A stretch of DNA of 64,000 nucleotides from Lacrimispora celerecrescens. GTDB taxonomy: Bacteria > Bacillota > Clostridia > Lachnospirales > Lachnospiraceae. Below are positions 1 to 64,000 of the stretch, in pieces. The position numbers and the translations under genes were made by a program. Position 1 is the first letter of the stretch. The number at the start of each line of letters is the position of its first letter. The DNA lies in contig NZ_JPME01000013.1 in NCBI RefSeq assembly GCF_000732605.1, positions 124,001 through 188,000 of the forward strand. The letters run 5' to 3'. The notes under the pieces are model-generated. The model saw only the letters and a list, made by a program, of their open reading frames with translations, ran no database searches and had not been told where the DNA came from.

Positions 1-847
1 CAATAAAGGTGAACAACAGGCATTCCACCACAATGAAAAAAGCCTGTGCGCTTCCATACCCATATAGGCCCCTACGGAATAAATTGTTGTACATCAGGGT
101 TGCAGGTACTTCACTGGCATGGTTCGGACCGCCTCCGGTCATGACATAAATAAGATCAAAGGCCCTTAGAGAACCGGTAATGGAGAATATGACACAGGTC
201 TTGATAACCGGAGCCAGGAGAGGCAGTGTAATCTTTGTATTCACCTGCCACTTACTGGCACCATCGATTTGAGCTGCCTCATAATAATCCTGGGAAATGG
301 ATTTGATCCCAGCATAAAAAATCAGCATGTGGTAACCGATATACTGCCACACCGCAGGAATCAAAGTGGAAAGAAATGCGGTTTTGGGATTGGAAAGCCA
401 GGAATAGCTGAAATCAGAGGCTCCCAGAGCGCGGATTAAATGGTTTAGAAGACCATATTCGCTGTTAAACATCTTCATCCAAAGCTGACCGATTACCATA
501 CTGGAAATGACCACCGGCAAAAAGTAAACGGTGCGAAAGAACTTTTCTCCTTTTACCCCCCTAGCCAGAACCATCGCCAGTAAAAGGGAGATGGGAAGCT
601 GAATGAGTAAGGAGGCACCCACTAAAAGAAAGGAATTTAAAACAGCCTTCACAAAGTGGCGGTCCTCCGCAAACAGCCTAATATAATTCACAAGTCCGAT
701 GAACTTCATTTCCCCCATGCCATCGTACTGGAAAAGGCTGTAGGCTCCGGAAATAAAGAGGGGGATCATACTAAAGCTGATAAACAGGATGAGCGCAGGC
801 AGCACAAAGCAGGCCACAAATCTCTTTTTCCCCAACATGTTATTCAT
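1..847 (-). CDS. Sugar ABC transporter permease (MalF/UgpA type), cut by window edge
   Basis: Inner-membrane permease of a carbohydrate ABC importer; about 282 residues lie in the window and the C-terminus runs off base 1. Translation from the ATG at 847 (preceded by GGAGACTGATT) gives a short basic N-terminus (MNNMLGKKRF), then hydrophobic spans including a segment ending FISFSMIPLFISGAYSLF, and the cytoplasmic-loop signature EAAQIDGASKWQ...ITLPLLAP that contacts the ATPase. It lies 74 bases downstream of the solute-binding lipoprotein in the same orientation, so the two are one transporter operon. A hairpin between them may lower permease expression relative to the binding protein. The partner permease (MalG type) would be expected just beyond base 1. 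Substrate is not readable from sequence; the neighbouring GH94 phosphorylase suggests a glucan oligosaccharide. Confidence 0.9.
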   Translation of the reverse strand, partial: MNNMLGKKRFVACFVLPALILFISFSMIPLFISGAYSLFQYDGMGEMKFIGLVNYIRLFAEDRHFVKAVLNSFLLVGASLLIQLPISLLLAMVLARGVKGEKFFRTVYFLPVVISSMVIGQLWMKMFNSEYGLLNHLIRALGASDFSYSWLSNPKTAFLSTLIPAVWQYIGYHMLIFYAGIKSISQDYYEAAQIDGASKWQVNTKITLPLLAPVIKTCVIFSITGSLRAFDLIYVMTGGGPNHASEVPATLMYNNLFRRGLYGYGSAQAFFIVVECLLFTFI

Positions 848-877
848 AATCAGTCTCCTCTACTTTGGGCAAAAAAT

Positions 878-907
878 GGGTATCGCCCGGTTCTGTAAGC
901 GATACCC
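878..907 (-). terminator. Hairpin between binding-protein and permease genes
   Basis: GGGTATCGC pairs perfectly with GCGATACCC around a 12-base loop, and on the minus strand it is followed by ATTTTTTG. It sits just after the solute-binding protein stop. Partial termination here would give the excess of binding protein over permease usual in such operons (inference). Confidence 0.6.
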
Positions 908-920
908 CCTTTGCTCTTAC

Positions 921-2246
921 TTACTTATTGATAGCTGCTTCATGTTCCTTTATAAATTCACCCGTATCGGCGCCTGGAGCGAACAGGGTCTGCACCTGTT
1001 CATTGTGAATGGTGGCCGGTTCTGCATCAAGAGAGGTATCCCATGCAAGGACTGAGGTCTTTCCTTGAAAAAGGAGATCCTTGATCTGTACGAAAAGAGG
1101 ATTTAAGCCCTTTTCATCTACCTCAGTTTTCCAGCCGCTGAAACCAGTGCCTGACTCATAAGCAGCTTCACCCATCTTCTCATTTATGTAGATTGCAAAT
1201 TTAGCAGCCTCATCCGGATTCTTCGTGCTCTTATTCACCCAGAAGGATTCTACGAATCCGCCGCAATAATCGGTTTCATTTCCTTTGCCGGTAATCATGG
1301 GGATTTTCATTGCCACCACATCCTCCGGATTGATGGTAACGGCTTTATCTGTATAAATGCCGTTTGCAAACCAGCTTCCCATAAGTCTCATGGCCGCCCT
1401 TCCGGTTCCAAAGGCTGCATTGGCATCATCATTGCCCTGTTCCAGAGGATTGGCTCCAAATGCGCCCATCTTGTATAATTCCTGGACCTTATCAGCCGCT
1501 TCTGCATAGCCTTCTCCTTCAAAGGGAGCCTGACCGGTAAGCATCTTGTTGATTCCCTCTGCCCCTACGGTTCTTAGTGCCAGCGCCTGATAGATAAATG
1601 CTGCATTCCAGCCATCTTTTGCGCCAGAAGCCAGAGGGGTTACCCCGTCAAGAGCCTTCAGCTTTTCAACTGCGGCTACCAGCTTGTCGTATGTATCGGG
1701 TAACTCTGCTCCTGCCTGATCAAATAATGCCTTATTGCAGTATAAGGTCATATACCAGGAAAAGGAAGGAAGAGAATAGGTTTTTCCATTGTATTCAAAA
1801 GCTGCCGTGGACCCCTCTAAAAGTTTTCCCCTGATCTCGTCTGTGAGATAGGAATCCAACGGAAGGAGTTTATCCGCATTGATCATCTTTCTTGCGGTCC
1901 CTGCCCCCCAGTAATAGAACACATCAATTCCCTTTGCATCTCCAGCAAACTCTGCGGAAATCTTAGTTTTATAAGCCTCCGTATCCAGGGTCTGCGTGTT
2001 GATTTCCACATTGGGATTTTCCGCTAAGTAAGCGGCAACCGCCTCGTCATACTTTTTCTTTAATTCATTGGTATCGTTGGACCATTGGTGCCAGACATTT
2101 AATACGGTCTTTTCCGTCTTTCCCTCCCCCGAACTGCCGGCGTTTGTTGGAGCAGCACTGCCTTTGCTTCCACAGCCTGTCATACCTGCTGCCAGGGTTA
2201 AAGCCAATGCCACGGCTGAAACTCTTTTTAATAAACTTTTTTTCAT
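921..2246 (-). CDS. Extracellular solute-binding lipoprotein, family 1 (sugar ABC transporter)
   Basis: 441-residue substrate-binding component of a carbohydrate ABC importer, anchored to the outer face of the membrane. Residues 1-25 form a lipoprotein signal (MKKSLLKR, hydrophobic core, lipobox AAGMTGC); a low-complexity Ser/Gly/Thr linker follows, then the family-1 fold beginning TVLNVWHQWSND. Length is normal for the family. The start is fixed by AGGAGG seven bases upstream of ATG. It is transcribed after the two-component genes and before the permease, the standard Firmicute order of regulator, binding protein and permeases. The sugar is unknown. I see no oddity. Confidence 0.92.
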   Translation of the reverse strand: MKKSLLKRVSAVALALTLAAGMTGCGSKGSAAPTNAGSSGEGKTEKTVLNVWHQWSNDTNELKKKYDEAVAAYLAENPNVEINTQTLDTEAYKTKISAEFAGDAKGIDVFYYWGAGTARKMINADKLLPLDSYLTDEIRGKLLEGSTAAFEYNGKTYSLPSFSWYMTLYCNKALFDQAGAELPDTYDKLVAAVEKLKALDGVTPLASGAKDGWNAAFIYQALALRTVGAEGINKMLTGQAPFEGEGYAEAADKVQELYKMGAFGANPLEQGNDDANAAFGTGRAAMRLMGSWFANGIYTDKAVTINPEDVVAMKIPMITGKGNETDYCGGFVESFWVNKSTKNPDEAAKFAIYINEKMGEAAYESGTGFSGWKTEVDEKGLNPLFVQIKDLLFQGKTSVLAWDTSLDAEPATIHNEQVQTLFAPGADTGEFIKEHEAAINK

Positions 2247-2350
2247 CTCAATCTCCTCCTGGGTTTTCTTTGTTTCCTTCTGATATCAGTATACCGAAAC
2301 TCCTTTTTTAACTCAATTTAATATTTTGACCCAAAAGGTTAGAAATTTTA

Positions 2351-3919
2351 CTACCTTTGCTTATATTCCTTAACAGTCACTCCCACATGCTTTTTAAAGC
2401 AGATGCCAAAGTAATGGGAATCCCTAAATCCTACCTTTTCTGCTATTTCGTATACCTTAAAATCCGTTGTATTAAGAAGGCGGATCCCTTCTTCAATCCT
2501 TTTTTTCAGAACATATTCAATAAGGCTCTGACCTGCCTCTTTTTTAAACACCCTGCTTAAGTAGCTTTCATTGGAAAAGACTGCCGAAGCTACGGTTTTA
2601 AGAGAAAGCGCAGGATCACAAAAGTTTTTATCGATATATTCCAGCGCCTCGTTTACCACCTTATTTCCCTGCTTTGCTTTCTTGCTGTTATGATAGTTTA
2701 ATATCATATGGATGGATTCTTCCAAAAACGGACGGCACTCCTCCACGGTCTGAATGGATTGTATGGATTCATACAGACGGTCTTCTCCTATAAGCTGTTC
2801 CAAGCTGACCCCATACTTATTAAGGGTACTTCCGGCCTTAGACATTAAATCCATAACCGTAAGCCTTAAATATTCCACTTCCGTTACCCTTGAATTCCTG
2901 ACTACTTCCACATAATCCTCGATTGCGGCAGACACCCTGTCGGAAATTCCATTGGTCAGGGAAAAAAGGAAGTCCTCCCAGTCAAAGGCCAGCTTATCCG
3001 GATTTTTTTCCATAATATGCATGTATTCTTCGTATGTGATGATCCGGTTATCCCCTAAAAGCACCGATGCACTAAGGGCATGTTCCGACTCGGCAAAAGC
3101 CTTTGCAATTCCCTCATAGCCCTCATGGCTGCGGCTGATGCCAATGGTGGAAACCATATGGTTCTCCTTAAGCCTTTGATGGATTTGCCGTGCAATTTCC
3201 CCGCTGTCCTTTAGTCGCCTGACTGTACAAAACAAAATTATATTTTTCATGTAGTGAAGAAAAGATATGGTTCCGTCAATGGGATCCCTGCCTAGGAGTT
3301 CCATGGCCCTTTTATGAAGGCTTCCGTCTGCCTCCCCTGACCGTTCCTCTTTTAAATGAATATTTAAGCAGCAGCACCCTTTTAGCATCGCTTCGCAGTC
3401 ATAGGCAAGAAGCTTTTTCTCCGCTTCCTCCTCACTGGTACGCTTTTCCACCAGCCGTTGAAAAAAACTTTCCATTATAATGTCCTGATCGGCGGAAACG
3501 CTCTGCTTTAACATCTCCACCTCTTTGCGCCGGGCCTTTTCTTTTATGATTTTCCCCCTGATCTTAAGAGCGATTTCCATCAGCTCATTCATATCAATGG
3601 GTTTTAAAAGAAAATCTTCTACTCCCAGCTTTACCGCCCGCCTTGCATATTCAAACTCCCGGTATCCTGTAATCATAATTACATGAATGCTCTCATCCAA
3701 TGCTGAAATATGTTCCGCGAGCTCCAGACCATCCATATGGGGCATATTGATATCAGTTAAAACCAACTCCGGCTTTCTGTATTTTATAAATTCCAATGCT
3801 TCCGTACCAGAGGAAACCTCCCCAATGACTGAAAAACCATAATCTTCCCAAGGAAATCCTCGTTTGATCAGCACCCGTTCCAGTTTTTCATCATCCACAA
3901 TCAGTACCTTGATCTCCAT
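2351..3919 (-). CDS. YesN-like response regulator with AraC-type DNA-binding domain
   Basis: 522-residue transcription regulator. Residues 1-120 are a receiver domain (VLIVDDEKLER at the start, phospho-acceptor Asp near 55 in VLTDINMPHMDG, Lys in FLLKPID). A long variable middle follows, and about the last 100 residues form two AraC-type helix-turn-helix units (KNFCDPALSLKTVASAV, then the second motif near EIAEKVGFRDSHYFGICFKK). The gene overlaps the kinase gene by 29 bases, so the two are translationally coupled. In known systems of this class the pair senses an oligosaccharide outside the cell and activates the adjacent transporter and enzyme genes; here those would be the ABC transporter and the GH94 phosphorylase (inference from position). 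Confidence 0.92.
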   Translation of the reverse strand: MEIKVLIVDDEKLERVLIKRGFPWEDYGFSVIGEVSSGTEALEFIKYRKPELVLTDINMPHMDGLELAEHISALDESIHVIMITGYREFEYARRAVKLGVEDFLLKPIDMNELMEIALKIRGKIIKEKARRKEVEMLKQSVSADQDIIMESFFQRLVEKRTSEEEAEKKLLAYDCEAMLKGCCCLNIHLKEERSGEADGSLHKRAMELLGRDPIDGTISFLHYMKNIILFCTVRRLKDSGEIARQIHQRLKENHMVSTIGISRSHEGYEGIAKAFAESEHALSASVLLGDNRIITYEEYMHIMEKNPDKLAFDWEDFLFSLTNGISDRVSAAIEDYVEVVRNSRVTEVEYLRLTVMDLMSKAGSTLNKYGVSLEQLIGEDRLYESIQSIQTVEECRPFLEESIHMILNYHNSKKAKQGNKVVNEALEYIDKNFCDPALSLKTVASAVFSNESYLSRVFKKEAGQSLIEYVLKKRIEEGIRLLNTTDFKVYEIAEKVGFRDSHYFGICFKKHVGVTVKEYKQR

Positions 3920-5630
3920 GTTCCAACCCCTTTGCTTCCATACGCTTTACTCTTACTGCTATTTCCGTTCCATTTCCAATCTCACTGTGAATAAGGACCG
4001 GCTGCCTGATCCCATGATAGAGGGTAATCCGCTGTTTTAAGTTATAAAGGCCGAATCCCGACTTACCGGTCACGGTCTTTCCTTCCATGATTTCTTCGAT
4101 CTTTTCCTCGCTCATGCCCACCCCGTCATCAGACACCAGAAAAATAATTTCATCCTCATCGGAAAAGGCCTTGATGGAAATAGTTCCTTTTCCTTCCCTG
4201 GGCTTAATTCCATGGTGAACGGCATTCTCCACCAAAGGCTGTAACAGCAGCTTTAATATCCTGCAATCCTTAACCTCTTCTTCCACGTCCACCTCTACCT
4301 TTATTTCATTGTCATAGCGGATATTTAAGATGGTTAAGTAGCTTTGTATACAACTTATTTCATCCTTAACCGTAATAAAATCCAATCCGCTGTTTAAGCT
4401 GTTCCTGTAAAAGCTTCCCAGGGCCTGGGTCATTTTAAAGCAATTGTCATAATCCCGCATGAGAGCAAGGGCGGATACCGCATCAAGGGTATTGTATAGA
4501 AAATGGGGATTAATCTGAGCCTGGAGCAAATCCAGTTCCACCTTTGCAATGATCTGCTCTTCTTCTTTTACCTTTTGGATCAGGCTTTTAATGGATCTTG
4601 CCATATGATTAAATACACGCTTCAGATTATTGATTTCGTTTTTCTGCCGGTCCACCTCCATTTCATCAAACTGGCCCTTTTCCACCAGCATCATATGCTT
4701 TTCCACCTTTAATAAGGGATGGAAGATAAAACGGGTGAGCATGACCGAGCAGACAAAGACAAAAGCAACATTCATACACATGATCAACAGGATGATCGTG
4801 GAATAATAGGGCGCCATAGCGGTCATGTTATCCAGCTGAAAAGATCCGGCCAGCTTCCAGTTTTCTATGCCGATGTCCTGGGTGATCACCAGCCGGTTTT
4901 CACCGGTCCGCTGTCCGGGATTCCCAGGGGCCACAATGTATTCGCCCTCATCGCCCAGAATATAAAAGTCACTGTCACTGGAATTGCTGACCCCATTAAA
5001 GTAATTGCGTATTGTTTCCTCATTGACCGTAACCAGCAGGATGGCCAAAGGTTTATATGTATTTTCATCCCGGATCTCCCGGATGTAGGTAATATAAGGG
5101 GTGTCTCCATAAAATTCAATAACCCCCTCACTGCCTTTCATAAAAAAACCGTTTCCCCTGTGCTCACTTAAGTGCCGGTACCACTCAGAATCCAGAATCT
5201 TTTCTCCGTATATGCCCTTGGGTGTTTTTTTATAAGAGCTGTACACATTATGATAAGAATCCATAATCAGAACGCTGGAGATGTATTCCCCTGACAAGAT
5301 CATATTCACCAGACTCTGCTTGATGGTTCTCTGAATAGACGGATCAATGGCCCTGTTATCCACATTTCTTAACGCCTCTTGAACATTTCTGTCAAAGTAG
5401 ATCAGGTTTGAGAACTGGGTCACATTATCAAAAATCAGGGACAAATTTCCCTTAAGGGCGCTGACCGTCTGAGTACCTGCTCCCATAATTTCTCTTTTCG
5501 TGTAGGAGGTATTAATGACAGATATGACCGAAAAGGTGATTACAAAGGATAATAATACGACCGTTAAATACATAATCAGGATCTTTGTCTTAATCCTCAT
5601 ATTTTTCCAAGCATCCATCAGACCAGCCAT
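3891..5630 (-). CDS. YesM-like sensor histidine kinase
   Basis: 579-residue membrane sensor kinase. A transmembrane helix near residues 15-38 and another near 275-300 flank an extracytoplasmic sensor of about 230 residues (dCache-like by position). A HAMP segment follows (FIFHPLLKVEKHM). The kinase region carries the LytS/YesM-type phospho-acceptor motif INPHFLYNTLD with His near residue 376, and an ATP-binding domain with LLQPLVENAVHHGI, DDGVGM and GFGLYNLKQR. It presumably phosphorylates the overlapping response regulator. The sensor domain is the best place to look for the ligand of the locus. Confidence 0.92.
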   Translation of the reverse strand: MAGLMDAWKNMRIKTKILIMYLTVVLLSFVITFSVISVINTSYTKREIMGAGTQTVSALKGNLSLIFDNVTQFSNLIYFDRNVQEALRNVDNRAIDPSIQRTIKQSLVNMILSGEYISSVLIMDSYHNVYSSYKKTPKGIYGEKILDSEWYRHLSEHRGNGFFMKGSEGVIEFYGDTPYITYIREIRDENTYKPLAILLVTVNEETIRNYFNGVSNSSDSDFYILGDEGEYIVAPGNPGQRTGENRLVITQDIGIENWKLAGSFQLDNMTAMAPYYSTIILLIMCMNVAFVFVCSVMLTRFIFHPLLKVEKHMMLVEKGQFDEMEVDRQKNEINNLKRVFNHMARSIKSLIQKVKEEEQIIAKVELDLLQAQINPHFLYNTLDAVSALALMRDYDNCFKMTQALGSFYRNSLNSGLDFITVKDEISCIQSYLTILNIRYDNEIKVEVDVEEEVKDCRILKLLLQPLVENAVHHGIKPREGKGTISIKAFSDEDEIIFLVSDDGVGMSEEKIEEIMEGKTVTGKSGFGLYNLKQRITLYHGIRQPVLIHSEIGNGTEIAVRVKRMEAKGLEHGDQGTDCG

Positions 5631-5688
5631 AGCAACCTCCCACTCATATGATTTTTCACCCTTATTCTAGCGAGTTTGGCAGGGGATG

Positions 5689-6093
5689 TCAAAAGAAAGT
5701 TCGAATTGCCTCAATCTGCTCCCTGTTTAAAAGCTCAGTAGGGGAATTCTTATCGCAGGTATCCTGATTTTCTATAATAAGGACGCTCCCTTCCTCATCC
5801 AGGGCATGGGTGTGCCAGACGCCTTTTTTCACATTATAAAGCTGGTTTTTCTCCATTTTCACACATTCCACCACTTCAGGCCGTTCCCCATTCCCGCCTG
5901 AGATCAGGACGCAGCTGCCTTCCAGCAATACAAATACCTCATCTGTTTCCAGGTGCCTCTGCATGGAGTTAAGACGGTCCGCTCTTACGTCATCACAAAA
6001 CTTAAGCACCGCCACTCTCCATGTCTGATAATCTACAAGAGGGGTATATCCCTCCCTCGAAATCTTTATAATATCAATCAATTCTCTTTTCAT
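5689..6093 (-). CDS. Small single-domain cupin protein
   Basis: 134-residue protein with one cupin barrel. Metal-ligand candidates are visible: His47, Glu49 and Glu52 in the first cupin motif (RHLETDEVFVLLEG) and His94/His96 in the second (GVWHTHAL). It has no signal peptide, so it is cytosolic. It lies between the GH94 gene and the kinase gene in the same orientation, so it probably belongs to the sugar locus. Its role may be sugar isomerisation, epimerisation or ligand sensing; the sequence does not decide. Start supported by AGGAGG upstream of ATG. Confidence 0.75.
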   Translation of the reverse strand: MKRELIDIIKISREGYTPLVDYQTWRVAVLKFCDDVRADRLNSMQRHLETDEVFVLLEGSCVLISGGNGERPEVVECVKMEKNQLYNVKKGVWHTHALDEEGSVLIIENQDTCDKNSPTELLNREQIEAIRTFF

Positions 6094-6157
6094 TTTTTCC
6101 TCCTAAATAAAGCAAATATTCCCAACCGTTTTCATACTCAGCTCTGAACACTGACTA

Positions 6158-8857
6158 TTATTCTAAATTCAAATCGACCGTGATGATATGGAGCTCCTGA
6201 TCCGGCAGATTTAATAGTTCTTCTCTCTTAATGCTCCAATCCCCACCAATCCGGTAAGGAACCCCATTTAAAGAAATACCGGTAATCCCATAGACATCCG
6301 GGTCCAAATTCCGAGGATTTCTATAAATGACCTTTAGGTTTTTTCCGGCAAATATGAGAGAAACCGAAGCCTCATGCTGATTGTCAAACTGTTCCTTCAA
6401 CAGCTGGGGTTTAAAAACCAGGCTCCCATAATGTCCTCTGATTCCAAACATCTCAGTGACAACCGTAACCAGATACCAGCTGGCGGCTCCTGTCAGATAG
6501 TGATACATTCCTCTTCCCCCGGCATCCACGTACTCAGGAATTCCCGGATATATCCTGCTCTTTTCGGAATCGCTGCAATGGTCAAATAAGGACATAAGGG
6601 CATGATATCCTTCCTTTGAAGCGTTACGCCGGTATAAGGCATTCCCGAACATGGTGGACATGTGGGAGAATACGGCCCCGTTTTCCTTGTGCCCATAAGC
6701 AAACCCAAACATCCTGCCTAAATCCATTTTTACCTCATGGAAATCCGTATTTAAGCGGTATCCTCCGATTTCCTTTCTGTACAGGTGGGCATCGGAAGCC
6801 TTCACAATCTCTTTGACCTGCCGGTCTGTCGCAACTCCCGACATGAGGGAAAATACCTGACTGGTGAGCATCATGCGAACCCCTGCTCCAGTTTCACCCT
6901 CCACTTTATTTCCGGAATTGTCGTAGTATCCGTTATACCAGCCAAACCCTTCCCTTGAAGTGACCCATTCCGTTTCCCGTATATGATCATAGATCCAGGA
7001 AGCCTTTGCCCGCAAATCAGCCTGTAATTCCTCTCCTTTTATAATTGCCTTTTTTCCTGAAATAGAATGGGAGCAGTCTCTGCAATAACGGGCAAGTACT
7101 TCCTGCTTCTTTCTGATGTCATCATAAACTGTCCTGTCCCCTGCCATCAGCTGCCTTACTTCTTCCGCAACTTCAAATTCCTCCACTCCCTGCACTTTCA
7201 TCTCTTCCAGGAAATCGGCAAGCCCCTTTAGATTATACCCATACATACAGGTAAAGGCTACGCTCTCTCCTCTTTGGGAAGCTAAGTCCAGGGCATCATT
7301 CCAGTCCGCGCCCCTGATCCTGATATGGTTGTGCTCTCCAACATCATAAAAGGATGTAAGGTTCTGAACCAGCAGATGCTCCAGAATGGTTCCTGAATAA
7401 ATCTGATCCTTGTCAGCCCGCTGCCGTTCCCCGTCTTCTGTCGTCCACTTAAGATCCTTATCCTCTCCGCGGCAGATTTGCATATCCTTAAAATAGCTGT
7501 TGTTTTCCAGCAGGATCCCAAGATCTCCGGTCTGGTGGATATATAATTCCGTGGTCAGAAAGGGCCATACCCCATGGTCCATCCAGACCCTTGTAATGTT
7601 GTTTCTATCCGCAATAAACTCTCCCTGCCCGTTTCCAATGATTGTGGCATTGGTCCCATCCATTCGTACCCCGCCAAAATTATCAATAAGCATCTGGCGG
7701 ACCCCCGACGAGTCCATCATCAGCAATGCCAGACAGTCCTGCCATAAATCTCTCCAACCTCTTCCACCTTTTCCATAGTCATGATGGGGTAAAAAGGAGC
7801 AGCCATAAATTCTTCGAAGCATGGGCTGAAAGCTTACCCAGCGCATCCAACGGTCGAAAACAGAGTTACCTGTGCGAAACCTCACATTGACCTTTTGGTT
7901 CCAATATTCTTTCGTCTGTTCCCAGGAACTGTCAAATGCTCTTTCATTTAGAAACTGCTCACAGCTATGTATCAGTTCTTCTTCTGAATTTCCATATCCC
8001 ATAGCCACAAAATAGGTTATCTTTTCCTTCGGCCCTATCCTGCATTCTTGAAAGCAAAGTCCTCCCAGAGCTTCATAGCCGCCTGTCTCATAATCCATCC
8101 CCTGAGGCTTTAAAGGGATTTCATATAAAGCTTTTGGATTTTCAAGATTGCCGCCTTCTCCTGTAAAGTCCTCTAAAACAGGGTAATATCCCACAGGGCG
8201 CTGGGATTCATTTCCTCCAAATACACCGTAAGACCGGTGGTTCCTCTTATGACCCCGTTCATCAAAGGTCATAGTGGGTGTCACGATGACTCCGGAAGAC
8301 TTCGTCTTAATTCTATGGAGAAGAGATGTCACATGCCGGTGGTCCCTGATATTATCCGCAGAACGGGCATAGAGAGGAATGGCTGTGACTACCTGAAGAC
8401 ATTTATATTCTTCCGAGATATTTTCTATCTGGATTTTCATCAGCTCCACCTTCTCCCCGGTGGCCGGAACAAGGCTGTTAATTACCCCTTTTATACCCAG
8501 ATGTTTTGAAGTTCTGGTTACCTTATGATGCATGAAGCCCGCTTCCACAGCCACCGGTTCCTTGTTATCAGAAAAAAGCTGGGCCTGCTGCCAGGAAGAA
8601 CGGCCGGTAAGAGACCATAATTCCGTTCCATCAATCCTGCACCATACATTTCTGGAGGATTTGTCGTTATGTAAACTTTCACAGCTGACAGGAGGCATGA
8701 AAAAGGAATTCTGATCCATCTTGCTGTCCCCTCCCAGATCAGGAGAGACACAGCTCATTACCCCGGACTCATTTGCCAGGGGAAAATATAAATAGCTGGT
8801 CAGATCCGGATTTTCCACATAAAAATCACCCTGATTTCCTTTAAACTCATATTTCAT
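6158..8857 (-). CDS. GH94-family glycoside phosphorylase (cellobiose/laminaribiose phosphorylase-like)
   Basis: About 899-residue cytosolic phosphorylase that would split a beta-glucoside with inorganic phosphate to give a sugar 1-phosphate. Visible family features: an N-terminal beta-sandwich beginning MKYEFKGNQGDFYVENP, the catalytic-barrel segment GRGWRDLWQDCLALL, the ADWNDAL segment (the usual WND acid site of GH94, near residue 520), and the late stretch TGAASWYLVTVVTEMFGIRG. I placed the start at the second ATG (8857): the first ATG at 8869 directly abuts its only purine-rich sequence. The length exceeds classical cellobiose phosphorylases (about 800 residues) and resembles longer laminaribiose or oligoglucan phosphorylases, so the substrate remains open. 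It is first in the minus-strand sugar cluster. Confidence 0.85.
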   Translation of the reverse strand: MKYEFKGNQGDFYVENPDLTSYLYFPLANESGVMSCVSPDLGGDSKMDQNSFFMPPVSCESLHNDKSSRNVWCRIDGTELWSLTGRSSWQQAQLFSDNKEPVAVEAGFMHHKVTRTSKHLGIKGVINSLVPATGEKVELMKIQIENISEEYKCLQVVTAIPLYARSADNIRDHRHVTSLLHRIKTKSSGVIVTPTMTFDERGHKRNHRSYGVFGGNESQRPVGYYPVLEDFTGEGGNLENPKALYEIPLKPQGMDYETGGYEALGGLCFQECRIGPKEKITYFVAMGYGNSEEELIHSCEQFLNERAFDSSWEQTKEYWNQKVNVRFRTGNSVFDRWMRWVSFQPMLRRIYGCSFLPHHDYGKGGRGWRDLWQDCLALLMMDSSGVRQMLIDNFGGVRMDGTNATIIGNGQGEFIADRNNITRVWMDHGVWPFLTTELYIHQTGDLGILLENNSYFKDMQICRGEDKDLKWTTEDGERQRADKDQIYSGTILEHLLVQNLTSFYDVGEHNHIRIRGADWNDALDLASQRGESVAFTCMYGYNLKGLADFLEEMKVQGVEEFEVAEEVRQLMAGDRTVYDDIRKKQEVLARYCRDCSHSISGKKAIIKGEELQADLRAKASWIYDHIRETEWVTSREGFGWYNGYYDNSGNKVEGETGAGVRMMLTSQVFSLMSGVATDRQVKEIVKASDAHLYRKEIGGYRLNTDFHEVKMDLGRMFGFAYGHKENGAVFSHMSTMFGNALYRRNASKEGYHALMSLFDHCSDSEKSRIYPGIPEYVDAGGRGMYHYLTGAASWYLVTVVTEMFGIRGHYGSLVFKPQLLKEQFDNQHEASVSLIFAGKNLKVIYRNPRNLDPDVYGITGISLNGVPYRIGGDWSIKREELLNLPDQELHIITVDLNLE

Positions 8858-8998
8858 CCCAATTTCCATCCTTTCATACCGGTAGTTTTCTTAAAGTATA
8901 TCCCAGGTGGATGGATTACTAAATTTAATTATTTTGCTGAAAAGGTGATTTTTTTTACTTTATCAAATTCGTTTTGTTAAAAACTCCGTTTCTCTGCG

Positions 8999-9027
8999 TT
9001 GCTTTTCTCCCTGGGATTGATTATAAT
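8999..9027 (+). promoter_or_regulatory. Sigma-A-type promoter for the PHP phosphatase and serine dehydratase genes
   Basis: TTGCTT and TATAAT separated by exactly 17 bases, ending 27 bases before the plus-strand ATG at 9055. A good AGGAG follows. The 185-base gap also has to hold the divergent promoter of the sugar locus, which I could not place with confidence. Confidence 0.7.
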
Positions 9028-9054
9028 GAATTTAATTTTTGAAAGGAGAACCCC

Positions 9055-9852
9055 ATGCTGCCAGATTATCATTTTCATACAAATTTTTCAGGAGACTCCG
9101 ACACCCCAATGCGGGATCATTTAGAGCAGGCCATAAACCTTGGAATGACCTCCCTCTGTGTGACAGATCACCATGATTATGACGTGGACTCTATCATCGA
9201 TTTTACGCTTCAGACGGATCAGTATTTTGAAGCGATGTCTGCTTTAAGGGAAGAATACAAAGACCGGATTGACCTTCGCATAGGAATCGAGCTGGGTCTT
9301 CAGACTCATTTAACAGAATACTACAGGGAATTGCTATCAAGCTATCCCTTTGACTTCGTCATCGGCTCCACTCACTTTATTAACAGAAAGGATCCTGCTT
9401 ATCCCGTATTTTTTGAAGGAAGAAAGGAACAGGAAGCATATCTTCAGTATTTCCAGGCTACACTGGATAATGTGAAAAATATAGACAACTATGACGTAGC
9501 CGGCCATATCGACTACATCGTCCGTTATGGCCCGAATAAGGCTCGCTATTACAGCTACGAAGCATACCGGGATATTCTAGATGACATTTTAAGAGCAATT
9601 ATAGAGCGGGGAAAAGGAATTGAATGCAACACAGCCGGTTTCCGAAAAGGAATCGGACAGCCAAACCCCTGTGCTGCTATTATAAAGCGCTATAAAGAAT
9701 TAGGCGGGGAGATCATAACCATCGGTTCCGACGCCCATATAACAGAAGATTTAGGAGCAGATTTTCAGACAGCGGGAGAACTTCTTAAGCAATGCGGATT
9801 TTCTTATTATACGGAGTTCCGGGGACGAAAACCGGAATTCAAACCCTTGTAA
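9055..9852 (+). CDS. PHP-domain phosphatase, HisJ-like (histidinol-phosphatase family)
   Basis: 265-residue cytosolic metallo-phosphatase of the polymerase-and-histidinol-phosphatase fold. Metal-binding motifs are intact: DYHFHTNFSGDS at the N-terminus, VTDHHDYD near residue 40, the GIELGLQ segment, GSTHFI, AGHIDYI, and the C-terminal GSDAH. Length and motifs match HisJ enzymes that dephosphorylate histidinol phosphate, but no other histidine-pathway gene is nearby, so another small phosphate substrate is possible. A strong promoter lies just upstream and the serine dehydratase genes follow after a 39-base gap. Confidence 0.85.
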   Translation: MLPDYHFHTNFSGDSDTPMRDHLEQAINLGMTSLCVTDHHDYDVDSIIDFTLQTDQYFEAMSALREEYKDRIDLRIGIELGLQTHLTEYYRELLSSYPFDFVIGSTHFINRKDPAYPVFFEGRKEQEAYLQYFQATLDNVKNIDNYDVAGHIDYIVRYGPNKARYYSYEAYRDILDDILRAIIERGKGIECNTAGFRKGIGQPNPCAAIIKRYKELGGEIITIGSDAHITEDLGADFQTAGELLKQCGFSYYTEFRGRKPEFKPL

Positions 9853-9891
9853 ACAGATAAGAGAAATAATACTTGAAATTGGAGAATTGCC

Positions 9892-10548
9892 ATGAATGTA
9901 TTTGATATTATCGGCCCTGTTATGATCGGGCCTTCCAGCTCCCATACGGCCGGAGCTGCCCGAATCGGTAAAACAGCTGCCCTGCTTTTAGGCGCACCTG
10001 TGGCTAAGGCAGATATCCTGTTTCACGGCTCCTTTGCGAAAACCTACAAAGGTCATGGTACAGATAAAGCCATTGTAGGAGGAATCCTAAAACTGGACCC
10101 CTGGGACCCGGGAATCCGTACAAGCCTTGAAACGGCAAAAGAACAAGGGATATCCGTCACAATCCGCACCGGCACAATAGAAAATGCTCACCCAAACACA
10201 GCGCTGGTCACCTTAACCTCTGATCAGGGCAGCACCATCTCCGTCCAGGGAGCATCCGTGGGAGGCGGCAATATCGTCATAAATAAGGTAAATGATATGG
10301 AAGTTTATTTTACCGGGCAAAATACCACCCTGATTGTTATGCATCAGGATATTCCCGGCATTATCGCCCATGTTACGAACCTGGTGGCCGTGGGCAATGC
10401 CAATATCTGCAATTTCCGCTTAAACAGGCAGGAAAAACGCGGACTTGCCATTATGACCATTGAGATGGACTCCGATTTTGACCAGTCTTTAGTCTCCCAA
10501 ATCCAAACCATCCCTCATGTATACAATACAATTTTATTGAAATTATAG
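9892..10548 (+). CDS. sdaAB: L-serine dehydratase, iron-sulfur type, beta subunit
   Basis: 218-residue small subunit of the [4Fe-4S] L-serine ammonia-lyase that converts L-serine to pyruvate and ammonia. The N-terminus carries the family signature IGPSSSHTAGAARIG. The C-terminal part from about residue 145 is an ACT-like regulatory domain (TLIVMHQDIPGIIAHVTNLVA). It is nine bases ahead of the alpha-subunit gene with its own AGGAGG, the usual two-subunit arrangement of Firmicutes. Start supported by GGAGA upstream. Confidence 0.95.
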   Translation: MNVFDIIGPVMIGPSSSHTAGAARIGKTAALLLGAPVAKADILFHGSFAKTYKGHGTDKAIVGGILKLDPWDPGIRTSLETAKEQGISVTIRTGTIENAHPNTALVTLTSDQGSTISVQGASVGGGNIVINKVNDMEVYFTGQNTTLIVMHQDIPGIIAHVTNLVAVGNANICNFRLNRQEKRGLAIMTIEMDSDFDQSLVSQIQTIPHVYNTILLKL

Positions 10549-10557
10549 GAGGAACCT

Positions 10558-11454
10558 ATGCAGTTAAAATATAATTCTGTGGAAGAGCTTGTGGCTGCTG
10601 CTTCATCTTCCAATAAAAAAATATCGGAAATCGTGCTGGAGCAGCAGGCTGAAGATATGGAGACCTCAAAGGAAACCGTCTATTCCACCATGGAAAACAG
10701 TTTTGAGGTCATGAGGCAATCTGTCTTAAACGGTATGGATGAGACTCTCCGTTCTTCCAGCGGACTTTCCGGAGGCGCCGCTGCCAAACTAAAAAAAGCA
10801 GTGGACGAAGGAAAAAACCATTACGGTCATCTCCTTGGCAATGCCATAAGCATGGCTCTGGCGGTAACGGAATACAATTCCTGCATGGGACAGATCGTTG
10901 CGGCACCTACAGCAGGCTCCTGCGGCGTCATACCGTCAGCCCTCATTTCCGTATTGGAGGAATTTGACTTACCAAAGCATGATATTATCATGTCCCTGTT
11001 TACCGCATCAGCCATTGGCATGGTCATAGCCAAATGCGCCAGCATCGCAGGAGCTGAGGGCGGATGCCAGGCCGAAGTGGGTTCAGCGTCCGCTATGGCT
11101 GCTGCTGCACTCACGGAAATCTTTGGCGGAACGCCCCAGATGGTTTCCGACAGCTGCGCCATTGCCCTTAAAAATACTATGGGCCTTGTATGCGACCCGG
11201 TGGCAGGGCTGGTTGAGGTTCCCTGTATTAAACGCAATGCTATGGGAGTTGCCAATGCCTTTACTGCCTCAGAGCTTGCATGTGCCGGTATCACAAGTGC
11301 CATTCCTGCAGATGAGGTAATCCTTGCTATGAAGCAGGTGGGCGACCTCATGTCTACCGCCTTAAAGGAAACTTCAGAGGGAGGCCTGGCCGCAACCCCT
11401 ACCGGCTGCCGCCTGCGCAAGCAGATCTTTGGAACAGATTCCGCTTCTTCATGA
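10558..11454 (+). CDS. sdaAA: L-serine dehydratase, iron-sulfur type, alpha subunit
   Basis: 298-residue catalytic subunit. The cysteines expected to hold the [4Fe-4S] cluster are present in AGSCGVIPS, GLVCDPVAGLVEVPC and nearby, and the glycine/alanine-rich helices of the family are intact. With the upstream beta subunit it forms the oxygen-sensitive enzyme typical of anaerobes, feeding serine into pyruvate. The 3' end overlaps the convergent YcxB-like gene by six bases. Confidence 0.95.
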   Translation: MQLKYNSVEELVAAASSSNKKISEIVLEQQAEDMETSKETVYSTMENSFEVMRQSVLNGMDETLRSSSGLSGGAAAKLKKAVDEGKNHYGHLLGNAISMALAVTEYNSCMGQIVAAPTAGSCGVIPSALISVLEEFDLPKHDIIMSLFTASAIGMVIAKCASIAGAEGGCQAEVGSASAMAAAALTEIFGGTPQMVSDSCAIALKNTMGLVCDPVAGLVEVPCIKRNAMGVANAFTASELACAGITSAIPADEVILAMKQVGDLMSTALKETSEGGLAATPTGCRLRKQIFGTDSASS

Positions 11455-11940
11455 GGCCGTACGCTTACCGCCTGTCTTGATTTTTGAGACAACATAGGCA
11501 TAAAACTCATCTTTTTCTTCTTTTAAAACCCTGGTCGTCAGTACAAATCCATGGGTGGAATCGGAAAAAATCAGGATCATATTGGGTTTCTTTGCAATTC
11601 TCTTGATTTTTTCCCATTTGATCTCCGAACACTTCTCTCCCTGCTTTATATGGATCCCCCAATCATCAAAGCTCACTTTAGTATCCTGATTAATGACTGC
11701 CGCCTGCTTCCTTGCCTTCCAGTAAATTAAAACAGGCTGAATCAAAGGAAACAGGCAGAAACCCAGTATGACACCGAATCTGAAAAAAAGACCTGATGAA
11801 TTCCATCTGACAATTCCCAGAACAAAAACCGCAGTGGTAAAAATGATATTGCATACTCCAACCAGAGAACCATAAATATAATACATGGACAGCTGCCAGA
11901 TATCTGCAGCCGTATTCCGATACGTATATTCGTATTTCAT
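11449..11940 (-). CDS. YcxB-like membrane protein
   Basis: 163-residue protein with two transmembrane helices near residues 24-45 and 52-72, followed by a soluble domain of about 90 residues resembling the YcxB C-terminal domain (VSFDDWGIHIKQGEKCSEIKWEKIKRI). Function unknown. An in-frame ATG exists at 11958, but GGGAGG lies between it and the ATG at 11940, which therefore is the better start. It converges on sdaAA and is probably transcribed alone. Confidence 0.75.
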   Translation of the reverse strand: MKYEYTYRNTAADIWQLSMYYIYGSLVGVCNIIFTTAVFVLGIVRWNSSGLFFRFGVILGFCLFPLIQPVLIYWKARKQAAVINQDTKVSFDDWGIHIKQGEKCSEIKWEKIKRIAKKPNMILIFSDSTHGFVLTTRVLKEEKDEFYAYVVSKIKTGGKRTAS

Positions 11941-11996
11941 TTCATTCCTCCCTTTCATGATAAAAGTATACCCCTAGAGTAATTCTTTTAAAAAAA

Positions 11997-12032
11997 GGAA
12001 TCAGGCATTAATCGAAATGAATGCCTGATTCC
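11997..12032 (-). terminator. Rho-independent terminator of the TRAP transporter operon
   Basis: A perfect 13-base stem (GGAATCAGGCATT with AATGCCTGATTCC) and a 10-base loop, followed on the minus strand by seven T. It lies 55 bases past the dctM stop. Confidence 0.85.
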
Positions 12033-12086
12033 ATAACCTGTTTATCGGATCATAATACCATTGCCCACAGGGCAGGTGCAGGATCG

Positions 12087-13382
12087 TTATTTAATTAACA
12101 GTGCCGGCAGCCCCAAACTGATGGCCGGTATAAAGGTGATCAACAGGAGCGTGATAATCATACAAAGATAAAACGGAAGTGTCGCCTTAACCACTTTCTC
12201 CATCGGAAGTTTCGCCACCGCAGAACCAATAAATAATACGGCGCCTACCGGAGGAGTCAGAAGACCGATACCGCAGTTCAACACCACGATAATACCGAAC
12301 TGAACCGGATCAATACCAATGGAAGTTGCAATAGGCAGTAAAATAGGAGTTGCAATCAGTATAATCGGAGACATGTCCATAATACAACCTAAGATCAGAA
12401 GGATCAGGTTCAAAAGCAATGCCAGGATAATTGGATTGTCGGTTATTCCAGTAATGGCACTTGCTGCCAGATCCGGAACATGCAGAGTGGTCAGACAGTA
12501 ACCAAATACATTAGAGGTTGCAATCAGAATAAGCACAATGGCAAGAGTATTGACACAATCCTCCATAACCTTCCATACGCCCTTCCAATCCAGGCCTTTG
12601 TAAATAAATACGCTGACGATTAAACTATAAATAACTGCAATGGCTGCAGATTCTGTTGCTGTAAATACGCCGCCTACTACACCAAATACAACGATCAATA
12701 CGGCTGCCAAAGCCCAGAAGGAAATTCCAAGCTGTTTCACAAGATTCTTAACGCTGAACTTATCTCCCTTAGGATAGTTTCTTTTTACTGAGATAATATA
12801 AGAACCGACCATAAGAGACAGTGCAAGAAGTGCTCCCGGAATATAACCGGCCAGGAACAAGCTTCCAACGGAGATTCCGCCTGCCGTAGTCGCATAAATA
12901 ACCATGTTGTGACTAGGCGGTACCAGAAGTCCCTCACAAGAGGAGGTAATGGTTACAGCCGTTGAAAAATCATCGTCATAGCCCTGTTCTACCATCATAG
13001 GGATCAGAATAGATCCTAAAGAAGCAGTATCAGCTGCTGCGGAACCGGAAATTCCTCCAAAGAAATAAGAAGCAACGATATTAACCATAGCCATACCGCC
13101 TCGCATCCAGCCGACACAGGCATTGGCTAAAGCAATCAGCTTTTCAGAAATACCGCCGGAGCCCATTAATACTCCCATGGTAATAAAAAACGGTACTGCC
13201 ATCAGGCTGAAGGAACTGATTCCCTTTACCATCTGCTGACAGATAATGGTGAAGGATTTGCCTTGAGAAAGCAGGCAGAACACGGCTGAAAGAGCTACCG
13301 CATAAGCAATGGGAAACCGAAGCAGAACCATTAAGAAAAAGCTTCCCAGTAAGATCAGGATTACTATATTACCACTCATCAC
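12087..13382 (-). CDS. dctM: TRAP transporter large permease (DctM family)
   Basis: 431-residue inner-membrane subunit of a tripartite ATP-independent periplasmic-type transporter, driven by an ion gradient. About twelve hydrophobic spans are visible, with the conserved GISGSAAADTASLGSILIP and VPPSHNMVIYA segments of DctM. The start overlaps the dctQ stop by four bases. Transported acid not determinable; binding proteins of this type usually take C4-dicarboxylates, other organic acids or acidic sugars. Confidence 0.93.
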   Translation of the reverse strand: MMSGNIVILILLGSFFLMVLLRFPIAYAVALSAVFCLLSQGKSFTIICQQMVKGISSFSLMAVPFFITMGVLMGSGGISEKLIALANACVGWMRGGMAMVNIVASYFFGGISGSAAADTASLGSILIPMMVEQGYDDDFSTAVTITSSCEGLLVPPSHNMVIYATTAGGISVGSLFLAGYIPGALLALSLMVGSYIISVKRNYPKGDKFSVKNLVKQLGISFWALAAVLIVVFGVVGGVFTATESAAIAVIYSLIVSVFIYKGLDWKGVWKVMEDCVNTLAIVLILIATSNVFGYCLTTLHVPDLAASAITGITDNPIILALLLNLILLILGCIMDMSPIILIATPILLPIATSIGIDPVQFGIIVVLNCGIGLLTPPVGAVLFIGSAVAKLPMEKVVKATLPFYLCMIITLLLITFIPAISLGLPALLIK

Positions 13383-13903
13383 AGATTTCCCTCCTTTACA
13401 TAAAAACTTTTTATATGGTTATATAAAGACTCTGTTTCAAAAATAATCATGGCCGCACCTGCCAGAGGTACCGGGAAATACATCCAGAATCTGGAAAGCC
13501 ATGGCATGCTGGTATAAAATCCCTTGGATCCGATACCGGTAGCATATTTCCAGCCCACCGTTAACATGATAACCGCCAGAGCGAAGATAGCCAAATCCGC
13601 CAGAATATCCAGAGCTTTAATCATATTCTTTGGCAGATAAGCGTCAAATGCTGTCATACGGATATGGGAGCCTTTCCGGATAGCAAGAGCCGCGGAAAGA
13701 ACCGCCATGTAACACATAAAGGTCAGAACAATCTCCTCGCTCCATGCCGGATCAGGTATAAATGAAATATATCGGCCCGCAACCGACATACTGGTTATTA
13801 AAACATCCCCGATCAATAGCAGCTTACAGACTAACATAACAAAATTATAGGTTATATCATAAGCCGGCTTTATTTTATCAATCTTTTTAAATATTTCTGG
13901 CAT
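13379..13903 (-). CDS. dctQ: TRAP transporter small permease (DctQ family)
   Basis: 174-residue membrane protein with four predicted helices (around 20-42, 52-72, 93-118, 135-160) and the DctQ segment AWSEEIVLTFMCYMAVLSAALAIRKGSH. It is translationally coupled to dctM by a four-base overlap and lies 65 bases after dctP. Its role is to join the binding protein cycle to the large permease. Confidence 0.9.
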   Translation of the reverse strand: MPEIFKKIDKIKPAYDITYNFVMLVCKLLLIGDVLITSMSVAGRYISFIPDPAWSEEIVLTFMCYMAVLSAALAIRKGSHIRMTAFDAYLPKNMIKALDILADLAIFALAVIMLTVGWKYATGIGSKGFYTSMPWLSRFWMYFPVPLAGAAMIIFETESLYNHIKSFYVKEGNL

Positions 13904-13968
13904 AAAGATCCCCTTTCTAATGATCAGGCACAGAAGTCTAGGCTTCCGTGCCCTCCTTATAAAACTGA

Positions 13969-15042
13969 TTATTTCATATCAAGGATCTGCTGATAAAGGT
14001 CTGCGTTCTCCTTTGTATTCTCAGTAATAACATCCTTGCAAGCTTCCTGCCATGGAGTAATGTCAGTAACTTCAACCACGTTGACTCCTGCTGCTTTCAG
14101 CTCATCCAGTACTTCAGTTTCTGCATCCTGGGAAAGCTTTTTGTTAAAGTCTGATGCGTATTTAGCTGCCTCGGTCATAGCCTTCTGCTGGTTCTCGGTC
14201 AGCTTATCCCATGATTCATCAGTGATAATAACCTGAATGGCTCCAAGGGTATGTCCATCAAGAATCAGATTTGGAGCAACTTCCTGGAATGCATTGCCTT
14301 TATAGTTTGCAATTGGCTGCTCAGCAGCATCAACAACACCTGTCTGAAGAGCTGAATAAAGCTCGTTCATACTTACTACGGTCGGATTTGCACCCAATGC
14401 GCTTACCATACCAGTCATAACCGGGTCACTTGATACACGGATCTTCATTCCCTTTAAATCTTCCATGCCATTTACCGGATTCTTTGAGAAGAAATGACGG
14501 AAGCCCTCTTCTCCATAAAAAAGACCTCTTACGCCCAACTGCAGATCATGCGGTTCCATTAAGAATTCTGGAGCCAGATCACTGTCTACGAATTTCCAGT
14601 AGTGATCCCGGCCTGCAAATGTATAAGGAATAGACAGCAGCTTGGATTTGGTAGCACCATAGCTGGTCAGAGCAAATGCGGAGATTCGGGACATATCGAT
14701 GGTACCGCCACCGCCAAGCATGGTATCAAGAACGTCATTTTCCGCTCCCAGAACACCGCTGGCCTGAAGGTCAATTTTGATGGATCCGCCGGACAGTTCT
14801 TCAACTTTATCCTTAAATGCCTGATCTGTTTTTCCTACGATAGTATCCAGGGGATTAACCTCAGCATACACCAATGTAACCTGTGGATCTTCAGAAGCAA
14901 CCTCCTTGGACTCTTCCCCTTTTTGTGTTTCTCCAACAGTCGCCCCAGTAGTTGCAGTATTTTTAGCAGAACCACCACATGCTGTCAGAGATACAGCTGC
15001 AAGCGCAGCTAACATTAAGACACTTAAACTTCTTTTTTTCAT
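13969..15042 (-). CDS. dctP: TRAP transporter solute-binding lipoprotein (DctP family)
   Basis: 357-residue extracellular binding protein of the TRAP system. Residues 1-22 are a lipoprotein signal with lipobox SLTAC, followed by a Gly/Thr/Glu-rich linker. The mature part shows the DctP features GLKGMKIRV-like (MEDLKGMKIRVSSDPV) and GVVDAAEQPIANY, the region that contains the ligand-contacting residues. First gene of the dctPQM operon; start fixed by AGGAGG upstream. Confidence 0.93.
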   Translation of the reverse strand: MKKRSLSVLMLAALAAVSLTACGGSAKNTATTGATVGETQKGEESKEVASEDPQVTLVYAEVNPLDTIVGKTDQAFKDKVEELSGGSIKIDLQASGVLGAENDVLDTMLGGGGTIDMSRISAFALTSYGATKSKLLSIPYTFAGRDHYWKFVDSDLAPEFLMEPHDLQLGVRGLFYGEEGFRHFFSKNPVNGMEDLKGMKIRVSSDPVMTGMVSALGANPTVVSMNELYSALQTGVVDAAEQPIANYKGNAFQEVAPNLILDGHTLGAIQVIITDESWDKLTENQQKAMTEAAKYASDFNKKLSQDAETEVLDELKAAGVNVVEVTDITPWQEACKDVITENTKENADLYQQILDMK

Positions 15043-15210
15043 GTTTGAAACCCTCCTTTTTTTTCATATTAACATAGGAGGACATCAGTTACTACCGTAA
15101 ATTTTTATGAATCCTAGTATAATTTTAACATCTTCTTAACGGAAACAGCATATATCTTTACACTAAATTAACATAATTCTATTTCTCTTTGGTACGAGAA
15201 AAAAAAAGAA

Positions 15211-15243
15211 GCACCGCCCATGACTGTTCTTTCGTCATGGTGC
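15211..15243 (-). terminator. Terminator of argH
   Basis: On the minus strand GCACC-ATGAC ... GTCAT-(gggc)-GGTGC forms a bulged hairpin followed by TTCTTTTTTTTT. It lies about 30 bases past the argH stop. Confidence 0.75.
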
Positions 15244-15270
15244 AGCGCTCCCTTTTCAGCATTTTTTTAT

Positions 15271-16644
15271 TTATTTTTCAAGTTTTTTCTTATAAATTTC
15301 TATAACCTTTTTCATGGCTTCCTGACCTGGTGCTCCGATCGTCATCCTTTTTTCCACACAGGTCTTTAAGCTGATCGCCTCATATATATCTTCCTCAAAC
15401 ACCGGACTGATGGCCTTATATTCTTCCAGACTCATATCATCCAGGGCAATGCCCTTTTCAATACAGAAAAGTACAAGCTGTCCTACGATCCCATGGGCAT
15501 CCCGGAAGGCCACTCCATGGTTAACCAGATAATCAGCCGCATCCGTTGCATTGGTAAAGCCGTTCTTTGCGCTGGCTTCCATCACATCCTTTCGGAAGGT
15601 CATAGTGGAAATCATTCCGGTAAACAATGCAAGGCAGCCCTTTACCGTATCAATGGCGTCAAAAGCCAGTTCTTTATCCTCTTGCATATCCTTGTTGTAG
15701 GCAAGGGGAATTCCCTTCATGGTAGTCAAGAGAGACACCAGTGCGCCGTAAACCCTGCCTGTCTTTCCCCGGATCAATTCCGCAATGTCCGGGTTCTTCT
15801 TCTGAGGCATAATGCTGCTTCCGGTGCTGTAGGAATCATCAATTTCCACAAAACGGTATTCATTGGTGTTCCAGATAATAATCTCTTCACAGAATCTGCT
15901 TAAATGCATGGCAATGGTCGATAAAGCACTTAAAAGCTCGATTAAGTAATCCCGGTCGGCCACAGAATCCATGCTGTTAAGAGTCGGTCCTTCAAAACCT
16001 AAAAGCTCTGCCGTATATTCCCGATCCAGAGGATAAGTAGTTCCGGCCAGGGCGCCGGAGCCAAGGGGACAGTAGTTCATCCTTTTTTTAATATCATGAA
16101 GGCGGGAATGGTCCCTGTCAAACATTTCAAAGTAAGCACCTAAGTGGTGAGCCAGAGTGATAGGCTGCGCTTTTTGCAAATGGGTAAATCCAGGCATATA
16201 GGTATCCAGATTTTCTTCCATAAGCGTTAATAACTCCGCAAGAAGCCCTTCCACCAAAATGTTCAGTTCATCAATCTCGTCTCTGGTATACAGCCTCATA
16301 TCAAGAGCCACCTGGTCATTGCGGCTCCGTCCGGTATGAAGGCGCTTTCCGGCCTCCCCGATCCGTTCCGTTAAAACAGCTTCCACGAAAGAATGGATGT
16401 CTTCATGCTCCCCCGTTATTACCAGGGCCCCGCTTTCTAAATCCTCCCGGATCTCTGTAAGACCTTTTACGATCTTATCTCTGTCTTCCTCCGTAAGAAG
16501 CCCTTGTTTTGCCAGCATCTTCACATGGGCAATGCTTCCCTCAATATCCTGATGATAGAATTTTTGGTCAAATGATATGGATGCATTAAAATTGTGAACC
16601 AGCTGATTGGTTTCTTTTGTGAAGCGTCCGCCCCATAGTTTCAT
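15271..16644 (-). CDS. argH: Argininosuccinate lyase
   Basis: 457-residue cytosolic enzyme that splits argininosuccinate into arginine and fumarate in arginine biosynthesis. It starts [13 protein letters not shown] as in most family members and carries the fumarase/aspartase-superfamily signature [11 protein letters not shown] around residue 280 and [16 protein letters not shown] near 112. Length is normal. No argG is in the window. A terminator follows; upstream lies the YfhO gene in the same orientation after 34 bases. Confidence 0.96.
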
Positions 16645-16678
16645 AATTTAGAATTCTCCTTTCCTTTGTATTGCTGGG

Positions 16679-19572
16679 TTATTCACCTGTAGAATGAACC
16701 CGCATGGGTCTGCGCTTTTTCCCTTTTCCTGCAGATACACCTGCAAGTATCAGCAGAAAGATTACGCTTCCAGCCGTTATGATACCGCCTGTTTTAAGTC
16801 CCTCTGGCATATATTCCATAGAAATCTCATGGGTTCCGGCAGTCATATGCACGCTTAAAAACGTATCAAATATTTTATATGGCTCCACGACTTTCCCGTC
16901 AACCTTGACGGTCCAGCCCTTGTCATAGGGAATGCTTAAAAACAGCAGGCCGGCTTTATCAGCTGTGACGGTTCCCTGGATCTGCGTATCTGTCCATTTT
17001 GTAAGCTTCATGGAATTCTTGTCTAAAATGTTGTATACAGACTCAAGACCCTCAGGCTCAAACCGGTAAGCGACCGCTACCAGATCCTGATCATTATCAT
17101 CGTTTCGCAGGGTAATCTTTTCTCCTGATTTCAAAAAACCAAGTTCCAGCAGATAGCCGCGGCTTACATTATCAAAGCTTTTGCTCTTTTCACCCAATTG
17201 GCGTTAACCTTTTCAACCTTTTTATTGCTGACAAACACATAATAGTCTCCATCCGTTTCCGGTGTAAACGTAAAGCTTTTCCCGGTGATCTCGCTTGGAA
17301 TCTCAGAAAGTACCGGGGTGCCTCCTAGTACAACGGAAAAATCATTCTGGACATCCGCCGGATTTGTTAAGTCCAGCTGCCAGTTATCCTCAAAGTCATA
17401 AGGCAGCAGAAAGCCCAAAGACAGGGCAAAGATGTTTTCCCGTAGATACATATCATCTTTTGCATCAATCGGTTCGGATATGCCATTATACTCAGTTTCT
17501 TCCGAGTACAGCCCGTATTTTACCGCAAAAAGGGCATCTACCAGAGGCGTGCTTCCTGTAATGCTGTAAGCATTGGTGGAGCCTTCACAACCTATTTTTT
17601 TAAAGAATGCCGTAAGATCTGCATTGGCGGTGGAAGAAAAAAGGGAGACCGTAGGAAAGTTCAGCCAGGCTCCGTCATTTTTGGTTTTTCGGGTGACCTT
17701 TTCGATCCTGTAAAAAGAGGTACCCGGAAGCAGGCTTTCTGCCAGCTCCGAAGAAGCTTTATTATCCTTTACATAGCTGGTCCTGCTGGTGGTCGTCACA
17801 CTGGTGACCGTGGTATTAACTGCGGCTTCTAAGGAGACCACACCAAGGGCCAGAAGTACCAGCACGTTCCGGCTGACCCCCTTCTGATAAAGATTGATAA
17901 GGCCGGCATAAAAGGAAAGGAACAAAATAGCCACATAAAATACGGAAAAATGATAGGCCTCATCCGTTATAAGCTTCTGCGCCATCAAAACAAAGACCAC
18001 CGAAGCAAAAAAGGCCATTACTACATGCTTCCATGGAATCTCATGTAAGTGGATATAAGCTTGATAGCACGTAAACAGCATGAGAAAAATATAAATAAAA
18101 GACTGTCTGCATGGCAGGCTGTTGGGATAATGAAACCCATGCCAGATAAAATTCAATGTGTTAACGGAAAAGCTGGCAAAGAAAAACAGCAGCAGGGAAC
18201 ACATAACAATCTTTTCCCTTTGCCTGATCTGTTTACATCCCAGGTAAAGAAGGAAGAACATGAGAACTGCCACACCGCAGTAAATATTTGGCCAGTGATC
18301 CAGCCCGATCTCCGGCTCCACCGCAGGGAGATGCCTGGCAATCATATCAAATATGGAAAAGTAGGAGCTGATGGTCTGGGGAAAATTAAAATCTCCCGAA
18401 GCGGTCGACTGCAGTGCATAAATTTCAGGAAGCAGAACGACAGCGGAAAGACCTCCTGCCAATAGGGAAAACAGAGCAAACAATCCTCCACGAATGAAGA
18501 TTTCCTTCCATGACTTCAAGCCTTCTAATACAAGAAGAGCAATAAAGTAAAACACCATAAAAATACATATCATAATGGATATGTAATAATTTGATAAAAT
18601 TGATAATCCCAATGTAATACAGTATAAGAAACACTTTTTTTCTTTAACCAGGTTCTCAAGGCCAAGCATAATGAGCGGGAATAGAAGAATACAATCCAGC
18701 CACATAATATTCCAGCTGTAAGCTGCCATATACCCAGACAGAGCATAGAAAATGCCAAAAAAAGCGACTCCAAAATCCATGGTCTTGCTATGCCTGCGAA
18801 GATACCAGGAAAAGGAAAGACCGCTTAAACCGATCTTAAATACGATCATATAGGTCATAAATTCTATGACGTAGTTCTTCGGACAGAGTACCAACAGCCA
18901 GTTTAAAGGACTTGCCAGATAATAGGCATAAAGGGCGGCAAAATTCACACCCATACCGATATCCCAGCTGTACAGAAGGCTTCCGCCGTGAGTCAGTTTG
19001 TAACGGAACTCAGAAAAAAACGGAGCATACTGATGATACATATCAGTCCTTAAAAAGCTCTCTTCCCCAAAAGGAAAAATTCCCCGCTGGGCAAATATGA
19101 TGACCATGATCACCATTGGCACAAAAAATGCAGCTAAGAGTCCGTCGGAAGGCCTTACCAGGCTGGCGGAACTTCTCTCTTTTTTACCCATGATTCTTTC
19201 TTTAAAGCTTTCTAACTGCCCTATTTCCAATTCTTCCTCATCTTCGTCATCTTCCGGTTCCTCAGGAACCTCCATGAAATTCTGATCTGGAATGGAATCT
19301 TTTATCTGCTCTAAGTCCTCTCCGTAATCCATATCCCCATCATATAACTCCTCCATCCCGTCAACCGGTATATCAAGACGTATCCTGGGCCCGGATGCCA
19401 GGTCAAGTTCCTGTTCCGCCTTTTCTCCCTGGGGATCGTAAGTGGCCCTCTTCTCTTCATATCCTTCTTTAAAGTCCTTTTCCCCTGTTGTAATTTCTTT
19501 TTCACCTGATGTCATTTGCAGCATATCCTCTAGTTCTTTCGATATCTTTTCAATCTCGTCATCGTGTTCCAT
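16679..19572 (-). pseudogene. YfhO-family membrane protein gene, interrupted by a one-base frameshift
   Basis: Encodes a large multi-pass membrane protein of the YfhO family (GT-C-like fold, linked in Bacillus to glycosylation of lipoteichoic acid). Residues 1-150 are an acidic, probably disordered extension; about 12-13 membrane helices follow from LAAFFVPMVIMVIIF, then an extracytoplasmic beta-rich domain. The reading frame breaks near 17193-17195: frame one ends KVNANWVKRAKALIM-stop, while the continuation GEKSKSFDNVSRGYLLELG runs on in another frame to a final helix and stop at 16679. Adding one G to the GGG run restores NANWGEKSKS. The joined product would be about 960 residues. This may be an assembly error rather than a true pseudogene. 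Confidence 0.85.
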
Positions 19573-19587
19573 TTCATTTACCTCTCT

Positions 19588-20013
19588 CTACAGGGGTTCT
19601 TCCTTTCTCTTCCGGAATATGAAAGCCTTGCTGAATCCATAGTTTGCAATGACTACGACCACGGATACCAGGATTTTACTTACGTATTCATCCATTTTGA
19701 GCCAGGAAACCATTATCACCATAAGAACCATTTCCATGACACCTGACGCTGCTCTGCATGCGGTAAATGATAGAATCTCCTTCATGACAAAGCTCAGATG
19801 CAGGTCATAGCTTTGAAAAACAAAGATTTTATTTACTATAAAGGCAAAGAGGACGGAAACAACCCATGCTGCCGCCGTAGCGGCCCGGTAGTCGATGCCG
19901 GCCTTCACCATAAACCAATAGACAACCCAATTAACCAGGGTTGTCAGCACTCCAAATATCAAATAGGAAATGACTTCCCGGTTCATGACCTTGTCCCAGA
20001 TTTTTCTAATCAT
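19588..20013 (-). CDS. GtrA-family membrane protein
   Basis: 141-residue protein with four transmembrane helices and the GtrA features YLIFGVLTTLVNWVVYW at the start and AFIVNKIFVF in the middle. Family members are thought to move lipid-linked sugars across the membrane. It lies 15 bases upstream of the YfhO gene on the same strand, and YfhO proteins use lipid-linked sugars, so the pair fits one envelope-glycosylation step (inference). Confidence 0.88.
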   Translation of the reverse strand: MIRKIWDKVMNREVISYLIFGVLTTLVNWVVYWFMVKAGIDYRAATAAAWVVSVLFAFIVNKIFVFQSYDLHLSFVMKEILSFTACRAASGVMEMVLMVIMVSWLKMDEYVSKILVSVVVVIANYGFSKAFIFRKRKEEPL

Positions 20014-20131
20014 CTTTTCTCTCCTGCAAAATTAGTTTTCCTCTTTTCCGCCCATGTATATTGGGCATACAGGTATACCCGCAGGGTATTTCCTCTATTG
20101 TATTATAGGGAAAGAAAATTGTAAAGGGATT

Positions 20132-21133
20132 CTAAGGCTTCACTGCCAGAAACTCCCTGGCTCCCTGAGAATAATGCACCTCATAATCCTCCGTAATAAA
20201 CACGCCATACACGCCTTCCATGGAATCCAAAAGCTCCATTCCCTTATTAAGTCCAAGGGAAAAACAGGTGGTAGAAAGAGCATCCCCGTCAGCGGACCGT
20301 TCCGATAAAATAGTGACGGACACAAGCCCATTTTCATATGGATATCCATCCCTTGGGTTTAAAATATGATGGTAGTTCACACCATCCTTAACAAAATGCC
20401 GCTCATACACCCCGGAGGATACCACGGACATGTCATTAATATTCAAGGTTTCTATGGTTTCATTCCGGTCTGCGTAAGGTTTTTGCAGGCCTATTTTAAA
20501 TGGTGTGCCATTAGGCTTTTGCCCCACACAAAGGACATTTCCGCCCAGATTAATCACAGCACTCGTTACTCCCTGCTCTAAAAGAAAATCCTTCATCCGG
20601 TCTGCAATATATCCCTTGGCGATTGCCCCAAAATCAAGAGCAGTATCCGGAGATAAAAAAGTAAGAGTATTTCCCTCAAGCGTTAAATTCCGGTAATCAA
20701 CCTTATTCCTGGCCTCCTGGATCTTTGCATCAGGCGGTACAACCGGGTTGGGGGATGTAAAATCCCATAGAGAGGATAAGGGCTCCACAGTAATGTCAAA
20801 AGCCCCATCTGATTTTTGGGAATAATAAAGGCTCTTGGAAATAAGAGCCTCCACATCCGGAGATACTGTTACGGTCTTTTCACCGGCAGGCCTGTGATTT
20901 AACTTATACACTTCACTGCCCTCAATGGTTTTACTGAAAATATTTTCATAGGATCGGCATAAATCCAGACAGTCCGATAAAATTTTAGGATCATCCTTAT
21001 CATAAAGAGTCACGGTTACAAAGGTGTTCAGCATAAAATCGGATTTGCTGAGCGGTTCCACCTTTCTTTCACAGCCCATAAGTAAAAGTGCTGTCATACC
21101 TGCGATCAAAACAACTGCTATCCCTTTCTTCAT
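20132..21133 (-). CDS. apbE: FAD:protein FMN transferase, lipoprotein (ApbE)
   Basis: 333-residue extracytoplasmic lipoprotein that attaches FMN covalently to threonines of respiratory or extracellular flavoproteins. Lipobox LLLMGC ends the signal near residue 21. Family motifs are intact: MLNTFVTVTLYD, DGAFDITVEPLSSLWDF, GAIAKGYIADRM, INLGGNVLCVG and HHILNPRDGYP. It overlaps the cbiK stop by four bases. Its target flavoprotein is not in the window. Confidence 0.93.
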   Translation of the reverse strand: MKKGIAVVLIAGMTALLLMGCERKVEPLSKSDFMLNTFVTVTLYDKDDPKILSDCLDLCRSYENIFSKTIEGSEVYKLNHRPAGEKTVTVSPDVEALISKSLYYSQKSDGAFDITVEPLSSLWDFTSPNPVVPPDAKIQEARNKVDYRNLTLEGNTLTFLSPDTALDFGAIAKGYIADRMKDFLLEQGVTSAVINLGGNVLCVGQKPNGTPFKIGLQKPYADRNETIETLNINDMSVVSSGVYERHFVKDGVNYHHILNPRDGYPYENGLVSVTILSERSADGDALSTTCFSLGLNKGMELLDSMEGVYGVFITEDYEVHYSQGAREFLAVKP

Positions 21134-21926
21134 CCCATGTCCTCCAGCTTCTTACATGCTTCCCTGGCATGATCCAGGAACATCCTGCGGACTCCTTCCA
21201 GTTCTCCCATGCCCTTTAACCGGCAGACCACCTGATAGCCGTCAGTCTCCAGCTGACTTTTCCAGGACTCTTCGCCTTCTCCTGCCATATCATTATGAGC
21301 ATGATCCCCGGATACGATCATAAGCGGCTGCAGCACCATACGGCCGGAACCAGTTTTATCCACCTCTTCTTTCACAGCTTCAAAGGATGGTTCCGCCTCC
21401 ACGGTTCCTATATGGTACCTGCTGTATCCATTCTGCTTAAAAACCTCCGCCAAGCGCGGATAGCACTCATTGGCTTCATGTACCGTACCATGTCCCATGA
21501 ATAGGATCTCCGTTCCTTCCCGATCATATTCCTTTGTGTCCTCTGCCAGCACGCTGCAAAGCCTTTTATAATCCTCTTCCTCCGAAAGCAGCGGCTTTCC
21601 GTACAGGATCCGGTGGAACCGGTTCTCATACTGCTTTACGGCAGCTATCATGCCATCATTCTCTTCCCCTCCCATCACAAGGGTGGCTGAACGACTACAC
21701 GCTGAAAACCTTCCAGAGCCAGCTTTTCCAGAGCTTCCGCCACACTGTCTATATAAATGTTGTCTCGCTTTTTTAATATTCCAATAATAATCCGGCTTGT
21801 AAATGCCCGGCGCAGCTCATACTCAGGAAACTCTTCCTTTATGGACTGCTCGATGGCTTCTATGGTTTTCATTCTGCTTTCATGATAAGTAGTTCCAAAA
21901 CTCACTACTAAAACTGCCTGCTTCAT
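21130..21926 (-). pseudogene. cbiK: Sirohydrochlorin cobaltochelatase gene, interrupted by a one-base frameshift
   Basis: CbiK inserts cobalt into sirohydrochlorin in the anaerobic cobalamin pathway. The N-terminal 83 residues (MKQAVLVVSFGTTYHESR, typical of class II chelatases) end abruptly at QPPL-stop near 21675. The remaining 182 residues, with GHGT and GDHAHNDM carrying the metal-site histidines, continue in another frame. One base added inside the CCACCC run gives QPTLVMGGEENDGM, which joins the two parts smoothly to about 265 residues, the normal length. Either an assembly error or a recent mutation. No other cobalamin genes are nearby. Confidence 0.87.
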
Positions 21927-22097
21927 TCTGATATCCCATGCTTTCTGTTATGGTTCGGTAAGTCTGAACTTCAATTATTTTCCCGATTACCATATCATAG
22001 ATGAACTTTACTGTCAAACCTCTTTTCACGCACAACAGGCGCAAAACCAAAGGTTCTGCGCCTGCCGCACACATTGCATTCATATGCTGGAGATTAT

Positions 22098-23288
22098 TTA
22101 AAAATCTACCTCTTTATCATAGTAACAACAGGTTAACAGTTTCTCCATCTCAGCGGCCGTGATCGGTCTTGGGTTGGAGCCGGTGCATGCATCACCTACT
22201 GCCAGCTCTGCTACTGTCCCTAATTTATCATTGAACTCTGCTTCGTCAATGATTCCGCCTTCATACTCCTTAATACTAGCAGGAATATTAAGCTTTTCAT
22301 TCATAGAACGGATCTCTGCAATCAATGCATCAACCAGTTCTTCATCATTATTCCCCTTCAGATCAATGAAGCGGGCAATTTCTGCATAACGCTTTGCAGC
22401 CTCCGGAACTTTGGAATTAAATTTAACTACCTTTGGCAGGTACATGGCATTTGCACAGCCATGAACAATATGTCCCCCTGAATAAGCGGCGCCTGTTTTA
22501 TGAGCCATGGAATGAACAATTCCTAACAGTGCATTAGAAAATGCCATACCAGCCAGACACTGGGCATTATGCATGCGGGCACGGGCTTCCTTGTCCCCGT
22601 TATAGGAATCAATTAAGTCATTATGTATCATCTTAATTGCATGAAGTGCAAGAGGATCGGTGTAGTCACAATGGAGGGTTGATACGTAAGCTTCCACCGC
22701 ATGAGTCAGAGCATCCATACCGGTATGGGCGGTCAGCTTCTGAGGCATGGTCTCAGCCAGGTCCGGATCTACGATTGCGATATCCGGTGTGATGTTGAAA
22801 TCTGCCAGCGGATATTTCACTCCCTTTTTATAATCCGTAATGACACTGAATGCCGTTACCTCGGTGGCCGTACCGGAAGTAGATGGAATGGCACAGAATC
22901 TTGCCTTTGTTCTTAAAGTCGGGAAATTAAAGGGGATGCATAAGTCCTCGAATGTGGTATCAGGATATTCATAAAATGCCCACATTGCCTTTGCCGCATC
23001 AATAGGAGATCCTCCGCCGATTGCAACGATCCAATCCGGCTCAAATTCCCGCATCATTTCTGCACCCTTCATCACCGTATCCACGCTGGGATCCGGCTCT
23101 ACGCCCTCAAACAGCTTTACTTCCAATCCGGCTTCCTTCAGGCAGGTTTCCACCCTGTCAAGAAATCCAAAACGTTTCATGGAGCCGCCGCCGACAACCA
23201 CGATCGCTTTTTTTCCTTTTATATTTTTAAGCTCTTCCAGGGCGCCTTTTCCGTGATATAAGTCTCTCGGTAATGTAAATCTTGCCAT
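22098..23288 (-). CDS. Iron-containing alcohol dehydrogenase
   Basis: 396-residue cytosolic NAD(P)H-dependent dehydrogenase of the Fe-ADH family. Visible: the dinucleotide loop GGGSPIDAAKAMW around residue 95, the family segment SGTATEVTAFSVI, and metal ligands in HTGMDALTHAVEAY and HSMAHKTGAAYSGGHIVHG. Such enzymes reduce aldehydes to alcohols to recycle NADH during fermentation. LysR and Rex regulator genes lie immediately upstream on the same strand, which fits redox-controlled expression, though I did not find a clear Rex operator. Start fixed by AAGGAGG upstream. Confidence 0.93.
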   Translation of the reverse strand: MARFTLPRDLYHGKGALEELKNIKGKKAIVVVGGGSMKRFGFLDRVETCLKEAGLEVKLFEGVEPDPSVDTVMKGAEMMREFEPDWIVAIGGGSPIDAAKAMWAFYEYPDTTFEDLCIPFNFPTLRTKARFCAIPSTSGTATEVTAFSVITDYKKGVKYPLADFNITPDIAIVDPDLAETMPQKLTAHTGMDALTHAVEAYVSTLHCDYTDPLALHAIKMIHNDLIDSYNGDKEARARMHNAQCLAGMAFSNALLGIVHSMAHKTGAAYSGGHIVHGCANAMYLPKVVKFNSKVPEAAKRYAEIARFIDLKGNNDEELVDALIAEIRSMNEKLNIPASIKEYEGGIIDEAEFNDKLGTVAELAVGDACTGSNPRPITAAEMEKLLTCCYYDKEVDF

Positions 23289-23370
23289 CGTATAATCCTC
23301 CTTGTGAGTATCCAGTTCTTTGCTATAGCTATATTGTAGCTCAAACAGGCATGAAATACAAAGGTAAAAA

Positions 23371-23404
23371 AATATATATCAGTATATAAATACTGATATA
23401 TATT
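23371..23404 (-). terminator. Perfect 15-base AT-rich inverted repeat after lysR
   Basis: AATATATATCAGTAT and ATACTGATATATATT are perfect complements around ATAA. On the minus strand seven T follow, so it can end lysR transcription. It also lies about 80 bases upstream of the alcohol dehydrogenase ATG, so it could serve as an operator. Confidence 0.6.
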
Positions 23405-23412
23405 TAACATTC

Positions 23413-24334
23413 TTATTCTAAAAAAATATTCTTCACTGCCTCCAGCTGTTTTAGAAACTCTTTATCCCAGGTCGTAAAAGAATACCCTTTCCTGTAGATC
23501 AGCGCATCCCGATATGTCCCGGCCTTTTTTTTTGCTCTGCCGTTCCACCAGGCCATACCTTGTAAGGAGCTCTTTGGGCATGGGTGAGACCCACATATAC
23601 GTGTGAGGATCTTCCTCCAAAAGGTCGAACTGGCTTCCCCGCTCAAATACGTAAACACGCTTTGGAGATTCCGGAGCTCTTCCTTTCTTTTCATAATTCT
23701 CCCGACGGCCTGATGGTCCGTCGCCATGAGCAATTTCAATATATGGTAGCAAATCTTCCGCCATAATTTCCTTTTTCCCTGCCAGAGGATGATCTTTGGA
23801 CATGAGAAGCCTTAGGGAGTATTCCGAAACCAGTTCCAATAGAAGACCTTTTGCAGCTGCTGTCTGTGCATAGTATCCTTCTGAAGAAGACTGATACCGA
23901 ATGATTCCCAAATTGTATTCTCCTGTTTCCACATCCTTTAAGGTATCTGCGGAATTTGTTTCCCGCAGCCATACATTCATACCCTCTTCCTTGTCAAGGC
24001 TTCGGATAAACTTAGAAAATGCAAGGCTTAAATAACTTGCCCTTGGCATGGAAAGGGAAAATTCCACCCCTCCCACCTGATCCGGTTTATATAAATGTTC
24101 CATTTTCTCGATCTGGTCCAAGACATTTCTGGCATGCTCCAGAAAAATCCTTCCCCTTGCCGTAGGAACCACGCCCTTGGAAGTACGTCTGAAAATCGGT
24201 GCGCCAAGGCTTTCTTCCAACGTTTTAATCGCCTTGCTTAAATTAGGCTGGTCCATATAAAGGTTGGCAGCCGCCTTAGTTATGGAGCCTGTTTTTTCCA
24301 CCTCCACGGCATATTGTAACAATACAGTATTCAA
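23413..24334 (-). pseudogene. LysR-family regulator gene with a one-base insertion in a poly-A run
   Basis: LysR-type activator or repressor. The N-terminal winged helix is intact (EKTGSITKAAANLYMDQPNLSKAIKTLEESLG) and the effector domain follows. At 23524-23532 the coding strand has nine A; with eight, the frame runs QSKKKAGTYRDALIYRKGYSFTTWDKEFLKQL to a stop at 23413, the expected C-terminus of about 306 residues. With nine A it diverts into GRDISGCADL and ends at 23462. The indel is in a homopolymer, so sequencing error is the leading explanation; phase variation is an alternative. It probably controls the adjacent alcohol dehydrogenase. Confidence 0.85.
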
Positions 24335-24351
24335 TTATCTTCCTCCTCAGT

Positions 24352-25014
24352 CTACTGCATGCCTTCCTTGTCCGCCTCATATAGATATTTGGACAGAGCC
24401 GCCAGTGACACAGCCATGTTCTCATTCTGCACCAGAACATGGTCAGGTACGGTTAAGTGGGTGGGAGCAAAGTTCCATATGGCCTTTACACCGCCGCTTA
24501 CCAGACGGTCGCATACTTCCTGGGCATATCCCGCCGGTACCGTGATGATGCCGATGTGAATGTTCATTCTCCTGCAGAGGTTTTCCAGCTTGTCCATGGG
24601 AAAAACCGGCTTGCCTCCTGTTTTTGTATTCACTCTTCTTCCATCAGAATCAAAGGCCAGGACAATCTCCACTCCGTACTGCTCAAACCCTTTATAAGAC
24701 AGCAAGGCTTTTCCCAGGGATCCGACTCCTACCAGAGCCGCCTGGTTCGTATTATGAAACCCTAAGAACTCTTCCATGTCTCTGATTAATTCCTTCACCA
24801 CATATCCCAGTTTAGGCTTTCCAGCTGTTTTGGCCACCATTGCCAGATCCTTGCGCACCTGGACCTCATTAAGCTGCAGATCCAAGGCAATGGCCGGCGC
24901 CGATATGGTCTCTGTTCCTTCTCTGTATTTCCGTTCCAGATAATGATGATACATTGGAAGACGCTCCAGGGACTTCCTGGATATGCCTCCGACCATGTTT
25001 TTTTTCTCTTCCAT
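24352..25014 (-). CDS. rex: Redox-sensing transcriptional repressor Rex
   Basis: 220-residue DNA-binding sensor of the NADH/NAD+ ratio. Residues 1-80 form a winged helix (SRKSLERLPMYHHYLE, LQLNEVQVRKDLAMV) and the rest a Rossmann domain with GVGSLGKAL and the FDSDGRR strand end. Length and motifs are normal. It lies between lysR and queA on the same strand. Rex typically represses fermentative alcohol dehydrogenases, and one lies two genes downstream. Confidence 0.94.
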   Translation of the reverse strand: MEEKKNMVGGISRKSLERLPMYHHYLERKYREGTETISAPAIALDLQLNEVQVRKDLAMVAKTAGKPKLGYVVKELIRDMEEFLGFHNTNQAALVGVGSLGKALLSYKGFEQYGVEIVLAFDSDGRRVNTKTGGKPVFPMDKLENLCRRMNIHIGIITVPAGYAQEVCDRLVSGGVKAIWNFAPTHLTVPDHVLVQNENMAVSLAALSKYLYEADKEGMQ

Positions 25015-25070
25015 AAGTGTGCACCCCTATCCATTCTCCCTTAACATTCAAACCTCTTGCGTTTCAGTTC

Positions 25071-26120
25071 TTAAGACTCTTCTTCATGATGAAGGTCTGT
25101 AAGAAACATGGCATCCCCAAAGCTAAAGAAACGGTAACGCTCTTTAATGGCTTCCTCATAGGCATGAAGCACATGATCCCTCCCGGCAAGTGCGGATACC
25201 AACATTACCAACGTAGATTCAGGCAAGTGGAAATTCGTAATAAGACAATCCAGAATCTTAAAACGGTATCCTGGATAAATGAAGATTTCCGTCCATCCGC
25301 TTCCTGCCTTTAAAATCCCTTCCTCCGTGGAAGCAGACTCTACCGTACGACAGCTGGTCGTTCCCACACAGACAATGCGGCCCCCATTTTTCTTCGCCTC
25401 ATTGACTTTTTTCGCCTCCTCTTCTTCTATAATATAGAATTCAGAGTGCATATGATGGGATTCGATCTCATCTACCTTCACCGGCCGAAAGGTTCCAAGC
25501 CCTACGTGAAGAGTCACATGGGCGATGGTTACCCCCATAGCCACAATTTCCTCTAACAGCTCTTTTGTAAAGTGCAGACCTGCTGTAGGCGCAGCTGCTG
25601 ATCCCTCATGCTTTGCATAAACCGTCTGATAACGGTTCTTATCCTTTAGCTGGTGGGTAATATAAGGCGGCAGAGGCATCTGACCTAAGCGGTCCAATAT
25701 CTCTTCAAAAATTCCCTCATAGGAAAACTGGATCAACCGGTTACCTTCTTCTACCACATCGATCACGGTACCTTTTAACAGACCATCTCCAAAGGAGATC
25801 ACAGTTCCAACCTTTGCCTTTTTTCCTGGTTTTACAAGAGTTTCCCAAATATCATTCTCTCTTCTTTTTAATAAGAGTATCTCGATCTTTGCTTCCGTTC
25901 CCTCTTTCACTCCAAACAATCTGGCCGGAATGACCTTAGTATCATTAATGACCAGACAATCCCCTTTCCTCAAATAGGAAAGGACATCCCTAAAATGCCT
26001 GTGTTTAATCTCTCCCGTATGTTTATCTAAGACCAGAAGTCTGGAAGCAGAACGGTCCTCAAGGGGGTCCTGGGCAATCAGCTCCTGGGGCAGATCAAAA
26101 TAAAAGTCCCTAACGTTCAT
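25071..26120 (-). CDS. queA: S-adenosylmethionine:tRNA ribosyltransferase-isomerase (QueA)
   Basis: 349-residue enzyme that transfers the ribosyl part of S-adenosylmethionine to 7-aminomethyl-7-deazaguanine in tRNA, forming epoxyqueuosine. Motifs: [15 protein letters not shown] at the start, [15 protein letters not shown], and [12 protein letters not shown]. An open frame extends 41 codons further upstream but those residues are unlike QueA; the ATG at 26120 with GGAGAAAG upstream gives the usual length. Confidence 0.95.
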
Positions 26121-26184
26121 AAACTTGCTTTCTCCTTTATCAAAAATGCTCCTCTGCAGGGTGCCACGCAGAGAAGCATCTGTT

Positions 26185-26952
26185 TTACGTATTGTTTGAT
26201 TGGCTGCTTGAATCAGTTGTTTCCTCCGGCTCTTCTTTCTCATCCATCAGAAGATGATAAACAGCCAGAAGATTTTCGTCCGACTTTAAAGCATTCTCAA
26301 GACCGCTGTTTACCTCTTTTGCAAGCTTTTGCACGGCCTCAGACTGGTTTGCCCTCTCCATAAGTTCAGATTGTTCTGTACTGGTATCTGCAACCAGATA
26401 ATAGCTTCCATCTGCTGCTGTTTTAACATAACATACAACCAGGCTGGGCGCTAGAGTTTCCGCTTGACGGAATTTGATATCAAATCTGGCATATACCACG
26501 TAATCGCCATCGTCCACTCCCGGAACCGTATAGCATACCAGGTTTTCAAAACTCTGGTAGAATTTTACTTCCTCTTCCATTCTGGTTTCCTGTTCTCTTA
26601 ACGCCTCTCCAGAACAGGTATCGCCGAATACCTTTGTAAGAGCCTCTATGTCGCAAGTCTTCCTGGCTTTAAAGTAAGCTTCCATCAGATCATGAATCGC
26701 CGGTATGGCCTCTTCTTGCAGCGTAACCTCTTCCTTTGCTGACTCTGATGGCGTACCCTCAGCCTCTCCTGCCGACGGATCCACTGCTTCTGCGGACACA
26801 TTAGCCGGATCATTTCCTGCCTCTTCGGGCTTATCCAAAACAATAACGGCAAAAATCAGTATCATCGCTGCCAAGGGAAAAAACAGAAATTTCAATAAAC
26901 GTCTGATCTCTTCCTTGGAAACCTTTTTCCATTTTTCAATTAAGTCCTTCAT
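26185..26952 (-). CDS. Membrane-anchored protein of unknown function
   Basis: 255 residues. A basic N-terminus leads into one transmembrane helix near residues 20-40, then an acidic Ala/Glu/Ser-rich linker (to about 80) and an extracytoplasmic alpha/beta domain (about 80-230) with the look of an NTF2-like or SnoaL-like fold: [21 protein letters not shown]. The C-terminus is a Glu/Ser-rich tail. Not recognised further. It is on the same strand as queA, 64 bases upstream of it. Confidence 0.65.
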
Positions 26953-27026
26953 ATGGGCTTGACCTCCTGGAGAATCAATCTCCTTTTCATTCTAACAAAA
27001 AAACAGACAAAAATCAACAAATACTA

Positions 27027-27055
27027 TTGCGCTTTAAAACAATCTATAGTAGAAT
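27027..27055 (+). promoter_or_regulatory. Promoter of tRNA-Arg
   Basis: TTGCGC and TAGAAT with a 17-base spacer, ending ten bases before the tRNA. Confidence 0.6.
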
Positions 27056-27064
27056 GTAAAAGAT

Positions 27065-27136
27065 GCATCTGTAGCTCAGTGGATAGAGCAGTGGCCTCCG
27101 GAGCCGCGTGCGTAGGTTCGATTCCTATCAGATGCA
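27065..27136 (+). tRNA. tRNA-Arg (anticodon CCG); integration site of a mobile element
   Basis: A 72-base cloverleaf folds completely: acceptor GCATCTG/CAGATGC, D-stem GCTC/GAGC, anticodon stem GTGGC/GCCGC with loop CTCCGGA (anticodon CCG), T-arm GTAGG-TTCGATT-CCTAT, discriminator A; CCA is not encoded. A tyrosine integrase gene begins 197 bases downstream and points back to it, and base composition drops from here on, so the tRNA 3' end is very probably the attachment site. I saw no second copy of the 3' end in the window. Confidence 0.95.
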
Positions 27137-27227
27137 CTTTTTATTTACCTATTTTTAACTCTCTCAAAAGCCTTATTTTATAAGGACTTTCTCGTATTTA
27201 TCAGCTTTTTCTCCAATTACCCAAATT

Positions 27228-27274
27228 ACTGACTTTTACTGGTTTCTACTGATTTTTACTGATTTTAGCTGAAA
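27228..27274. repeat. Five direct repeats with a 10-base period (ACTG-N6)
   Basis: ACTGACTTTT, ACTGGTTTCT, ACTGATTTTT, ACTGATTTTA and a fifth degenerate unit GCTGAAAG begin at 27228, 27238, 27248, 27258 and 27268. The exact 10-base period puts them on one face of the helix. They lie between tRNA-Arg and the integrase gene, where integrase arm-type or excisionase sites are expected. Confidence 0.8.
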
Positions 27275-27276
27275 GA

Positions 27277-27320
27277 TAATGGGTCAATAATGGGTCGCGT
27301 AATGGGTCAGATAATGGGTC
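27277..27320. repeat. Four copies of TAATGGGTC with an 11-12 base period
   Basis: Copies begin at 27277, 27288, 27300 and 27312. They directly follow the ACTG repeats and end just before the integrase stop codon. Likely protein-binding sites of the left attachment region (inference). Confidence 0.85.
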
Positions 27321-27333
27321 AAAAATACCCTTA

Positions 27334-28518
27334 TTAAACCTTGGAAATACTGGACATTACGTCTGTCATCTGTTCATTCAAAACGTGGATATATGTACTG
27401 TATGTAGTATTAATATCGGCGTGCCCTAAGAGTTTACTGACAACACTTATCTCAGTTCCTGCTTTTAACAGCCTGGAAGCAAATGTATGTCTGAGCGCAT
27501 GAATCGTATAGTCTTCTGCCCCTACTACTCCAAGAACACTTTTAAACGTCCTCAAAATATTCCGTTCAGAAACATAACCACCATCAGCAGTACTTGCCAC
27601 ATAATCCGTTTTAATCTTCTTTCTTCTATTATAATCCTGTATCTGCATCAGCAGGGATACCGCCATGTCATTTAATGGAATTAACCGATTTCCCGATTCC
27701 GTTTTCGTAATATCACTGAAGGTCTTCTTTTGCTTTCCCACAACAGAACCGCTTTTGTCTCGTTCTTTCGCTTTGGTCAAAGTTTTATTTACCCTTAAAG
27801 TCCTCTTTGCAAAATCAACATCCTGCCACTCCAAAGCCAATGCTTCACCTATTCTCATTCCAGTGTTTAAAATCAGCAGCAGGACAGGCATATGCTTAAA
27901 GAACTGATTATTACTTCCCCGTAATGTATTATTAAACTCATACATTTTGTTAGTTATATCTTCTGGAAGAATTTCTGTCTTTTTTGTTTTTACTTTCATG
28001 TTTCGTTCAATTGGCAATTGTACAGCAGGACATGGATCAAAGGTTATTTTCTGTGAGTTATAGGCATACTGGAAAAGCCCTTTTACAAATTCATAGTGCT
28101 TCTTTACTGTAGAATATGCCTTTGTAGCTGATAAATCGTTTATCATGGCTTGTATATCTTCCGTTGACACATTTCCCAACTGAATCCAACCAATGTAATT
28201 GCAAACGGTATTATACGTCTGTTCAAGTCGATCATATGATACTGGCTTTAATATAGGATATTTTACTGTTCTCATCCAAAATTCAGCATAGTCACAAAAA
28301 CTTGTGGATTCTGCTTTTACAGTATATTTAGTCCTGTCCTCATTATATTCCTTAATTTTGCGTTTAAGTTCTCTTTCCGTTTTAGCAGTAAAAGACTTGT
28401 ATAGTGCCTTTCCGTCTGGTCTTTTTCCTGCTACGTAGCGGTATTCATATCGTCCATCCTTCCTTAATCTTGTTGAACCTTCACCTTTATCTCTTCTTTT
28501 TGTTTGCATATCGCTCAT
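27334..28518 (-). CDS. int: Tyrosine-type integrase of the tRNA-Arg element
   Basis: 394-residue site-specific recombinase. N-terminal arm-binding segment (GEGSTRLRKDGRYEYRYVAGKRPDGK), a SAM-like core-binding domain, and the catalytic domain with LNTGMRIGEALALEW (Arg), HALRHTFASRLL (His-x-x-Arg), GHADINTTYSTYIHV (nucleophile Tyr). The ATG at 28518 has AAGGA upstream; the frame stays open 19 codons further but without a ribosome site. Reads toward the tRNA, with an excisionase-like gene behind it: the standard left end of an integrated element. Confidence 0.93.
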   Translation of the reverse strand: MSDMQTKRRDKGEGSTRLRKDGRYEYRYVAGKRPDGKALYKSFTAKTERELKRKIKEYNEDRTKYTVKAESTSFCDYAEFWMRTVKYPILKPVSYDRLEQTYNTVCNYIGWIQLGNVSTEDIQAMINDLSATKAYSTVKKHYEFVKGLFQYAYNSQKITFDPCPAVQLPIERNMKVKTKKTEILPEDITNKMYEFNNTLRGSNNQFFKHMPVLLLILNTGMRIGEALALEWQDVDFAKRTLRVNKTLTKAKERDKSGSVVGKQKKTFSDITKTESGNRLIPLNDMAVSLLMQIQDYNRRKKIKTDYVASTADGGYVSERNILRTFKSVLGVVGAEDYTIHALRHTFASRLLKAGTEISVVSKLLGHADINTTYSTYIHVLNEQMTDVMSSISKV

Positions 28519-28591
28519 TATATCGAATCCTTTCCAAAATAATAGAGCATAGGCAATCAATTTGACCATGCTCATATTTTATCAAAATAAG

Positions 28592-28768
28592 TCAGATTTT
28601 AATAGCTTTTCCAGAATTTTTCTTGAACCAATCATCAAGAGCTTCTTTTGTAATCATGTAATCCTTGTTTACTTGTACCGTTGGCAGAATTCCTTTGTCT
28701 AAAAACTTTTTCATCTTATCCCTTCCAAAGCCAAAAATTTCCTGTAAATCAACTTTGTTGTAATACAT
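28592..28768 (-). CDS. xis: Excisionase-like small helix-turn-helix protein
   Basis: 58 residues (MYYNKVDLQEIFGFGRDKMK...). The pattern of a short MerR/excisionase-type winged helix is visible: LQEIFGFGRDKMKKFLDKGILPTVQVNKDYMITKEALDDWF. It lies 73 bases upstream of int on the same strand. AGGTAGGAGATAGG lies upstream, although at a longer distance than usual. Confidence 0.8.
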   Translation of the reverse strand: MYYNKVDLQEIFGFGRDKMKKFLDKGILPTVQVNKDYMITKEALDDWFKKNSGKAIKI

Positions 28769-28811
28769 TTTTTCTATAACCTATCTCCTACCTTTCATTT
28801 TAATATTTCAA

Positions 28812-28840
28812 CATGCAAAAAGAGCGAAGTATCACCCTCG
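28812..28840 (-). terminator. Terminator after the 92-residue protein gene
   Basis: On the minus strand AGGGCGA pairs with TCGCTCT (one G-T pair) around an 8-9 base loop, followed by TTTTTG. It separates the structural-type genes from the integration genes. Confidence 0.65.
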
Positions 28841-28909
28841 CCCTTAACCACTCACTAATTTGTAATTTTCCTTCCATTCAAATATATTCCATCTGCCCGA
28901 AACTCAAGT

Positions 28910-29188
28910 TTACATAGATTCTACACTATTTCCTTTATGACTCACTACAAATAACGAATTCCAATTATTATTAGGTACGCATACCCATACCATCTCTCCT
29001 ATATTTAGAGAATAATACGAGCTAACTTTATACACATTATTCTTATAGGAAACCTTGTAAATCATATCCGTAATCTTTTCTGTAACTGTCGCTTGAAAAT
29101 GTTTGCTGAACGAGGCACCATCTATTAATTTATTAATGGCTAACAAAAAGTTTTCAGCATTAAATTTTGCCGTTTCAAAAAGGTTCAT
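28910..29188 (-). CDS. Small phage-type protein of unknown function
   Basis: 92 residues. After an N-terminal helix (ETAKFNAENFLLAINKLIDG) it is beta-rich (ATVTEKITDMIYKVSYKNNVYKVSSYY, LNIGEMVWVCVPNNNWNSLFVV), a pattern like OB-fold baseplate or tail-associated proteins that follow tape-measure genes. It lies directly after the tape-measure gene, separated by a terminator. Not recognised with certainty. A GGAGGTAAACGA precedes the ATG. Confidence 0.65.
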   Translation of the reverse strand: MNLFETAKFNAENFLLAINKLIDGASFSKHFQATVTEKITDMIYKVSYKNNVYKVSSYYSLNIGEMVWVCVPNNNWNSLFVVSHKGNSVESM

Positions 29189-29212
29189 TCGTTTACCTCC
29201 ACTAATTTAAAA

Positions 29213-29234
29213 GAAGGCGTAAAGATACGCCTCC
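29213..29234 (-). terminator. Terminator after the tape-measure gene
   Basis: Minus strand GAGGCGT-ATCTTT-ACGCCTTC followed by TTTT, directly behind the tape-measure stop codon. Confidence 0.75.
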
Positions 29235-29244
29235 CAATGATTAT

Positions 29245-32200
29245 TTATATTTTTGATACAACTTGCCTAAGAGCTTGATCTGTCAATTTAGCAAATTCTC
29301 CAAATGCATCCGTTACATCTCTCACATTCGGAAATGATAAATCTCCATATGAAATATGAATATCTGCTGGCTGCATTGGTTTTATTGCCTGTATAACACT
29401 GCTGTAATCTGGAATACTAGGTTTAAAACTATATGATGCCCCGTAATCTCTTAATACATTCTCCCATTTCACGGAAAAATCATCCTCTTTATGCAATTTA
29501 TACAAAGGGTGTACATCTGGCTCAATTTCCTTCAAGCCATGCTTTTCCAATTTTTGCATTACTGTCAGATTATCAGACGTATCAACGTTATCCAACAATT
29601 GTTCCTGTTGACCGTGATTTAGAATCGCTTCACCTTCATGCGCAATAATTGGAACTTCACCTGATTTTAACTCATTTGTAGCCAGATACTTAATCATCTT
29701 CTCACGTTCAGTATCAGATGATGATCCAACCAGACCATTTTTGATGCCATCAGCAAATACACCGGGGCCATTGTTTACATCACCAGTTCCCCAACCTTTA
29801 CCTCTGGATTTGTCATATGGTTCATCATCGGAATCATCAGAATCATAATCGTCTAATGCATTTTTCAGATTGTCACGAACCTGCTTTAGCACATCAAGCA
29901 TAGATGATACATTATCCGTTAACTGTTGCCAACTGGAAGTATATTCAGATATTGTGCCAGCATTTTTATTGTACTGTTCAAGCGATTTTACCAACTCATC
30001 TGCGGTTACAGATAAACCGTCTTTTATTCCCTTGAGAATACTATCACTATTAGCGTCCGTCCCATTTACTGTAGCAAGATAATCAAAGATATTTTGCAGA
30101 TTATCCATAGCAGTCATAGAATCATTCATCTGGGAAAGGAGACCGTTTATTTTAGTCATGGCTTGCTCATAGCTAATTTCACCGGCTTTATAGGAATCAA
30201 TGTAGTTTTCCAACAAAGAATAGATATTCGATGTAGAATCGGCCTGTTTCTGATATTGCTCTAACTGCTCGGCGTTAGTCTGATAGAGAGATGTAAGAGT
30301 AGCATAAATCTCTTCACTATTACCAGATAACACTTTTTCAGCCCAACCTTCGCCAAATAGAGATGTGGCTAAATTGGCATTTGATATCTTTTCAGCAGCC
30401 GAACTTATTTCAGAATATTTTTTGCTGATTTCCTCAAGAGCTTCTATCTGTTTCTGGTAACCATCATTCAAATCATCAAGATCCGTTTTCGCGTCCTCTA
30501 TCTGCTGTTGAAGGTTGTACTTGTCGATGTTAAATTGGGCATCGATTTTATCTTCTTTTGCCTTTCTTACTGCATCATAATCCTCAACATGTACTTCTTC
30601 GCCATTTCGGATTTCTTTATTTACTTTTTGGGATAGAGATCTTGCAAGATTATATTCAGCTTGCTCCAATGACATCTGTAACTTCAATTTTTCATTGGTT
30701 TTCTCTAATAAATCAGCCTTTTTCTGTAAAGCATCGATTTCCGCCTGATGTGCATCAGCAGCAACCTTTTGTTCCTCTTCCAATAAATTAATCTGGTCAG
30801 ATATTGCCGTAGTAATTGCCGAAGTTGCAGAATCAAGTTCTGATTTCACTCCATTTAATCCAGTAATAACTTTCTGTAAACTATCGGAATATGTATTGAT
30901 GCTTTCTAATGGCATCTTCAACAATTCTTCATTCCATTTTTGTAAATTAGTCACCATTGACGATGTAGCAGAGTCGATATCCTGAAGCTGATCGTATAAT
31001 TCTTGCCAGACCGAAGATCCCTTTTCATATTCACTCATGAGATTCTTTATTTCTCGTATCTGTTTCTCATACTGTCCGATTACCGTAACTCCATTAGAAA
31101 TAAGCATCTGATAATATTCAGCGTTTAACTTTCCTCCGGTAGCTGTCTGAACAGCTCCCCAATTTTCAATTTTAGCAGTGATATCATCATACATGGAAAT
31201 CATCGTAGATAAGTGATCGATGGGCATCTGCTTAAGTTTATTGTTATATTCTTCTTGGAGTTGTTTTAATCCATAAAGACTCTTTTTTGCTTCTTTGATA
31301 TCTCCATCTAGATTAGCATACTCCTCGGAATCCTTACCATATTTAGTACGTGCCGCTTTCAGCTTATCCTTAAGATCTGATATCTCTTTTTGTGTATTGG
31401 AAATTTCAGTACCTGTATTGTTGATGAGTTTTCCATAAAGAGATGCACTTGGTATCTCACCAATAGACTTTAAATAATTCATCTTTGCTTCAAGGATTGA
31501 ATTGGTTTTTTCTAATTGCTCATTTTCCTTGTTGATCGCTGCTATGCTATTATCATACTGGGCCATGGCAGCAGAGGTATTCTTTTTCTGTGATTCCGCA
31601 TACTGCTTTTGCATTGCAATCCAATTATCATATGCATCAATAGCAGCTTGGACATTTTCAGCATCATCACCTTTAAAGGTTTCAATGTCATTATGTCCCA
31701 ACTCAATTTTGGCCTTATCCTGGGCTGATATTTTACTTGCAGCATCCTCCCATACTTTTTTATAACCTTCTACGGTTTGTTCTGTCTGAGAAAGTATTTC
31801 TTTGTCCAGTTCAAGAACCTGTGCTAAGTAATTTTCTCTGGATTCGCCTGGATTGCCATTTGCAATGAGAGTGTATAATTCGGCAAGCGAAATACCCGCG
31901 TGTTTTGCAATAGCAGCTAATTCGTTTGCTCCATCAGTTACTGATCCAGTATTTTCGTTGAATAATTCCCTTGCACGAGCAAATTCTTCATTGGTGATTC
32001 CAAGGTAATCAATTGTAGAATCAGAAGCCTTTTCCATCAACTCAGAGCGTTTATCATTAAAAAGTTGAAGCTGACGCTCGTACCAGTTAATTTCTTTTTC
32101 TGTTTCAGATTTATCATTCTTAGAAGAACCAGACTTTGAATCAACAGAACCGATTCCACCGAAGTCAGGGGGAGTAATTTGAATAGAGGCTGCCTCATTA

Positions 32201-35200
32201 AGTCCATTGATGATTTGATTGTATTTATTCGCCTGCTTTGTAGCTTCTGACCATGCTTTTTGCTGTTCTTCACTTACGGCTACCCCATGCGAACTGGCAC
32301 GACTTAAATCCATTCCATCAAGGCTTGCTAGTCCTGAAATAGAGTCAAATACAATATTGTAATACTTTGACCAGGCAGATGATAAACTTTGAATTAACTT
32401 CTGGTCAATCTCCGCTTTCGCCTGTGCCATTGTTTTCCAGTTCTCAACGTCAAGTCCGTATGCCTTGCCTAGATCATCAAATAAGGACTTATTATTGCTT
32501 ACAGTTGTACTAAAAAACTCTACGTCATCAGAAAGTTTATATGCCATAGCTGCTTTATACGCCATAGCATCATTATCATATGCTGTCTGCAACTGTGATA
32601 TCATATCATCAGCGCTAATCAAGCCTTGGGTATACTCATTGACAGCGGCACGTAACTGTGGATACTGTTTTGTAATAGATTCTAATGAAGATAAACCTAT
32701 TTTACCTGTCTTTTTATACTGTTCACCTACACTTTTTAATAAATCGTAAGCGTTCTGGATATTAGAGGTTAAATCTGTAGATATGGTAAATCCATCGGCG
32801 TAATCCTTTAATGACTTTACTGCATCTCCAGCATTGGTTCCTGTTTGAGACATAAGATCATTCAATTCTGAGAATGAAGAAATACTCTTTTCGGTTATAT
32901 TTCCAGAATTAAGCAAGGAAATATATTCTTCTATTTTATCAATTGGAAGTTCTGAAAACAGTGTTGCGAAATTGGGCGCTGATTTTAATGATTCCTTGTA
33001 TTCTTTAATTAAATTCAGCAATTCTTCCCATGATAAAAGTGTTCCTTTTGGCACATCAATTTTATCAAAGGCAATCTCTAAATCCCCAAGAGATAGTTCT
33101 CCAACCTTTTCTATAGCTGATTCCTGTAATTTATCCTCAACACCCTGTATCATTGAATCTACACTTGAACCATCGGAAGATGAAACGCTGAATATGAAAT
33201 CAATGGACTTTTTAGTATTATCGTCAAATCCATCAATCAATGACTTAAAATCAGTTATTCCCTTTAAATATTCATCGAGTGTTACTTCTCCATTTTGAAA
33301 CTGCGCCTTTAAATCAAATGCTTTCTCAAACTGTTTCGCAATATTGGAGCCATCAACCCCTTCAAACAATGAGATAATGTTGTCTTGTACATATTCTTTA
33401 GCATTATCCCATGATCTGAAATCCAAAGAAGACCAGTCAAGGTTATTAATAATCTGCTGTACTGAAGCTTGCATTGAGTCAGACATAACCTTATATGAAG
33501 AATCACTGCTTAACCATGCTGCAATAGAACCGCCTAATGAAGACCAATTGCTTTTATTCTTGTTAGTCGTATTTGCAATATCTGTATTTAATTCAGCGAT
33601 ATCTTTTTCATAATGGCTTGCAAGCTCCTGAACACCTTTATCAATCGTCTTTTTGGCATTATCTATATCTTCATCAGAGGAAGTGATATTAAAGGTAAAA
33701 TCTACTGGAATTTCTTGCCCATATTCATTTGTTTTGTAATTAGGCGTTAAAGTCTCAAAGTCAATATTTGCTTCATTTAATAATTTCTCATAATCACTTT
33801 TCATCTGTGACAGGACTTCAAAATTATCACTGGATACAGTCAGCCATCTATTTGAAATGCCATCAATGAAATTATCAGCAAAATCATTTGACTGAACATT
33901 TCCGAGGCTATTGACCAGAGCGTCCCGTTGCTGTTCCAGATTATTCAGTTCAGCTTTATATGCATCCGATTTTGTAGTAGCACCCTTAAACACTGTCGGT
34001 AATTCATCTGCAATCTGAGAGTTGGTTAAATCCCGTTGCGCTTCAATTAAATCCTGTAATGATCCTACAATGGTGTCGACATTCCCACTTAGATTTACTA
34101 TGGCATTACCATTTTCATCGTAATTTCTGCTGAGAGTAGGGAATATCTTAGCTAAGTCGTTGCTGATTGAAAGAAATTCCTCATATTCGCCATCACTAAG
34201 AGAAACGTTCTTTCCGCTTAATGAGTCTATTCCCTGTTTCAGTTCTGCAAATTTCTTCGCTGAATCAGAAACTGTCTTTTGATTCGATTTTAATGCGTCG
34301 CTCAATGTTTCAATGCGATCTGCTGCATCAGAAGCGGCCTGTTTAGCTTCTTCCTGTCGCTGAATGAATTTTGTTATGCCAGCAATTGCTAACTGGATAC
34401 CAACTCCTATACCTAATGAGATAACAGCATTTAAAGCAACCGTTTTCCATCGTAATGCATCGGTTGATACACCAGCACTTTTCAAATATGCCTGATAACC
34501 TTTTAATGAAGCTGGTGCTTCTACGGAGCATGTGCCGAGGTAATCTTTTAATTGTGCGTTATTTTTGACTACTGACTCTCCAAACTTATTAACATCTGTC
34601 TGCCCTAGCAATAATTTCTTGTTCCAACCTTCAATAGCAGATCCAGCTTCTTCAAAGTGTTTCTTTTGGGCTTTTATAGCGGTAAAATCAATTCCCATAA
34701 GATTACCCTGGATATCAACCTTGCTTGTCTCTGGATTGAAGAGCTGAGTTAATCCATAATCTTTATTTAAAGCTGTCATAGAAGCATTTACTGCTGTTAA
34801 AAGAACTGGAAGCGCACCTATGGTATCGATCAACCTCTGAAATGCCTGAATGGTGTTATCAAGGAATGATACTCCACCCTTTATATGATCCTGATTAGTA
34901 ATAGAATTTACAAAACTATCCCATGTGTTCTGAAGTGAATTTAATCGTCCTTCCCATGAATCAGCCGTTTTCATTGCTTCATTAATAGAGGAACCACTCC
35001 CCCGTGAGAACTCAGATAACATTTTCTCATACATATCCCATCGGCTCAAAAGAGCAGTAAGAGCATTGGCGTGATATTTTCCTCCAAGGTCTGAGATTAA
35101 TCCTTGTCTTGCAGCACTGTTTTCAGGTAAAGAATTATATACTTGCGCTAACTCCTTCAATACCTCCATAGGATTACGGAGTTCCGCTCCATTCTCTCCC

Positions 35201-36498
35201 ATAACTTCCAATTCAACACCAAGGCTATGAACGCGCTTTTCTACCTTTTTAAGCTGTTCTTCGTCAATAATTTCTCCATCAAATTCTCCGGAAACTTGCT
35301 GTAAATTTAATAAAATGGAACGAAACGCTCTACCCATTTCGGAACCAGAACGCTTTGTTGCGGCTACCATTGTGGCTTCAGCAGCAGTTAACTCATCGAT
35401 CTTAACCCCAGCTTCAGCCGCATAAGAAGCACTTACACGAGTAGCATCGGCAATATCTGTAAGTGTTGCACTATTTCGATTACTAATATAATTAGCACCA
35501 TCTAAAGCAGCAGTTAACTTTTCAACACTTCCCCCATATTTATAAGCTGCGTCAGTAGCCAAAAGATAATTATTAGCCATTTCTGATGTCATATCACCAG
35601 CCGATTGTGCGAGTACAGATAGTTCACCCAGTTCTTTAGCTAAGGAATCATATCCAGAACGAGCCATCTCACGAACACCTTCCAGATAATTGGTTGCTGA
35701 CTGTCCATATTTACTTGCAATGCTAAATGAATCCTCACCTAACTTTTTAAGATTTTCACCAGCAATATTTGACGTCTTAGTTATCTCAGTCAAAATAGTA
35801 GACATGTCTTTAAGCGTAGAAACAGAATCCTTATATTTGTTAATCCCAACACTTGCCACACCAAACAATGTTCCTATTCTCGTAATTTTTCCGACCATAT
35901 CTCCAACTTTATCAGAAGTTGATTTACTCGCGAATCCAGTCGCCACAACTTCAGACTTAAATAATCTGAATTTCTCAGTAGCATAGCGAAAGGAATCTTT
36001 GCTGTCAATGGAGCTAAATAGCCCCCTTAATTTATCGGCCTCACCAAGCAATACAGAGGATTCACTTATCTTACTGTTTTTTGTCAGATAAGATGTTAAT
36101 TGATTCTGTAATGTCTCTTTCCTGATTTCAAAATTAATCGGAATTGGGGTTTTAGATATTTCTGTTCTTATATCTGTTATTATTTTTCTCGCTTTTAATC
36201 TTATTCCCTGTTCATTGATTTTAATATCATTAATTGAAACGTTCTTTAAGGCATCATTAACTGCCTTTTGAGCTTGTTTACTGTCGAAATCAGCCTTAAT
36301 TCTAATTACTCTGGCTTTAGATTCTAATTCTTTAATAGCTGCATTTACCTGCTTTTGGGATTCACCTTTGAATAAATCCGCTGTTAATCTTAGTGTATTT
36401 ATCGATTTTTCAATATTTTTAATATCCTGATTAATCTGCTTCTTACTTTTGGCAACACTCAAAGCCGCCATTAATTCAACCATAAAATCATTTGTCAT
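29245..36498 (-). CDS. Giant phage tail tape-measure protein (TP901 type)
   Basis: 2417 residues. In siphoviruses this protein sets tail length and helps DNA delivery. The TP901 core is clear at about residues 230-530: MARSGYDSLAKELGELSVLAQSAGDM, TATLTDIADATRVSASYAAEAG-type stretch, RSGSEMGRAFRSILLNLQQVSGEF, ADSWEGRLNSLQNTWDSFV. A hydrophobic helix pair near 685-710 (VISLGIGVGIQLAIAGI) follows, then very long coiled coils to about 2200 and a C-terminal ADGIKNGLVG...VPIIAHEGEAILN segment seen in tape measures. By the usual 0.15 nm per residue this predicts a tail near 360 nm. No other tail, capsid or terminase gene is recognisable in the element. Confidence 0.93.
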   Translation of the reverse strand: MTNDFMVELMAALSVAKSKKQINQDIKNIEKSINTLRLTADLFKGESQKQVNAAIKELESKARVIRIKADFDSKQAQKAVNDALKNVSINDIKINEQGIRLKARKIITDIRTEISKTPIPINFEIRKETLQNQLTSYLTKNSKISESSVLLGEADKLRGLFSSIDSKDSFRYATEKFRLFKSEVVATGFASKSTSDKVGDMVGKITRIGTLFGVASVGINKYKDSVSTLKDMSTILTEITKTSNIAGENLKKLGEDSFSIASKYGQSATNYLEGVREMARSGYDSLAKELGELSVLAQSAGDMTSEMANNYLLATDAAYKYGGSVEKLTAALDGANYISNRNSATLTDIADATRVSASYAAEAGVKIDELTAAEATMVAATKRSGSEMGRAFRSILLNLQQVSGEFDGEIIDEEQLKKVEKRVHSLGVELEVMGENGAELRNPMEVLKELAQVYNSLPENSAARQGLISDLGGKYHANALTALLSRWDMYEKMLSEFSRGSGSSINEAMKTADSWEGRLNSLQNTWDSFVNSITNQDHIKGGVSFLDNTIQAFQRLIDTIGALPVLLTAVNASMTALNKDYGLTQLFNPETSKVDIQGNLMGIDFTAIKAQKKHFEEAGSAIEGWNKKLLLGQTDVNKFGESVVKNNAQLKDYLGTCSVEAPASLKGYQAYLKSAGVSTDALRWKTVALNAVISLGIGVGIQLAIAGITKFIQRQEEAKQAASDAADRIETLSDALKSNQKTVSDSAKKFAELKQGIDSLSGKNVSLSDGEYEEFLSISNDLAKIFPTLSRNYDENGNAIVNLSGNVDTIVGSLQDLIEAQRDLTNSQIADELPTVFKGATTKSDAYKAELNNLEQQRDALVNSLGNVQSNDFADNFIDGISNRWLTVSSDNFEVLSQMKSDYEKLLNEANIDFETLTPNYKTNEYGQEIPVDFTFNITSSDEDIDNAKKTIDKGVQELASHYEKDIAELNTDIANTTNKNKSNWSSLGGSIAAWLSSDSSYKVMSDSMQASVQQIINNLDWSSLDFRSWDNAKEYVQDNIISLFEGVDGSNIAKQFEKAFDLKAQFQNGEVTLDEYLKGITDFKSLIDGFDDNTKKSIDFIFSVSSSDGSSVDSMIQGVEDKLQESAIEKVGELSLGDLEIAFDKIDVPKGTLLSWEELLNLIKEYKESLKSAPNFATLFSELPIDKIEEYISLLNSGNITEKSISSFSELNDLMSQTGTNAGDAVKSLKDYADGFTISTDLTSNIQNAYDLLKSVGEQYKKTGKIGLSSLESITKQYPQLRAAVNEYTQGLISADDMISQLQTAYDNDAMAYKAAMAYKLSDDVEFFSTTVSNNKSLFDDLGKAYGLDVENWKTMAQAKAEIDQKLIQSLSSAWSKYYNIVFDSISGLASLDGMDLSRASSHGVAVSEEQQKAWSEATKQANKYNQIINGLNEAASIQITPPDFGGIGSVDSKSGSSKNDKSETEKEINWYERQLQLFNDKRSELMEKASDSTIDYLGITNEEFARARELFNENTGSVTDGANELAAIAKHAGISLAELYTLIANGNPGESRENYLAQVLELDKEILSQTEQTVEGYKKVWEDAASKISAQDKAKIELGHNDIETFKGDDAENVQAAIDAYDNWIAMQKQYAESQKKNTSAAMAQYDNSIAAINKENEQLEKTNSILEAKMNYLKSIGEIPSASLYGKLINNTGTEISNTQKEISDLKDKLKAARTKYGKDSEEYANLDGDIKEAKKSLYGLKQLQEEYNNKLKQMPIDHLSTMISMYDDITAKIENWGAVQTATGGKLNAEYYQMLISNGVTVIGQYEKQIREIKNLMSEYEKGSSVWQELYDQLQDIDSATSSMVTNLQKWNEELLKMPLESINTYSDSLQKVITGLNGVKSELDSATSAITTAISDQINLLEEEQKVAADAHQAEIDALQKKADLLEKTNEKLKLQMSLEQAEYNLARSLSQKVNKEIRNGEEVHVEDYDAVRKAKEDKIDAQFNIDKYNLQQQIEDAKTDLDDLNDGYQKQIEALEEISKKYSEISSAAEKISNANLATSLFGEGWAEKVLSGNSEEIYATLTSLYQTNAEQLEQYQKQADSTSNIYSLLENYIDSYKAGEISYEQAMTKINGLLSQMNDSMTAMDNLQNIFDYLATVNGTDANSDSILKGIKDGLSVTADELVKSLEQYNKNAGTISEYTSSWQQLTDNVSSMLDVLKQVRDNLKNALDDYDSDDSDDEPYDKSRGKGWGTGDVNNGPGVFADGIKNGLVGSSSDTEREKMIKYLATNELKSGEVPIIAHEGEAILNHGQQEQLLDNVDTSDNLTVMQKLEKHGLKEIEPDVHPLYKLHKEDDFSVKWENVLRDYGASYSFKPSIPDYSSVIQAIKPMQPADIHISYGDLSFPNVRDVTDAFGEFAKLTDQALRQVVSKI

Positions 36499-36573
36499 GT
36501 ATTTTCCTCATTCCTTCACAACAAAAAGAGACCCAAACAATAGGATCTCTCAATTTACAAGTAACTTATTTAA

Positions 36574-37047
36574 TTAAAATTCTCTTTTACAATAATTACA
36601 CACTCGTTTAATTCGTCCACTTCCTAGGAAGCCCGTAAACAAGCTGTATCCTTTATTGAGTAGGGTATATTCTTTGCTCATGCAGTAAGGACATCTTGCT
36701 TCGGGGGTTTTATTCTCTGGGAATATAAATGCATCAGGGATATGTGTACGAAGAATTTCTTTGACCGCATCCAACCCACCTGGGTTACTTTCAGGTGGAG
36801 CTTTGAACTCTTTAATTAATGTCAACGCACTGGGATCGTTTGGCAACTTATCCCAAAGACTATAATCGCCATATTCCGGGTCTTTATAATAATACCATGT
36901 AATCCAGTCCTTATGTTCATCTTCTTCAGCCACATCAGCCATATTACCGCCACATACTGGACAAGTATCTACATTCCCCTGTTTTCCAAGCAAGAACATT
37001 TTATTAAAAGTCGAATTACATTGACTACATTTTATATTTTCTTCCAT
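36574..37047 (-). CDS. Zinc-ribbon protein of unknown function
   Basis: 157 residues with two treble-clef or ribbon-like metal sites at the N-terminus (CSQC near 7-10, CPVCGG near 32-36) and another pair near the C-terminus (CPYC, CNYCKREF). The middle is acidic and Trp/Tyr-rich (HKDWITWYYYKDPEYGDY). An upstream in-frame GTG adds three residues, but GGGGG lies eight bases before the ATG at 37047, so I chose that start. It sits between the tape-measure gene and a 249-residue unknown, on the same strand, and may be a chaperone or regulator of tail genes (inference). Confidence 0.7.
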   Translation of the reverse strand: MEENIKCSQCNSTFNKMFLLGKQGNVDTCPVCGGNMADVAEEDEHKDWITWYYYKDPEYGDYSLWDKLPNDPSALTLIKEFKAPPESNPGGLDAVKEILRTHIPDAFIFPENKTPEARCPYCMSKEYTLLNKGYSLFTGFLGSGRIKRVCNYCKREF

Positions 37048-37109
37048 ATTCAGCACCCCCTATCTACTATTATAATATACTACAATCCCAAAATTATCCA
37101 TACCTTTTT

Positions 37110-37859
37110 CTATTTTATACTGTTTAATTCTGCAAAATACCGATTCATCGTATCAGTAGTCTCTTTAATACTGTACACCGATTCTACTACTTTTCCAAGA
37201 CTTATTGGATTAAAAACATCTAACCATTTATCAATTAAAATCATACAGTATTCAGCATTGTAATTACCAGCTAAACATTTGGCTATGGCATTAAGACTTA
37301 ATGAGTCATAGGTTTCTTTCTTATTATTCAACACTGTAAATAAATCGAATGGAGTTTTTGCTATGTCAACATTAAGTTGATTAAGCACACTCGTACTTTT
37401 AACAATATCTTCATCGGCTAAATCATAATTATTTTGGCACTCATTAAGACAAGATATGCGTGTTATAACATCATAAACAATTCTAGCACACTCTTCTACT
37501 GGTTTCATTGTTACATTCATGATTACATTTACCATTCTTGCAAAGTTGTCTGCACTAATACCTGGCATAACAGTCGCTTCATCAGGCGGTACAAATGCTT
37601 TTGCTTCTTCCACGAGTTTCTGGCAATCTCTAGTAATCATAAAGCCATTTAATTTTTTCAGTACACTTTTAGTGTTAATCCATGTATTTACATGACTATC
37701 TATTGCTTCCAATGTTCCTTTGTATTGATCGGGTTCGTTCATTAGCTGAACGACATTATAAAGATTTGTATTCTTTAATAATGCCACCTTTTCTTCTGAA
37801 TTCAATTTATTGATTTCCTCAAAAACCTCGTCTACCGTAAACTTCTTTTCATTTTTCAT
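37110..37859 (-). CDS. Unknown 249-residue helical protein
   Basis: Mostly alpha-helical; begins MKNEKKFTVDEVFEEINKLNSEEKVALLKN. No membrane helix, signal or catalytic motif recognised. By position (directly before the zinc-ribbon and tape-measure genes, same strand) it could be a tail-assembly chaperone of the kind normally encoded before tape-measure genes, but it lacks an obvious slippery-frameshift partner. AAACGGAGGAAATAG precedes the ATG. Confidence 0.65.
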   Translation of the reverse strand: MKNEKKFTVDEVFEEINKLNSEEKVALLKNTNLYNVVQLMNEPDQYKGTLEAIDSHVNTWINTKSVLKKLNGFMITRDCQKLVEEAKAFVPPDEATVMPGISADNFARMVNVIMNVTMKPVEECARIVYDVITRISCLNECQNNYDLADEDIVKSTSVLNQLNVDIAKTPFDLFTVLNNKKETYDSLSLNAIAKCLAGNYNAEYCMILIDKWLDVFNPISLGKVVESVYSIKETTDTMNRYFAELNSIK

Positions 37860-37879
37860 TATTCTATTTCCTCCGTTTT

Positions 37880-38050
37880 TTAAATTATTTCTACATCTCT
37901 AAATCCGTTATCATGTAACTGATCCATTGTAAATCTGTAATCTTTCCCATCATCATGTGCCTTTTGCAAATAAACCGTATTCCAAACAATCGCCACTACT
38001 ATGTAAATTGAATCATCATATTTGATACGATCATTTTTGTTTAGTTTCAA
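37880..38050 (-). CDS. Small unknown protein with TTG start
   Basis: 56 residues (MKLNKNDRIKYDDSIYIVVAIVWN...). Beta-rich with a short KOW/SH3-like look (DRIKYDDSIYIVVAIVWNTVYLQKA). AAAGGG lies eight bases upstream of the TTG. It is in line with the genes on either side and leaves short gaps (20 and 20 bases), which supports it as real. Confidence 0.6.
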   Translation of the reverse strand: MKLNKNDRIKYDDSIYIVVAIVWNTVYLQKAHDDGKDYRFTMDQLHDNGFRDVEII

Positions 38051-38070
38051 GCAATCACCCTTTCAGATTA

Positions 38071-38268
38071 TTATTCCTCAAAGTGTCCTGTTTCGTTGCC
38101 AGTTAGATATGCCTCTAATCTCTTAAACAAATGTGGAAGAAGTTCAACTTTCCCCAATTTGAATTTTGACAGCAGACTTTCATCAATCATTGTAACTCCT
38201 GCAATGTAACGCTGTCTTTCTCTCTTGATTCGCTCACAATACAGATACCGTAATTCCTCCTGTGTCAT
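38071..38268 (-). CDS. Small unknown protein
   Basis: 65 residues, helical, Arg/Glu-rich (MTQEELRYLYCERIKRERQRYIAG...). GGGAGG lies seven bases before the ATG. First gene of the minus-strand run that leads to the tape measure. Function unknown. Confidence 0.6.
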   Translation of the reverse strand: MTQEELRYLYCERIKRERQRYIAGVTMIDESLLSKFKLGKVELLPHLFKRLEAYLTGNETGHFEE

Positions 38269-38488
38269 TCTTACGCCTCCCTTCTTTTAGATATCTAATT
38301 TTTTGGTAAAATTAATTATATAGATCAATTATTTTTGTGCATATTTACCATATCCCAAATTTCAGTTATGTGTTATAGTTTATTATGGGTAATTTTAATC
38401 TAATACACATCAAAAAAATAATATATTGAGAAAGGACACTACTGGACTTACGTTTCTTTCATGTCCTCTCTTCTCTTAGTGAGATTTT

Positions 38489-38515
38489 GGAAACCCTTAT
38501 AAATCAACGGTTTCC
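38489..38515 (-). terminator. Hairpin at the end of the RNA polymerase-like gene
   Basis: GGAAACC and GGTTTCC form a perfect seven-base stem overlapping the stop codon; the minus strand continues AAAATC, so there is no strong T-run. Together with the 228-base noncoding gap that follows it probably ends the polymerase transcript. Confidence 0.5.
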
Positions 38516-41253
38516 AGGATTTTTTGTGGACTTTTTGTAGATTTTTTGAAGCATTTCAGAAACCCCACCGGATCTTTATCATATAAAACAGTTAATAATC
38601 TATCACGAATTCCTCCATTTGGCATAAATGCATATTTTATTAAAGCCATCATTGCTGGGTGTTTAATCTTTATATTCTTTAAATCATCAATGCACATATC
38701 AAATCTCAACAACACTTTCTTATAATAATCTTCATCTTCTCTATTCAATTTATCTATATCTTTACTATAGCCATCCACAATATTAATTACTATTTCATAC
38801 TGTTTCCTATCTCTTGAATTATCAACCTTGTATTGAAACACCGCACTTAATGGGTAAGTTAATTTACACTGCTCTTTGTGTTCTCTTAAATCAATTACCT
38901 TCTCGTCTATAATCCCATATATGATATCCATAGGACAATTAAAGTAAGCTACTTCCTCGTCTTTTATTTTACATTTCTTCTTCCCCCGTTGAATGTCTGC
39001 ATAGAAAACCGGATATTTGAATTTAGGGTTCATGCAACTAAGTTCGCTCAACCTTTTCAATTCTGCATTAACATCTATATCAAAGTTACGTTTTGCTGAA
39101 TCAATGGCTACCTGTGCCATAACAGAGCAAATTATAAACACCTCTTCCAATTCTTTACTATTGCAGTTCTTATCATAATAATAACTTAGTGCTAATTGTG
39201 CTATATTGCTTGCCTGACCAATCGAAAGTTGAGCAGAAGAGATTCTATAATCCATTTGTGCATATGATGACATATCCTTACTGTATGGGCTTATTCCTTG
39301 CAATTCTATATCATTGGTTATAGTAGGGTATGTTAAATACGCCTTTCTCGCTAAATCCACCATCTCATTTTGATTAGTGGCATAAATAAAATCGCTGTCC
39401 AAATCTTGCCCATTTAATCGGCTCTGTATATCGGTGCCAATACCATTAATGATAATTACCTTATCGCCCAAATGAGAAAAGTACTTTTCAATAGATTCTG
39501 AATATGTATTTACAAGATGAGCAATATTATTTGGGGAATTATGCGGATTTCGAAAGCCGGCTATTCTCTCACCATCTTTAAATCTGGAAGTGTAACATTG
39601 GATACCGTCATCAATCACCTTAAAACACGGCTCTTTAATAAAATCTTGACCAGTTACTTTCATTAATAAAGCTATGGGATTTCCACAAATAGTAAGATTG
39701 TCCCCGTTCTGAAGTAGTTTTCCTAGCCGTAGCCTTTCCATTTTGAACTTGCTGATAATATCTCTCTTTTTTATCTTAAAGTATTCAGTGTATCTAAAAT
39801 TTTCATTCAATTGATCTAAAGCAATCAATACATTATTAATACTGTATTTAGAACTCGTTAATTGTAAATGCTCCATAAAAGCGTTGTGATTAAGTTTCAG
39901 TTTATTACAATATTCCACACTGGGACTGGCAATTTTTTCGAGAATATCTTTATCTACGGTTGGTATACTATTATTGACTTGATATGAACTTCTTTGTAAT
40001 TCTCCCCATTTACTCTTATGGGCGGTTTTCAATATGGAAAACATATCTCCACACTTTTTCATATATCTCTTATAATATTTATATGCTTTAGCCTTAGTCC
40101 CTCCCATCAGGTCAATAAACTTTATCCACTTAATTGAATTATGTGTTACAATAACCTTAATGTCTGATACTTTCATTTGATTACCAAACATATCTTCTAT
40201 GGTTTCAGTTTCATAATCAGCACCATAGTAATCCTTAAAATACTCTTGTAGACTTCCTCTAAATAAACATGATTTGAAAAAGTGGCTTCTACAATATATA
40301 AATCCTTCCATATCGGACGGAAATAAAGAATCATCAATCAATCCCATGCCGTCCCATAAAACATTGCTTACCTCTGCATTATCATTATGTTCAACATAGC
40401 ATTCTTTTTTATAGACAATGCTCTCCTTGGTTGGACAATTGTCTATTACGATGCCATTTTCTTTCAATGATTTTTCAGTCTTATAAATAAATTTAAAATT
40501 CGGATTATCTTTCAGCTTCTTTTTATAAAAGGTAAAATCAAAATTATTTATATAATCTTCGGTAGCATCAAAATCCAATACAGTTTCAAGATATGGGACT
40601 TCCTTGGTCTTTACCGATACTGCTTTCAGTATTGTAGAGACTTTTTTATCTTCTACGATTAAAATGTTATCTAATGGTAATTTAATATAATCTATTGCCG
40701 TAGCTGTTACCATTGTGCTATATGCTGACAATCCTACTATATCCGCATTTTCTGTTGGCATCTTCCTGTACAGATCCATTGTTATATATTTTATAGCTAC
40801 GTCATACAAGTTATCTCGTATGAAAATGCATTCTCCTTGTTTTGCCTTACCAGGGGAGCGCATCAGCATCTTATAATTGATGGTTTTCGTCTTTCCCTCT
40901 ATTACCTCGCCATCTTTATTATAGGTTTTCCAAGTAACACTAGCACCATTTTCATAATAATGCTCTCTTAGTTGTTTAGTAGTAAGGCGAGGTTTGTCAA
41001 CACCATTTATTGATTGCTTTTTTACGGAAAAATCAAATTTCATTACAATAAAATCCTTGCTGCGCCCTTTTCTATTAACAGTTACACCATGTTTTCTCAT
41101 ATACTCAGAAAACAAACTATCAGTGATTACGGCATCTCCCAGATCAAGAAATGCTTTGTCATAATTATTATTTACACAATATAAACTATTGGCCTGTATG
41201 CTCTTAATCCTTATTGGCTGCCCAACTGTATCCCCTATGACTATTACCTCCAT
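38497..41253 (-). CDS. Putative single-chain two-barrel RNA polymerase (YonO/QDE-1-like)
   Basis: 918 residues. The key evidence is at 566-625: GFRNPHNSPNNI, a predicted strand DKVIIINGIG, then NGQDLDSDFIYATNQ with Asp617, Asp619 and Asp621. This matches the order R-x-P...P-x-D-I, ...vvFxxxG..., SGxDLDGDxYxV of the metal-binding double-psi barrel in QDE-1-type RNA polymerases and in the SPbeta phage polymerase YonO, with Ser620 replacing the usual Gly of DxDGD. Length (YonO is about 900 residues) and mobile-element context also fit. The rest shows Lys-rich segments such as KLRLGKLLQ-like RLRLGKLLQNGDNLTICGNP, comparable to the first barrel. No multisubunit polymerase contamination is possible, since the gene is a single chain. 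It could transcribe the tape-measure block downstream. Identification rests on motif reading only. Confidence 0.72.
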   Translation of the reverse strand: MEVIVIGDTVGQPIRIKSIQANSLYCVNNNYDKAFLDLGDAVITDSLFSEYMRKHGVTVNRKGRSKDFIVMKFDFSVKKQSINGVDKPRLTTKQLREHYYENGASVTWKTYNKDGEVIEGKTKTINYKMLMRSPGKAKQGECIFIRDNLYDVAIKYITMDLYRKMPTENADIVGLSAYSTMVTATAIDYIKLPLDNILIVEDKKVSTILKAVSVKTKEVPYLETVLDFDATEDYINNFDFTFYKKKLKDNPNFKFIYKTEKSLKENGIVIDNCPTKESIVYKKECYVEHNDNAEVSNVLWDGMGLIDDSLFPSDMEGFIYCRSHFFKSCLFRGSLQEYFKDYYGADYETETIEDMFGNQMKVSDIKVIVTHNSIKWIKFIDLMGGTKAKAYKYYKRYMKKCGDMFSILKTAHKSKWGELQRSSYQVNNSIPTVDKDILEKIASPSVEYCNKLKLNHNAFMEHLQLTSSKYSINNVLIALDQLNENFRYTEYFKIKKRDIISKFKMERLRLGKLLQNGDNLTICGNPIALLMKVTGQDFIKEPCFKVIDDGIQCYTSRFKDGERIAGFRNPHNSPNNIAHLVNTYSESIEKYFSHLGDKVIIINGIGTDIQSRLNGQDLDSDFIYATNQNEMVDLARKAYLTYPTITNDIELQGISPYSKDMSSYAQMDYRISSAQLSIGQASNIAQLALSYYYDKNCNSKELEEVFIICSVMAQVAIDSAKRNFDIDVNAELKRLSELSCMNPKFKYPVFYADIQRGKKKCKIKDEEVAYFNCPMDIIYGIIDEKVIDLREHKEQCKLTYPLSAVFQYKVDNSRDRKQYEIVINIVDGYSKDIDKLNREDEDYYKKVLLRFDMCIDDLKNIKIKHPAMMALIKYAFMPNGGIRDRLLTVLYDKDPVGFLKCFKKSTKSPQKILETVDL

Positions 41254-41351
41254 TCTTATATCACCCTGACGACCTAGATTAAATATAGACCGTCAAATTT
41301 CCATCACTAGCAAAGTGCAATTTTATGGTAATGCTCATGTACGCTTCCAGC

Positions 41352-41480
41352 CCCCCAGATTGGGGGTATCGGATATCTTTCCATTTTACCTACCCCCACT
41401 ATGGGGTTGACCTGAATCCTTAATAGTCTTACCCCTAGAAATAAGGGGTATGCTCTATAGCCGAGCAGTCTTATACCCCT
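41352..41480. repeat. Cluster of short C/G hairpins with recurring TACCCCT/AGGGGTA
   Basis: Three stem-loops occur within 100 bases: CCCCC-AGATT-GGGGG (41352-41366), CCCCA-CTA-TGGGG (41394-41406) and TACCCCT-AGAAATA-AGGGGTA (41430-41450). A further TACCCCT at 41474-41480 can pair with the third right arm, so alternative folds exist. The cluster lies between the 101-residue gene and the polymerase gene and is unlike the surrounding AT-rich DNA. Confidence 0.8.
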
Positions 41481-41760
41481 TACTTTGAGGATGATGCTTA
41501 TTCCAATTATTTCTGATTTCACATTGTTTTTCAGCACTATCATAACTGTCAAATACTTGGTCTGATTTATACTTCTTTGCAGGATTAGAAGCAAATCTGT
41601 AATATATGAATTTTCTTTCTTGCTTCTTTTTATTTGATGTACTGACTCTTTCTTGAATATCGGCTATTTTTTCTGTATATTCTTTTACATGCCACTTATG
41701 TACACCTTTGCTGTTTTTCTTTCTATAAATCACAAATACTACTTGTCCAATATTAAACAT
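41455..41760 (-). CDS. Small unknown basic protein
   Basis: 101 residues starting MFNIGQVVFVIYRKKNSKGVHKW; beta-rich N-terminus with a KOW-like look (GQVVFVIYRKK), then a Lys/Tyr-rich part. GGAGG lies seven bases upstream of the ATG at 41760; the open frame extends 14 codons further without support. Its 3' end overlaps the hairpin cluster. Function unknown; the pattern resembles small plasmid or phage proteins with an SH3-like fold. Confidence 0.65.
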   Translation of the reverse strand: MFNIGQVVFVIYRKKNSKGVHKWHVKEYTEKIADIQERVSTSNKKKQERKFIYYRFASNPAKKYKSDQVFDSYDSAEKQCEIRNNWNKHHPQSKGYKTARL

Positions 41761-41837
41761 ATAATTTCCTCCAATACATCTTCTGATGACTTTTCTAACC
41801 AACCATATTTTACTAACGGTTCATCAAATTCCTTAAA

Positions 41838-43025
41838 TCAGATTCCCCACGTTACTTTCAATTCGTTCAAATATAGCATATCTTCCATGTTTCCATCTTC
41901 ATTATCAGGGTGAAAATTTTTAGCCAATATCCGAAAACATTTCTTATAAAAATCTTTATTACAATCTGAAATAACGGTTGTTGTAGTTTTAGACTTTTCA
42001 TATGTTTCGCTCCATTTATCAGTACGCTTATAAAAATCCTCTATATCTTCCACATGAGCCTTTTTCCATAGCATAATAAAATCATTTTTATATTTTTCTG
42101 GTATATGCCTCATCCAAATGGGATCTGGTGTCTCATCAGAATATACACTGCATTCAATATAAATTTCCTTGTGTCCATTTAGTTCTATAAAAAATCTGCA
42201 AGCTCTACTAAGACCAAGTGAATCATCTTCTATGAACTCATATTGCAAATCGCATTTTATATTAAACGCTTCAAACAAAGAGCTTCTTCTACGCATTAGA
42301 GATTCCCTTTCTGTTCTCAAAGTAGATATTTCTTTGTCTATTTCATTCATGCGATTATCAAATTTATCAAGTCTATGTTCAATAGTACTTTCTTCTTTAT
42401 TTGGGACTGGATTCTTAATAGACTGGTAAGCCTTATCAATTGACATTTCCTTTTTTCTAACCTTATCAATTACTTCCGCATTTTCAGATTTCATTACCTT
42501 GTCTAATTTATGATAGCTACCTTCAGATATTCCCACCTTTTTGGCTTTCTCTTTTCTGGCATTAACTGTTGTCAAATTTGACAAACCTTTACCACCATCA
42601 GATTGATTTTTCTTTGCCATTGCCTTAATAAGATCACTATATTTCTCCACAACCTCATATCTATCTACTTCCGATAAATTACGTCTTGCTAGCTGATTTT
42701 CAAACATATACTTCTTCACTTCATCTTTTGTATCAAATACTAACCAGTCAAAACACCATGACGGCAATTCAATATTATGTTTCTGACATATTTTAAATCT
42801 GTTATGCCCATCAATAATATAAGACTTTGCAATCTGATCATTGTCGCAATTAAGTTCCTCTTCAGGTGGACACCATAGTTGAATCCTACTGGAATGTTGC
42901 ATGAAACCATTTTGAAGAAGACTTTTTTCTAATGTTTCATAATCATCTTTTGATAAAGCTGGTAATAAATTCTCTAACTCTGGATCAATTTCTATATTAT
43001 TGCTATTCACAAATCGTACATTCAT
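41838..43025 (-). CDS. ParB-like nuclease-fold protein with C-terminal J-domain-like module
   Basis: 395 residues. N-terminal ParB/sulfiredoxin-like domain (about 1-120) with LSKDDYETLEKSLLQNGF and the signature IIDGHNRFKICQKH, then a helix-turn-helix region (NLSEVDRYEVVEKY, AKKVGISEGSYHKLDKVM). A coiled coil follows near 215-250 (ESTIEHRLDKFDNRMNEIDKEIS...). The last 35 residues read FYKKCFRILAKNFHPDNEDGNMEDM, a J-domain-like helix II with His-Pro-Asp at 372-374. A ParB domain joined to a J-like module is unusual. It lies in line with the polymerase gene and six bases from the next gene, so it is part of the element core. Role may be partition, transcription or recruitment of host DnaK (inference). 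Confidence 0.78.
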   Translation of the reverse strand: MNVRFVNSNNIEIDPELENLLPALSKDDYETLEKSLLQNGFMQHSSRIQLWCPPEEELNCDNDQIAKSYIIDGHNRFKICQKHNIELPSWCFDWLVFDTKDEVKKYMFENQLARRNLSEVDRYEVVEKYSDLIKAMAKKNQSDGGKGLSNLTTVNARKEKAKKVGISEGSYHKLDKVMKSENAEVIDKVRKKEMSIDKAYQSIKNPVPNKEESTIEHRLDKFDNRMNEIDKEISTLRTERESLMRRRSSLFEAFNIKCDLQYEFIEDDSLGLSRACRFFIELNGHKEIYIECSVYSDETPDPIWMRHIPEKYKNDFIMLWKKAHVEDIEDFYKRTDKWSETYEKSKTTTTVISDCNKDFYKKCFRILAKNFHPDNEDGNMEDMLYLNELKVTWGI

Positions 43026-43030
43026 ATATT

Positions 43031-43384
43031 TTAGTTCTCCTTTCCCCTACAGGAATAGTCTATGTTTTTAATAAGTTCCACAATTTCCACCACATTTTTC
43101 ATGGGAACAACTCTCTTATCTACACCTGAAATAGTATCTTTGATAACAGCACCATCTAATCCATAGTCGTTTACCAACACATTTGTAACATAGGTACGAT
43201 ATTTCATATTTTCCTGTAATTCTTGATTCCACCTTTTATATGAATCACATATTCCACCATGCTGAAATCTTTTACGATTGTAGGCACATCTTCTAATTTC
43301 CAATTCCAATGTAGATAGTGAACCCATAAGTAAATCTACAGACAATATCTTATTTAATAAATCTTCTTTCATTTCACTGGTCAA
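43031..43384 (-). CDS. Unknown 117-residue protein, TTG start
   Basis: Helical protein (MTSEMKEDLLNKILSVDLLMGSLSTLELEIRRCAYNRKRFQHGG...). AGGAGG lies eight bases before the TTG at 43384. Its stop is six bases before the ParB-like gene start, so the two are probably cotranscribed. A large structured noncoding region lies immediately upstream. Function unknown. Confidence 0.6.
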   Translation of the reverse strand: MTSEMKEDLLNKILSVDLLMGSLSTLELEIRRCAYNRKRFQHGGICDSYKRWNQELQENMKYRTYVTNVLVNDYGLDGAVIKDTISGVDKRVVPMKNVVEIVELIKNIDYSCRGKEN

Positions 43385-43416
43385 GTATTAATCCTCCTAA
43401 AAACAAATAATTTTGA

Positions 43417-43663
43417 CGACGCTTGGCACAAGCGGAGCATTCTTTGTGAACGCTTTTTTCACAAAGCCACTGTCTGTAAGACAACACAAGATGGAAGTCT
43501 TATTGATTGTCCTACGGACAGTGGCACCCCTTTGTGCCAAAGGTGTGAACACTCAAACAACTAGCGTTGTTTTCGTCGCTGTGATTTATTACTTTTTAAA
43601 AGTTGAACATTTAAACGTAGTATATACGATGTTTACTATATGCTTTTTAATTGTTCAACTTTT
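43417..43663. other. Gene-free locus with a chain of strong hairpins (candidate structured RNA or origin)
   Basis: The 43385-43799 gap holds no convincing gene. Within it lie consecutive stem-loops: GCTTG-GCA-CAAGC (43421-43433); CTTTGTGAA with TTCACAAAG (43442-43466); a 19-base stem, 43466-43484 with 43507-43525 (17 Watson-Crick pairs, one G-T, one mismatch); CCTTTG-TGC-CAAAGG (43529-43543); AACAAC-TAGC-GTTGTT (43556-43571). CGACG (43417) and CGTCG (43574) can close the set into a multibranch fold. A further perfect 12-base inverted repeat, AAAAGTTGAACA (43598) with its complement (43652), follows. Strand is unknown. Confidence 0.75.
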
Positions 43664-43799
43664 TATGCTCCTAGAACCTTACCCCAACATTAAAAATAAT
43701 TAGATCAAAACTTTCAACCTATTCCTCAAACTTGACTACCTTTTTTGAGCGAATCTTCTATTATAAGCTTTACGCCCAAAAATGACAGTCAAACGATGA

Positions 43800-45392
43800 T
43801 TAACCGCCTTCAATTTCGGGATCATGCTGAACAATTTTCCAGGCAGACTTATACACCCTTTTTATTTTCTTACCATTTTCAGTTGTGGAATACCTGGTCG
43901 TAGAGAATTGTTTTATACGATAATCAATCTCCCTCTCTTCCAATACATCATTAAGAGTCTTTAGTTTCTTTAATTGCTTTCCATCCTGTTTTGCATTAAT
44001 CTTTTTTATAAGCTCACTTCTGTCTCTCACTTGCAGCATTATTACATTTTCCTTTATCAGTGATTCAAGATAACTTTCCAAGTCATATTCTTCATTTATC
44101 AGCCTGTAATCACAACGCCCACGTGCTTCATCGTAAAAACCAAAAGTTATCGCTAAATATTTACAATATCCGAATTTTCCATATTTTTTCATCATTAATT
44201 CATAATCAGCAATATCTTCTCTCTTTTTAAAATACATCAGCTCATTGACCTTTTTAGTGTATGAATTACTTATGATATCTCCGGTTTTATTATAGGTGTG
44301 ATCGTCATAAAGAATATTGTTTATATCGTTTTGCATAGGATACTTCTCAATCAGTTTGTCCATGGAATATGAATTTTTCATGTAAAATTCTGCCATTTCC
44401 ACTTTCTGCTCCATACTCCTTTTGAGTCCAGCCAGTTTTTGATTATTTAATATTTTAATATATATGTTGACTTTATCATCATCATCTTGAATACGCTTTC
44501 TTCCCATGCACTGAATTAGCGAACCAATATCTACAATATCTATTATTATGTGCTTTAATTCTCTATCAATTATGTTTATTCCAGCATCAAAACATGAAGT
44601 TGTAATTAAAAACTGTTCATTAAACTTTTGTTCCATCAGCATTTTATTTATTTTTTCTTTGTCTACGGCATCATAATATTTATTATTATTGGCACTACAA
44701 TTGAATAAACAATGTTTTTTATACTTTAAATAAAGCTTATAAGCTTTTTCTGCCGATTGTATAAAGAAAATACCTTTATCACCATTTTCAATACCCTCTT
44801 TAATAAACTCTTCCATGGTGGCATCTTTATGAAAGAATGTTAATTTATTTATAAATGAATAATCTTTAGGTATATCATATTCAATGGCATCATCTATTCC
44901 CTGTTTCATCATGTATTTTTTCATGTAATTTGCCATATTATCACCTGTTGCAGACATAAAAAGCTTGATCGAATTAGTCTGGTTTATAATCGTATTAAAT
45001 GAAATTGCCGTTTTGTTATTAAAACTACTGTCGTTAAAAAAGTAATGAAATTCATCACAAATAATGTATTGATAATCATTCAGATTAATCTTCTTTGTAT
45101 TCTTCAACCTTGAATATTCCAATGATTGATAGGTAATAACAGTAATAACATCACTTTTTGCATCATTCTCAATTTCACATTTAAACTGTTCAACACAATT
45201 AGAGCGATGAATTAGCATTAATATTTTTCCACCCGTTTCATTGGCTAACCGATATAACGTATGTTTACAAAAGTAACTTTTCCCGACTCCAGTACCAGCA
45301 GAAATTAATACATTACTACCTTTTTTCCAAGATCTAGCATCTTCTTCTTTTATGATATCTGTCACTCTTACTTTTTGCTTGATATTTGCCAA
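43800..45392 (-). CDS. Superfamily 2 helicase (DEAD/DEAH-like)
   Basis: 530-residue ATP-dependent nucleic-acid helicase. Motif I AGTGVGKS (32-39), motif Ia near LIHRSN, motif II DEFH (113-116), motif III SAT (147-149), a second RecA domain with IFFIQSAEKA and TTSCFDAGINI, and motif VI QCMGRKR (294-300). The C-terminal 200 residues are unrecognised. It resembles replication or late-transcription helicases of large phages and plasmids. Same strand as the tubulin genes upstream; a noncoding structured locus lies downstream. No DNA polymerase or primase is recognisable in the element. Confidence 0.87.
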   Translation of the reverse strand: MANIKQKVRVTDIIKEEDARSWKKGSNVLISAGTGVGKSYFCKHTLYRLANETGGKILMLIHRSNCVEQFKCEIENDAKSDVITVITYQSLEYSRLKNTKKINLNDYQYIICDEFHYFFNDSSFNNKTAISFNTIINQTNSIKLFMSATGDNMANYMKKYMMKQGIDDAIEYDIPKDYSFINKLTFFHKDATMEEFIKEGIENGDKGIFFIQSAEKAYKLYLKYKKHCLFNCSANNNKYYDAVDKEKINKMLMEQKFNEQFLITTSCFDAGINIIDRELKHIIIDIVDIGSLIQCMGRKRIQDDDDKVNIYIKILNNQKLAGLKRSMEQKVEMAEFYMKNSYSMDKLIEKYPMQNDINNILYDDHTYNKTGDIISNSYTKKVNELMYFKKREDIADYELMMKKYGKFGYCKYLAITFGFYDEARGRCDYRLINEEYDLESYLESLIKENVIMLQVRDRSELIKKINAKQDGKQLKKLKTLNDVLEEREIDYRIKQFSTTRYSTTENGKKIKRVYKSAWKIVQHDPEIEGG

Positions 45393-45398
45393 TAGACG

Positions 45399-45602
45399 TT
45401 ACACCTCCTTTTTGGGGAACTGCTTCATCGTATTGTGCAAAGCTGCTGTGTCTTGAAACAAAAATACCTTGAATCGAGGATCAATCTCGCTATCGCTAAC
45501 TTTTAAAATCTCGTGACCATTTCTGCATAGCCAATTTGTCATGCTCAATGATCGGATGATCATGTACTGTGCCTTATTTTCCTTCTGGTAATCACTTGTC
45601 AA
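45399..45602 (-). CDS. DUF5659-like small protein
   Basis: 67 residues with the pattern YMIIRSLSMTNWLCRNGHEILKVSDSEIDPRFKVFLFQDTAALHNTMKQF, which resembles DUF5659 proteins common in Firmicute phages and mobile elements. TTG start with AAAGGAG at a rather long distance. Its stop is six bases before the helicase start, so it is cotranscribed. Function unknown. Confidence 0.65.
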   Translation of the reverse strand: MTSDYQKENKAQYMIIRSLSMTNWLCRNGHEILKVSDSEIDPRFKVFLFQDTAALHNTMKQFPKKEV

Positions 45603-45657
45603 TATCTTATCTTTCTCCTTTTACATTATTTGGGGGTGAATCTATAACACTAAAATG

Positions 45658-45704
45658 ACTTCATGTTAAATTGGTATTTACTTCATATTTCATTGGTACT
45701 TCAT
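45658..45704. repeat. Three short ACTTCAT repeats downstream of the tubulin gene
   Basis: ACTTCAT occurs at 45658, 45680 and 45698; the last two are preceded by ATTGGTA. They fill the 120-base gap between tubZ and the DUF5659-like gene. Possibly binding sites of TubR or another element regulator; could be chance in AT-rich DNA. Confidence 0.4.
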
Positions 45705-45725
45705 TGGCATATACTGACATTTCCG

Positions 45726-46790
45726 CTATTTTGTCGTTCTCATCTGCTTTAGTAGTTCCAATTTGCTAAGTTTTTTAGCAGGTGTAGCCTTTACAGGTAC
45801 GATCTCATCTTCTAAGTCCAAATTTGACAGCTTTTTTACTGCCGATTGATGAGAACGCTTACGCTCTGCAAATCCCTGTTTAGCAAGCTCTCCTAATTTT
45901 GAAATATGTTCAATAGGATAACTCAATCCAGACACAGCAACCAGTGTATTTTTGCCATTATAGCCCTCAAAGACATTCAAGGGCTTCCCTACCTCTGATA
46001 CAATAGCGTCAGTGTTTATGTCATTCTCTCCGGAATGAATAATGCCAATCAGACCACACTTCTTATCGTTTTCAAGAGGTGCAAAGATACCAGTTCTAAC
46101 CAATTTATCGACAAGCATTTCCTGTTTATCCTTACCTGTCAAGCTAAGTACCATAGCACCTGAATCTCTTAACATTTCCAATCTTTCGGAAGTGTCGAAG
46201 TTATTCAGTTCTCCCACTGATTCATCTGTCAGGAATGAGTCCAACAATTTAGCAAAAGTATTATTGATCCACTTCAAACCTGTCGTTGCATTCGTCACAC
46301 TATTATTAATGAAGAAACTGGCTCCCAACCCTTCAATCTCTTGTAACTCTGCAATAGACTGATAAGCGTTTTTATGCTTACCTATAGGCTCGTTAAGTGC
46401 CGGTAAAAATGGGACTGGACATATTACCTTATCTGGACTGCCCTCATCATCTACCGATTCCAACAACTGCTCCAGTATGTATGTTGACAAACCGGCTCCA
46501 GTGCTGCCACCTGATCCATACAATAGAAAAATAATCTTCTGTTCCACGTTCTGAAGAGCTTCTAATAAATCCATGTTTTGTTGTAGGCATTCAATAGCCT
46601 TTTCTCTACGACCACCGAAGCCATCAAAGCCATGTAACTTAAAGATGTTCTTCACATTCCCCAGCAGCTTCAAGTCCTGTTCAGATCCATTGATGAACAT
46701 TGCTGCATAGCCATTATCTGCTTGGATTTTAGCATTTTTACAGCCGCAATTTCCAACTCCAATAAATAACACATCGTTCTTTAAACTCAT
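45726..46790 (-). CDS. tubZ: TubZ-like tubulin/FtsZ-family GTPase
   Basis: 354-residue cytomotive GTPase. The tubulin signature is GSGGSTGAG at 92-100, preceded by the Rossmann start NDVLFIGVGNCGCKNA and the N-x-x-x-D-like nucleotide segments; the C-terminal tail is Lys-rich (KKLSKLELLKQMRTTK), as in plasmid and phage TubZ. It overlaps the winged-helix gene upstream by four bases, the layout of type III partition loci. Expected role: form treadmilling filaments that segregate or position the element DNA. Its presence implies an extrachromosomal or phage-like stage. Confidence 0.87.
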   Translation of the reverse strand: MSLKNDVLFIGVGNCGCKNAKIQADNGYAAMFINGSEQDLKLLGNVKNIFKLHGFDGFGGRREKAIECLQQNMDLLEALQNVEQKIIFLLYGSGGSTGAGLSTYILEQLLESVDDEGSPDKVICPVPFLPALNEPIGKHKNAYQSIAELQEIEGLGASFFINNSVTNATTGLKWINNTFAKLLDSFLTDESVGELNNFDTSERLEMLRDSGAMVLSLTGKDKQEMLVDKLVRTGIFAPLENDKKCGLIGIIHSGENDINTDAIVSEVGKPLNVFEGYNGKNTLVAVSGLSYPIEHISKLGELAKQGFAERKRSHQSAVKKLSNLDLEDEIVPVKATPAKKLSKLELLKQMRTTK

Positions 46791-47053
46791 TTAATTCCTC
46801 CCTCAATTAAATTAATCCCTTTTTCCATAATATAGTAGGTATCCGAATGATCATCAATGACCCCTTTCGCAACATACCCAGCTTTTACAAGTTTCTGTAA
46901 CTTTTTATACACCGTCATTCTGGCACCCAATGCACCGCCAGCTTCTTCTAGCAATTCTGTAATTGTGCAACTATTAAAATGATCTTTGCAATCATTCGCA
47001 TGGAGTTGTCTTAAAAGCATATACGCCAAGCGGTTAATCTCATTTGATTCCAT
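46787..47053 (-). CDS. tubR: TubR-like winged-helix DNA-binding protein
   Basis: About 88 residues with a winged-helix fold: INRLAYMLLRQLHAND, LLEEAGGALGARMTVYKKLQKLVKAGYVAKGVIDDHSDTYYIMEKG. It is coupled to tubZ (ATGA overlap) and is the presumptive centromere-binding adaptor. I chose the ATG at 47053; an in-frame ATG at 47074 would add seven residues but has no ribosome site. I did not find a clear iteron centromere upstream, only an imperfect palindrome AGCAAG...CTTGCT at 47087-47110. Confidence 0.75.
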   Translation of the reverse strand: MESNEINRLAYMLLRQLHANDCKDHFNSCTITELLEEAGGALGARMTVYKKLQKLVKAGYVAKGVIDDHSDTYYIMEKGINLIEGGIK

Positions 47054-47084
47054 CACTTTGCATTGTCCTTTCATCTATTTTGGT

Positions 47085-47240
47085 TTAGCAAGTATCTGAT
47101 ATTTCTTGCTGATTCCTATGTTTGACTTGACGTTTCCGCAAAAGGTACAAAAAAATCAAGTCTGCCACAAACTTAATAATGAGTAACGTGGTATGTAGCT
47201 TACTGTTATATGATTTATTCAATAATTGTTTCGTTCTCAT
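47085..47240 (-). CDS. 51-residue single-helix membrane peptide ahead of tubRZ
   Basis: MRTKQLLNKSYNSKLHTTL, then one hydrophobic helix (LIIKFVADLIFLYLL), then a basic tail RKRQVKHRNQQ. A perfect AAAGGAGG lies five bases before the ATG. It is directly upstream of tubR on the same strand, so it is probably cotranscribed. A membrane anchor or small toxin-like peptide is possible; function unknown. Confidence 0.65.
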   Translation of the reverse strand: MRTKQLLNKSYNSKLHTTLLIIKFVADLIFLYLLRKRQVKHRNQQEISDTC

Positions 47241-47339
47241 GTATTCCTCCTTTGCTTGTCTTTATTATTTTGTTATAATCATTATTGGGGTTCATGGCAG
47301 ACTGCTCATTTTTCAAGCAATCCACCACCATCAATAAAT

Positions 47340-47654
47340 TTATTTATTGTTACTATTCATTGTTTTTAGTATAGAATCTGCCATAATCGCTTTCATTGCA
47401 TCTTCTAATGCAGTTTCATCTTTAATTCCATACTGATTATTCATAATCAATCTCATACCAGGATATATTGAATCTCTCGGAACATCTTTTTGTATTGCCA
47501 AATCATAAATAAAATTGGCTACCACTTCGTCTAGCCCATATTGGCTGTATTCATACATAATTTTTGATACTACTTGCTTTTTCAGATTGTAATCCTCAAC
47601 AATCTTGTGTCGTTCTTTGCGTGTCTTAACAAAATATGGTTTTACTTTTTTCAT
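47340..47654 (-). CDS. Unknown 104-residue protein
   Basis: Basic N-terminus (MKKVKPYFVKTRKERHKIVEDYNLKKQ), mostly helical. GGAGAAATTAA precedes the ATG. First gene of the leftward tubRZ-helicase run, separated by 99 bases from the 51-residue peptide gene. It could be a DNA-binding regulator in the position of TubY, but I see no clear motif. Confidence 0.6.
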   Translation of the reverse strand: MKKVKPYFVKTRKERHKIVEDYNLKKQVVSKIMYEYSQYGLDEVVANFIYDLAIQKDVPRDSIYPGMRLIMNNQYGIKDETALEDAMKAIMADSILKTMNSNNK

Positions 47655-48418
47655 TTAATTTCTCCTTTTTCCTATTAATAATGTTCATTCTGTAATTGGC
47701 AAAATTCTGCCTACATTTTTGAAACTGCTTATACTGGTGAATCTCTTGCCAAAGAAATTAAATATTGTAATATCCTTAATCCAAATAATTTCAATGTATT
47801 GCGCTTCCCTCCTTTCCTTTTTGTTTAAAAAATATATTATGAGTACACTTTATAGACCTGATATCATTTGATATCAGAAGCATACTAAAAACATCTATGC
47901 AAACTTTTCAACAAGTATATTCTTCATTAAATTCGTATTTTATCTGAATTACAGAAGCATAGATGATTGGAACTTATTAAATTGTAAAATGCGTGAACCG
48001 ATTGATACTTATGCGATTCATTTCTTATAGTAGGAAATCAGTTCTAAAACACATTTCAATAAATGGGATATAATACAGATAAGCGAACCAAGAACATACG
48101 TTCCGGCTTGTGAAGAATAGAATCTTAGATTATACTAATTACTTGATAAGATTATGTACAATAACTATTCTTTGGTTATCTGTGCAGTTACATATTGGAA
48201 TTAGCACTGCAATGCTCTTTCCGTAACATTCGGAAGCTATGGTGTCCTGCAAGACATCTGGCTTCCTTTTTTATTTTGCTGAAGACAGAACTCCTGTTGC
48301 TGAATATCCTTTTGTCTTCCTACTTTGTCAGTATACCATGGGAAGATTTGGAAGTCAATATACTTGTTTACTTTTTTTTGTACTCTTTTTGCGAATTTTA
48401 TATTTTGCATATTTTTGT
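47655..48418. other. Gene-free divergent regulatory region with two palindromes
   Basis: Lies between the leftward element core and the rightward XRE gene. No convincing gene on either strand. It contains the perfect palindrome CTGATATC-ATTT-GATATCAG (47858-47877) and a wider inverted repeat CATCTATGC (47892) / GCATAGATG (47957). Likely the main switch region of element 1. Confidence 0.6.
47858..47877. promoter_or_regulatory. Perfect 8+8 palindrome, candidate operator
   Basis: CTGATATC-ATTT-GATATCAG between the divergent transcription units. Symmetry and position suit a dimeric repressor such as the XRE protein that follows. Confidence 0.6.
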
Positions 48419-48447
48419 TTGACTTTTTTATGTGTGTAGTGTATGAT
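48419..48447 (+). promoter_or_regulatory. Sigma-A-type promoter of the XRE regulator gene
   Basis: TTGACT and TATGAT with a 17-base spacer, 28 bases before the ATG at 48476. The -10 overlaps an upstream in-frame ATG, which rules that ATG out as the start. Confidence 0.8.
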
Positions 48448-48475
48448 TACTTTAAAAATATTAGGAGTTGATTTT

Positions 48476-49537
48476 ATGAAATTTACTGTCACAGAAGCAC
48501 TTGTTTCCTATATTAAAGAAAAACGTAAAGAACAAAATATTAACGTTACCACTTTTGCCCAAAAGATAGGTAAAAGCAAATCTTACATAACTAAATTTGA
48601 TAATTGCGAGTTTAAGACGCTTACCGTTGAAGCTTTTAATGAGATATTTGAGGCAATTAGTGAAACAAAAGAACAATCAATTGAACTTATGGACGAATAT
48701 TTTTTATCATTGATCAAGAATAAATATGTTGATAAAAATATTGATTTAATGGTAGATGTGTCAAACTATAGTAATATAGTAAAAGAAATAAAGGTACGTG
48801 AAAATTTAATAAAAAAATTCAATAAAATGCTTGAATCTAAAAATCTTAGTATTCATGATATTGTTGAATTTGCAAACTCAAATGATCCAGTAAAAACCTA
48901 TTCAAATTTTGACTCAGTAGAATATAATGAGTATGTTGCCCCTCCACTGTCTGCTAGTGGTGAAGGCAGCGAGCAGAAAGTTTATATAAAAATTAATTTA
49001 GATGAAGATTTTGTTTCTTCTATATTAACGGGAAATATTGATACTTGTAATTATTTTACTCTTCTAGCAATAACTAATGCTTATTATCGTATAGAATTGC
49101 TAAAGTCAGAAACTCTAAATATTAAAGAAAATGCCGATAAGATAGCCGGACTTTCAGCTCGCAACTTACTATTTAACTTTCATATTTATTCCCTAGAGGA
49201 TTATTACAAAATACAAACGAGCAATGACAATATTAAGGAATTGTCTGTAGATTTAAGCAATGTATCACATAGTATTCAAGGTACCCTAGGAGGGTATATG
49301 AATTTAATAGCTAAAATATATTATCAAAATCCATTTTATATCGAAGATAAAGTACTGGGATTTAGGGAAAATTTGGAGGCTGATGCCCCTTTCTGCATAG
49401 CTGCAATGGATTTACCCTTTTACAAAGTAAAAAAATTTAGCACTGATAACAAGAAAAAACTATTAAAAGAAATTACTGCTATTATTGATAGATATGCAGA
49501 CGATGAAGAATATCAAGAACAAATAGATCTTATTTAG
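48476..49537 (+). CDS. XRE-family regulator with large C-terminal domain
   Basis: 353 residues. N-terminal helix-turn-helix at about 5-60 (SYIKEKRKEQNINVTTFAQKIGKSKSYITKFDN), then a helical part and a 200-residue unknown domain. Start at 48476 has TTAGGAG nine bases upstream. The only rightward gene of element 1, facing the tubRZ-helicase-polymerase run: the arrangement of a lysogeny-type repressor. The large C-terminal domain may sense a signal; no peptidase (LexA-like) motif was seen. Confidence 0.75.
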   Translation: MKFTVTEALVSYIKEKRKEQNINVTTFAQKIGKSKSYITKFDNCEFKTLTVEAFNEIFEAISETKEQSIELMDEYFLSLIKNKYVDKNIDLMVDVSNYSNIVKEIKVRENLIKKFNKMLESKNLSIHDIVEFANSNDPVKTYSNFDSVEYNEYVAPPLSASGEGSEQKVYIKINLDEDFVSSILTGNIDTCNYFTLLAITNAYYRIELLKSETLNIKENADKIAGLSARNLLFNFHIYSLEDYYKIQTSNDNIKELSVDLSNVSHSIQGTLGGYMNLIAKIYYQNPFYIEDKVLGFRENLEADAPFCIAAMDLPFYKVKKFSTDNKKKLLKEITAIIDRYADDEEYQEQIDLI

Positions 49538-50097
49538 TTAAAAATAAAATTTCGTTATCCCAAAAGAGCCTTCGGTTTTCCGTTGGCTCTTCTTCACCTG
49601 CTTGATAAGTTCAATGTCTTGCTCTGGAATATCTACCTTATCAATATTTTTTGCTAATTCTTCGGCAGTGGATACACTTCTCTTGTTTAATACTGCTCAG
49701 ATTAGGTCAGCATCTTCCTTTCTACCCTCATTTTCTAATTTATCGATGGCTTTTACTGTATTGATAGCTCTGTCTACTTCGTGGCCTGAACGTAGTCCTA
49801 CCTTTTTATATCACGGGATTTACCTTGTTCTAGTTCTTCTATCTGCTCTAACCGATGCGCCGAAACTGGCACTTCGGTATTTTTATACTGCTTTAAATTA
49901 CTTAGCCTTCGCTTTTCTGCTAAACTTGTTTCAACTTCTTTCAAAGCCTTGGCTTCCCTGGACTTCTGCTCCACCGTCTTTTCTCTGGTAGCATTGTTAT
50001 CAATGATAAACTCAATCTCTTCCTCTGGAGAGTTAAAATCTCTTACTTCGACATCAACTTCCTTAATACCAAGCTGTAGACACGCTTTCCTTCTTAT
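49538..50097 (-). pseudogene. Decayed ParB-family gene, 5' end lost at the second integrase
   Basis: Two overlapping stretches on the minus strand together give a ParB-like protein: RRKACLQLGIKEVDVEVRDFNSPEEEIEFIIDNNATREKTVEQK-type text up to KSRDIKR-stop near 49805, then in another frame KVGLRSGHEVDRAINTVKAIDKLENEG..., with an in-frame TGA near 49697. So at least one frameshift and one nonsense mutation. The usual N-terminal part before the GHRR motif is missing; its place is taken by the stop codon of the tyrosine integrase at 50104. Probably the site of an old integration or recombination. Confidence 0.75.
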
Positions 50098-50103
50098 GAA
50101 TAT

Positions 50104-51276
50104 TCAGCTTATCCACGGCAAATCCATCGCTTTGACAAATTCTTCATCCAAAACATGTATATAGGTATTATACGTGGTTGTTGTATTACTATGTCCCATT
50201 AATCTGCTTACAATCGATATATCAACACCTTTTCTCAACAACTCAGACCCAAATGTATGTCTAAGTAAATGAATCCATATATCAGGCAGATCCGTGTTCC
50301 TAATGATCATCTTCATTGACCTTTGAAGGCTTCTCGCTATGGAATAATTACCATTTTCATCACTGCACACAAAAGCAGTTACAATATCATTTCTTTCATT
50401 TGTTCTAATAATTTCATCTAAGATAAACTTTATTTCACTATTTATTGGTATCGCCCTAATAGACCTTTTGGTTTTAGGCTCCTTTATATATATCTGCCTT
50501 TTCTCCACTTCTTCAACTTTAACATTGTATTGCATTGACTTGTTGATTCTAATAATTTTATTATCAAAATCAATATCATTCCATTCAAGAGCAAGCATTT
50601 CGCCAATACGGATTCCAGTATTCAGCATAAGCAGTAAAATAATACCATACCTATACTTATATAAATCGTTTGTTTTGTTTTTAATTAGACAGGCAGCTTT
50701 GAATTTTTTTATCTGTTCTGGAGTAAGAGAAAATGTTTCCTTCCGCTTACATTTACAGTATCTCTCTTTCGGTAAATAAACAATTAACATGGGATTAAAT
50801 TTAATATTTCCATTTTTAATGGCATAACTAAATACACCTGCAATAAAAGTATATATTATTTTTATGGTGCCATAGCTATATTCTTTCACTTCATCTATCG
50901 CTAACGAATTGAAAAATCTTTGCAGCTCGTCTGATCTGATGTTACATAATCTTTGATTTGCTAATGCAGAATCTTTTATTTGCGTTTCTATGATGCTTTC
51001 AATTCTATTGTAGGTAGAAACCTCGATGACATATTGTTTGTTCTTTAAATAATATAAACAGTAATCATATATTGTAAAACCGTCCGGATTCAATTCTGTT
51101 TTTAATTCTCGAATAATGGCTCTTAATTTTTTATCGCATTCAAATTCTGTTTTACCATATGTATATTTTGTGACCCGATTAAAGGTAACTCTCCCTTCAT
51201 ATCTGCCATCTTTCCTTTTTCTAATGCTACCCTCATGCCATGAATTATTTTTTCTTTTTTGCTTTGCAATGCTCAT
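50104..51276 (-). CDS. Second tyrosine-type integrase
   Basis: 390-residue recombinase related to, but distinct from, the tRNA-Arg integrase. N-terminal arm domain (WHEGSIRKRKDGRYEGRVTFNRVTKYTYG), core-binding domain, and catalytic domain with LNTGIRIGEMLALEW, HLLRHTFGSELL and GHSNTTTTYNTYIHV (Tyr). Start at 51276 follows GGAG at nine bases. Its 3' end abuts the decayed parB gene and two direct repeats lie upstream. Intact by reading, although its element boundaries are unclear. Confidence 0.9.
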   Translation of the reverse strand: MSIAKQKRKNNSWHEGSIRKRKDGRYEGRVTFNRVTKYTYGKTEFECDKKLRAIIRELKTELNPDGFTIYDYCLYYLKNKQYVIEVSTYNRIESIIETQIKDSALANQRLCNIRSDELQRFFNSLAIDEVKEYSYGTIKIIYTFIAGVFSYAIKNGNIKFNPMLIVYLPKERYCKCKRKETFSLTPEQIKKFKAACLIKNKTNDLYKYRYGIILLLMLNTGIRIGEMLALEWNDIDFDNKIIRINKSMQYNVKVEEVEKRQIYIKEPKTKRSIRAIPINSEIKFILDEIIRTNERNDIVTAFVCSDENGNYSIARSLQRSMKMIIRNTDLPDIWIHLLRHTFGSELLRKGVDISIVSRLMGHSNTTTTYNTYIHVLDEEFVKAMDLPWIS

Positions 51277-51372
51277 TTTTAAATACTCCATAAATGTACT
51301 ATGAACTGTTAATTCTTAGTAAAATTATAGCATATGGGGCAGCATGACAGCATTGCCACATTATGGATTCAT

Positions 51373-51435
51373 ATACCCTTTTTGGCGTAGGATACTTTGG
51401 GTAAAAATGTGAAAGTATACCCCGTTTTGGCGTAG
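51373..51435. repeat. Two direct repeats upstream of the second integrase gene
   Basis: ATACCCTTTTTGGCGTAG (51373-51390) and ATACCCCGTTTTGGCGTAG (51417-51435), 44 bases apart (about four helical turns). Candidate integrase or regulator binding sites. Confidence 0.7.
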
Positions 51436-51809
51436 CAAAAAGTGCAGTCCCCTATCATATAAGAATATATATTCATATAAGACCCCTATTTTCGCTAACG
51501 CTCAAATTTGAATTTCCATGGAAAGTAAAAGTTTTGCTATAAGCCTTTCTTCTATATAGATGTACCATAGTGGCAGCATGTGGTATGAATTGCATGCTTA
51601 CATAATTATCCCCCGTACCTTTGGGTACACTGGTCACTTTTGCGCATTTTTGAGCGAAACTATTTACAAGGGAATCGCATATTTGTGACACCCTTATTTA
51701 CTGATTCTATGCTTTAGTTAGGTTCACTTTGAACCCTACCTGCGGGTGATCGATGTGCAATAATCCAATAATTACGATGTCACATTATCGTGATCTGGTG
51801 AATCATCTA

Positions 51810-52406
51810 GCCACCATTTGGTGGCAGGGTGTATCTTATTTGCTGACAACCACCACAAAATTGTAGTCGCTCTATACGACCACTTTTAAATCAAGACTGA
51901 CCTGAGTGTTAAATTTGACACGCAGATATTTTTAGAGACGAATTATTCGGTTCCAAAATCACTCAGACCCAATTGAGCATCTGTCGGAAATTTTCGATTG
52001 TTTAATCACTCGGCACAAAATTGTGCTTAGTCACTCACCACAAAATGGTGGTCAGCTACTCAGGCGAAAATTTGCCTTAGTCCAACTGTCTCAAATTTAA
52101 GATGGTTCACGCTCTCAAATCTGGGAATGTCAATAATTTAGCTTCGACAAATCGGGGAGCCAATTTTGGTCAGACTAATAATTTTACTCACCAATATTCC
52201 CACCTTCCATATACTCACATTCATGACTGTACACGTTAAAATTCGCCCTAATTTCAGCTTGTAATGGCATAGGTGATAACTTGTTAGGGTATGGGATAAA
52301 GTCGGTAAATGAGCCTTTAAAATGTGTTGTATAGAGGGTGTAATTTTATTCCTTTTTCAAAACTGACATTATGTAAGTTTAGAAATCTCAACCGACAAAA
52401 TTGTCG
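51810..52406. repeat. Array of diversified 14-16 base palindromes with AAATT cores
   Basis: In a gene-free stretch at least eight short palindromes share an A/T core but have different complementary arms: GCCACC-ATTT-GGTGGC (51810), GTGTTAAATTTGACAC (51906), TCGGAAATTTTCGA (51984), GCACAAAATTGTGC (52013), CACCACAAAATGGTG (52036), AGGCGAAAATTTGCCT (52062), TCTCAAATTTAAGA (52089), CCAATTTTGG (52160), CGACAAAATTGTCG (52393). Several neighbours are joined by TAGTCACTC-like linkers with a spacing of about 25 bases. The arms differ but stay complementary, so the symmetry rather than the sequence is kept. Confidence 0.72.
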
Positions 52407-52587
52407 AGTGCAGAGGTTACACAGATAATGTGTATCCATTTTAAGCTTTCCCTTTATTGGAATCATTCTTATTAATAATGACAGCTTAACTAACGGAACA
52501 GAATTGTCCTTTAGTCGTAAAATATCCATCAGAATGATACGTTGGTATGAGCAAAGGGTTTATAAAAATTCCCTGGCTAGGAGTTTA

Positions 52588-52917
52588 TCACGTGTGAGTG
52601 AAAAACCTCATATTCCTTTTAGAATTCATCATTATTGCCAGAGCAGTAGTCTTTGTTACAACTCCAGTGTCAAGCAGCTCTTCTAATTCAGGAATCATTT
52701 CTGATAGAAGTTTGTAATTAGAAAGTGTATCTACTGACATCCCCATTTGTTTGGCTAATTCATTTTGAAAAATCACATCCGATTTATTCGGAACTGATTC
52801 TGACTTCCTATCGCCTCCGTTTTGAATCCCGTACAACCTTTCCAATTCCTTAATTCTTAATCCGACTTTTTTAGAAGAACCACCAACATCTCCACGTTGA
52901 CGTATGTTTGTTTCCAA
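52588..52917 (-). pseudogene. Fragment of a second ParB-family gene
   Basis: About 95 residues of clear ParB text: LLLETNIRQRGDVGG, KKVGLRIKELERLYGIQNGGDRKSE, ELAKQMGMSVDTLSNYKLLSEMIPELEELLDTG. A stop precedes the first residues, so the N-terminal part is missing; the C-terminus diverges after TTALAIM. It differs from the relic at 49538-50097, so two separate parB genes have decayed around the second integrase. Confidence 0.75.
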
Positions 52918-53004
52918 TAGAAGTTATAAAATGTGGCAACCCAAATCAGGGTTTTTATGATACAATATGAGTAACATAAAAGTTTAAGCGCGGAGGAAAT
53001 AATT

Positions 53005-53451
53005 ATGCAAGTAGATACTACTTTGATTCGTAATGTAATAGAAATATTGGTAACGCTTAATCCGGAATATCAGAGGAAAGCACTATCTAACATTCTCGAA
53101 TTAATGATACATCAGAGAGCCGAGGAAGAATCCCTTAAAAATATTTCTCCAAAAGAGAACAAAGAAACTGTAATCATAGATAAGCAGAAAGCACTTGAAC
53201 AAGAAGCTATGGATCTCATAAATCTTTTAAGCCAGATGGGTTCTACTGATAAGGCTTCTTTTATGGCTTTAATGGAAAAGTGCAAGCCAGGTGTTGTTAC
53301 AAAGAAAGAGGATATTACTATTTCTATTGGCGAACGTCATGTTTCTATGGAGGATTATATTAGGACTGCTATTCCTAAAACTGATTATGACGCAGCAGAG
53401 AAGTTAGCAGATGAGTATTTTAAGGAATTGAAGGATAAGGTGATTGTATAG
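53005..53451 (+). CDS. Unknown 148-residue protein
   Basis: Helical, acidic/basic mixed protein (MQVDTTLIRNVIEILVTLNPEYQRKALSNILELMI...). GCGGAGGAAAT precedes the ATG. A predicted beta-hairpin occurs at ITISIGERHVSMEDYI. No family recognised. It is alone on the plus strand with gene-free DNA on both sides. Confidence 0.6.
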   Translation: MQVDTTLIRNVIEILVTLNPEYQRKALSNILELMIHQRAEEESLKNISPKENKETVIIDKQKALEQEAMDLINLLSQMGSTDKASFMALMEKCKPGVVTKKEDITISIGERHVSMEDYIRTAIPKTDYDAAEKLADEYFKELKDKVIV

Positions 53452-53891
53452 AGATTTCAATTCTCATTTGAGAATACTTGAAATAGATTTTGGATTATGA
53501 ACATTTGCATATACATGCATAATTATAATGTCTTATACATAAACACCCCTTATTATATAATAATCTCCGAACTCATCAAAGTGTATTTATGCATTATTAT
53601 ACATATTTATTCACCAATATGCAATCACGCTTTATACTCAACAAACCCTTATAAAATAAGCATTTCTTCAATATGGCTATTACGTTTAAATTGTATATAC
53701 AATTGCCAAAATACGCATTTTATAGTTCGGTAATGAGTTCGAGAGATTGTAGTATTTACAAGGCTTTACAAATTTTCCGACAATTTAAAATCACCATTTT
53801 TGTGCCTTGAATCACCTGTAAACCTACTAATTATATAGGTTATATCGAATCGACCCTACTTTTTTCATAAATGCATACACGCATAAAATAA
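53452..53891. other. AT-rich gene-free gap
   Basis: No gene or strong structure seen; AT-rich with scattered GCATA-type words such as ATGCATAATTATAA. Ends at the terminator listed next. Confidence 0.5.
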
Positions 53892-53944
53892 AAAAGTCCT
53901 CAAACCCTTGTAAATAAAGGATTCCTGGACTTTTATGTGTTCGG
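53892..53944 (-). terminator. Bidirectional terminator
   Basis: AAAAGTCC pairs with GGACTTTT around a loop that itself contains CCTTTG/CAAAGG-like complementarity (CCTTG...AAGG). Runs of A and T at both ends suit both directions. Lies just past the 147-residue gene. Confidence 0.65.
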
Positions 53945-53969
53945 CATCGAACTACCTATTTTATAACAT

Positions 53970-54413
53970 TTATTCATCTTTTAAATTATATTTCTCTAAA
54001 ATCTGAGAATAGTCCTTTATATTCTTCTTATAACGGAATATGTACATACCATCAAACCACCCTTCCTCTTTGATTCCTTCGTTTGTAGGAAAGAGAATGC
54101 TTTCATTGATGGTATTAACAATCCCCCATCTCCCATCATGGTCATAGCTAACAACCCAAACAGGCTCCCCATCTAGTCTAACAAGGTTTGACTTCTTTAA
54201 TGGCGAGTTTTCCTCCTGAACCTGCATTGTCAGAAGTGCTTTAATAGAAAATTCCAAGGCATCTTTTAATTTTTCTTCATGTTGAGAAAGTGTTTTCAAA
54301 ACGGCTTCAATAAACTCTCTAGATTTTCTCCACTTAGATAATACCGTTTTCTTATTTTTCTTCATAATATATATCTGGTGATTCATTTGCTCAATTTTTT
54401 CATACTCATTCAT
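53970..54413 (-). CDS. Unknown 147-residue protein
   Basis: N-terminal coiled coil (MNEYEKIEQMNHQIYIMKKNKK...), then a C-terminal beta-rich domain with VWVVSYDHDGRWGIVN and EEGWFDGMYIFRYKK. The ATG at 54413 follows GGGGGAAG at five bases; an upstream ATG at 54440 lacks support. It lies 47 bases downstream of the Mrr-like nuclease gene, so the two may form an operon. Not recognised. Confidence 0.6.
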   Translation of the reverse strand: MNEYEKIEQMNHQIYIMKKNKKTVLSKWRKSREFIEAVLKTLSQHEEKLKDALEFSIKALLTMQVQEENSPLKKSNLVRLDGEPVWVVSYDHDGRWGIVNTINESILFPTNEGIKEEGWFDGMYIFRYKKNIKDYSQILEKYNLKDE

Positions 54414-54460
54414 AATAACTTCCCCCAATCTACGAAACATATATGTAAAACTTCAATTTC

Positions 54461-55330
54461 CTATACAACTGCATTCAACATATCCCTAATTCTATTATAA
54501 TCATGCGTCTGAATTTGATAATTCAATTTATTTTCAATAATAAATTTTTTAGCATCTCTAGTAAAAAATGAAGTAGTTGCTAAAATTCCACCATTAACCC
54601 TATCTGTATTAATTGTCCCTACCAAGTTTCTTATTATCCCAACCCCAATATGCCTTGATGATGAATATTTCTTACACTCTACGTAATACACGAAATCACC
54701 CAATGCTTCTGGTTTTCTAATAATAATATCCTTTCCACCATCACGAGTCTCTTGTGTTAAATCCACCTTATAACCAAGTTTGCAATAAATTTCTGCCATA
54801 ACCTTTTCAAATTCACGATCATGCAAGTGATATAATTCTTGTGGATTTTCTGCCAAATATTTCAATACGGTTTCATTTACAGGAGACAGCACTATGATAG
54901 GGGAATCTTCTTCTAAGCTCTTTTCAATATTTTGTTTTAATATTTCAGTAACTATATTTTCATTTACCTGTTTAGTTTCTTGTATATCTTCCTCTGATTC
55001 CTCATCAAGCAGAAAACTACACAATTTATATGACTTGACAATATTATTTATCCTACTATTTATAACTGAAATCGGGATATTCAGGAAAAGATCACTCATT
55101 TTTTCGTACCCATTTACCAAATCTTTAATTTGAGCATTTAACGCCGTAGCTTCCAATGCCTTTGTTGACTTAATCATACTTGATATTGCGCGATTTGGAG
55201 CTGTCATCTGTTTTACGACATTTTCCATTTGAGTTACTTGTGATATTACGGGGGAAAAAGGAGAACTTAACATCTTCTGAATATTCTGATATTGGCGGAT
55301 TTGTTTATCATAAAAATCAAAATCACTCAT
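54461..55330 (-). CDS. Mrr-like restriction endonuclease-fold protein
   Basis: 289 residues. The N-terminal 150 residues are helical and unrecognised; the C-terminal part is a PD-(D/E)xK nuclease of the Mrr_cat type: HDREFEKVMAEIYCKLGYKVDLTQETRDGGKDI supplies the Asp, and YYVECKKY the Glu-x-Lys. HIGVGIIRNLVGTINTDRVNGGILATTSFFTRDA is also typical. Probably cuts modified or foreign DNA; no methyltransferase is nearby, consistent with a type IV restriction enzyme. Start at 55330 follows GGAGG at eight bases. Confidence 0.8.
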   Translation of the reverse strand: MSDFDFYDKQIRQYQNIQKMLSSPFSPVISQVTQMENVVKQMTAPNRAISSMIKSTKALEATALNAQIKDLVNGYEKMSDLFLNIPISVINSRINNIVKSYKLCSFLLDEESEEDIQETKQVNENIVTEILKQNIEKSLEEDSPIIVLSPVNETVLKYLAENPQELYHLHDREFEKVMAEIYCKLGYKVDLTQETRDGGKDIIIRKPEALGDFVYYVECKKYSSSRHIGVGIIRNLVGTINTDRVNGGILATTSFFTRDAKKFIIENKLNYQIQTHDYNRIRDMLNAVV

Positions 55331-55461
55331 TTTTTTTACCTCCAAGCCTTATAAAATATTCCAATATGTTCATCAAGTATCAGTCATTTTAACTGCTAAT
55401 TATATTATCATACCATAAATGTGGATCGTTTTCATTACAAACTTTTTGTATCTAAAGTTAA

Positions 55462-55641
55462 TTAGCAATTGTTTTCCCGCATCTTCACCAACTTATAGAA
55501 AGTGGTTCTCTTTAATTCCATATCGTCCATACACTTTTTAGCAGTAATATTTCCACTCTTCCACTCTGTGTAATAATTTTCCCATTCTTCCGGGAACTCG
55601 GCAGCAGGCCTTCCGGTGGCCTTACCTGTCTCAAATATTAT
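55462..55641 (-). pseudogene. C-terminal remnant of a second serine resolvase
   Basis: On the minus strand, in a frame different from the intact recombinase, GKATGRPAAEFPEEWENYYTEW and ITAKKCMDDMELKRTTFYKLVK read as the C-terminal helix-turn-helix of a Tn3-type resolvase. No start or catalytic domain belongs to it. It overlaps the end of the intact recombinase gene by a few bases. Confidence 0.65.
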
Positions 55642-56206
55642 TATCCCTCTTCCTCTTCGCTCGTATCAATGTACTTTTGGATATCCCGGTTAATTCCTCC
55701 ACTTGCTTATATGAATGATCTGTCAGCATTTCAAGCGCATGTTCAATCTGTTTCTTCTTATATAATGGAGGTCTACCCTCTCTGAAGTCTGGCTTCTGCT
55801 TAGCAATGGCTTTTCCTTCGCTTGTTCTCTCCACAATCATATCACGTTCAAATTGAGCAAATGACAATAATACATTCCTCATTAGAGTACTGACAGATGA
55901 ATTACTAAGGATACCTAAATTTAATACGTTGACTGTTATACCCTTATCTATGAGTTGTGTAATCAAATCACTAGCCTGTGATACGCTCCTTGCAAACCGA
56001 TCTAGCTTTGTTACAATTAATGTATCACCACTTTGTATTTGATTCAGCAGCTTATCAAATTCTGGCCTTTCTAATTTTGTACCAGTAAAGCTATCAATGA
56101 AAATTTCCTCTGCTCCGGATTCTCTCAATAATTTCTCTTGTACTTCCAAACTGTTTCCATCTTTCGCTTGCCCCCTAGTTGATACTCTCGCATATCCGAA
56201 AATCAT
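55631..56206 (-). CDS. Serine recombinase (resolvase/invertase family)
   Basis: 191 residues. Catalytic N-terminal domain with nucleophile Ser9 in [10 protein letters not shown], the LDRFARS segment, and [18 protein letters not shown]-terminal helix-turn-helix ([19 protein letters not shown]). Start at 56206 follows AGAGGTGA at seven bases. Short repeats just upstream look like its res site. Could resolve cointegrates or invert nearby DNA. Confidence 0.9.
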
Positions 56207-56235
56207 AGTAAAATCACCTCTCATTTATGGTGCTA

Positions 56236-56309
56236 AGTTATGACACCTTCTAATGTATTGATTTTACTACACTTTCATTTCAGTGTCAATACTTCAAAGT
56301 TATGACACC
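56236..56309. repeat. Res-like repeats upstream of the serine recombinase
   Basis: AGTTATGACACC occurs at 56236-56247 and 56298-56309; an inverted half site (AGTGTCAATAC) lies between them near 56282. Position immediately before the recombinase gene suits a resolution site with several dimer-binding subsites. Confidence 0.7.
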
Positions 56310-56400
56310 ATATATATTTTTCACATATTGGCAGCAGGACAAAAGAAAAACACCTTCAGGAAAATATCTCCGTCCGGTGCTACTCCATCAATACTAAATT

Positions 56401-56565
56401 TCATTTCATATAGGCCAGTTCATAGGCTTTCAAAATTTTCCGTCTGCCCTCTTCATAACTCTGGCAATTATCAATTGCTTCCTGGACTTCTGGTTTGTAA
56501 CACAATCCAAAATCAGTTGCTAACCTTCGCAACTCCTTTTTGTCGCTTCTACATAGTGTACGCAT
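56401..56565 (-). CDS. Small unknown protein
   Basis: 54 residues (MRTLCRSDKKELRRLATDFGLCYKPEVQEAIDNCQSYEEGRRKI...). GGAGG lies eight bases before the ATG at 56565. Helical; function unknown. Last gene of a leftward block of small genes. Confidence 0.6.
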   Translation of the reverse strand: MRTLCRSDKKELRRLATDFGLCYKPEVQEAIDNCQSYEEGRRKILKAYELAYMK

Positions 56566-56623
56566 CTGCATTACCTCCATTCATTTATGTTTAGGGGAGC
56601 TATGACACTCCCCATGATTTAAA

Positions 56624-57013
56624 TTACATGAGTTCTTTAATCAGAGCCTTGGCAATTAACCCTTTCATTTCTGCTTCATATGCTGATAAGTCAATATCAA
56701 CATAAGCACATTCACAAAGTAATGGCTTTTTTATATCCTCAAAGCATATAGAAATACTATATCTCGGCTTTCTGCTATCGCTCAATCTGATCTGTATCAT
56801 TATTTCATTGATTTTAGCTTCTTCCCATTCCTGATCCCATTCAAAGATATAATATTTTGGGGCTTCCTCTACAGCCCTATGTACTTCTTCCATTGTAGGT
56901 TCTGGTATATCTGTTATCCCAATAAACAAAATAATTCCGTCATCTGTCAAAACGTCACATTTGTTAAAATCTATGGTTCCTATATTGGTTACAACCTTGC
57001 TTTCCTTGTTCAT
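56624..57013 (-). CDS. Unknown 129-residue protein
   Basis: Mixed alpha/beta, acidic (VVTNIGTIDFNKCDVLTDDGIILFIG..., YYIFEWDQEWEEAKINEIMIQIRL). Resembles the next gene upstream in general pattern (INLTNV/IDFNKCDV start), so the two may be distant paralogues. GGAGGATTTTATC precedes the ATG. Function unknown. Confidence 0.6.
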   Translation of the reverse strand: MNKESKVVTNIGTIDFNKCDVLTDDGIILFIGITDIPEPTMEEVHRAVEEAPKYYIFEWDQEWEEAKINEIMIQIRLSDSRKPRYSISICFEDIKKPLLCECAYVDIDLSAYEAEMKGLIAKALIKELM

Positions 57014-57050
57014 GATAAAATCCTCCTATAATTTTTTTTATTCGCCTAAA

Positions 57051-57443
57051 TCAAACATTCATAATTGCTTCGCCTAACTTGTCCCACATAATCTTTTTCA
57101 AGTCCCTGGCATCCTGACCGTCTAATGCAAAATCGAATTCGTAACACTCGCATGTATCAGCATGGAGTTCTTCATCAGACTTTTGCCAGACAAGTACATT
57201 TGTTTCAAACTCTGGACAAGTATACCCACCAAAGGAGTATGTAATATTCAAATCCATGTAGGTATCAGTTTCTACATTCACAGCAGGATATACCTCTTTG
57301 TATCTCTCCATACAGGAACCTAAAATCTGCCCCATCTGGCCTTTTGCATACATTACAGGAATATGTGCTTCCATCTGTCCTGAATTGACTTCAACGTTAG
57401 TAAGATTAATAATTCCAATGTCTTTAACCGCCTTTATCCTCAT
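57051..57443 (-). CDS. Unknown 130-residue protein
   Basis: MRIKAVKDIGIINLTNVEVNSGQMEAHIPVMYAKG..., alpha/beta, ending in a Lys/Asp helix (DARDLKKIMWDKLGEAI). I prefer the ATG at 57443 because AAGG lies nine bases upstream; another in-frame start lies three codons earlier. Function unknown; possible paralogue of the gene downstream. Confidence 0.6.
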   Translation of the reverse strand: MRIKAVKDIGIINLTNVEVNSGQMEAHIPVMYAKGQMGQILGSCMERYKEVYPAVNVETDTYMDLNITYSFGGYTCPEFETNVLVWQKSDEELHADTCECYEFDFALDGQDARDLKKIMWDKLGEAIMNV

Positions 57444-57496
57444 AGATAACACCTTGCCTTTCCTAAAACACTTTGTTTGGTTACCTTATTTCAAAA

Positions 57497-57521
57497 TGGG
57501 CATCAGCGGAATCGAACCACT
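57497..57521 (-). other. Orphan 3' end of a tRNA gene
   Basis: On the minus strand AGTGG-TTCGATT-CCGCT forms a complete T-arm, followed directly by the seven-base acceptor strand GATGCCC, discriminator A and TTTT. No matching 5' acceptor (GGGCATC) or anticodon arm lies upstream at the right distance, so this is a fragment. Such fragments are often attachment-site remnants. Confidence 0.65.
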
Positions 57522-57546
57522 GACTAGAACCGTTTGCCCTGATTGC

Positions 57547-57675
57547 TTATGACATTCTCGCCCACTCTTTTCTACGGATGCGATTATAAAAATCCATAGC
57601 CATTGTAAAATCAGTGAAAGTCTTTATTGCATAAGTGAAGCCATTTTTCAGATATTCAACCGTGTATTTTTTCAT
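57547..57675 (-). CDS. Small unknown protein
   Basis: 42 residues: MKKYTVEYLKNGFTYAIKTFTDFTMAMDFYNRIRRKEWARMS. GAAGG upstream of the ATG. Pattern like small phage proteins with a beta-beta-alpha unit. Function unknown. Confidence 0.6.
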   Translation of the reverse strand: MKKYTVEYLKNGFTYAIKTFTDFTMAMDFYNRIRRKEWARMS

Positions 57676-57728
57676 TTTGGTTTTACCTTCCTTCTATATT
57701 GATGGGAGGCTGTTAACCTCCCTGATTT

Positions 57729-57923
57729 TCATTTCATGAATAAGGAATCATCAAGCCATTTAATACTTCCATCTTCATATATGGGAAGTGATACCTTTCC
57801 GCTTTCAAAAGGAATGCTTTTTACTAATACCCCATTAATTGTTTCCTTTACTGCATCTATTGTCTTTCCGTTGCAAATTCCTACAAAATCGGTATCCTTT
57901 GGTACATAAATATTATTGTTCAT
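57729..57923 (-). CDS. Small unknown protein
   Basis: 64 residues (MNNNIYVPKDTDFVGICNGKTIDAVKETINGVLVKSIPFE...). GGAGG lies eight bases before the ATG at 57923. Beta-rich; no family recognised. Member of the leftward small-gene block. Confidence 0.6.
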   Translation of the reverse strand: MNNNIYVPKDTDFVGICNGKTIDAVKETINGVLVKSIPFESGKVSLPIYEDGSIKWLDDSLFMK

Positions 57924-57970
57924 GATGATATCCTCCATATTTTTTTATTGTGTAGGGGAGTTGTCCTCCC

Positions 57971-58276
57971 CTATGCCTGATTCCCTTTGAGATAATTCAA
58001 GCGCATTGACGAAGTTACCTTTTGATACTTTTGATACTCTTCTTCACTGTTTTCTTTAATAAATAATTCCTTATTGAATTTGGGTGTGGGTACGCTACAA
58101 TAAGAAACTGTTATGTTTGTCTCATTGGAAAAGAGCTTTTCTTTACCACGCTTTTTCATATAGGCTTTTAACTCGCCTTCCATATCTTCTATTTTCTTTT
58201 TCTGTACCTTGGCAGCTTCCTTAATACTCTGGATTTCAAGTATTAAAATTTCAAACTCTGTCATTGATTTACACAT
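57971..58276 (-). CDS. Unknown coiled-coil protein
   Basis: 101 residues with a coiled coil (SMTEFEILILEIQSIKEAAKVQKKKIEDMEGELKAYMKKRGK) and a beta-rich end. I chose the ATG at 58276 with AAGGAG upstream; the open frame runs 24 codons further. First gene of the leftward block, facing the small XRE gene across a shared operator region. Confidence 0.6.
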   Translation of the reverse strand: MCKSMTEFEILILEIQSIKEAAKVQKKKIEDMEGELKAYMKKRGKEKLFSNETNITVSYCSVPTPKFNKELFIKENSEEEYQKYQKVTSSMRLNYLKGNQA

Positions 58277-58440
58277 TCTCTTTTCTCCTTCCTTATTGGT
58301 GAGAACCCCTGAATCATCTTCCTGACTATTGGTTTTGCCACGGCTCACTCACAGGTATATGGTTTTCAAGTTCGTAGCTTTTCGAGCCATTGGTTCTCTG
58401 TCTTTAAGGCTTGTATTGCTTGACCTTATGATGCTATTAT

Positions 58441-58526
58441 ATCACCGTCAACGGTGATATACAATTGACATTATCACCAAAAACGGATATGTTTTATTGT
58501 GCAATTATATCACTGTTGACGGATAT
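58441..58526. promoter_or_regulatory. Three operator repeats in a divergent promoter region
   Basis: ATCACCGTCAACGGTGAT (58441-58458, a perfect palindrome), ATCACCAAAAACGGATAT (58473-58490) and ATCACTGTTGACGGATAT (58509-58526). The third overlaps the -35 of the rightward promoter; the first overlaps a likely leftward promoter (TTGTAT, 17 bases, TATAAT). Presumed target of the XRE protein encoded next. Confidence 0.82.
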
Positions 58527-58544
58527 GTTTTGTTATGATATAAT
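58516..58544 (+). promoter_or_regulatory. Promoter of the small XRE gene
   Basis: TTGACG and TATAAT with a 17-base spacer; AAAGGAGG and the ATG at 58567 follow. Confidence 0.85.
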
Positions 58545-58566
58545 CAACTTAAAGGAGGTATTACAA

Positions 58567-58776
58567 ATGCTAAAATATGACAAATTGATAAAACTACTTA
58601 AAGATAACGGATACACATCATATAAGGTAAAGAAAGATGGTATAATGGGACAAAACGCATACACGACTCTAATGAATGGTTCTGCAAAACTGAGTGCGGA
58701 TATTATTGACCGTTGGTGCAAGGAGTTTGACTGTCAGCCCGGTGACCTTATGGAATATATACCAGACGAGGAATAG
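58567..58776 (+). CDS. Small XRE-family repressor
   Basis: 69-residue helix-turn-helix protein: KLIKLLKDNGYTSYKVKKDGIMGQNAYTTLMNGSAKLSADIIDRWCKEFDCQPGDLMEYIPDEE, the Cro/YozG-like pattern. AAAGGAGG lies eight bases before the ATG; the in-frame ATG at 58465 would overlap the promoter and is rejected. Three operator repeats directly upstream suggest autorepression and control of the leftward small genes. Confidence 0.85.
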   Translation: MLKYDKLIKLLKDNGYTSYKVKKDGIMGQNAYTTLMNGSAKLSADIIDRWCKEFDCQPGDLMEYIPDEE

Positions 58777-58900
58777 GTGATTGGAAGACGTCTAGATAAC
58801 AAGGAGATTACTTGTTTCTATACGGTGGTTGATAATTAATAGACTTTACACTATTGCATATGATATAATAGGAATATATATAGAAAAAGGATGTGATGAC

Positions 58901-59119
58901 ATGAGTAACAAAGAACGCATTATGCAGTTAATAGATAATGTCCCAGACAATAAACTTGTGTTTGTTGTGGATATGTTAGAATCTTTAAAGGCATATGCCG
59001 GTGAGTCCATTGAACCTGATGCCTGGGACTTACAAATGATAGAGGAAGCTAAAATGCTGAACGACGGTGAAAGAGTTACGTTTGATGAGTTGTGTGACGA
59101 ACTAGGTATAACTATATGA
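58901..59119 (+). CDS. Antitoxin of a RelE/ParE-type pair
   Basis: 72 residues (MSNKERIMQLIDNVPDNKLVFVVDMLESLKAYAGESIEPDAWDLQMIEEAK...). Helical N-terminus and acidic toxin-binding tail, as in RelB-like antitoxins. Its stop overlaps the toxin start by four bases (ATGA). The ATG at 58901 follows AAAGG; an earlier in-frame start at 58829 is unlikely. Confidence 0.85.
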   Translation: MSNKERIMQLIDNVPDNKLVFVVDMLESLKAYAGESIEPDAWDLQMIEEAKMLNDGERVTFDELCDELGITI

Positions 59120-59370
59120 GTAACTACACTGTCACCTTCGAAAAGGCTGCTAAGAAGTTTCTTAAAAAGCAGAGTCCCAAAGTACAAACAGCACTATTGA
59201 CAGCAATTGCAAAACTGCCTGATGGAACGGACATAAAGAGACTCCAAGGTTATGATCTATATCGTATGCGTGTTGGTAATGTGAGAATAATCTATTCTAT
59301 TGATAATGAAGTCAAAATTATTAACATTGAAAATATTGACAATAGAGGAGATGTATACAAGAGATATTGA
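59116..59370 (+). CDS. RelE/ParE-family toxin
   Basis: 84 residues: YTVTFEKAAKKFLKKQSPKVQTALLTAIAKL, then LQGYDLYRMRVGNVRIIYSID and IINIENIDNRGDVYKRY, the standard RelE fold with the RVGNVRIIY motif. Coupled to the antitoxin. Likely stabilises the element; if RelE-like it cleaves mRNA on the ribosome. Confidence 0.92.
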   Translation: MSNYTVTFEKAAKKFLKKQSPKVQTALLTAIAKLPDGTDIKRLQGYDLYRMRVGNVRIIYSIDNEVKIINIENIDNRGDVYKRY

Positions 59371-59371
59371 A

Positions 59372-59415
59372 AGAGTGTAAAGCCTGTTAGATTATTAACG
59401 GCTCTGCACTCTTTT
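59372..59415 (+). terminator. Terminator of the toxin-antitoxin operon
   Basis: AGAGTG/CACTCT and AGCC/GGCT pair, followed by CTTTTTG. Confidence 0.75.
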
Positions 59416-59471
59416 TGAGAGGGATATCAGAGGTGAACCAAAATTATAAATTTAAATATGTGCATCAAAAA

Positions 59472-59496
59472 AAAGGCGGTCATTTCAACCGTCTTT
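59472..59496. terminator. Second hairpin with A/T runs on both sides
   Basis: AAAGGCGGT and ACCGTCTTT pair (one G-T) around CATTTCA, with A-run before and T-rich DNA after. Could end transcription in either direction. Confidence 0.6.
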
Positions 59497-59881
59497 CTTT
59501 ATGTCAGCATTCCCTTTATATAACGTTGTTATTTAGCTTATATTCGGCTTGTATAGTGTAGACTGTAAAGTGTTAGGGTAACGTATTACAAGGGCAAATT
59601 GATGTGTATTTTAACGTGTAGTGACTATGTATATAGTGGTAGTTGGTGGTGCGTGTGGGTTGTGATATAATGGAGTGATGGCAGCAGGAGGACGCAGCAA
59701 AACCATAACCTATGTTTTTAGTATGTTATTGAGTGTGTGGGTAGTGGACAGGACGTACCCCCGGTATATTTACATTTCTAAGTTAATGCGTCATTTCGGT
59801 AAAGGGCCTATCTGATGTATTCACACAATACGTTAAAATTTGGACCTTTCCGAACTATACATATAAAGTTTGAAAGCAAGT
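59497..59881. other. Gene-free gap
   Basis: No gene seen. A G/T-rich patch lies near 59,620-59,680 (plus strand), but no repeat or RNA structure that I can support. Confidence 0.4.
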
Positions 59882-60376
59882 CTATAGCTGCGATAAATCA
59901 GGAAGTTTTTCGACCCATTGGTAAAGAGATTTCATGTTATCAACAATTTCATATATTTTATCAAAAGTATAATTTTTAGTATTATATTCATGTCGGATAC
60001 AATTAAAATCATCGAAGTAGAAATTTCCAGTTATATTACAATTTTCAAAATAATTATTATCAAATAATATATAAAAACTATTATCATCAAAGCGCTGAAC
60101 AAATTGGTAACCGCCATTTTTAGGGCTTTCTTTAATTATGCAAGGCAAACACTTACGAACATCCATCTTAATATCATCATTGCATATTACTTCTGCAATA
60201 TCATCAAAAGGATGTCCACTACAACAAGCTATTGTCCGATATCCTTTTTTATTTAGTAAAGCAATGGGCATTGCGATAAGATCATCAACCTCAAAATATT
60301 CATTTTCAGCACCTTCGCCATCTTCTATATTGGTTCCAGCAATGATATCAAATGTTTCATTATGTATTAACGCCAT
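59882..60376 (-). CDS. Unknown protein with CCSGH motif
   Basis: 164 residues. The segment IAMPIALLNKKGYRTIACCSGHPFDDI is shared in style with a family of small phage and bacterial proteins built around a GY-x-T-x-x-CCSGH motif (a TYW3-like pattern). ATG at 60376 follows AAGGAG at eight bases; the frame is open 29 codons further. Function unknown. Confidence 0.6.
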   Translation of the reverse strand: MALIHNETFDIIAGTNIEDGEGAENEYFEVDDLIAMPIALLNKKGYRTIACCSGHPFDDIAEVICNDDIKMDVRKCLPCIIKESPKNGGYQFVQRFDDNSFYILFDNNYFENCNITGNFYFDDFNCIRHEYNTKNYTFDKIYEIVDNMKSLYQWVEKLPDLSQL

Positions 60377-60437
60377 ATAGATTCTCCTTCTTATATTTTT
60401 TTCCTTTTTGTTATGTACAATGCTAAGAAAACGATTA

Positions 60438-60833
60438 TTACTTGCTATTAGCATATTCTTCAAGATCAGACTTTGGTAAATAATATTCTAAATAATATAG
60501 TGCGTCGGCGACAGAGTTAAATAAACTTTGATCAATTTTACTATTTGATCGCGAAGTGAATCCCTTTGCACTCGCCTCCATTACTCCTGCTTTATAAGAA
60601 TTATGTACTACGGATACTTCGTCCATGCACTCGTTTGATGATTTAGAAAGATATTTATATTCCTCATCTATGTCTTGCTTCAACTTTTTATACTTCAGTC
60701 TGATCGAATCAGAATTTCCATTTTTATTTTGAATGTACTCAGAAATTAATTTTTCAAGTTCATTCAACTCTTTAATATAATTTAATAATCTTTCAGCTAA
60801 CTCCTTTTTTGATAGCTTTTTCAATTCTAACAT
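60438..60833 (-). CDS. Coiled-coil protein of unknown function
   Basis: 131 residues. Strong coiled coil over the first 80 residues (ELKKLSKKELAERLLNYIKELNELEKLISEYIQ...), then a helical C-terminus. AAGGGGGT precedes the ATG. 61 bases ahead of the CCSGH gene on the same strand. Confidence 0.6.
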   Translation of the reverse strand: MLELKKLSKKELAERLLNYIKELNELEKLISEYIQNKNGNSDSIRLKYKKLKQDIDEEYKYLSKSSNECMDEVSVVHNSYKAGVMEASAKGFTSRSNSKIDQSLFNSVADALYYLEYYLPKSDLEEYANSK

Positions 60834-60909
60834 TTTAATACCCCCTTGTACTTTTACAATTTTTACTAGAGTTCTATAAAATCATACCACACCTACAAAA
60901 TAAAAAAAA

Positions 60910-60943
60910 TAGGCATACCAGATATTTCTATCCAATATGCCTA
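60910..60943. terminator. Hairpin between small genes
   Basis: TAGGCATA pairs with TATGCCTA around 18 bases, preceded by eight A. On the minus strand the T-run follows the stem, so it would end the 42-residue gene transcript. Confidence 0.65.
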
Positions 60944-60952
60944 TAAATTAAT

Positions 60953-61081
60953 CTAATAATATTTTTTGACTATTATTTTATCGCATTTCAAGCAGCACAG
61001 CGTCTTTTTTAAAACTCTATATCCACAGAAATCTTGATAATATATTTTCTTTATTTCTTTCCATTCATGTTTACACTTCAT
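60953..61081 (-). CDS. Small zinc-ribbon-like protein
   Basis: 42 residues, MKCKHEWKEIKKIYYQDFCGYRVLKKTLCCLKCDKIIVKKYY. Cys3, His5 and Cys-x-x-Cys near 33-36 could bind zinc. AAAGG lies six bases before the ATG, and a terminator follows the stop. Function unknown. Confidence 0.6.
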   Translation of the reverse strand: MKCKHEWKEIKKIYYQDFCGYRVLKKTLCCLKCDKIIVKKYY

Positions 61082-61182
61082 ATTTTCACCTTTCTTTAAG
61101 TAAAATTCCAAATTGTATAATTGACTTATTGTATATATAGCAGTAAGATAATAATAATAAATTATTTGAGGGGGTTTTAAAT

Positions 61183-61608
61183 ATGGCTAAGAAAAAAGTA
61201 TTTGTATCTTTTGATTACACAAATGATAAGCATTACAAGTTTCTATTAAATGCATGGGATGCTAATAAAAACTTGGATTTCGTCTTTAACGACTGCTCTT
61301 CAGACGAGATTCAAAGTAATAATATTCCGACAATAAGAGGCGGACTTACAAGAAGAATCAATACGACTACATACACTCTTGTTATTGTAGGGAAAGAGGC
61401 CAACAAACAACATAAAGATCATGTTGATATTGGTTATAAAAATTGGATTAACTTTGAAGTCGCCAAAAGTAAAGAGCATGGAAACAAACTTGTGGCTGTG
61501 AAATTAGACAAATCTTATGAATCTCCCGATCAATTATTAAATTCCGGAGCAAAGTGGGCTATGAGTTTTTCACAAGACGCTATTATTAAGGCTCTAAACG
61601 AAGCATAA
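61183..61608 (+). CDS. TIR-like (ThsB/DUF1863-type) protein
   Basis: 141-residue cytosolic protein of the MTH538/ThsB-like TIR fold: KVFVSFDYTNDKHYKFLLNAW, a middle Asp-rich loop (FVFNDCSSDE), RGGLTRRINTTTYTLVIVGKEA, and NWINFEVAKSKEHGNKLVAVKLD with a candidate catalytic Glu92. In Thoeris systems such proteins sense infection and make a cyclic ADP-ribose-type signal from NAD+. It lies five bases before a four-helix membrane protein gene, so it is probably half of a two-gene defence operon. GGGGG upstream of ATG. Confidence 0.82.
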   Translation: MAKKKVFVSFDYTNDKHYKFLLNAWDANKNLDFVFNDCSSDEIQSNNIPTIRGGLTRRINTTTYTLVIVGKEANKQHKDHVDIGYKNWINFEVAKSKEHGNKLVAVKLDKSYESPDQLLNSGAKWAMSFSQDAIIKALNEA

Positions 61609-61612
61609 ATTT

Positions 61613-62218
61613 ATGGATAAGTCCGAATTATTATACGACCATTACAAAGAAACATATACAAACATTAAGGAAAATCTTAATCAGCGTAATCGTTTTTTTA
61701 TAATGCTATTCGTAATAATGACTCTACAATTTTTATTTGCAATATCTCCACAAAGTATTGCTTCATTAATTACTACGATTATTCAAAATTCATATAGCGT
61801 TGATATTTCAGGGCAAATAGAAATAATTCAATGTTTATTATGGCTTATTCTGCTTTATTTCACTATGAGATATTATCAATCAACGGTATACATTGAAAGA
61901 CAATATAATTTCATTCACTCATTAGAGGCTGATATAGCGACTCTTATGGATATTGAATTTGATAGGGAAAGCGGTGATTACTTAAAGAATTATCCAAAAA
62001 TGAATGACATGATTGATATTTTATATAAATGGATATTTCCAATTATATACTGCATGGTAATTTGTAGCAAAATCGTAAGCGAAATTCAAAATTCACCGTT
62101 TGGTTTTCCAATTATTTTTGATATGGTTATTTTTGTATGCTGTTTTATATTAACAATCTTATATCTTGTATTTTTGCATAACAAGAAAGAACCACTCACA
62201 AAAGAGGAAGAAACCTAA
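61613..62218 (+). CDS. Four-helix membrane protein, likely effector partner of the TIR protein
   Basis: 201 residues with helices near 28-45, 70-88, 138-156 and 165-188 and an N-terminal amphipathic coiled part (YKETYTNIKENLNQRNR). The pattern recalls S-4TM/SLATT-type effectors found with signalling defence genes. The start at 61613 lacks its own good ribosome site and is five bases past the TIR stop, so translation is coupled. If it is an effector, signal from the TIR protein would open or assemble it and depolarise the membrane (inference). Confidence 0.72.
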   Translation: MDKSELLYDHYKETYTNIKENLNQRNRFFIMLFVIMTLQFLFAISPQSIASLITTIIQNSYSVDISGQIEIIQCLLWLILLYFTMRYYQSTVYIERQYNFIHSLEADIATLMDIEFDRESGDYLKNYPKMNDMIDILYKWIFPIIYCMVICSKIVSEIQNSPFGFPIIFDMVIFVCCFILTILYLVFLHNKKEPLTKEEET

Positions 62219-62268
62219 TTCTTCCTCTTTTTATGCTAAAAAGGTTCAACCTCGTATAATAACAAAGC

Positions 62269-62478
62269 TTAATACACTTCTTTAGGAACCTTACTTTTAT
62301 ATTTAGCAGTTATCAATAATATATCTGCATGTTTAATCTTCTTATATTCCTCAAACGCTTCTTCTGGTGTATCCAAATAGGATAATTTTACAACCTCATT
62401 ATTTCCATAAGGTGTAAGTTCACCATAATATATTTTCATTCTTGTGCTATACCTGACACAAAGACCTAATCTCTCCAA
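62269..62478 (-). pseudogene. C-terminal remnant of an HNH/AP2-type nuclease
   Basis: About 65 residues resemble the end of the intact nuclease to the right: LDTPEEAFEEYKKIKHADILLITAKYKSKVPKEVY matches FDDPATAFVVYKEYKENIISDLAEKYKGMIPDKVY in order. No HNH part or proper start. A relic of duplication or replacement of homing-type genes. Confidence 0.6.
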
Positions 62479-62610
62479 TATTGATTGCTCTGTACTTTTA
62501 AGTGATAGCCGTAGGTATAAGGAGGGAGGTAATATAGCACATATATCTTAGTTATATCCCCCTAACGTTTCCCCCCTATGTACTGTTATTTGATGATATT
62601 ACAATCATAA

Positions 62611-63930
62611 TTAATCATTAACTTCAATATTCCATTCCAACATTGCCCGATATACCTTATCTGGTATCATGCCCTTATACTTTTCAGCCAAATCACTAAT
62701 GATATTTTCTTTATATTCTTTATATACAACAAAGGCAGTAGCTGGATCATCAAACGTACCTAATTTGATTGATTTTCCCTGGTAATTCATATAAGCACGA
62801 TATTTACCTTTGTCTTTCTCAAAGCATACGCCCATAGGCAAATCACCGCGCTGTTTCTTTCCGGTTATAAACAGAGTATTTATTCCATGAGGAACAATAC
62901 AACAAGTGTCTGGACTATAGACCTTATTCCCCTTAATTAGAATATCTTTGTCTAAGTCCATCTGCTCATTACCGATCCTATAGTGGTTTTCCTCATACCA
63001 CTTCTTGAAGTTGCTGTAATTCTTCCATTCATCACAGATTTCACAATCAGAATATTGTACCTGTCTTTCATGGAACTTTTCATTGTAGCATCTATTAATC
63101 ATATCGACCCATCTCAAATATGACTGTGATGTACAATCAACTTCATCATCACCACAATATCCAATGCCACAAACGGACGGTTCCATTGAAGGCTTGCTCC
63201 AGTTATCAGGCTTATATCTTATATCATTCATGACTTTCAAGATAAATTCTTCTGAATCATCACCAGTTTTTATGTAATTCTGCTTAACAATCTTGTACTG
63301 CTCCTTATTCAGTGGATATAAATTTCGGTAGTAGTTATCATCTTTATTGTATCCACCATGCCAGATATAAACATTATTCTGTTTATCTGGATTAACAATA
63401 AATTCATCTACCACTAACCTGTGAGCGTATACTGTTTTCTGCTTGTATATCCACCTACCATTACATAGAATATTCTTTGATACTCGATATCCCAAAATCT
63501 CATTACTGTCATAGCTGCCGTTAAGCAAGGAAAACCTTTTATAAGCATAATGAATCATACGCCCATAATTTGAAATCCAATAATCCCTATAATCCATTAA
63601 CCTAACAAAATTTTCATCTGTGCCGATTGGAATTATGCCAGTAACTGATAAATTCAAAACTCTTTCTTGCTTTATTTCTTTATATTGTCGATTGATTAGT
63701 ATATCTAAATCATCTGAAAACTTTATTTCTTTATTAGCCTCAATATATTCTCGTTGATACTTGTATTCACACGCTTTACATTGTCCCAGGTAATAAGGTG
63801 CATTCACTTTGTTATCCATAAGCCTGAAACTGCCTATTGGTAATTCTCTTCCGCATTTATTACATATCCTAGTTTCTAGGTTATTAGATACCTCTTTGTG
63901 ATTAATGTAATTAATTTTAATGTCATTCAT
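62611..63930 (-). CDS. HNH/AP2-type endonuclease
   Basis: 439 residues. N-terminal zinc knuckle with Cys23, Cys26, Cys51 and Cys54 (CNKCGRELPIGSFRLMDN...CKACEYKYQREY); a middle region with YLRWVDMINRCYNEKFHERQVQYSDCEICDEW typical of phage homing-type proteins; a C-terminal AP2-like DNA-binding part GVCFEKDKGKYRAYMNYQGKSIKLGTFDDPATAFVVYKEY. The canonical HNH triad is not obvious in the middle. Probably a free-standing homing endonuclease of the mosaic region. AGGAGGTTCA precedes the ATG. Confidence 0.78.
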   Translation of the reverse strand: MNDIKINYINHKEVSNNLETRICNKCGRELPIGSFRLMDNKVNAPYYLGQCKACEYKYQREYIEANKEIKFSDDLDILINRQYKEIKQERVLNLSVTGIIPIGTDENFVRLMDYRDYWISNYGRMIHYAYKRFSLLNGSYDSNEILGYRVSKNILCNGRWIYKQKTVYAHRLVVDEFIVNPDKQNNVYIWHGGYNKDDNYYRNLYPLNKEQYKIVKQNYIKTGDDSEEFILKVMNDIRYKPDNWSKPSMEPSVCGIGYCGDDEVDCTSQSYLRWVDMINRCYNEKFHERQVQYSDCEICDEWKNYSNFKKWYEENHYRIGNEQMDLDKDILIKGNKVYSPDTCCIVPHGINTLFITGKKQRGDLPMGVCFEKDKGKYRAYMNYQGKSIKLGTFDDPATAFVVYKEYKENIISDLAEKYKGMIPDKVYRAMLEWNIEVND

Positions 63931-64000
63931 TGAACCTCCTTTTTATTAACCAGAGATTCAAGAAAATTGCTATAGAGGGGGGTGCTTAAACATTATGACT

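Follow-up and report, generated by a model that had tools for sequence, protein, structure and literature searches.

What does a 918-codon open reading frame in Lacrimispora celerecrescens encode, and which genes does its product serve? The frame lies within a 64,000-nucleotide stretch of DNA, called the window here, and a first-pass annotation had proposed a single-chain RNA polymerase of the YonO/QDE-1 type carried by a mobile element.

Assignment of the polymerase

The frame starts with ATG, and AGGGTGAT upstream is a plausible ribosome site. The coordinates, strand and three motif aspartates (Asp617, Asp619 and Asp621) given by the first-pass annotation are correct, with the motif beginning at residue 614. 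Its gap of about 50 residues between RNPHNSPNNI and DxDxD is also correct, since Arg568 is located 49 residues before Asp617. The features are as follows.

38497..41253, minus strand: YonO-family (phrog_8308) single-chain two-barrel RNA polymerase, 918 aa, predicted from the family profile, the fold model and invariant residues
39523..39552, minus strand: RNPHNSPNNI, residues 568-577, with Arg568 and Pro570 invariant in the 36-sequence alignment
39376..39414, minus strand: NGQDLDSDFIYAT, residues 614-626, with putative catalytic Asp617, Asp619 and Asp621 in invariant columns; the family profile aligns it with SGGDLDGD of RDR2
39172..39273, minus strand: bridge-helix candidate, a long helix (residues 661-694) 3' of the DxDxD region with invariant Gly679, from the secondary structure of the model and the alignment

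Direct BLASTP comparison with SPbeta YonO is not significant (best E 0.22), and therefore profile and fold evidence was used. The phrog_8308 profile matches residues 113-905 of the window polymerase at E 1.2e-75 (256.6 bits). SPbeta YonO is the top scorer of this family (1220.3 bits), and a match is found in one of 14 control genomes, that of B. subtilis. The window polymerase sequence alone matches no PDB polymerase sequence, no NCBIfam entry and no Pfam family at E ≤ 1, the gathering cut-off of the RdRP family PF05183 not being reached. A profile of 36 family members matches the sequences of solved structures, namely maize RDR2 (1.8e-6), Arabidopsis RDR2 (5.7e-5) and QDE-1 (4e-4), with the DxDxD columns in register. 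PF05183 matches 11 of the 36 members at E ≤ 0.01 (best 2.9e-19). Judging from these comparisons, the polymerase appears to resemble the PF05183 enzymes and is not filed as a member.

The predicted model is confident (pLDDT 86.6, pTM 0.83). A Foldseek search of the PDB gives 21 matches at E ≤ 1e-3, all of them QDE-1 or plant RDR2 (best 2.6e-13), and the next match is at 0.13. All whole-chain fold matches of the predicted model at this threshold are thus two-barrel enzymes, and no unrelated family matches better. The whole-chain TM-scores to QDE-1 and RDR2 are 0.36-0.51 with rmsd values of 9-14 and about 10% identity, and close likeness of the model to them appears to be confined to parts of the chain. 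The profile comparison and the structure prediction, both suggested by the first-pass annotation as checks, agree with its assignment. The frame is assigned, on profiles and predicted fold, as a YonO-family two-barrel RNA polymerase with predicted activity.

The positions of the motif residues should be noted. The 14 invariant columns of the 36-sequence alignment include Asp617, Asp619, Asp621, Arg568 and Pro570, Lys327, Lys375 and Lys721 are likewise invariant, and the three aspartates are kept in all 53 long family members, which rules out a chance occurrence of the motif. Asp617, Asp619 and Asp621 would hold the catalytic magnesium. The serine at the fourth motif position had been regarded as a new active-site variant, a claim that does not stand. 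DxDSD is found in 23 of the 53 members and DxDGD in 24, the fourth position is other than Gly in 29, and it is Gly in SPbeta YonO and Tyr in the Spbetavirus BUCT082 homologue. On a quick LG+G4 tree (816 of 2436 columns, long branches flagged), DxDSD members fall into two or more lineages, and a unique substitution is excluded. This set derives from 59 long frames, from which seven were dropped (L002 and L023, copies of the window; L003, L007, L011, L013 and L026, truncated or broken) and to which SPbeta YonO was added.

Codon comparison with three relatives (58-65% amino acid identity) gives differences of 0.18-0.20 at second and 0.54-0.56 at third positions. Because the former are well below the latter, the polymerase is under purifying selection. 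Matches to the YonO family are frequent: the profile finds them in 15 of 25 genomes from the window's genus, in 34 of 299 from its family and in 5 of 398 from its phylum.

The element and its hairpin RNA

The polymerase gene belongs to a 38.4-kb element integrated in tRNA-Arg, where an integrase adjoins the tRNA and 26-nt direct repeats bound both ends. The integration in a tRNA, proposed earlier, is confirmed by the recurrence of 26 nt of tRNA-Arg at G000:C13:189522 (G000 being the window's genome).

27065..27137, plus strand: tRNA-Arg(CCG), integration target
27111..27136, plus strand: attL, 26-nt repeat within tRNA-Arg; second copy at G000:C13:189522-189547, past the window end
27334..28575, minus strand: tyrosine integrase (PF00589, 3.6e-29)
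28910..29188, minus strand: 92-aa protein with a homologue 3' of the tape measure gene in relatives (sequence comparison)
29245..36498, minus strand: tape measure protein (TMP), 2417 aa (PF10145, 1.1e-17; phrog_4211, 6.3e-72)
36574..37056, minus strand: zinc-ribbon-like protein, 160 aa, below Pfam cut-offs; homologues 5' of TMP in several relatives
37110..37859, minus strand: 249-aa protein of no clear family
38071..38268, minus strand: 65-aa protein, candidate HTH by eye; homologues 3' of the polymerase in several relatives
38414..38484, minus strand: conserved hairpin RNA, core GAAAGAAACGTAAGTCCAGTA, directly 3' of the polymerase stop codon
41838..43025, minus strand: ParB-like protein (phrog_12047, 6.1e-9) with a weak DnaJ-like C terminus (0.026, below cut-off)
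43800..45392, minus strand: DEAD/ResIII helicase (PF04851, 5.2e-13)
45726..46790, minus strand: TubZ-like tubulin (PF22340, 5e-13)
46787..47074, minus strand: small regulator adjoining TubZ (phrog_17403, 1.9e-5), TubR candidate from its position
48443..49537, plus strand: divergent regulator, repressor candidate (phrog_14474, 0.0038, weak)

A second integrase and an invertase are present in the interior of the element. The TMP is about 40% identical (best segment) to its counterparts at six loci within the genus. Among the 39 element frames scanned with Pfam or PHROGs, with frame lists also judged by eye, no head family was matched, and neither terminase, portal, capsid and tail tube genes nor tip genes were detected. 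The profile searches of G000 covered terminase, portal, polymerase and the window TMP; phrog_2 gave one weak match (4e-5, with stops) and phrog_2739 none. In G020, G022 and G203, these two profiles pick up terminase and portal next to the polymerase. An Spbetavirus would have terminase, portal and head genes beside the polymerase; none was found in the element, by profiles that can miss phages, as in G626, which gives no terminase or portal match despite capsid-like frames seen by eye. Within these searches, the earlier view that the element is not an SPbeta-like phage holds. F-type tailocins lack head genes but have those for tube, TMP and tip; of this set the element has the TMP only.

The hairpin is found at or directly 3' of the polymerase stop codon in 13 of 15 loci, and in one further locus it lies 5' of a displaced TMP operon. 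The alignment shows strong covariation; by the measure of further pair types, it is no higher than shuffles (100 of 500 reach it). The 12 aligned hairpins were picked by match to one core pattern, which inflates loop conservation. Even at E 1, Rfam gives nothing for the hairpin stretch, and over the window at gathering cut-offs it finds only the tRNA. G271 (L076, L077), the relative that comes next in the tree, gives no hairpin match. Separately, the k-mer TGTGGAAAA is located 61-119 nt 3' of the stop codon in five loci and is absent near the window polymerase. Giant RNAs lie near the polymerase at two loci (ROOL at L003, GOLLD at L004). A family-wide link between the polymerase and giant RNAs was dropped, as a scan of 200 family genomes finds ROOL in two (G049 and G193), both of them outside the set of 34 in which the polymerase profile matches.

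Comparison with known enzymes and a proposed role

SPbeta YonO (NC_001884) shares phrog_8308, a single chain (839 versus 918 aa), the order R-x-P then DxDxD, and a gene position upstream of virion genes. However, its motif is DNDGD instead of DLDSD, the pairwise match is not significant, and its phage, of 134 kb, has terminase and portal genes 3' of yonO, neither of which was detected in the window element. As described in parts of PMC5467207, YonO extends RNA on DNA as a strictly DNA-dependent enzyme, is inactivated by the 3D>3N change and drives SPbeta late genes; these parts leave its promoter open. QDE-1 and RDR2 (PF05183) are similar in the Foldseek match and in the profile register over DxDxD, whereas they are eukaryotic RNA-silencing enzymes with about one-tenth identity and TM-scores of at most 0.51. 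The phage enzymes phi14:2 gp66 and P23-45 gp64 and gp96, single-chain and two-barrel according to parts of PMC10770324, are absent from the PDB matches of the model at E ≤ 1e-3; a phi14:2 protein piece matches it at 0.0084 in a viral library. P23-45 gp96 is described there as fused to TMP, whereas the window polymerase and TMP are separate genes. WDQ45559.1 of Enterocloster phage PMBT24 matches phrog_8308 at 2e-95 beside a histone-like gene, terminase and portal, but has DFDGD and 20% identity to the window polymerase, in a record titled complete phage genome; a passage on "polymerase" in PMC11035940 does not mention it.

The best explanation as a whole, which we regard as probable, is that the element has a private YonO-family polymerase with two double-psi barrels that transcribes the operon behind its own gene. 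The enzyme is most likely DNA-dependent, with a presumed DNA template. Upon derepression, early transcription by the host polymerase would cover TubZ and its regulator, the helicase, the ParB-like protein and the YonO-type polymerase. The latter would then transcribe the operon starting directly behind its gene, in the order of hairpin RNA, small proteins, zinc ribbon, TMP and 92-aa protein. This TMP operon is the putative target, read from a presumed promoter. The gene order agrees with this role: a TMP follows the polymerase in 14 of 15 named relatives, the exception being a contig of 3.4 kb, and in 16 of the 22 contexts of a wider set.

Nature of the element and significance

Since head, packaging and tube genes were not found, the element is less likely to be a phage than to be satellite-like or derived from a head-less tail. 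It may be a satellite that parasitises tail length or tail identity, having its own TMP and polymerase while a helper phage gives head, tube and tip; we consider this possible, if somewhat doubtful. The integrase, the TubZ and ParB-like maintenance genes, the lone TMP and the missing head genes are consistent with it, as is G011, in which an element of this kind (C1, with a minor tail protein in addition) coexists with a portal of SPbeta type (C16, E 3.1e-107). However, no packaging-hijack gene was recognised in the element, and the weak phrog_2 match and the lack of a phrog_2739 match identify no helper in G000. No paper on a satellite with its own TMP and polymerase was found in the literature searched.

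Descent by decay from an SPbeta-like phage, leaving the polymerase and TMP after loss of the head, tube and tip genes, is unlikely. The missing genes, and the internal second integrase and invertase, which suggest rearrangement, agree with decay, and decay does occur elsewhere: the tail operon is gone while the polymerase is kept in G021, and the polymerase is broken in L135. Contrarily, the pair of polymerase and TMP recurs in 14 of the 15 named relatives (37-62% identity). In those 14, no terminase, portal or tube match accompanies the pair within flanks of at most 10 kb, beyond which missing genes could lie. This recurrence makes repeated identical decay unlikely. The polymerase is unbroken in 13 of the 14 pairs and under purifying selection, and L129 has polymerase, TMP and integrase, in this order, inside 13 kb, which also argues against decay.

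That the element makes a tailocin, a head-less tail particle, or derives from one as a mobile form is quite unlikely, since no tube or tip gene was found in it and it would therefore be unable to build a tail alone. The sister loci speak in its favour. In 11 of the 22 contexts, the polymerase is located 5' of a tube-TMP operon without terminase or portal matches; 8 of the 11 also have the full set of three tip genes, and three other contexts are SPbeta-like phages. All 18 matches of the predicted tube-protein model at E ≤ 1e-3 are tail-tube, neck, tail-tip or baseplate entries. These observations suggest that the head-less operons are tailocin-like, and the sister polymerases may transcribe them. 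They resemble F-type tailocins such as rhizoviticin (parts of PMC10811719) as chromosomal head-less phage tails, but differ in the single-chain polymerase gene 5' of the operon; no paper joining "tailocin" and "YonO" was found in the literature searched.

It is highly improbable that the polymerase is an RNA-dependent enzyme working on RNA rather than a transcriptase, as suggested by RDR2 and QDE-1 being the closest solved folds and by "RNA-dependent RNA polymerase" labels on phage genes (PMBT24, Thomasclavelia, Psychrobacillus), since these labels are annotations, the characterised member SPbeta YonO is strictly DNA-dependent (parts of PMC5467207), and the element consists of DNA and has genes of tailed phages.

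Returning to the private polymerase of the element, we tentatively read the data together, at slightly less than even chances, as a Lachnospiraceae element class with a YonO-type polymerase, a giant TMP as its main virion gene and a new operon-start RNA, in a polymerase family also co-opted as a tailocin-operon transcriptase. As far as the literature searches show, such a class is undescribed. The takeover for chromosomal head-less tail operons apparently occurred in several lineages. Serving these operons and a lone-TMP element would be a new use, and YonO-type polymerases would then switch transcription for tail-based particles, and for the parasites of such particles, as well as for phages. 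If the polymerase serves those operons, the hairpin RNA would be a first handle on the sequence recognised by such an enzyme. The 29 members without Gly at the fourth motif position are natural variants for probing the active site. In parts of PMC5467207, YonO is held to predate the last common ancestor as a split from cellular RNA polymerases, and its authors consider that it may resemble their single-chain forebear.

Family and fold of the polymerase

The 918-residue protein encoded at 38497..41253 on the minus strand (the polymerase) matches no Pfam or NCBIfam family. It matches PHROG family phrog_8308 at 1.2e-75. This family carries the label "unknown function", is matched by SPbeta YonO with 1220 bits and, among 14 controls in the genome search, was found in B. 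subtilis alone; we take it to be the YonO family. RdRP, the Pfam family of QDE-1, is matched by 11 of 36 family members. Among PDB sequences, the profile of these 36 members finds RDR2 of maize and of Arabidopsis and QDE-1 of Neurospora (1.8e-6 to 4e-4), with 0.048 for the best match outside the polymerases, and its alignment places "GaDfDsD" opposite "GGDLDGD". The AlphaFold model, built with 30 sequences, is confident (pLDDT 86.6, pTM 0.83). All 21 PDB fold matches at E ≤ 1e-3 are QDE-1 or RDR2, with the next at 0.13. The model's best match in the viral structure library (5.1e-50) is to a predicted protein of a phage that bears the name RNA dependent RNA polymerase. A 34-residue helix after the DxDxD region of the predicted model is a candidate bridge helix, judging from its position as in two-barrel enzymes. 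The YonO/QDE-1-type identity proposed in the first-pass annotation, with structure prediction as a check, is thus borne out by the family, profile, and fold matches, and we regard the polymerase with high confidence as a new, divergent YonO family member. In the polymerases of BUCT082 and PMBT24, the N- and C-terminal parts match two further "unknown" families, phrog_25339 and phrog_35857; the split is perhaps due to an interrupted gene in Enterocloster CB phages. The annotation "YonO-type polymerase" could be given to all three PHROG families.

The ORF, catalytic motif, and motif spacing first described were confirmed on the window sequence. Fourteen columns (D301, G302, R322, K327, K375, Q425, R568, P570, D617, D619, D621, G679, D718, and K721) are invariant in the alignment of 36 members drawn from phages and genomes. 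The three catalytic Asp residues are kept in all 53 long members. The fourth motif position is Gly in 24 of these, Ser in 23, Thr in three, and Tyr, Met, and Ile in one each; SPbeta YonO has Gly, the window protein DLDSD, and its three nearest tree relatives DLDTD. Since Ser also occurs in at least two separate lineages of a quick tree, the residue is variable across the YonO family, and the suggestion that Ser for Gly is a new active-site variant does not hold.

The polymerase gene lies in three pieces in two related loci, L003 (2581-6151) and L007 (830-4253). The first break is directly before DxDxD in L003 and within it in L007, and a group I intron (RF00028, 5276-5525) fills the second gap in L003. 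Introns seem to be located at the catalytic motif. Two family members have a giant RNA downstream, ROOL in L003 (8424-9021) and GOLLD in another locus, L004 (9486-9976). This neighborhood may be a coincidence, because the polymerase is absent from both ROOL-carrying genomes in a 200-genome sample.

The integrative element and its named relatives

A 26-nt piece of the tRNA-Arg gene at 27065..27137 recurs at G000:C13:189522 in the window's own genome, and therefore the element is 38.4 kb long. Its GC content is 31-38% in 4-kb steps, versus mostly 41-48% in the surroundings. It encodes an integrase, a TubZ-like tubulin, a ParB-like protein, a helicase, the polymerase, and a 2417-residue tape measure protein (TMP; 29245..36498, minus strand), together with an invertase and the following genes.

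50104-51291: second tyrosine integrase, mid-element
54461-55345: Mrr-like restriction endonuclease
61183-61608 and 61613-62218: two small genes side by side, for a phrog_6988 protein and for one with membrane-like stretches
62611-63930: HNH endonuclease

The position of the second integrase suggests a nested insertion, and the small gene pair looks, by eye, like a TIR-like defense pair. At the far end, a 157-residue ORF (L061:561-1034) gives a weak tape-measure-type match (8.3e-5). None of the 39 scanned ORFs matches terminase, portal, or capsid families; this and the tRNA-Arg repeat agree with the first assignment to a tRNA-integrated element rather than an SPbeta-like phage.

The polymerase precedes a TMP in all but one of the 15 named relatives (Lachnospiraceae bacterium 28-4 counted as two records), among them Parablautia muri, Petralouisia muris, and Clostridium sp. 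HBUAS56010; the distance is 8-9 kb in two of these 14. Terminase, portal, and tube references gave no BLASTP match in any of the 15, within flanks of up to 10 kb. TubZ, helicase, ParB-like, or ClpX-like genes lie upstream of the polymerase in several relatives. The TMP is followed by an integrase in L129 and, by eye, a recombinase in L124. The G011 element stands apart by a minor tail protein encoded downstream of its TMP. Lachnospiraceae bacterium 28-4 also carries a second polymerase copy broken into two frames (L135, 9971-11532).

Probable phages and possible head-less tail operons among the sister loci

The survey of sister loci covered 22 contexts of about 30-40 kb each. In three (G020, G022, and G203:C13), genes for HU, terminase, and portal accompany the polymerase, and these loci resemble SPbeta-like phages. 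In 16 contexts, a TMP lies downstream of the polymerase with no terminase or portal match, and 11 of the 16 also have a tube protein match (G001, G002, G004, G009, G012, G023, G037, G109, G173, G277, and G313). All three tip proteins are present in eight of the 11. Six of the 11 come from the window's genus and have a common gene order; judging from ORF starts, four share one chromosomal neighborhood and two a second. The tube protein is assigned from a model of moderate confidence (pLDDT 73.9, pTM 0.55). At E ≤ 1e-3 this model has 18 PDB matches, all to tail-tube, neck, tail-tip, or baseplate entries, one being listed only as "SPR". The tube-TMP loci resemble tailocin operons that have a polymerase of their own. 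A phrog_2 terminase search of 20 of the genomes, some with short contigs, agrees with this reading, finding a terminase within 10 kb of a polymerase only in G020, G022, and G203. As for the three other contexts, the tail genes have been lost in G021, which has kept the polymerase, the picture in G695 is not clear, and G626 has capsid-like ORFs, seen by eye, that the head-gene profiles used missed.

A hairpin behind the polymerase gene

In the window (38414..38484, minus strand) and in its close relatives, a 71-nt hairpin segment lies at the stop codon of the polymerase gene or directly 3' of it. The outer stem varies, the inner helix has two pairs, and the core around CGUAAG is almost invariant. 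In 12 sequences, 11 of 13 pairs are changed on both sides (reached by 2 of 500 shuffles), and the covariation score is 0.718 versus 0.403 in shuffles (reached by none of 500) and at most 0.448 at slid positions; further pair types show no excess over shuffles. Of 15 distinct loci (the window and L121-L134), the covariance model finds the hairpin in all but L124, at E ≤ 2.7e-8, and it gives no other match below 0.04 in 1.46 Mb. L127 and L129 lay outside the training sequences, the L127 hairpin being nearly identical to that of L126. The broken L135 copy gives a marginal match (E 0.2) 38 nt behind the gene, and the model found none in G271. Among 323 distinct genomes (sets of 299 and 25 with G000 in common), strong matches occur in four, G000, G011, G297, and G279, each just behind a polymerase gene; G000, G011, and G297 belong to the training loci, and G279 may be another of them under a different name. 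Two weak matches (0.002-0.003) lie at other places. In L126, an insertion separates the polymerase from the hairpin, which remains on the TMP side. A fair reading, therefore, is that the hairpin would serve as a leader RNA where the proposed operon of the polymerase begins.

A literature search, with most subscription journals and all preprints outside its scope, found no publication linking tailocins and YonO, and within the same scope none combining tape measure, satellite, and TubZ; for tape measure and YonO, the phage literature it returned was one jumbo-phage review. What would be unexpected to a specialist is the polymerase in a mobile element with a lone TMP, the sister enzymes before head-less tail operons, and the hairpin.
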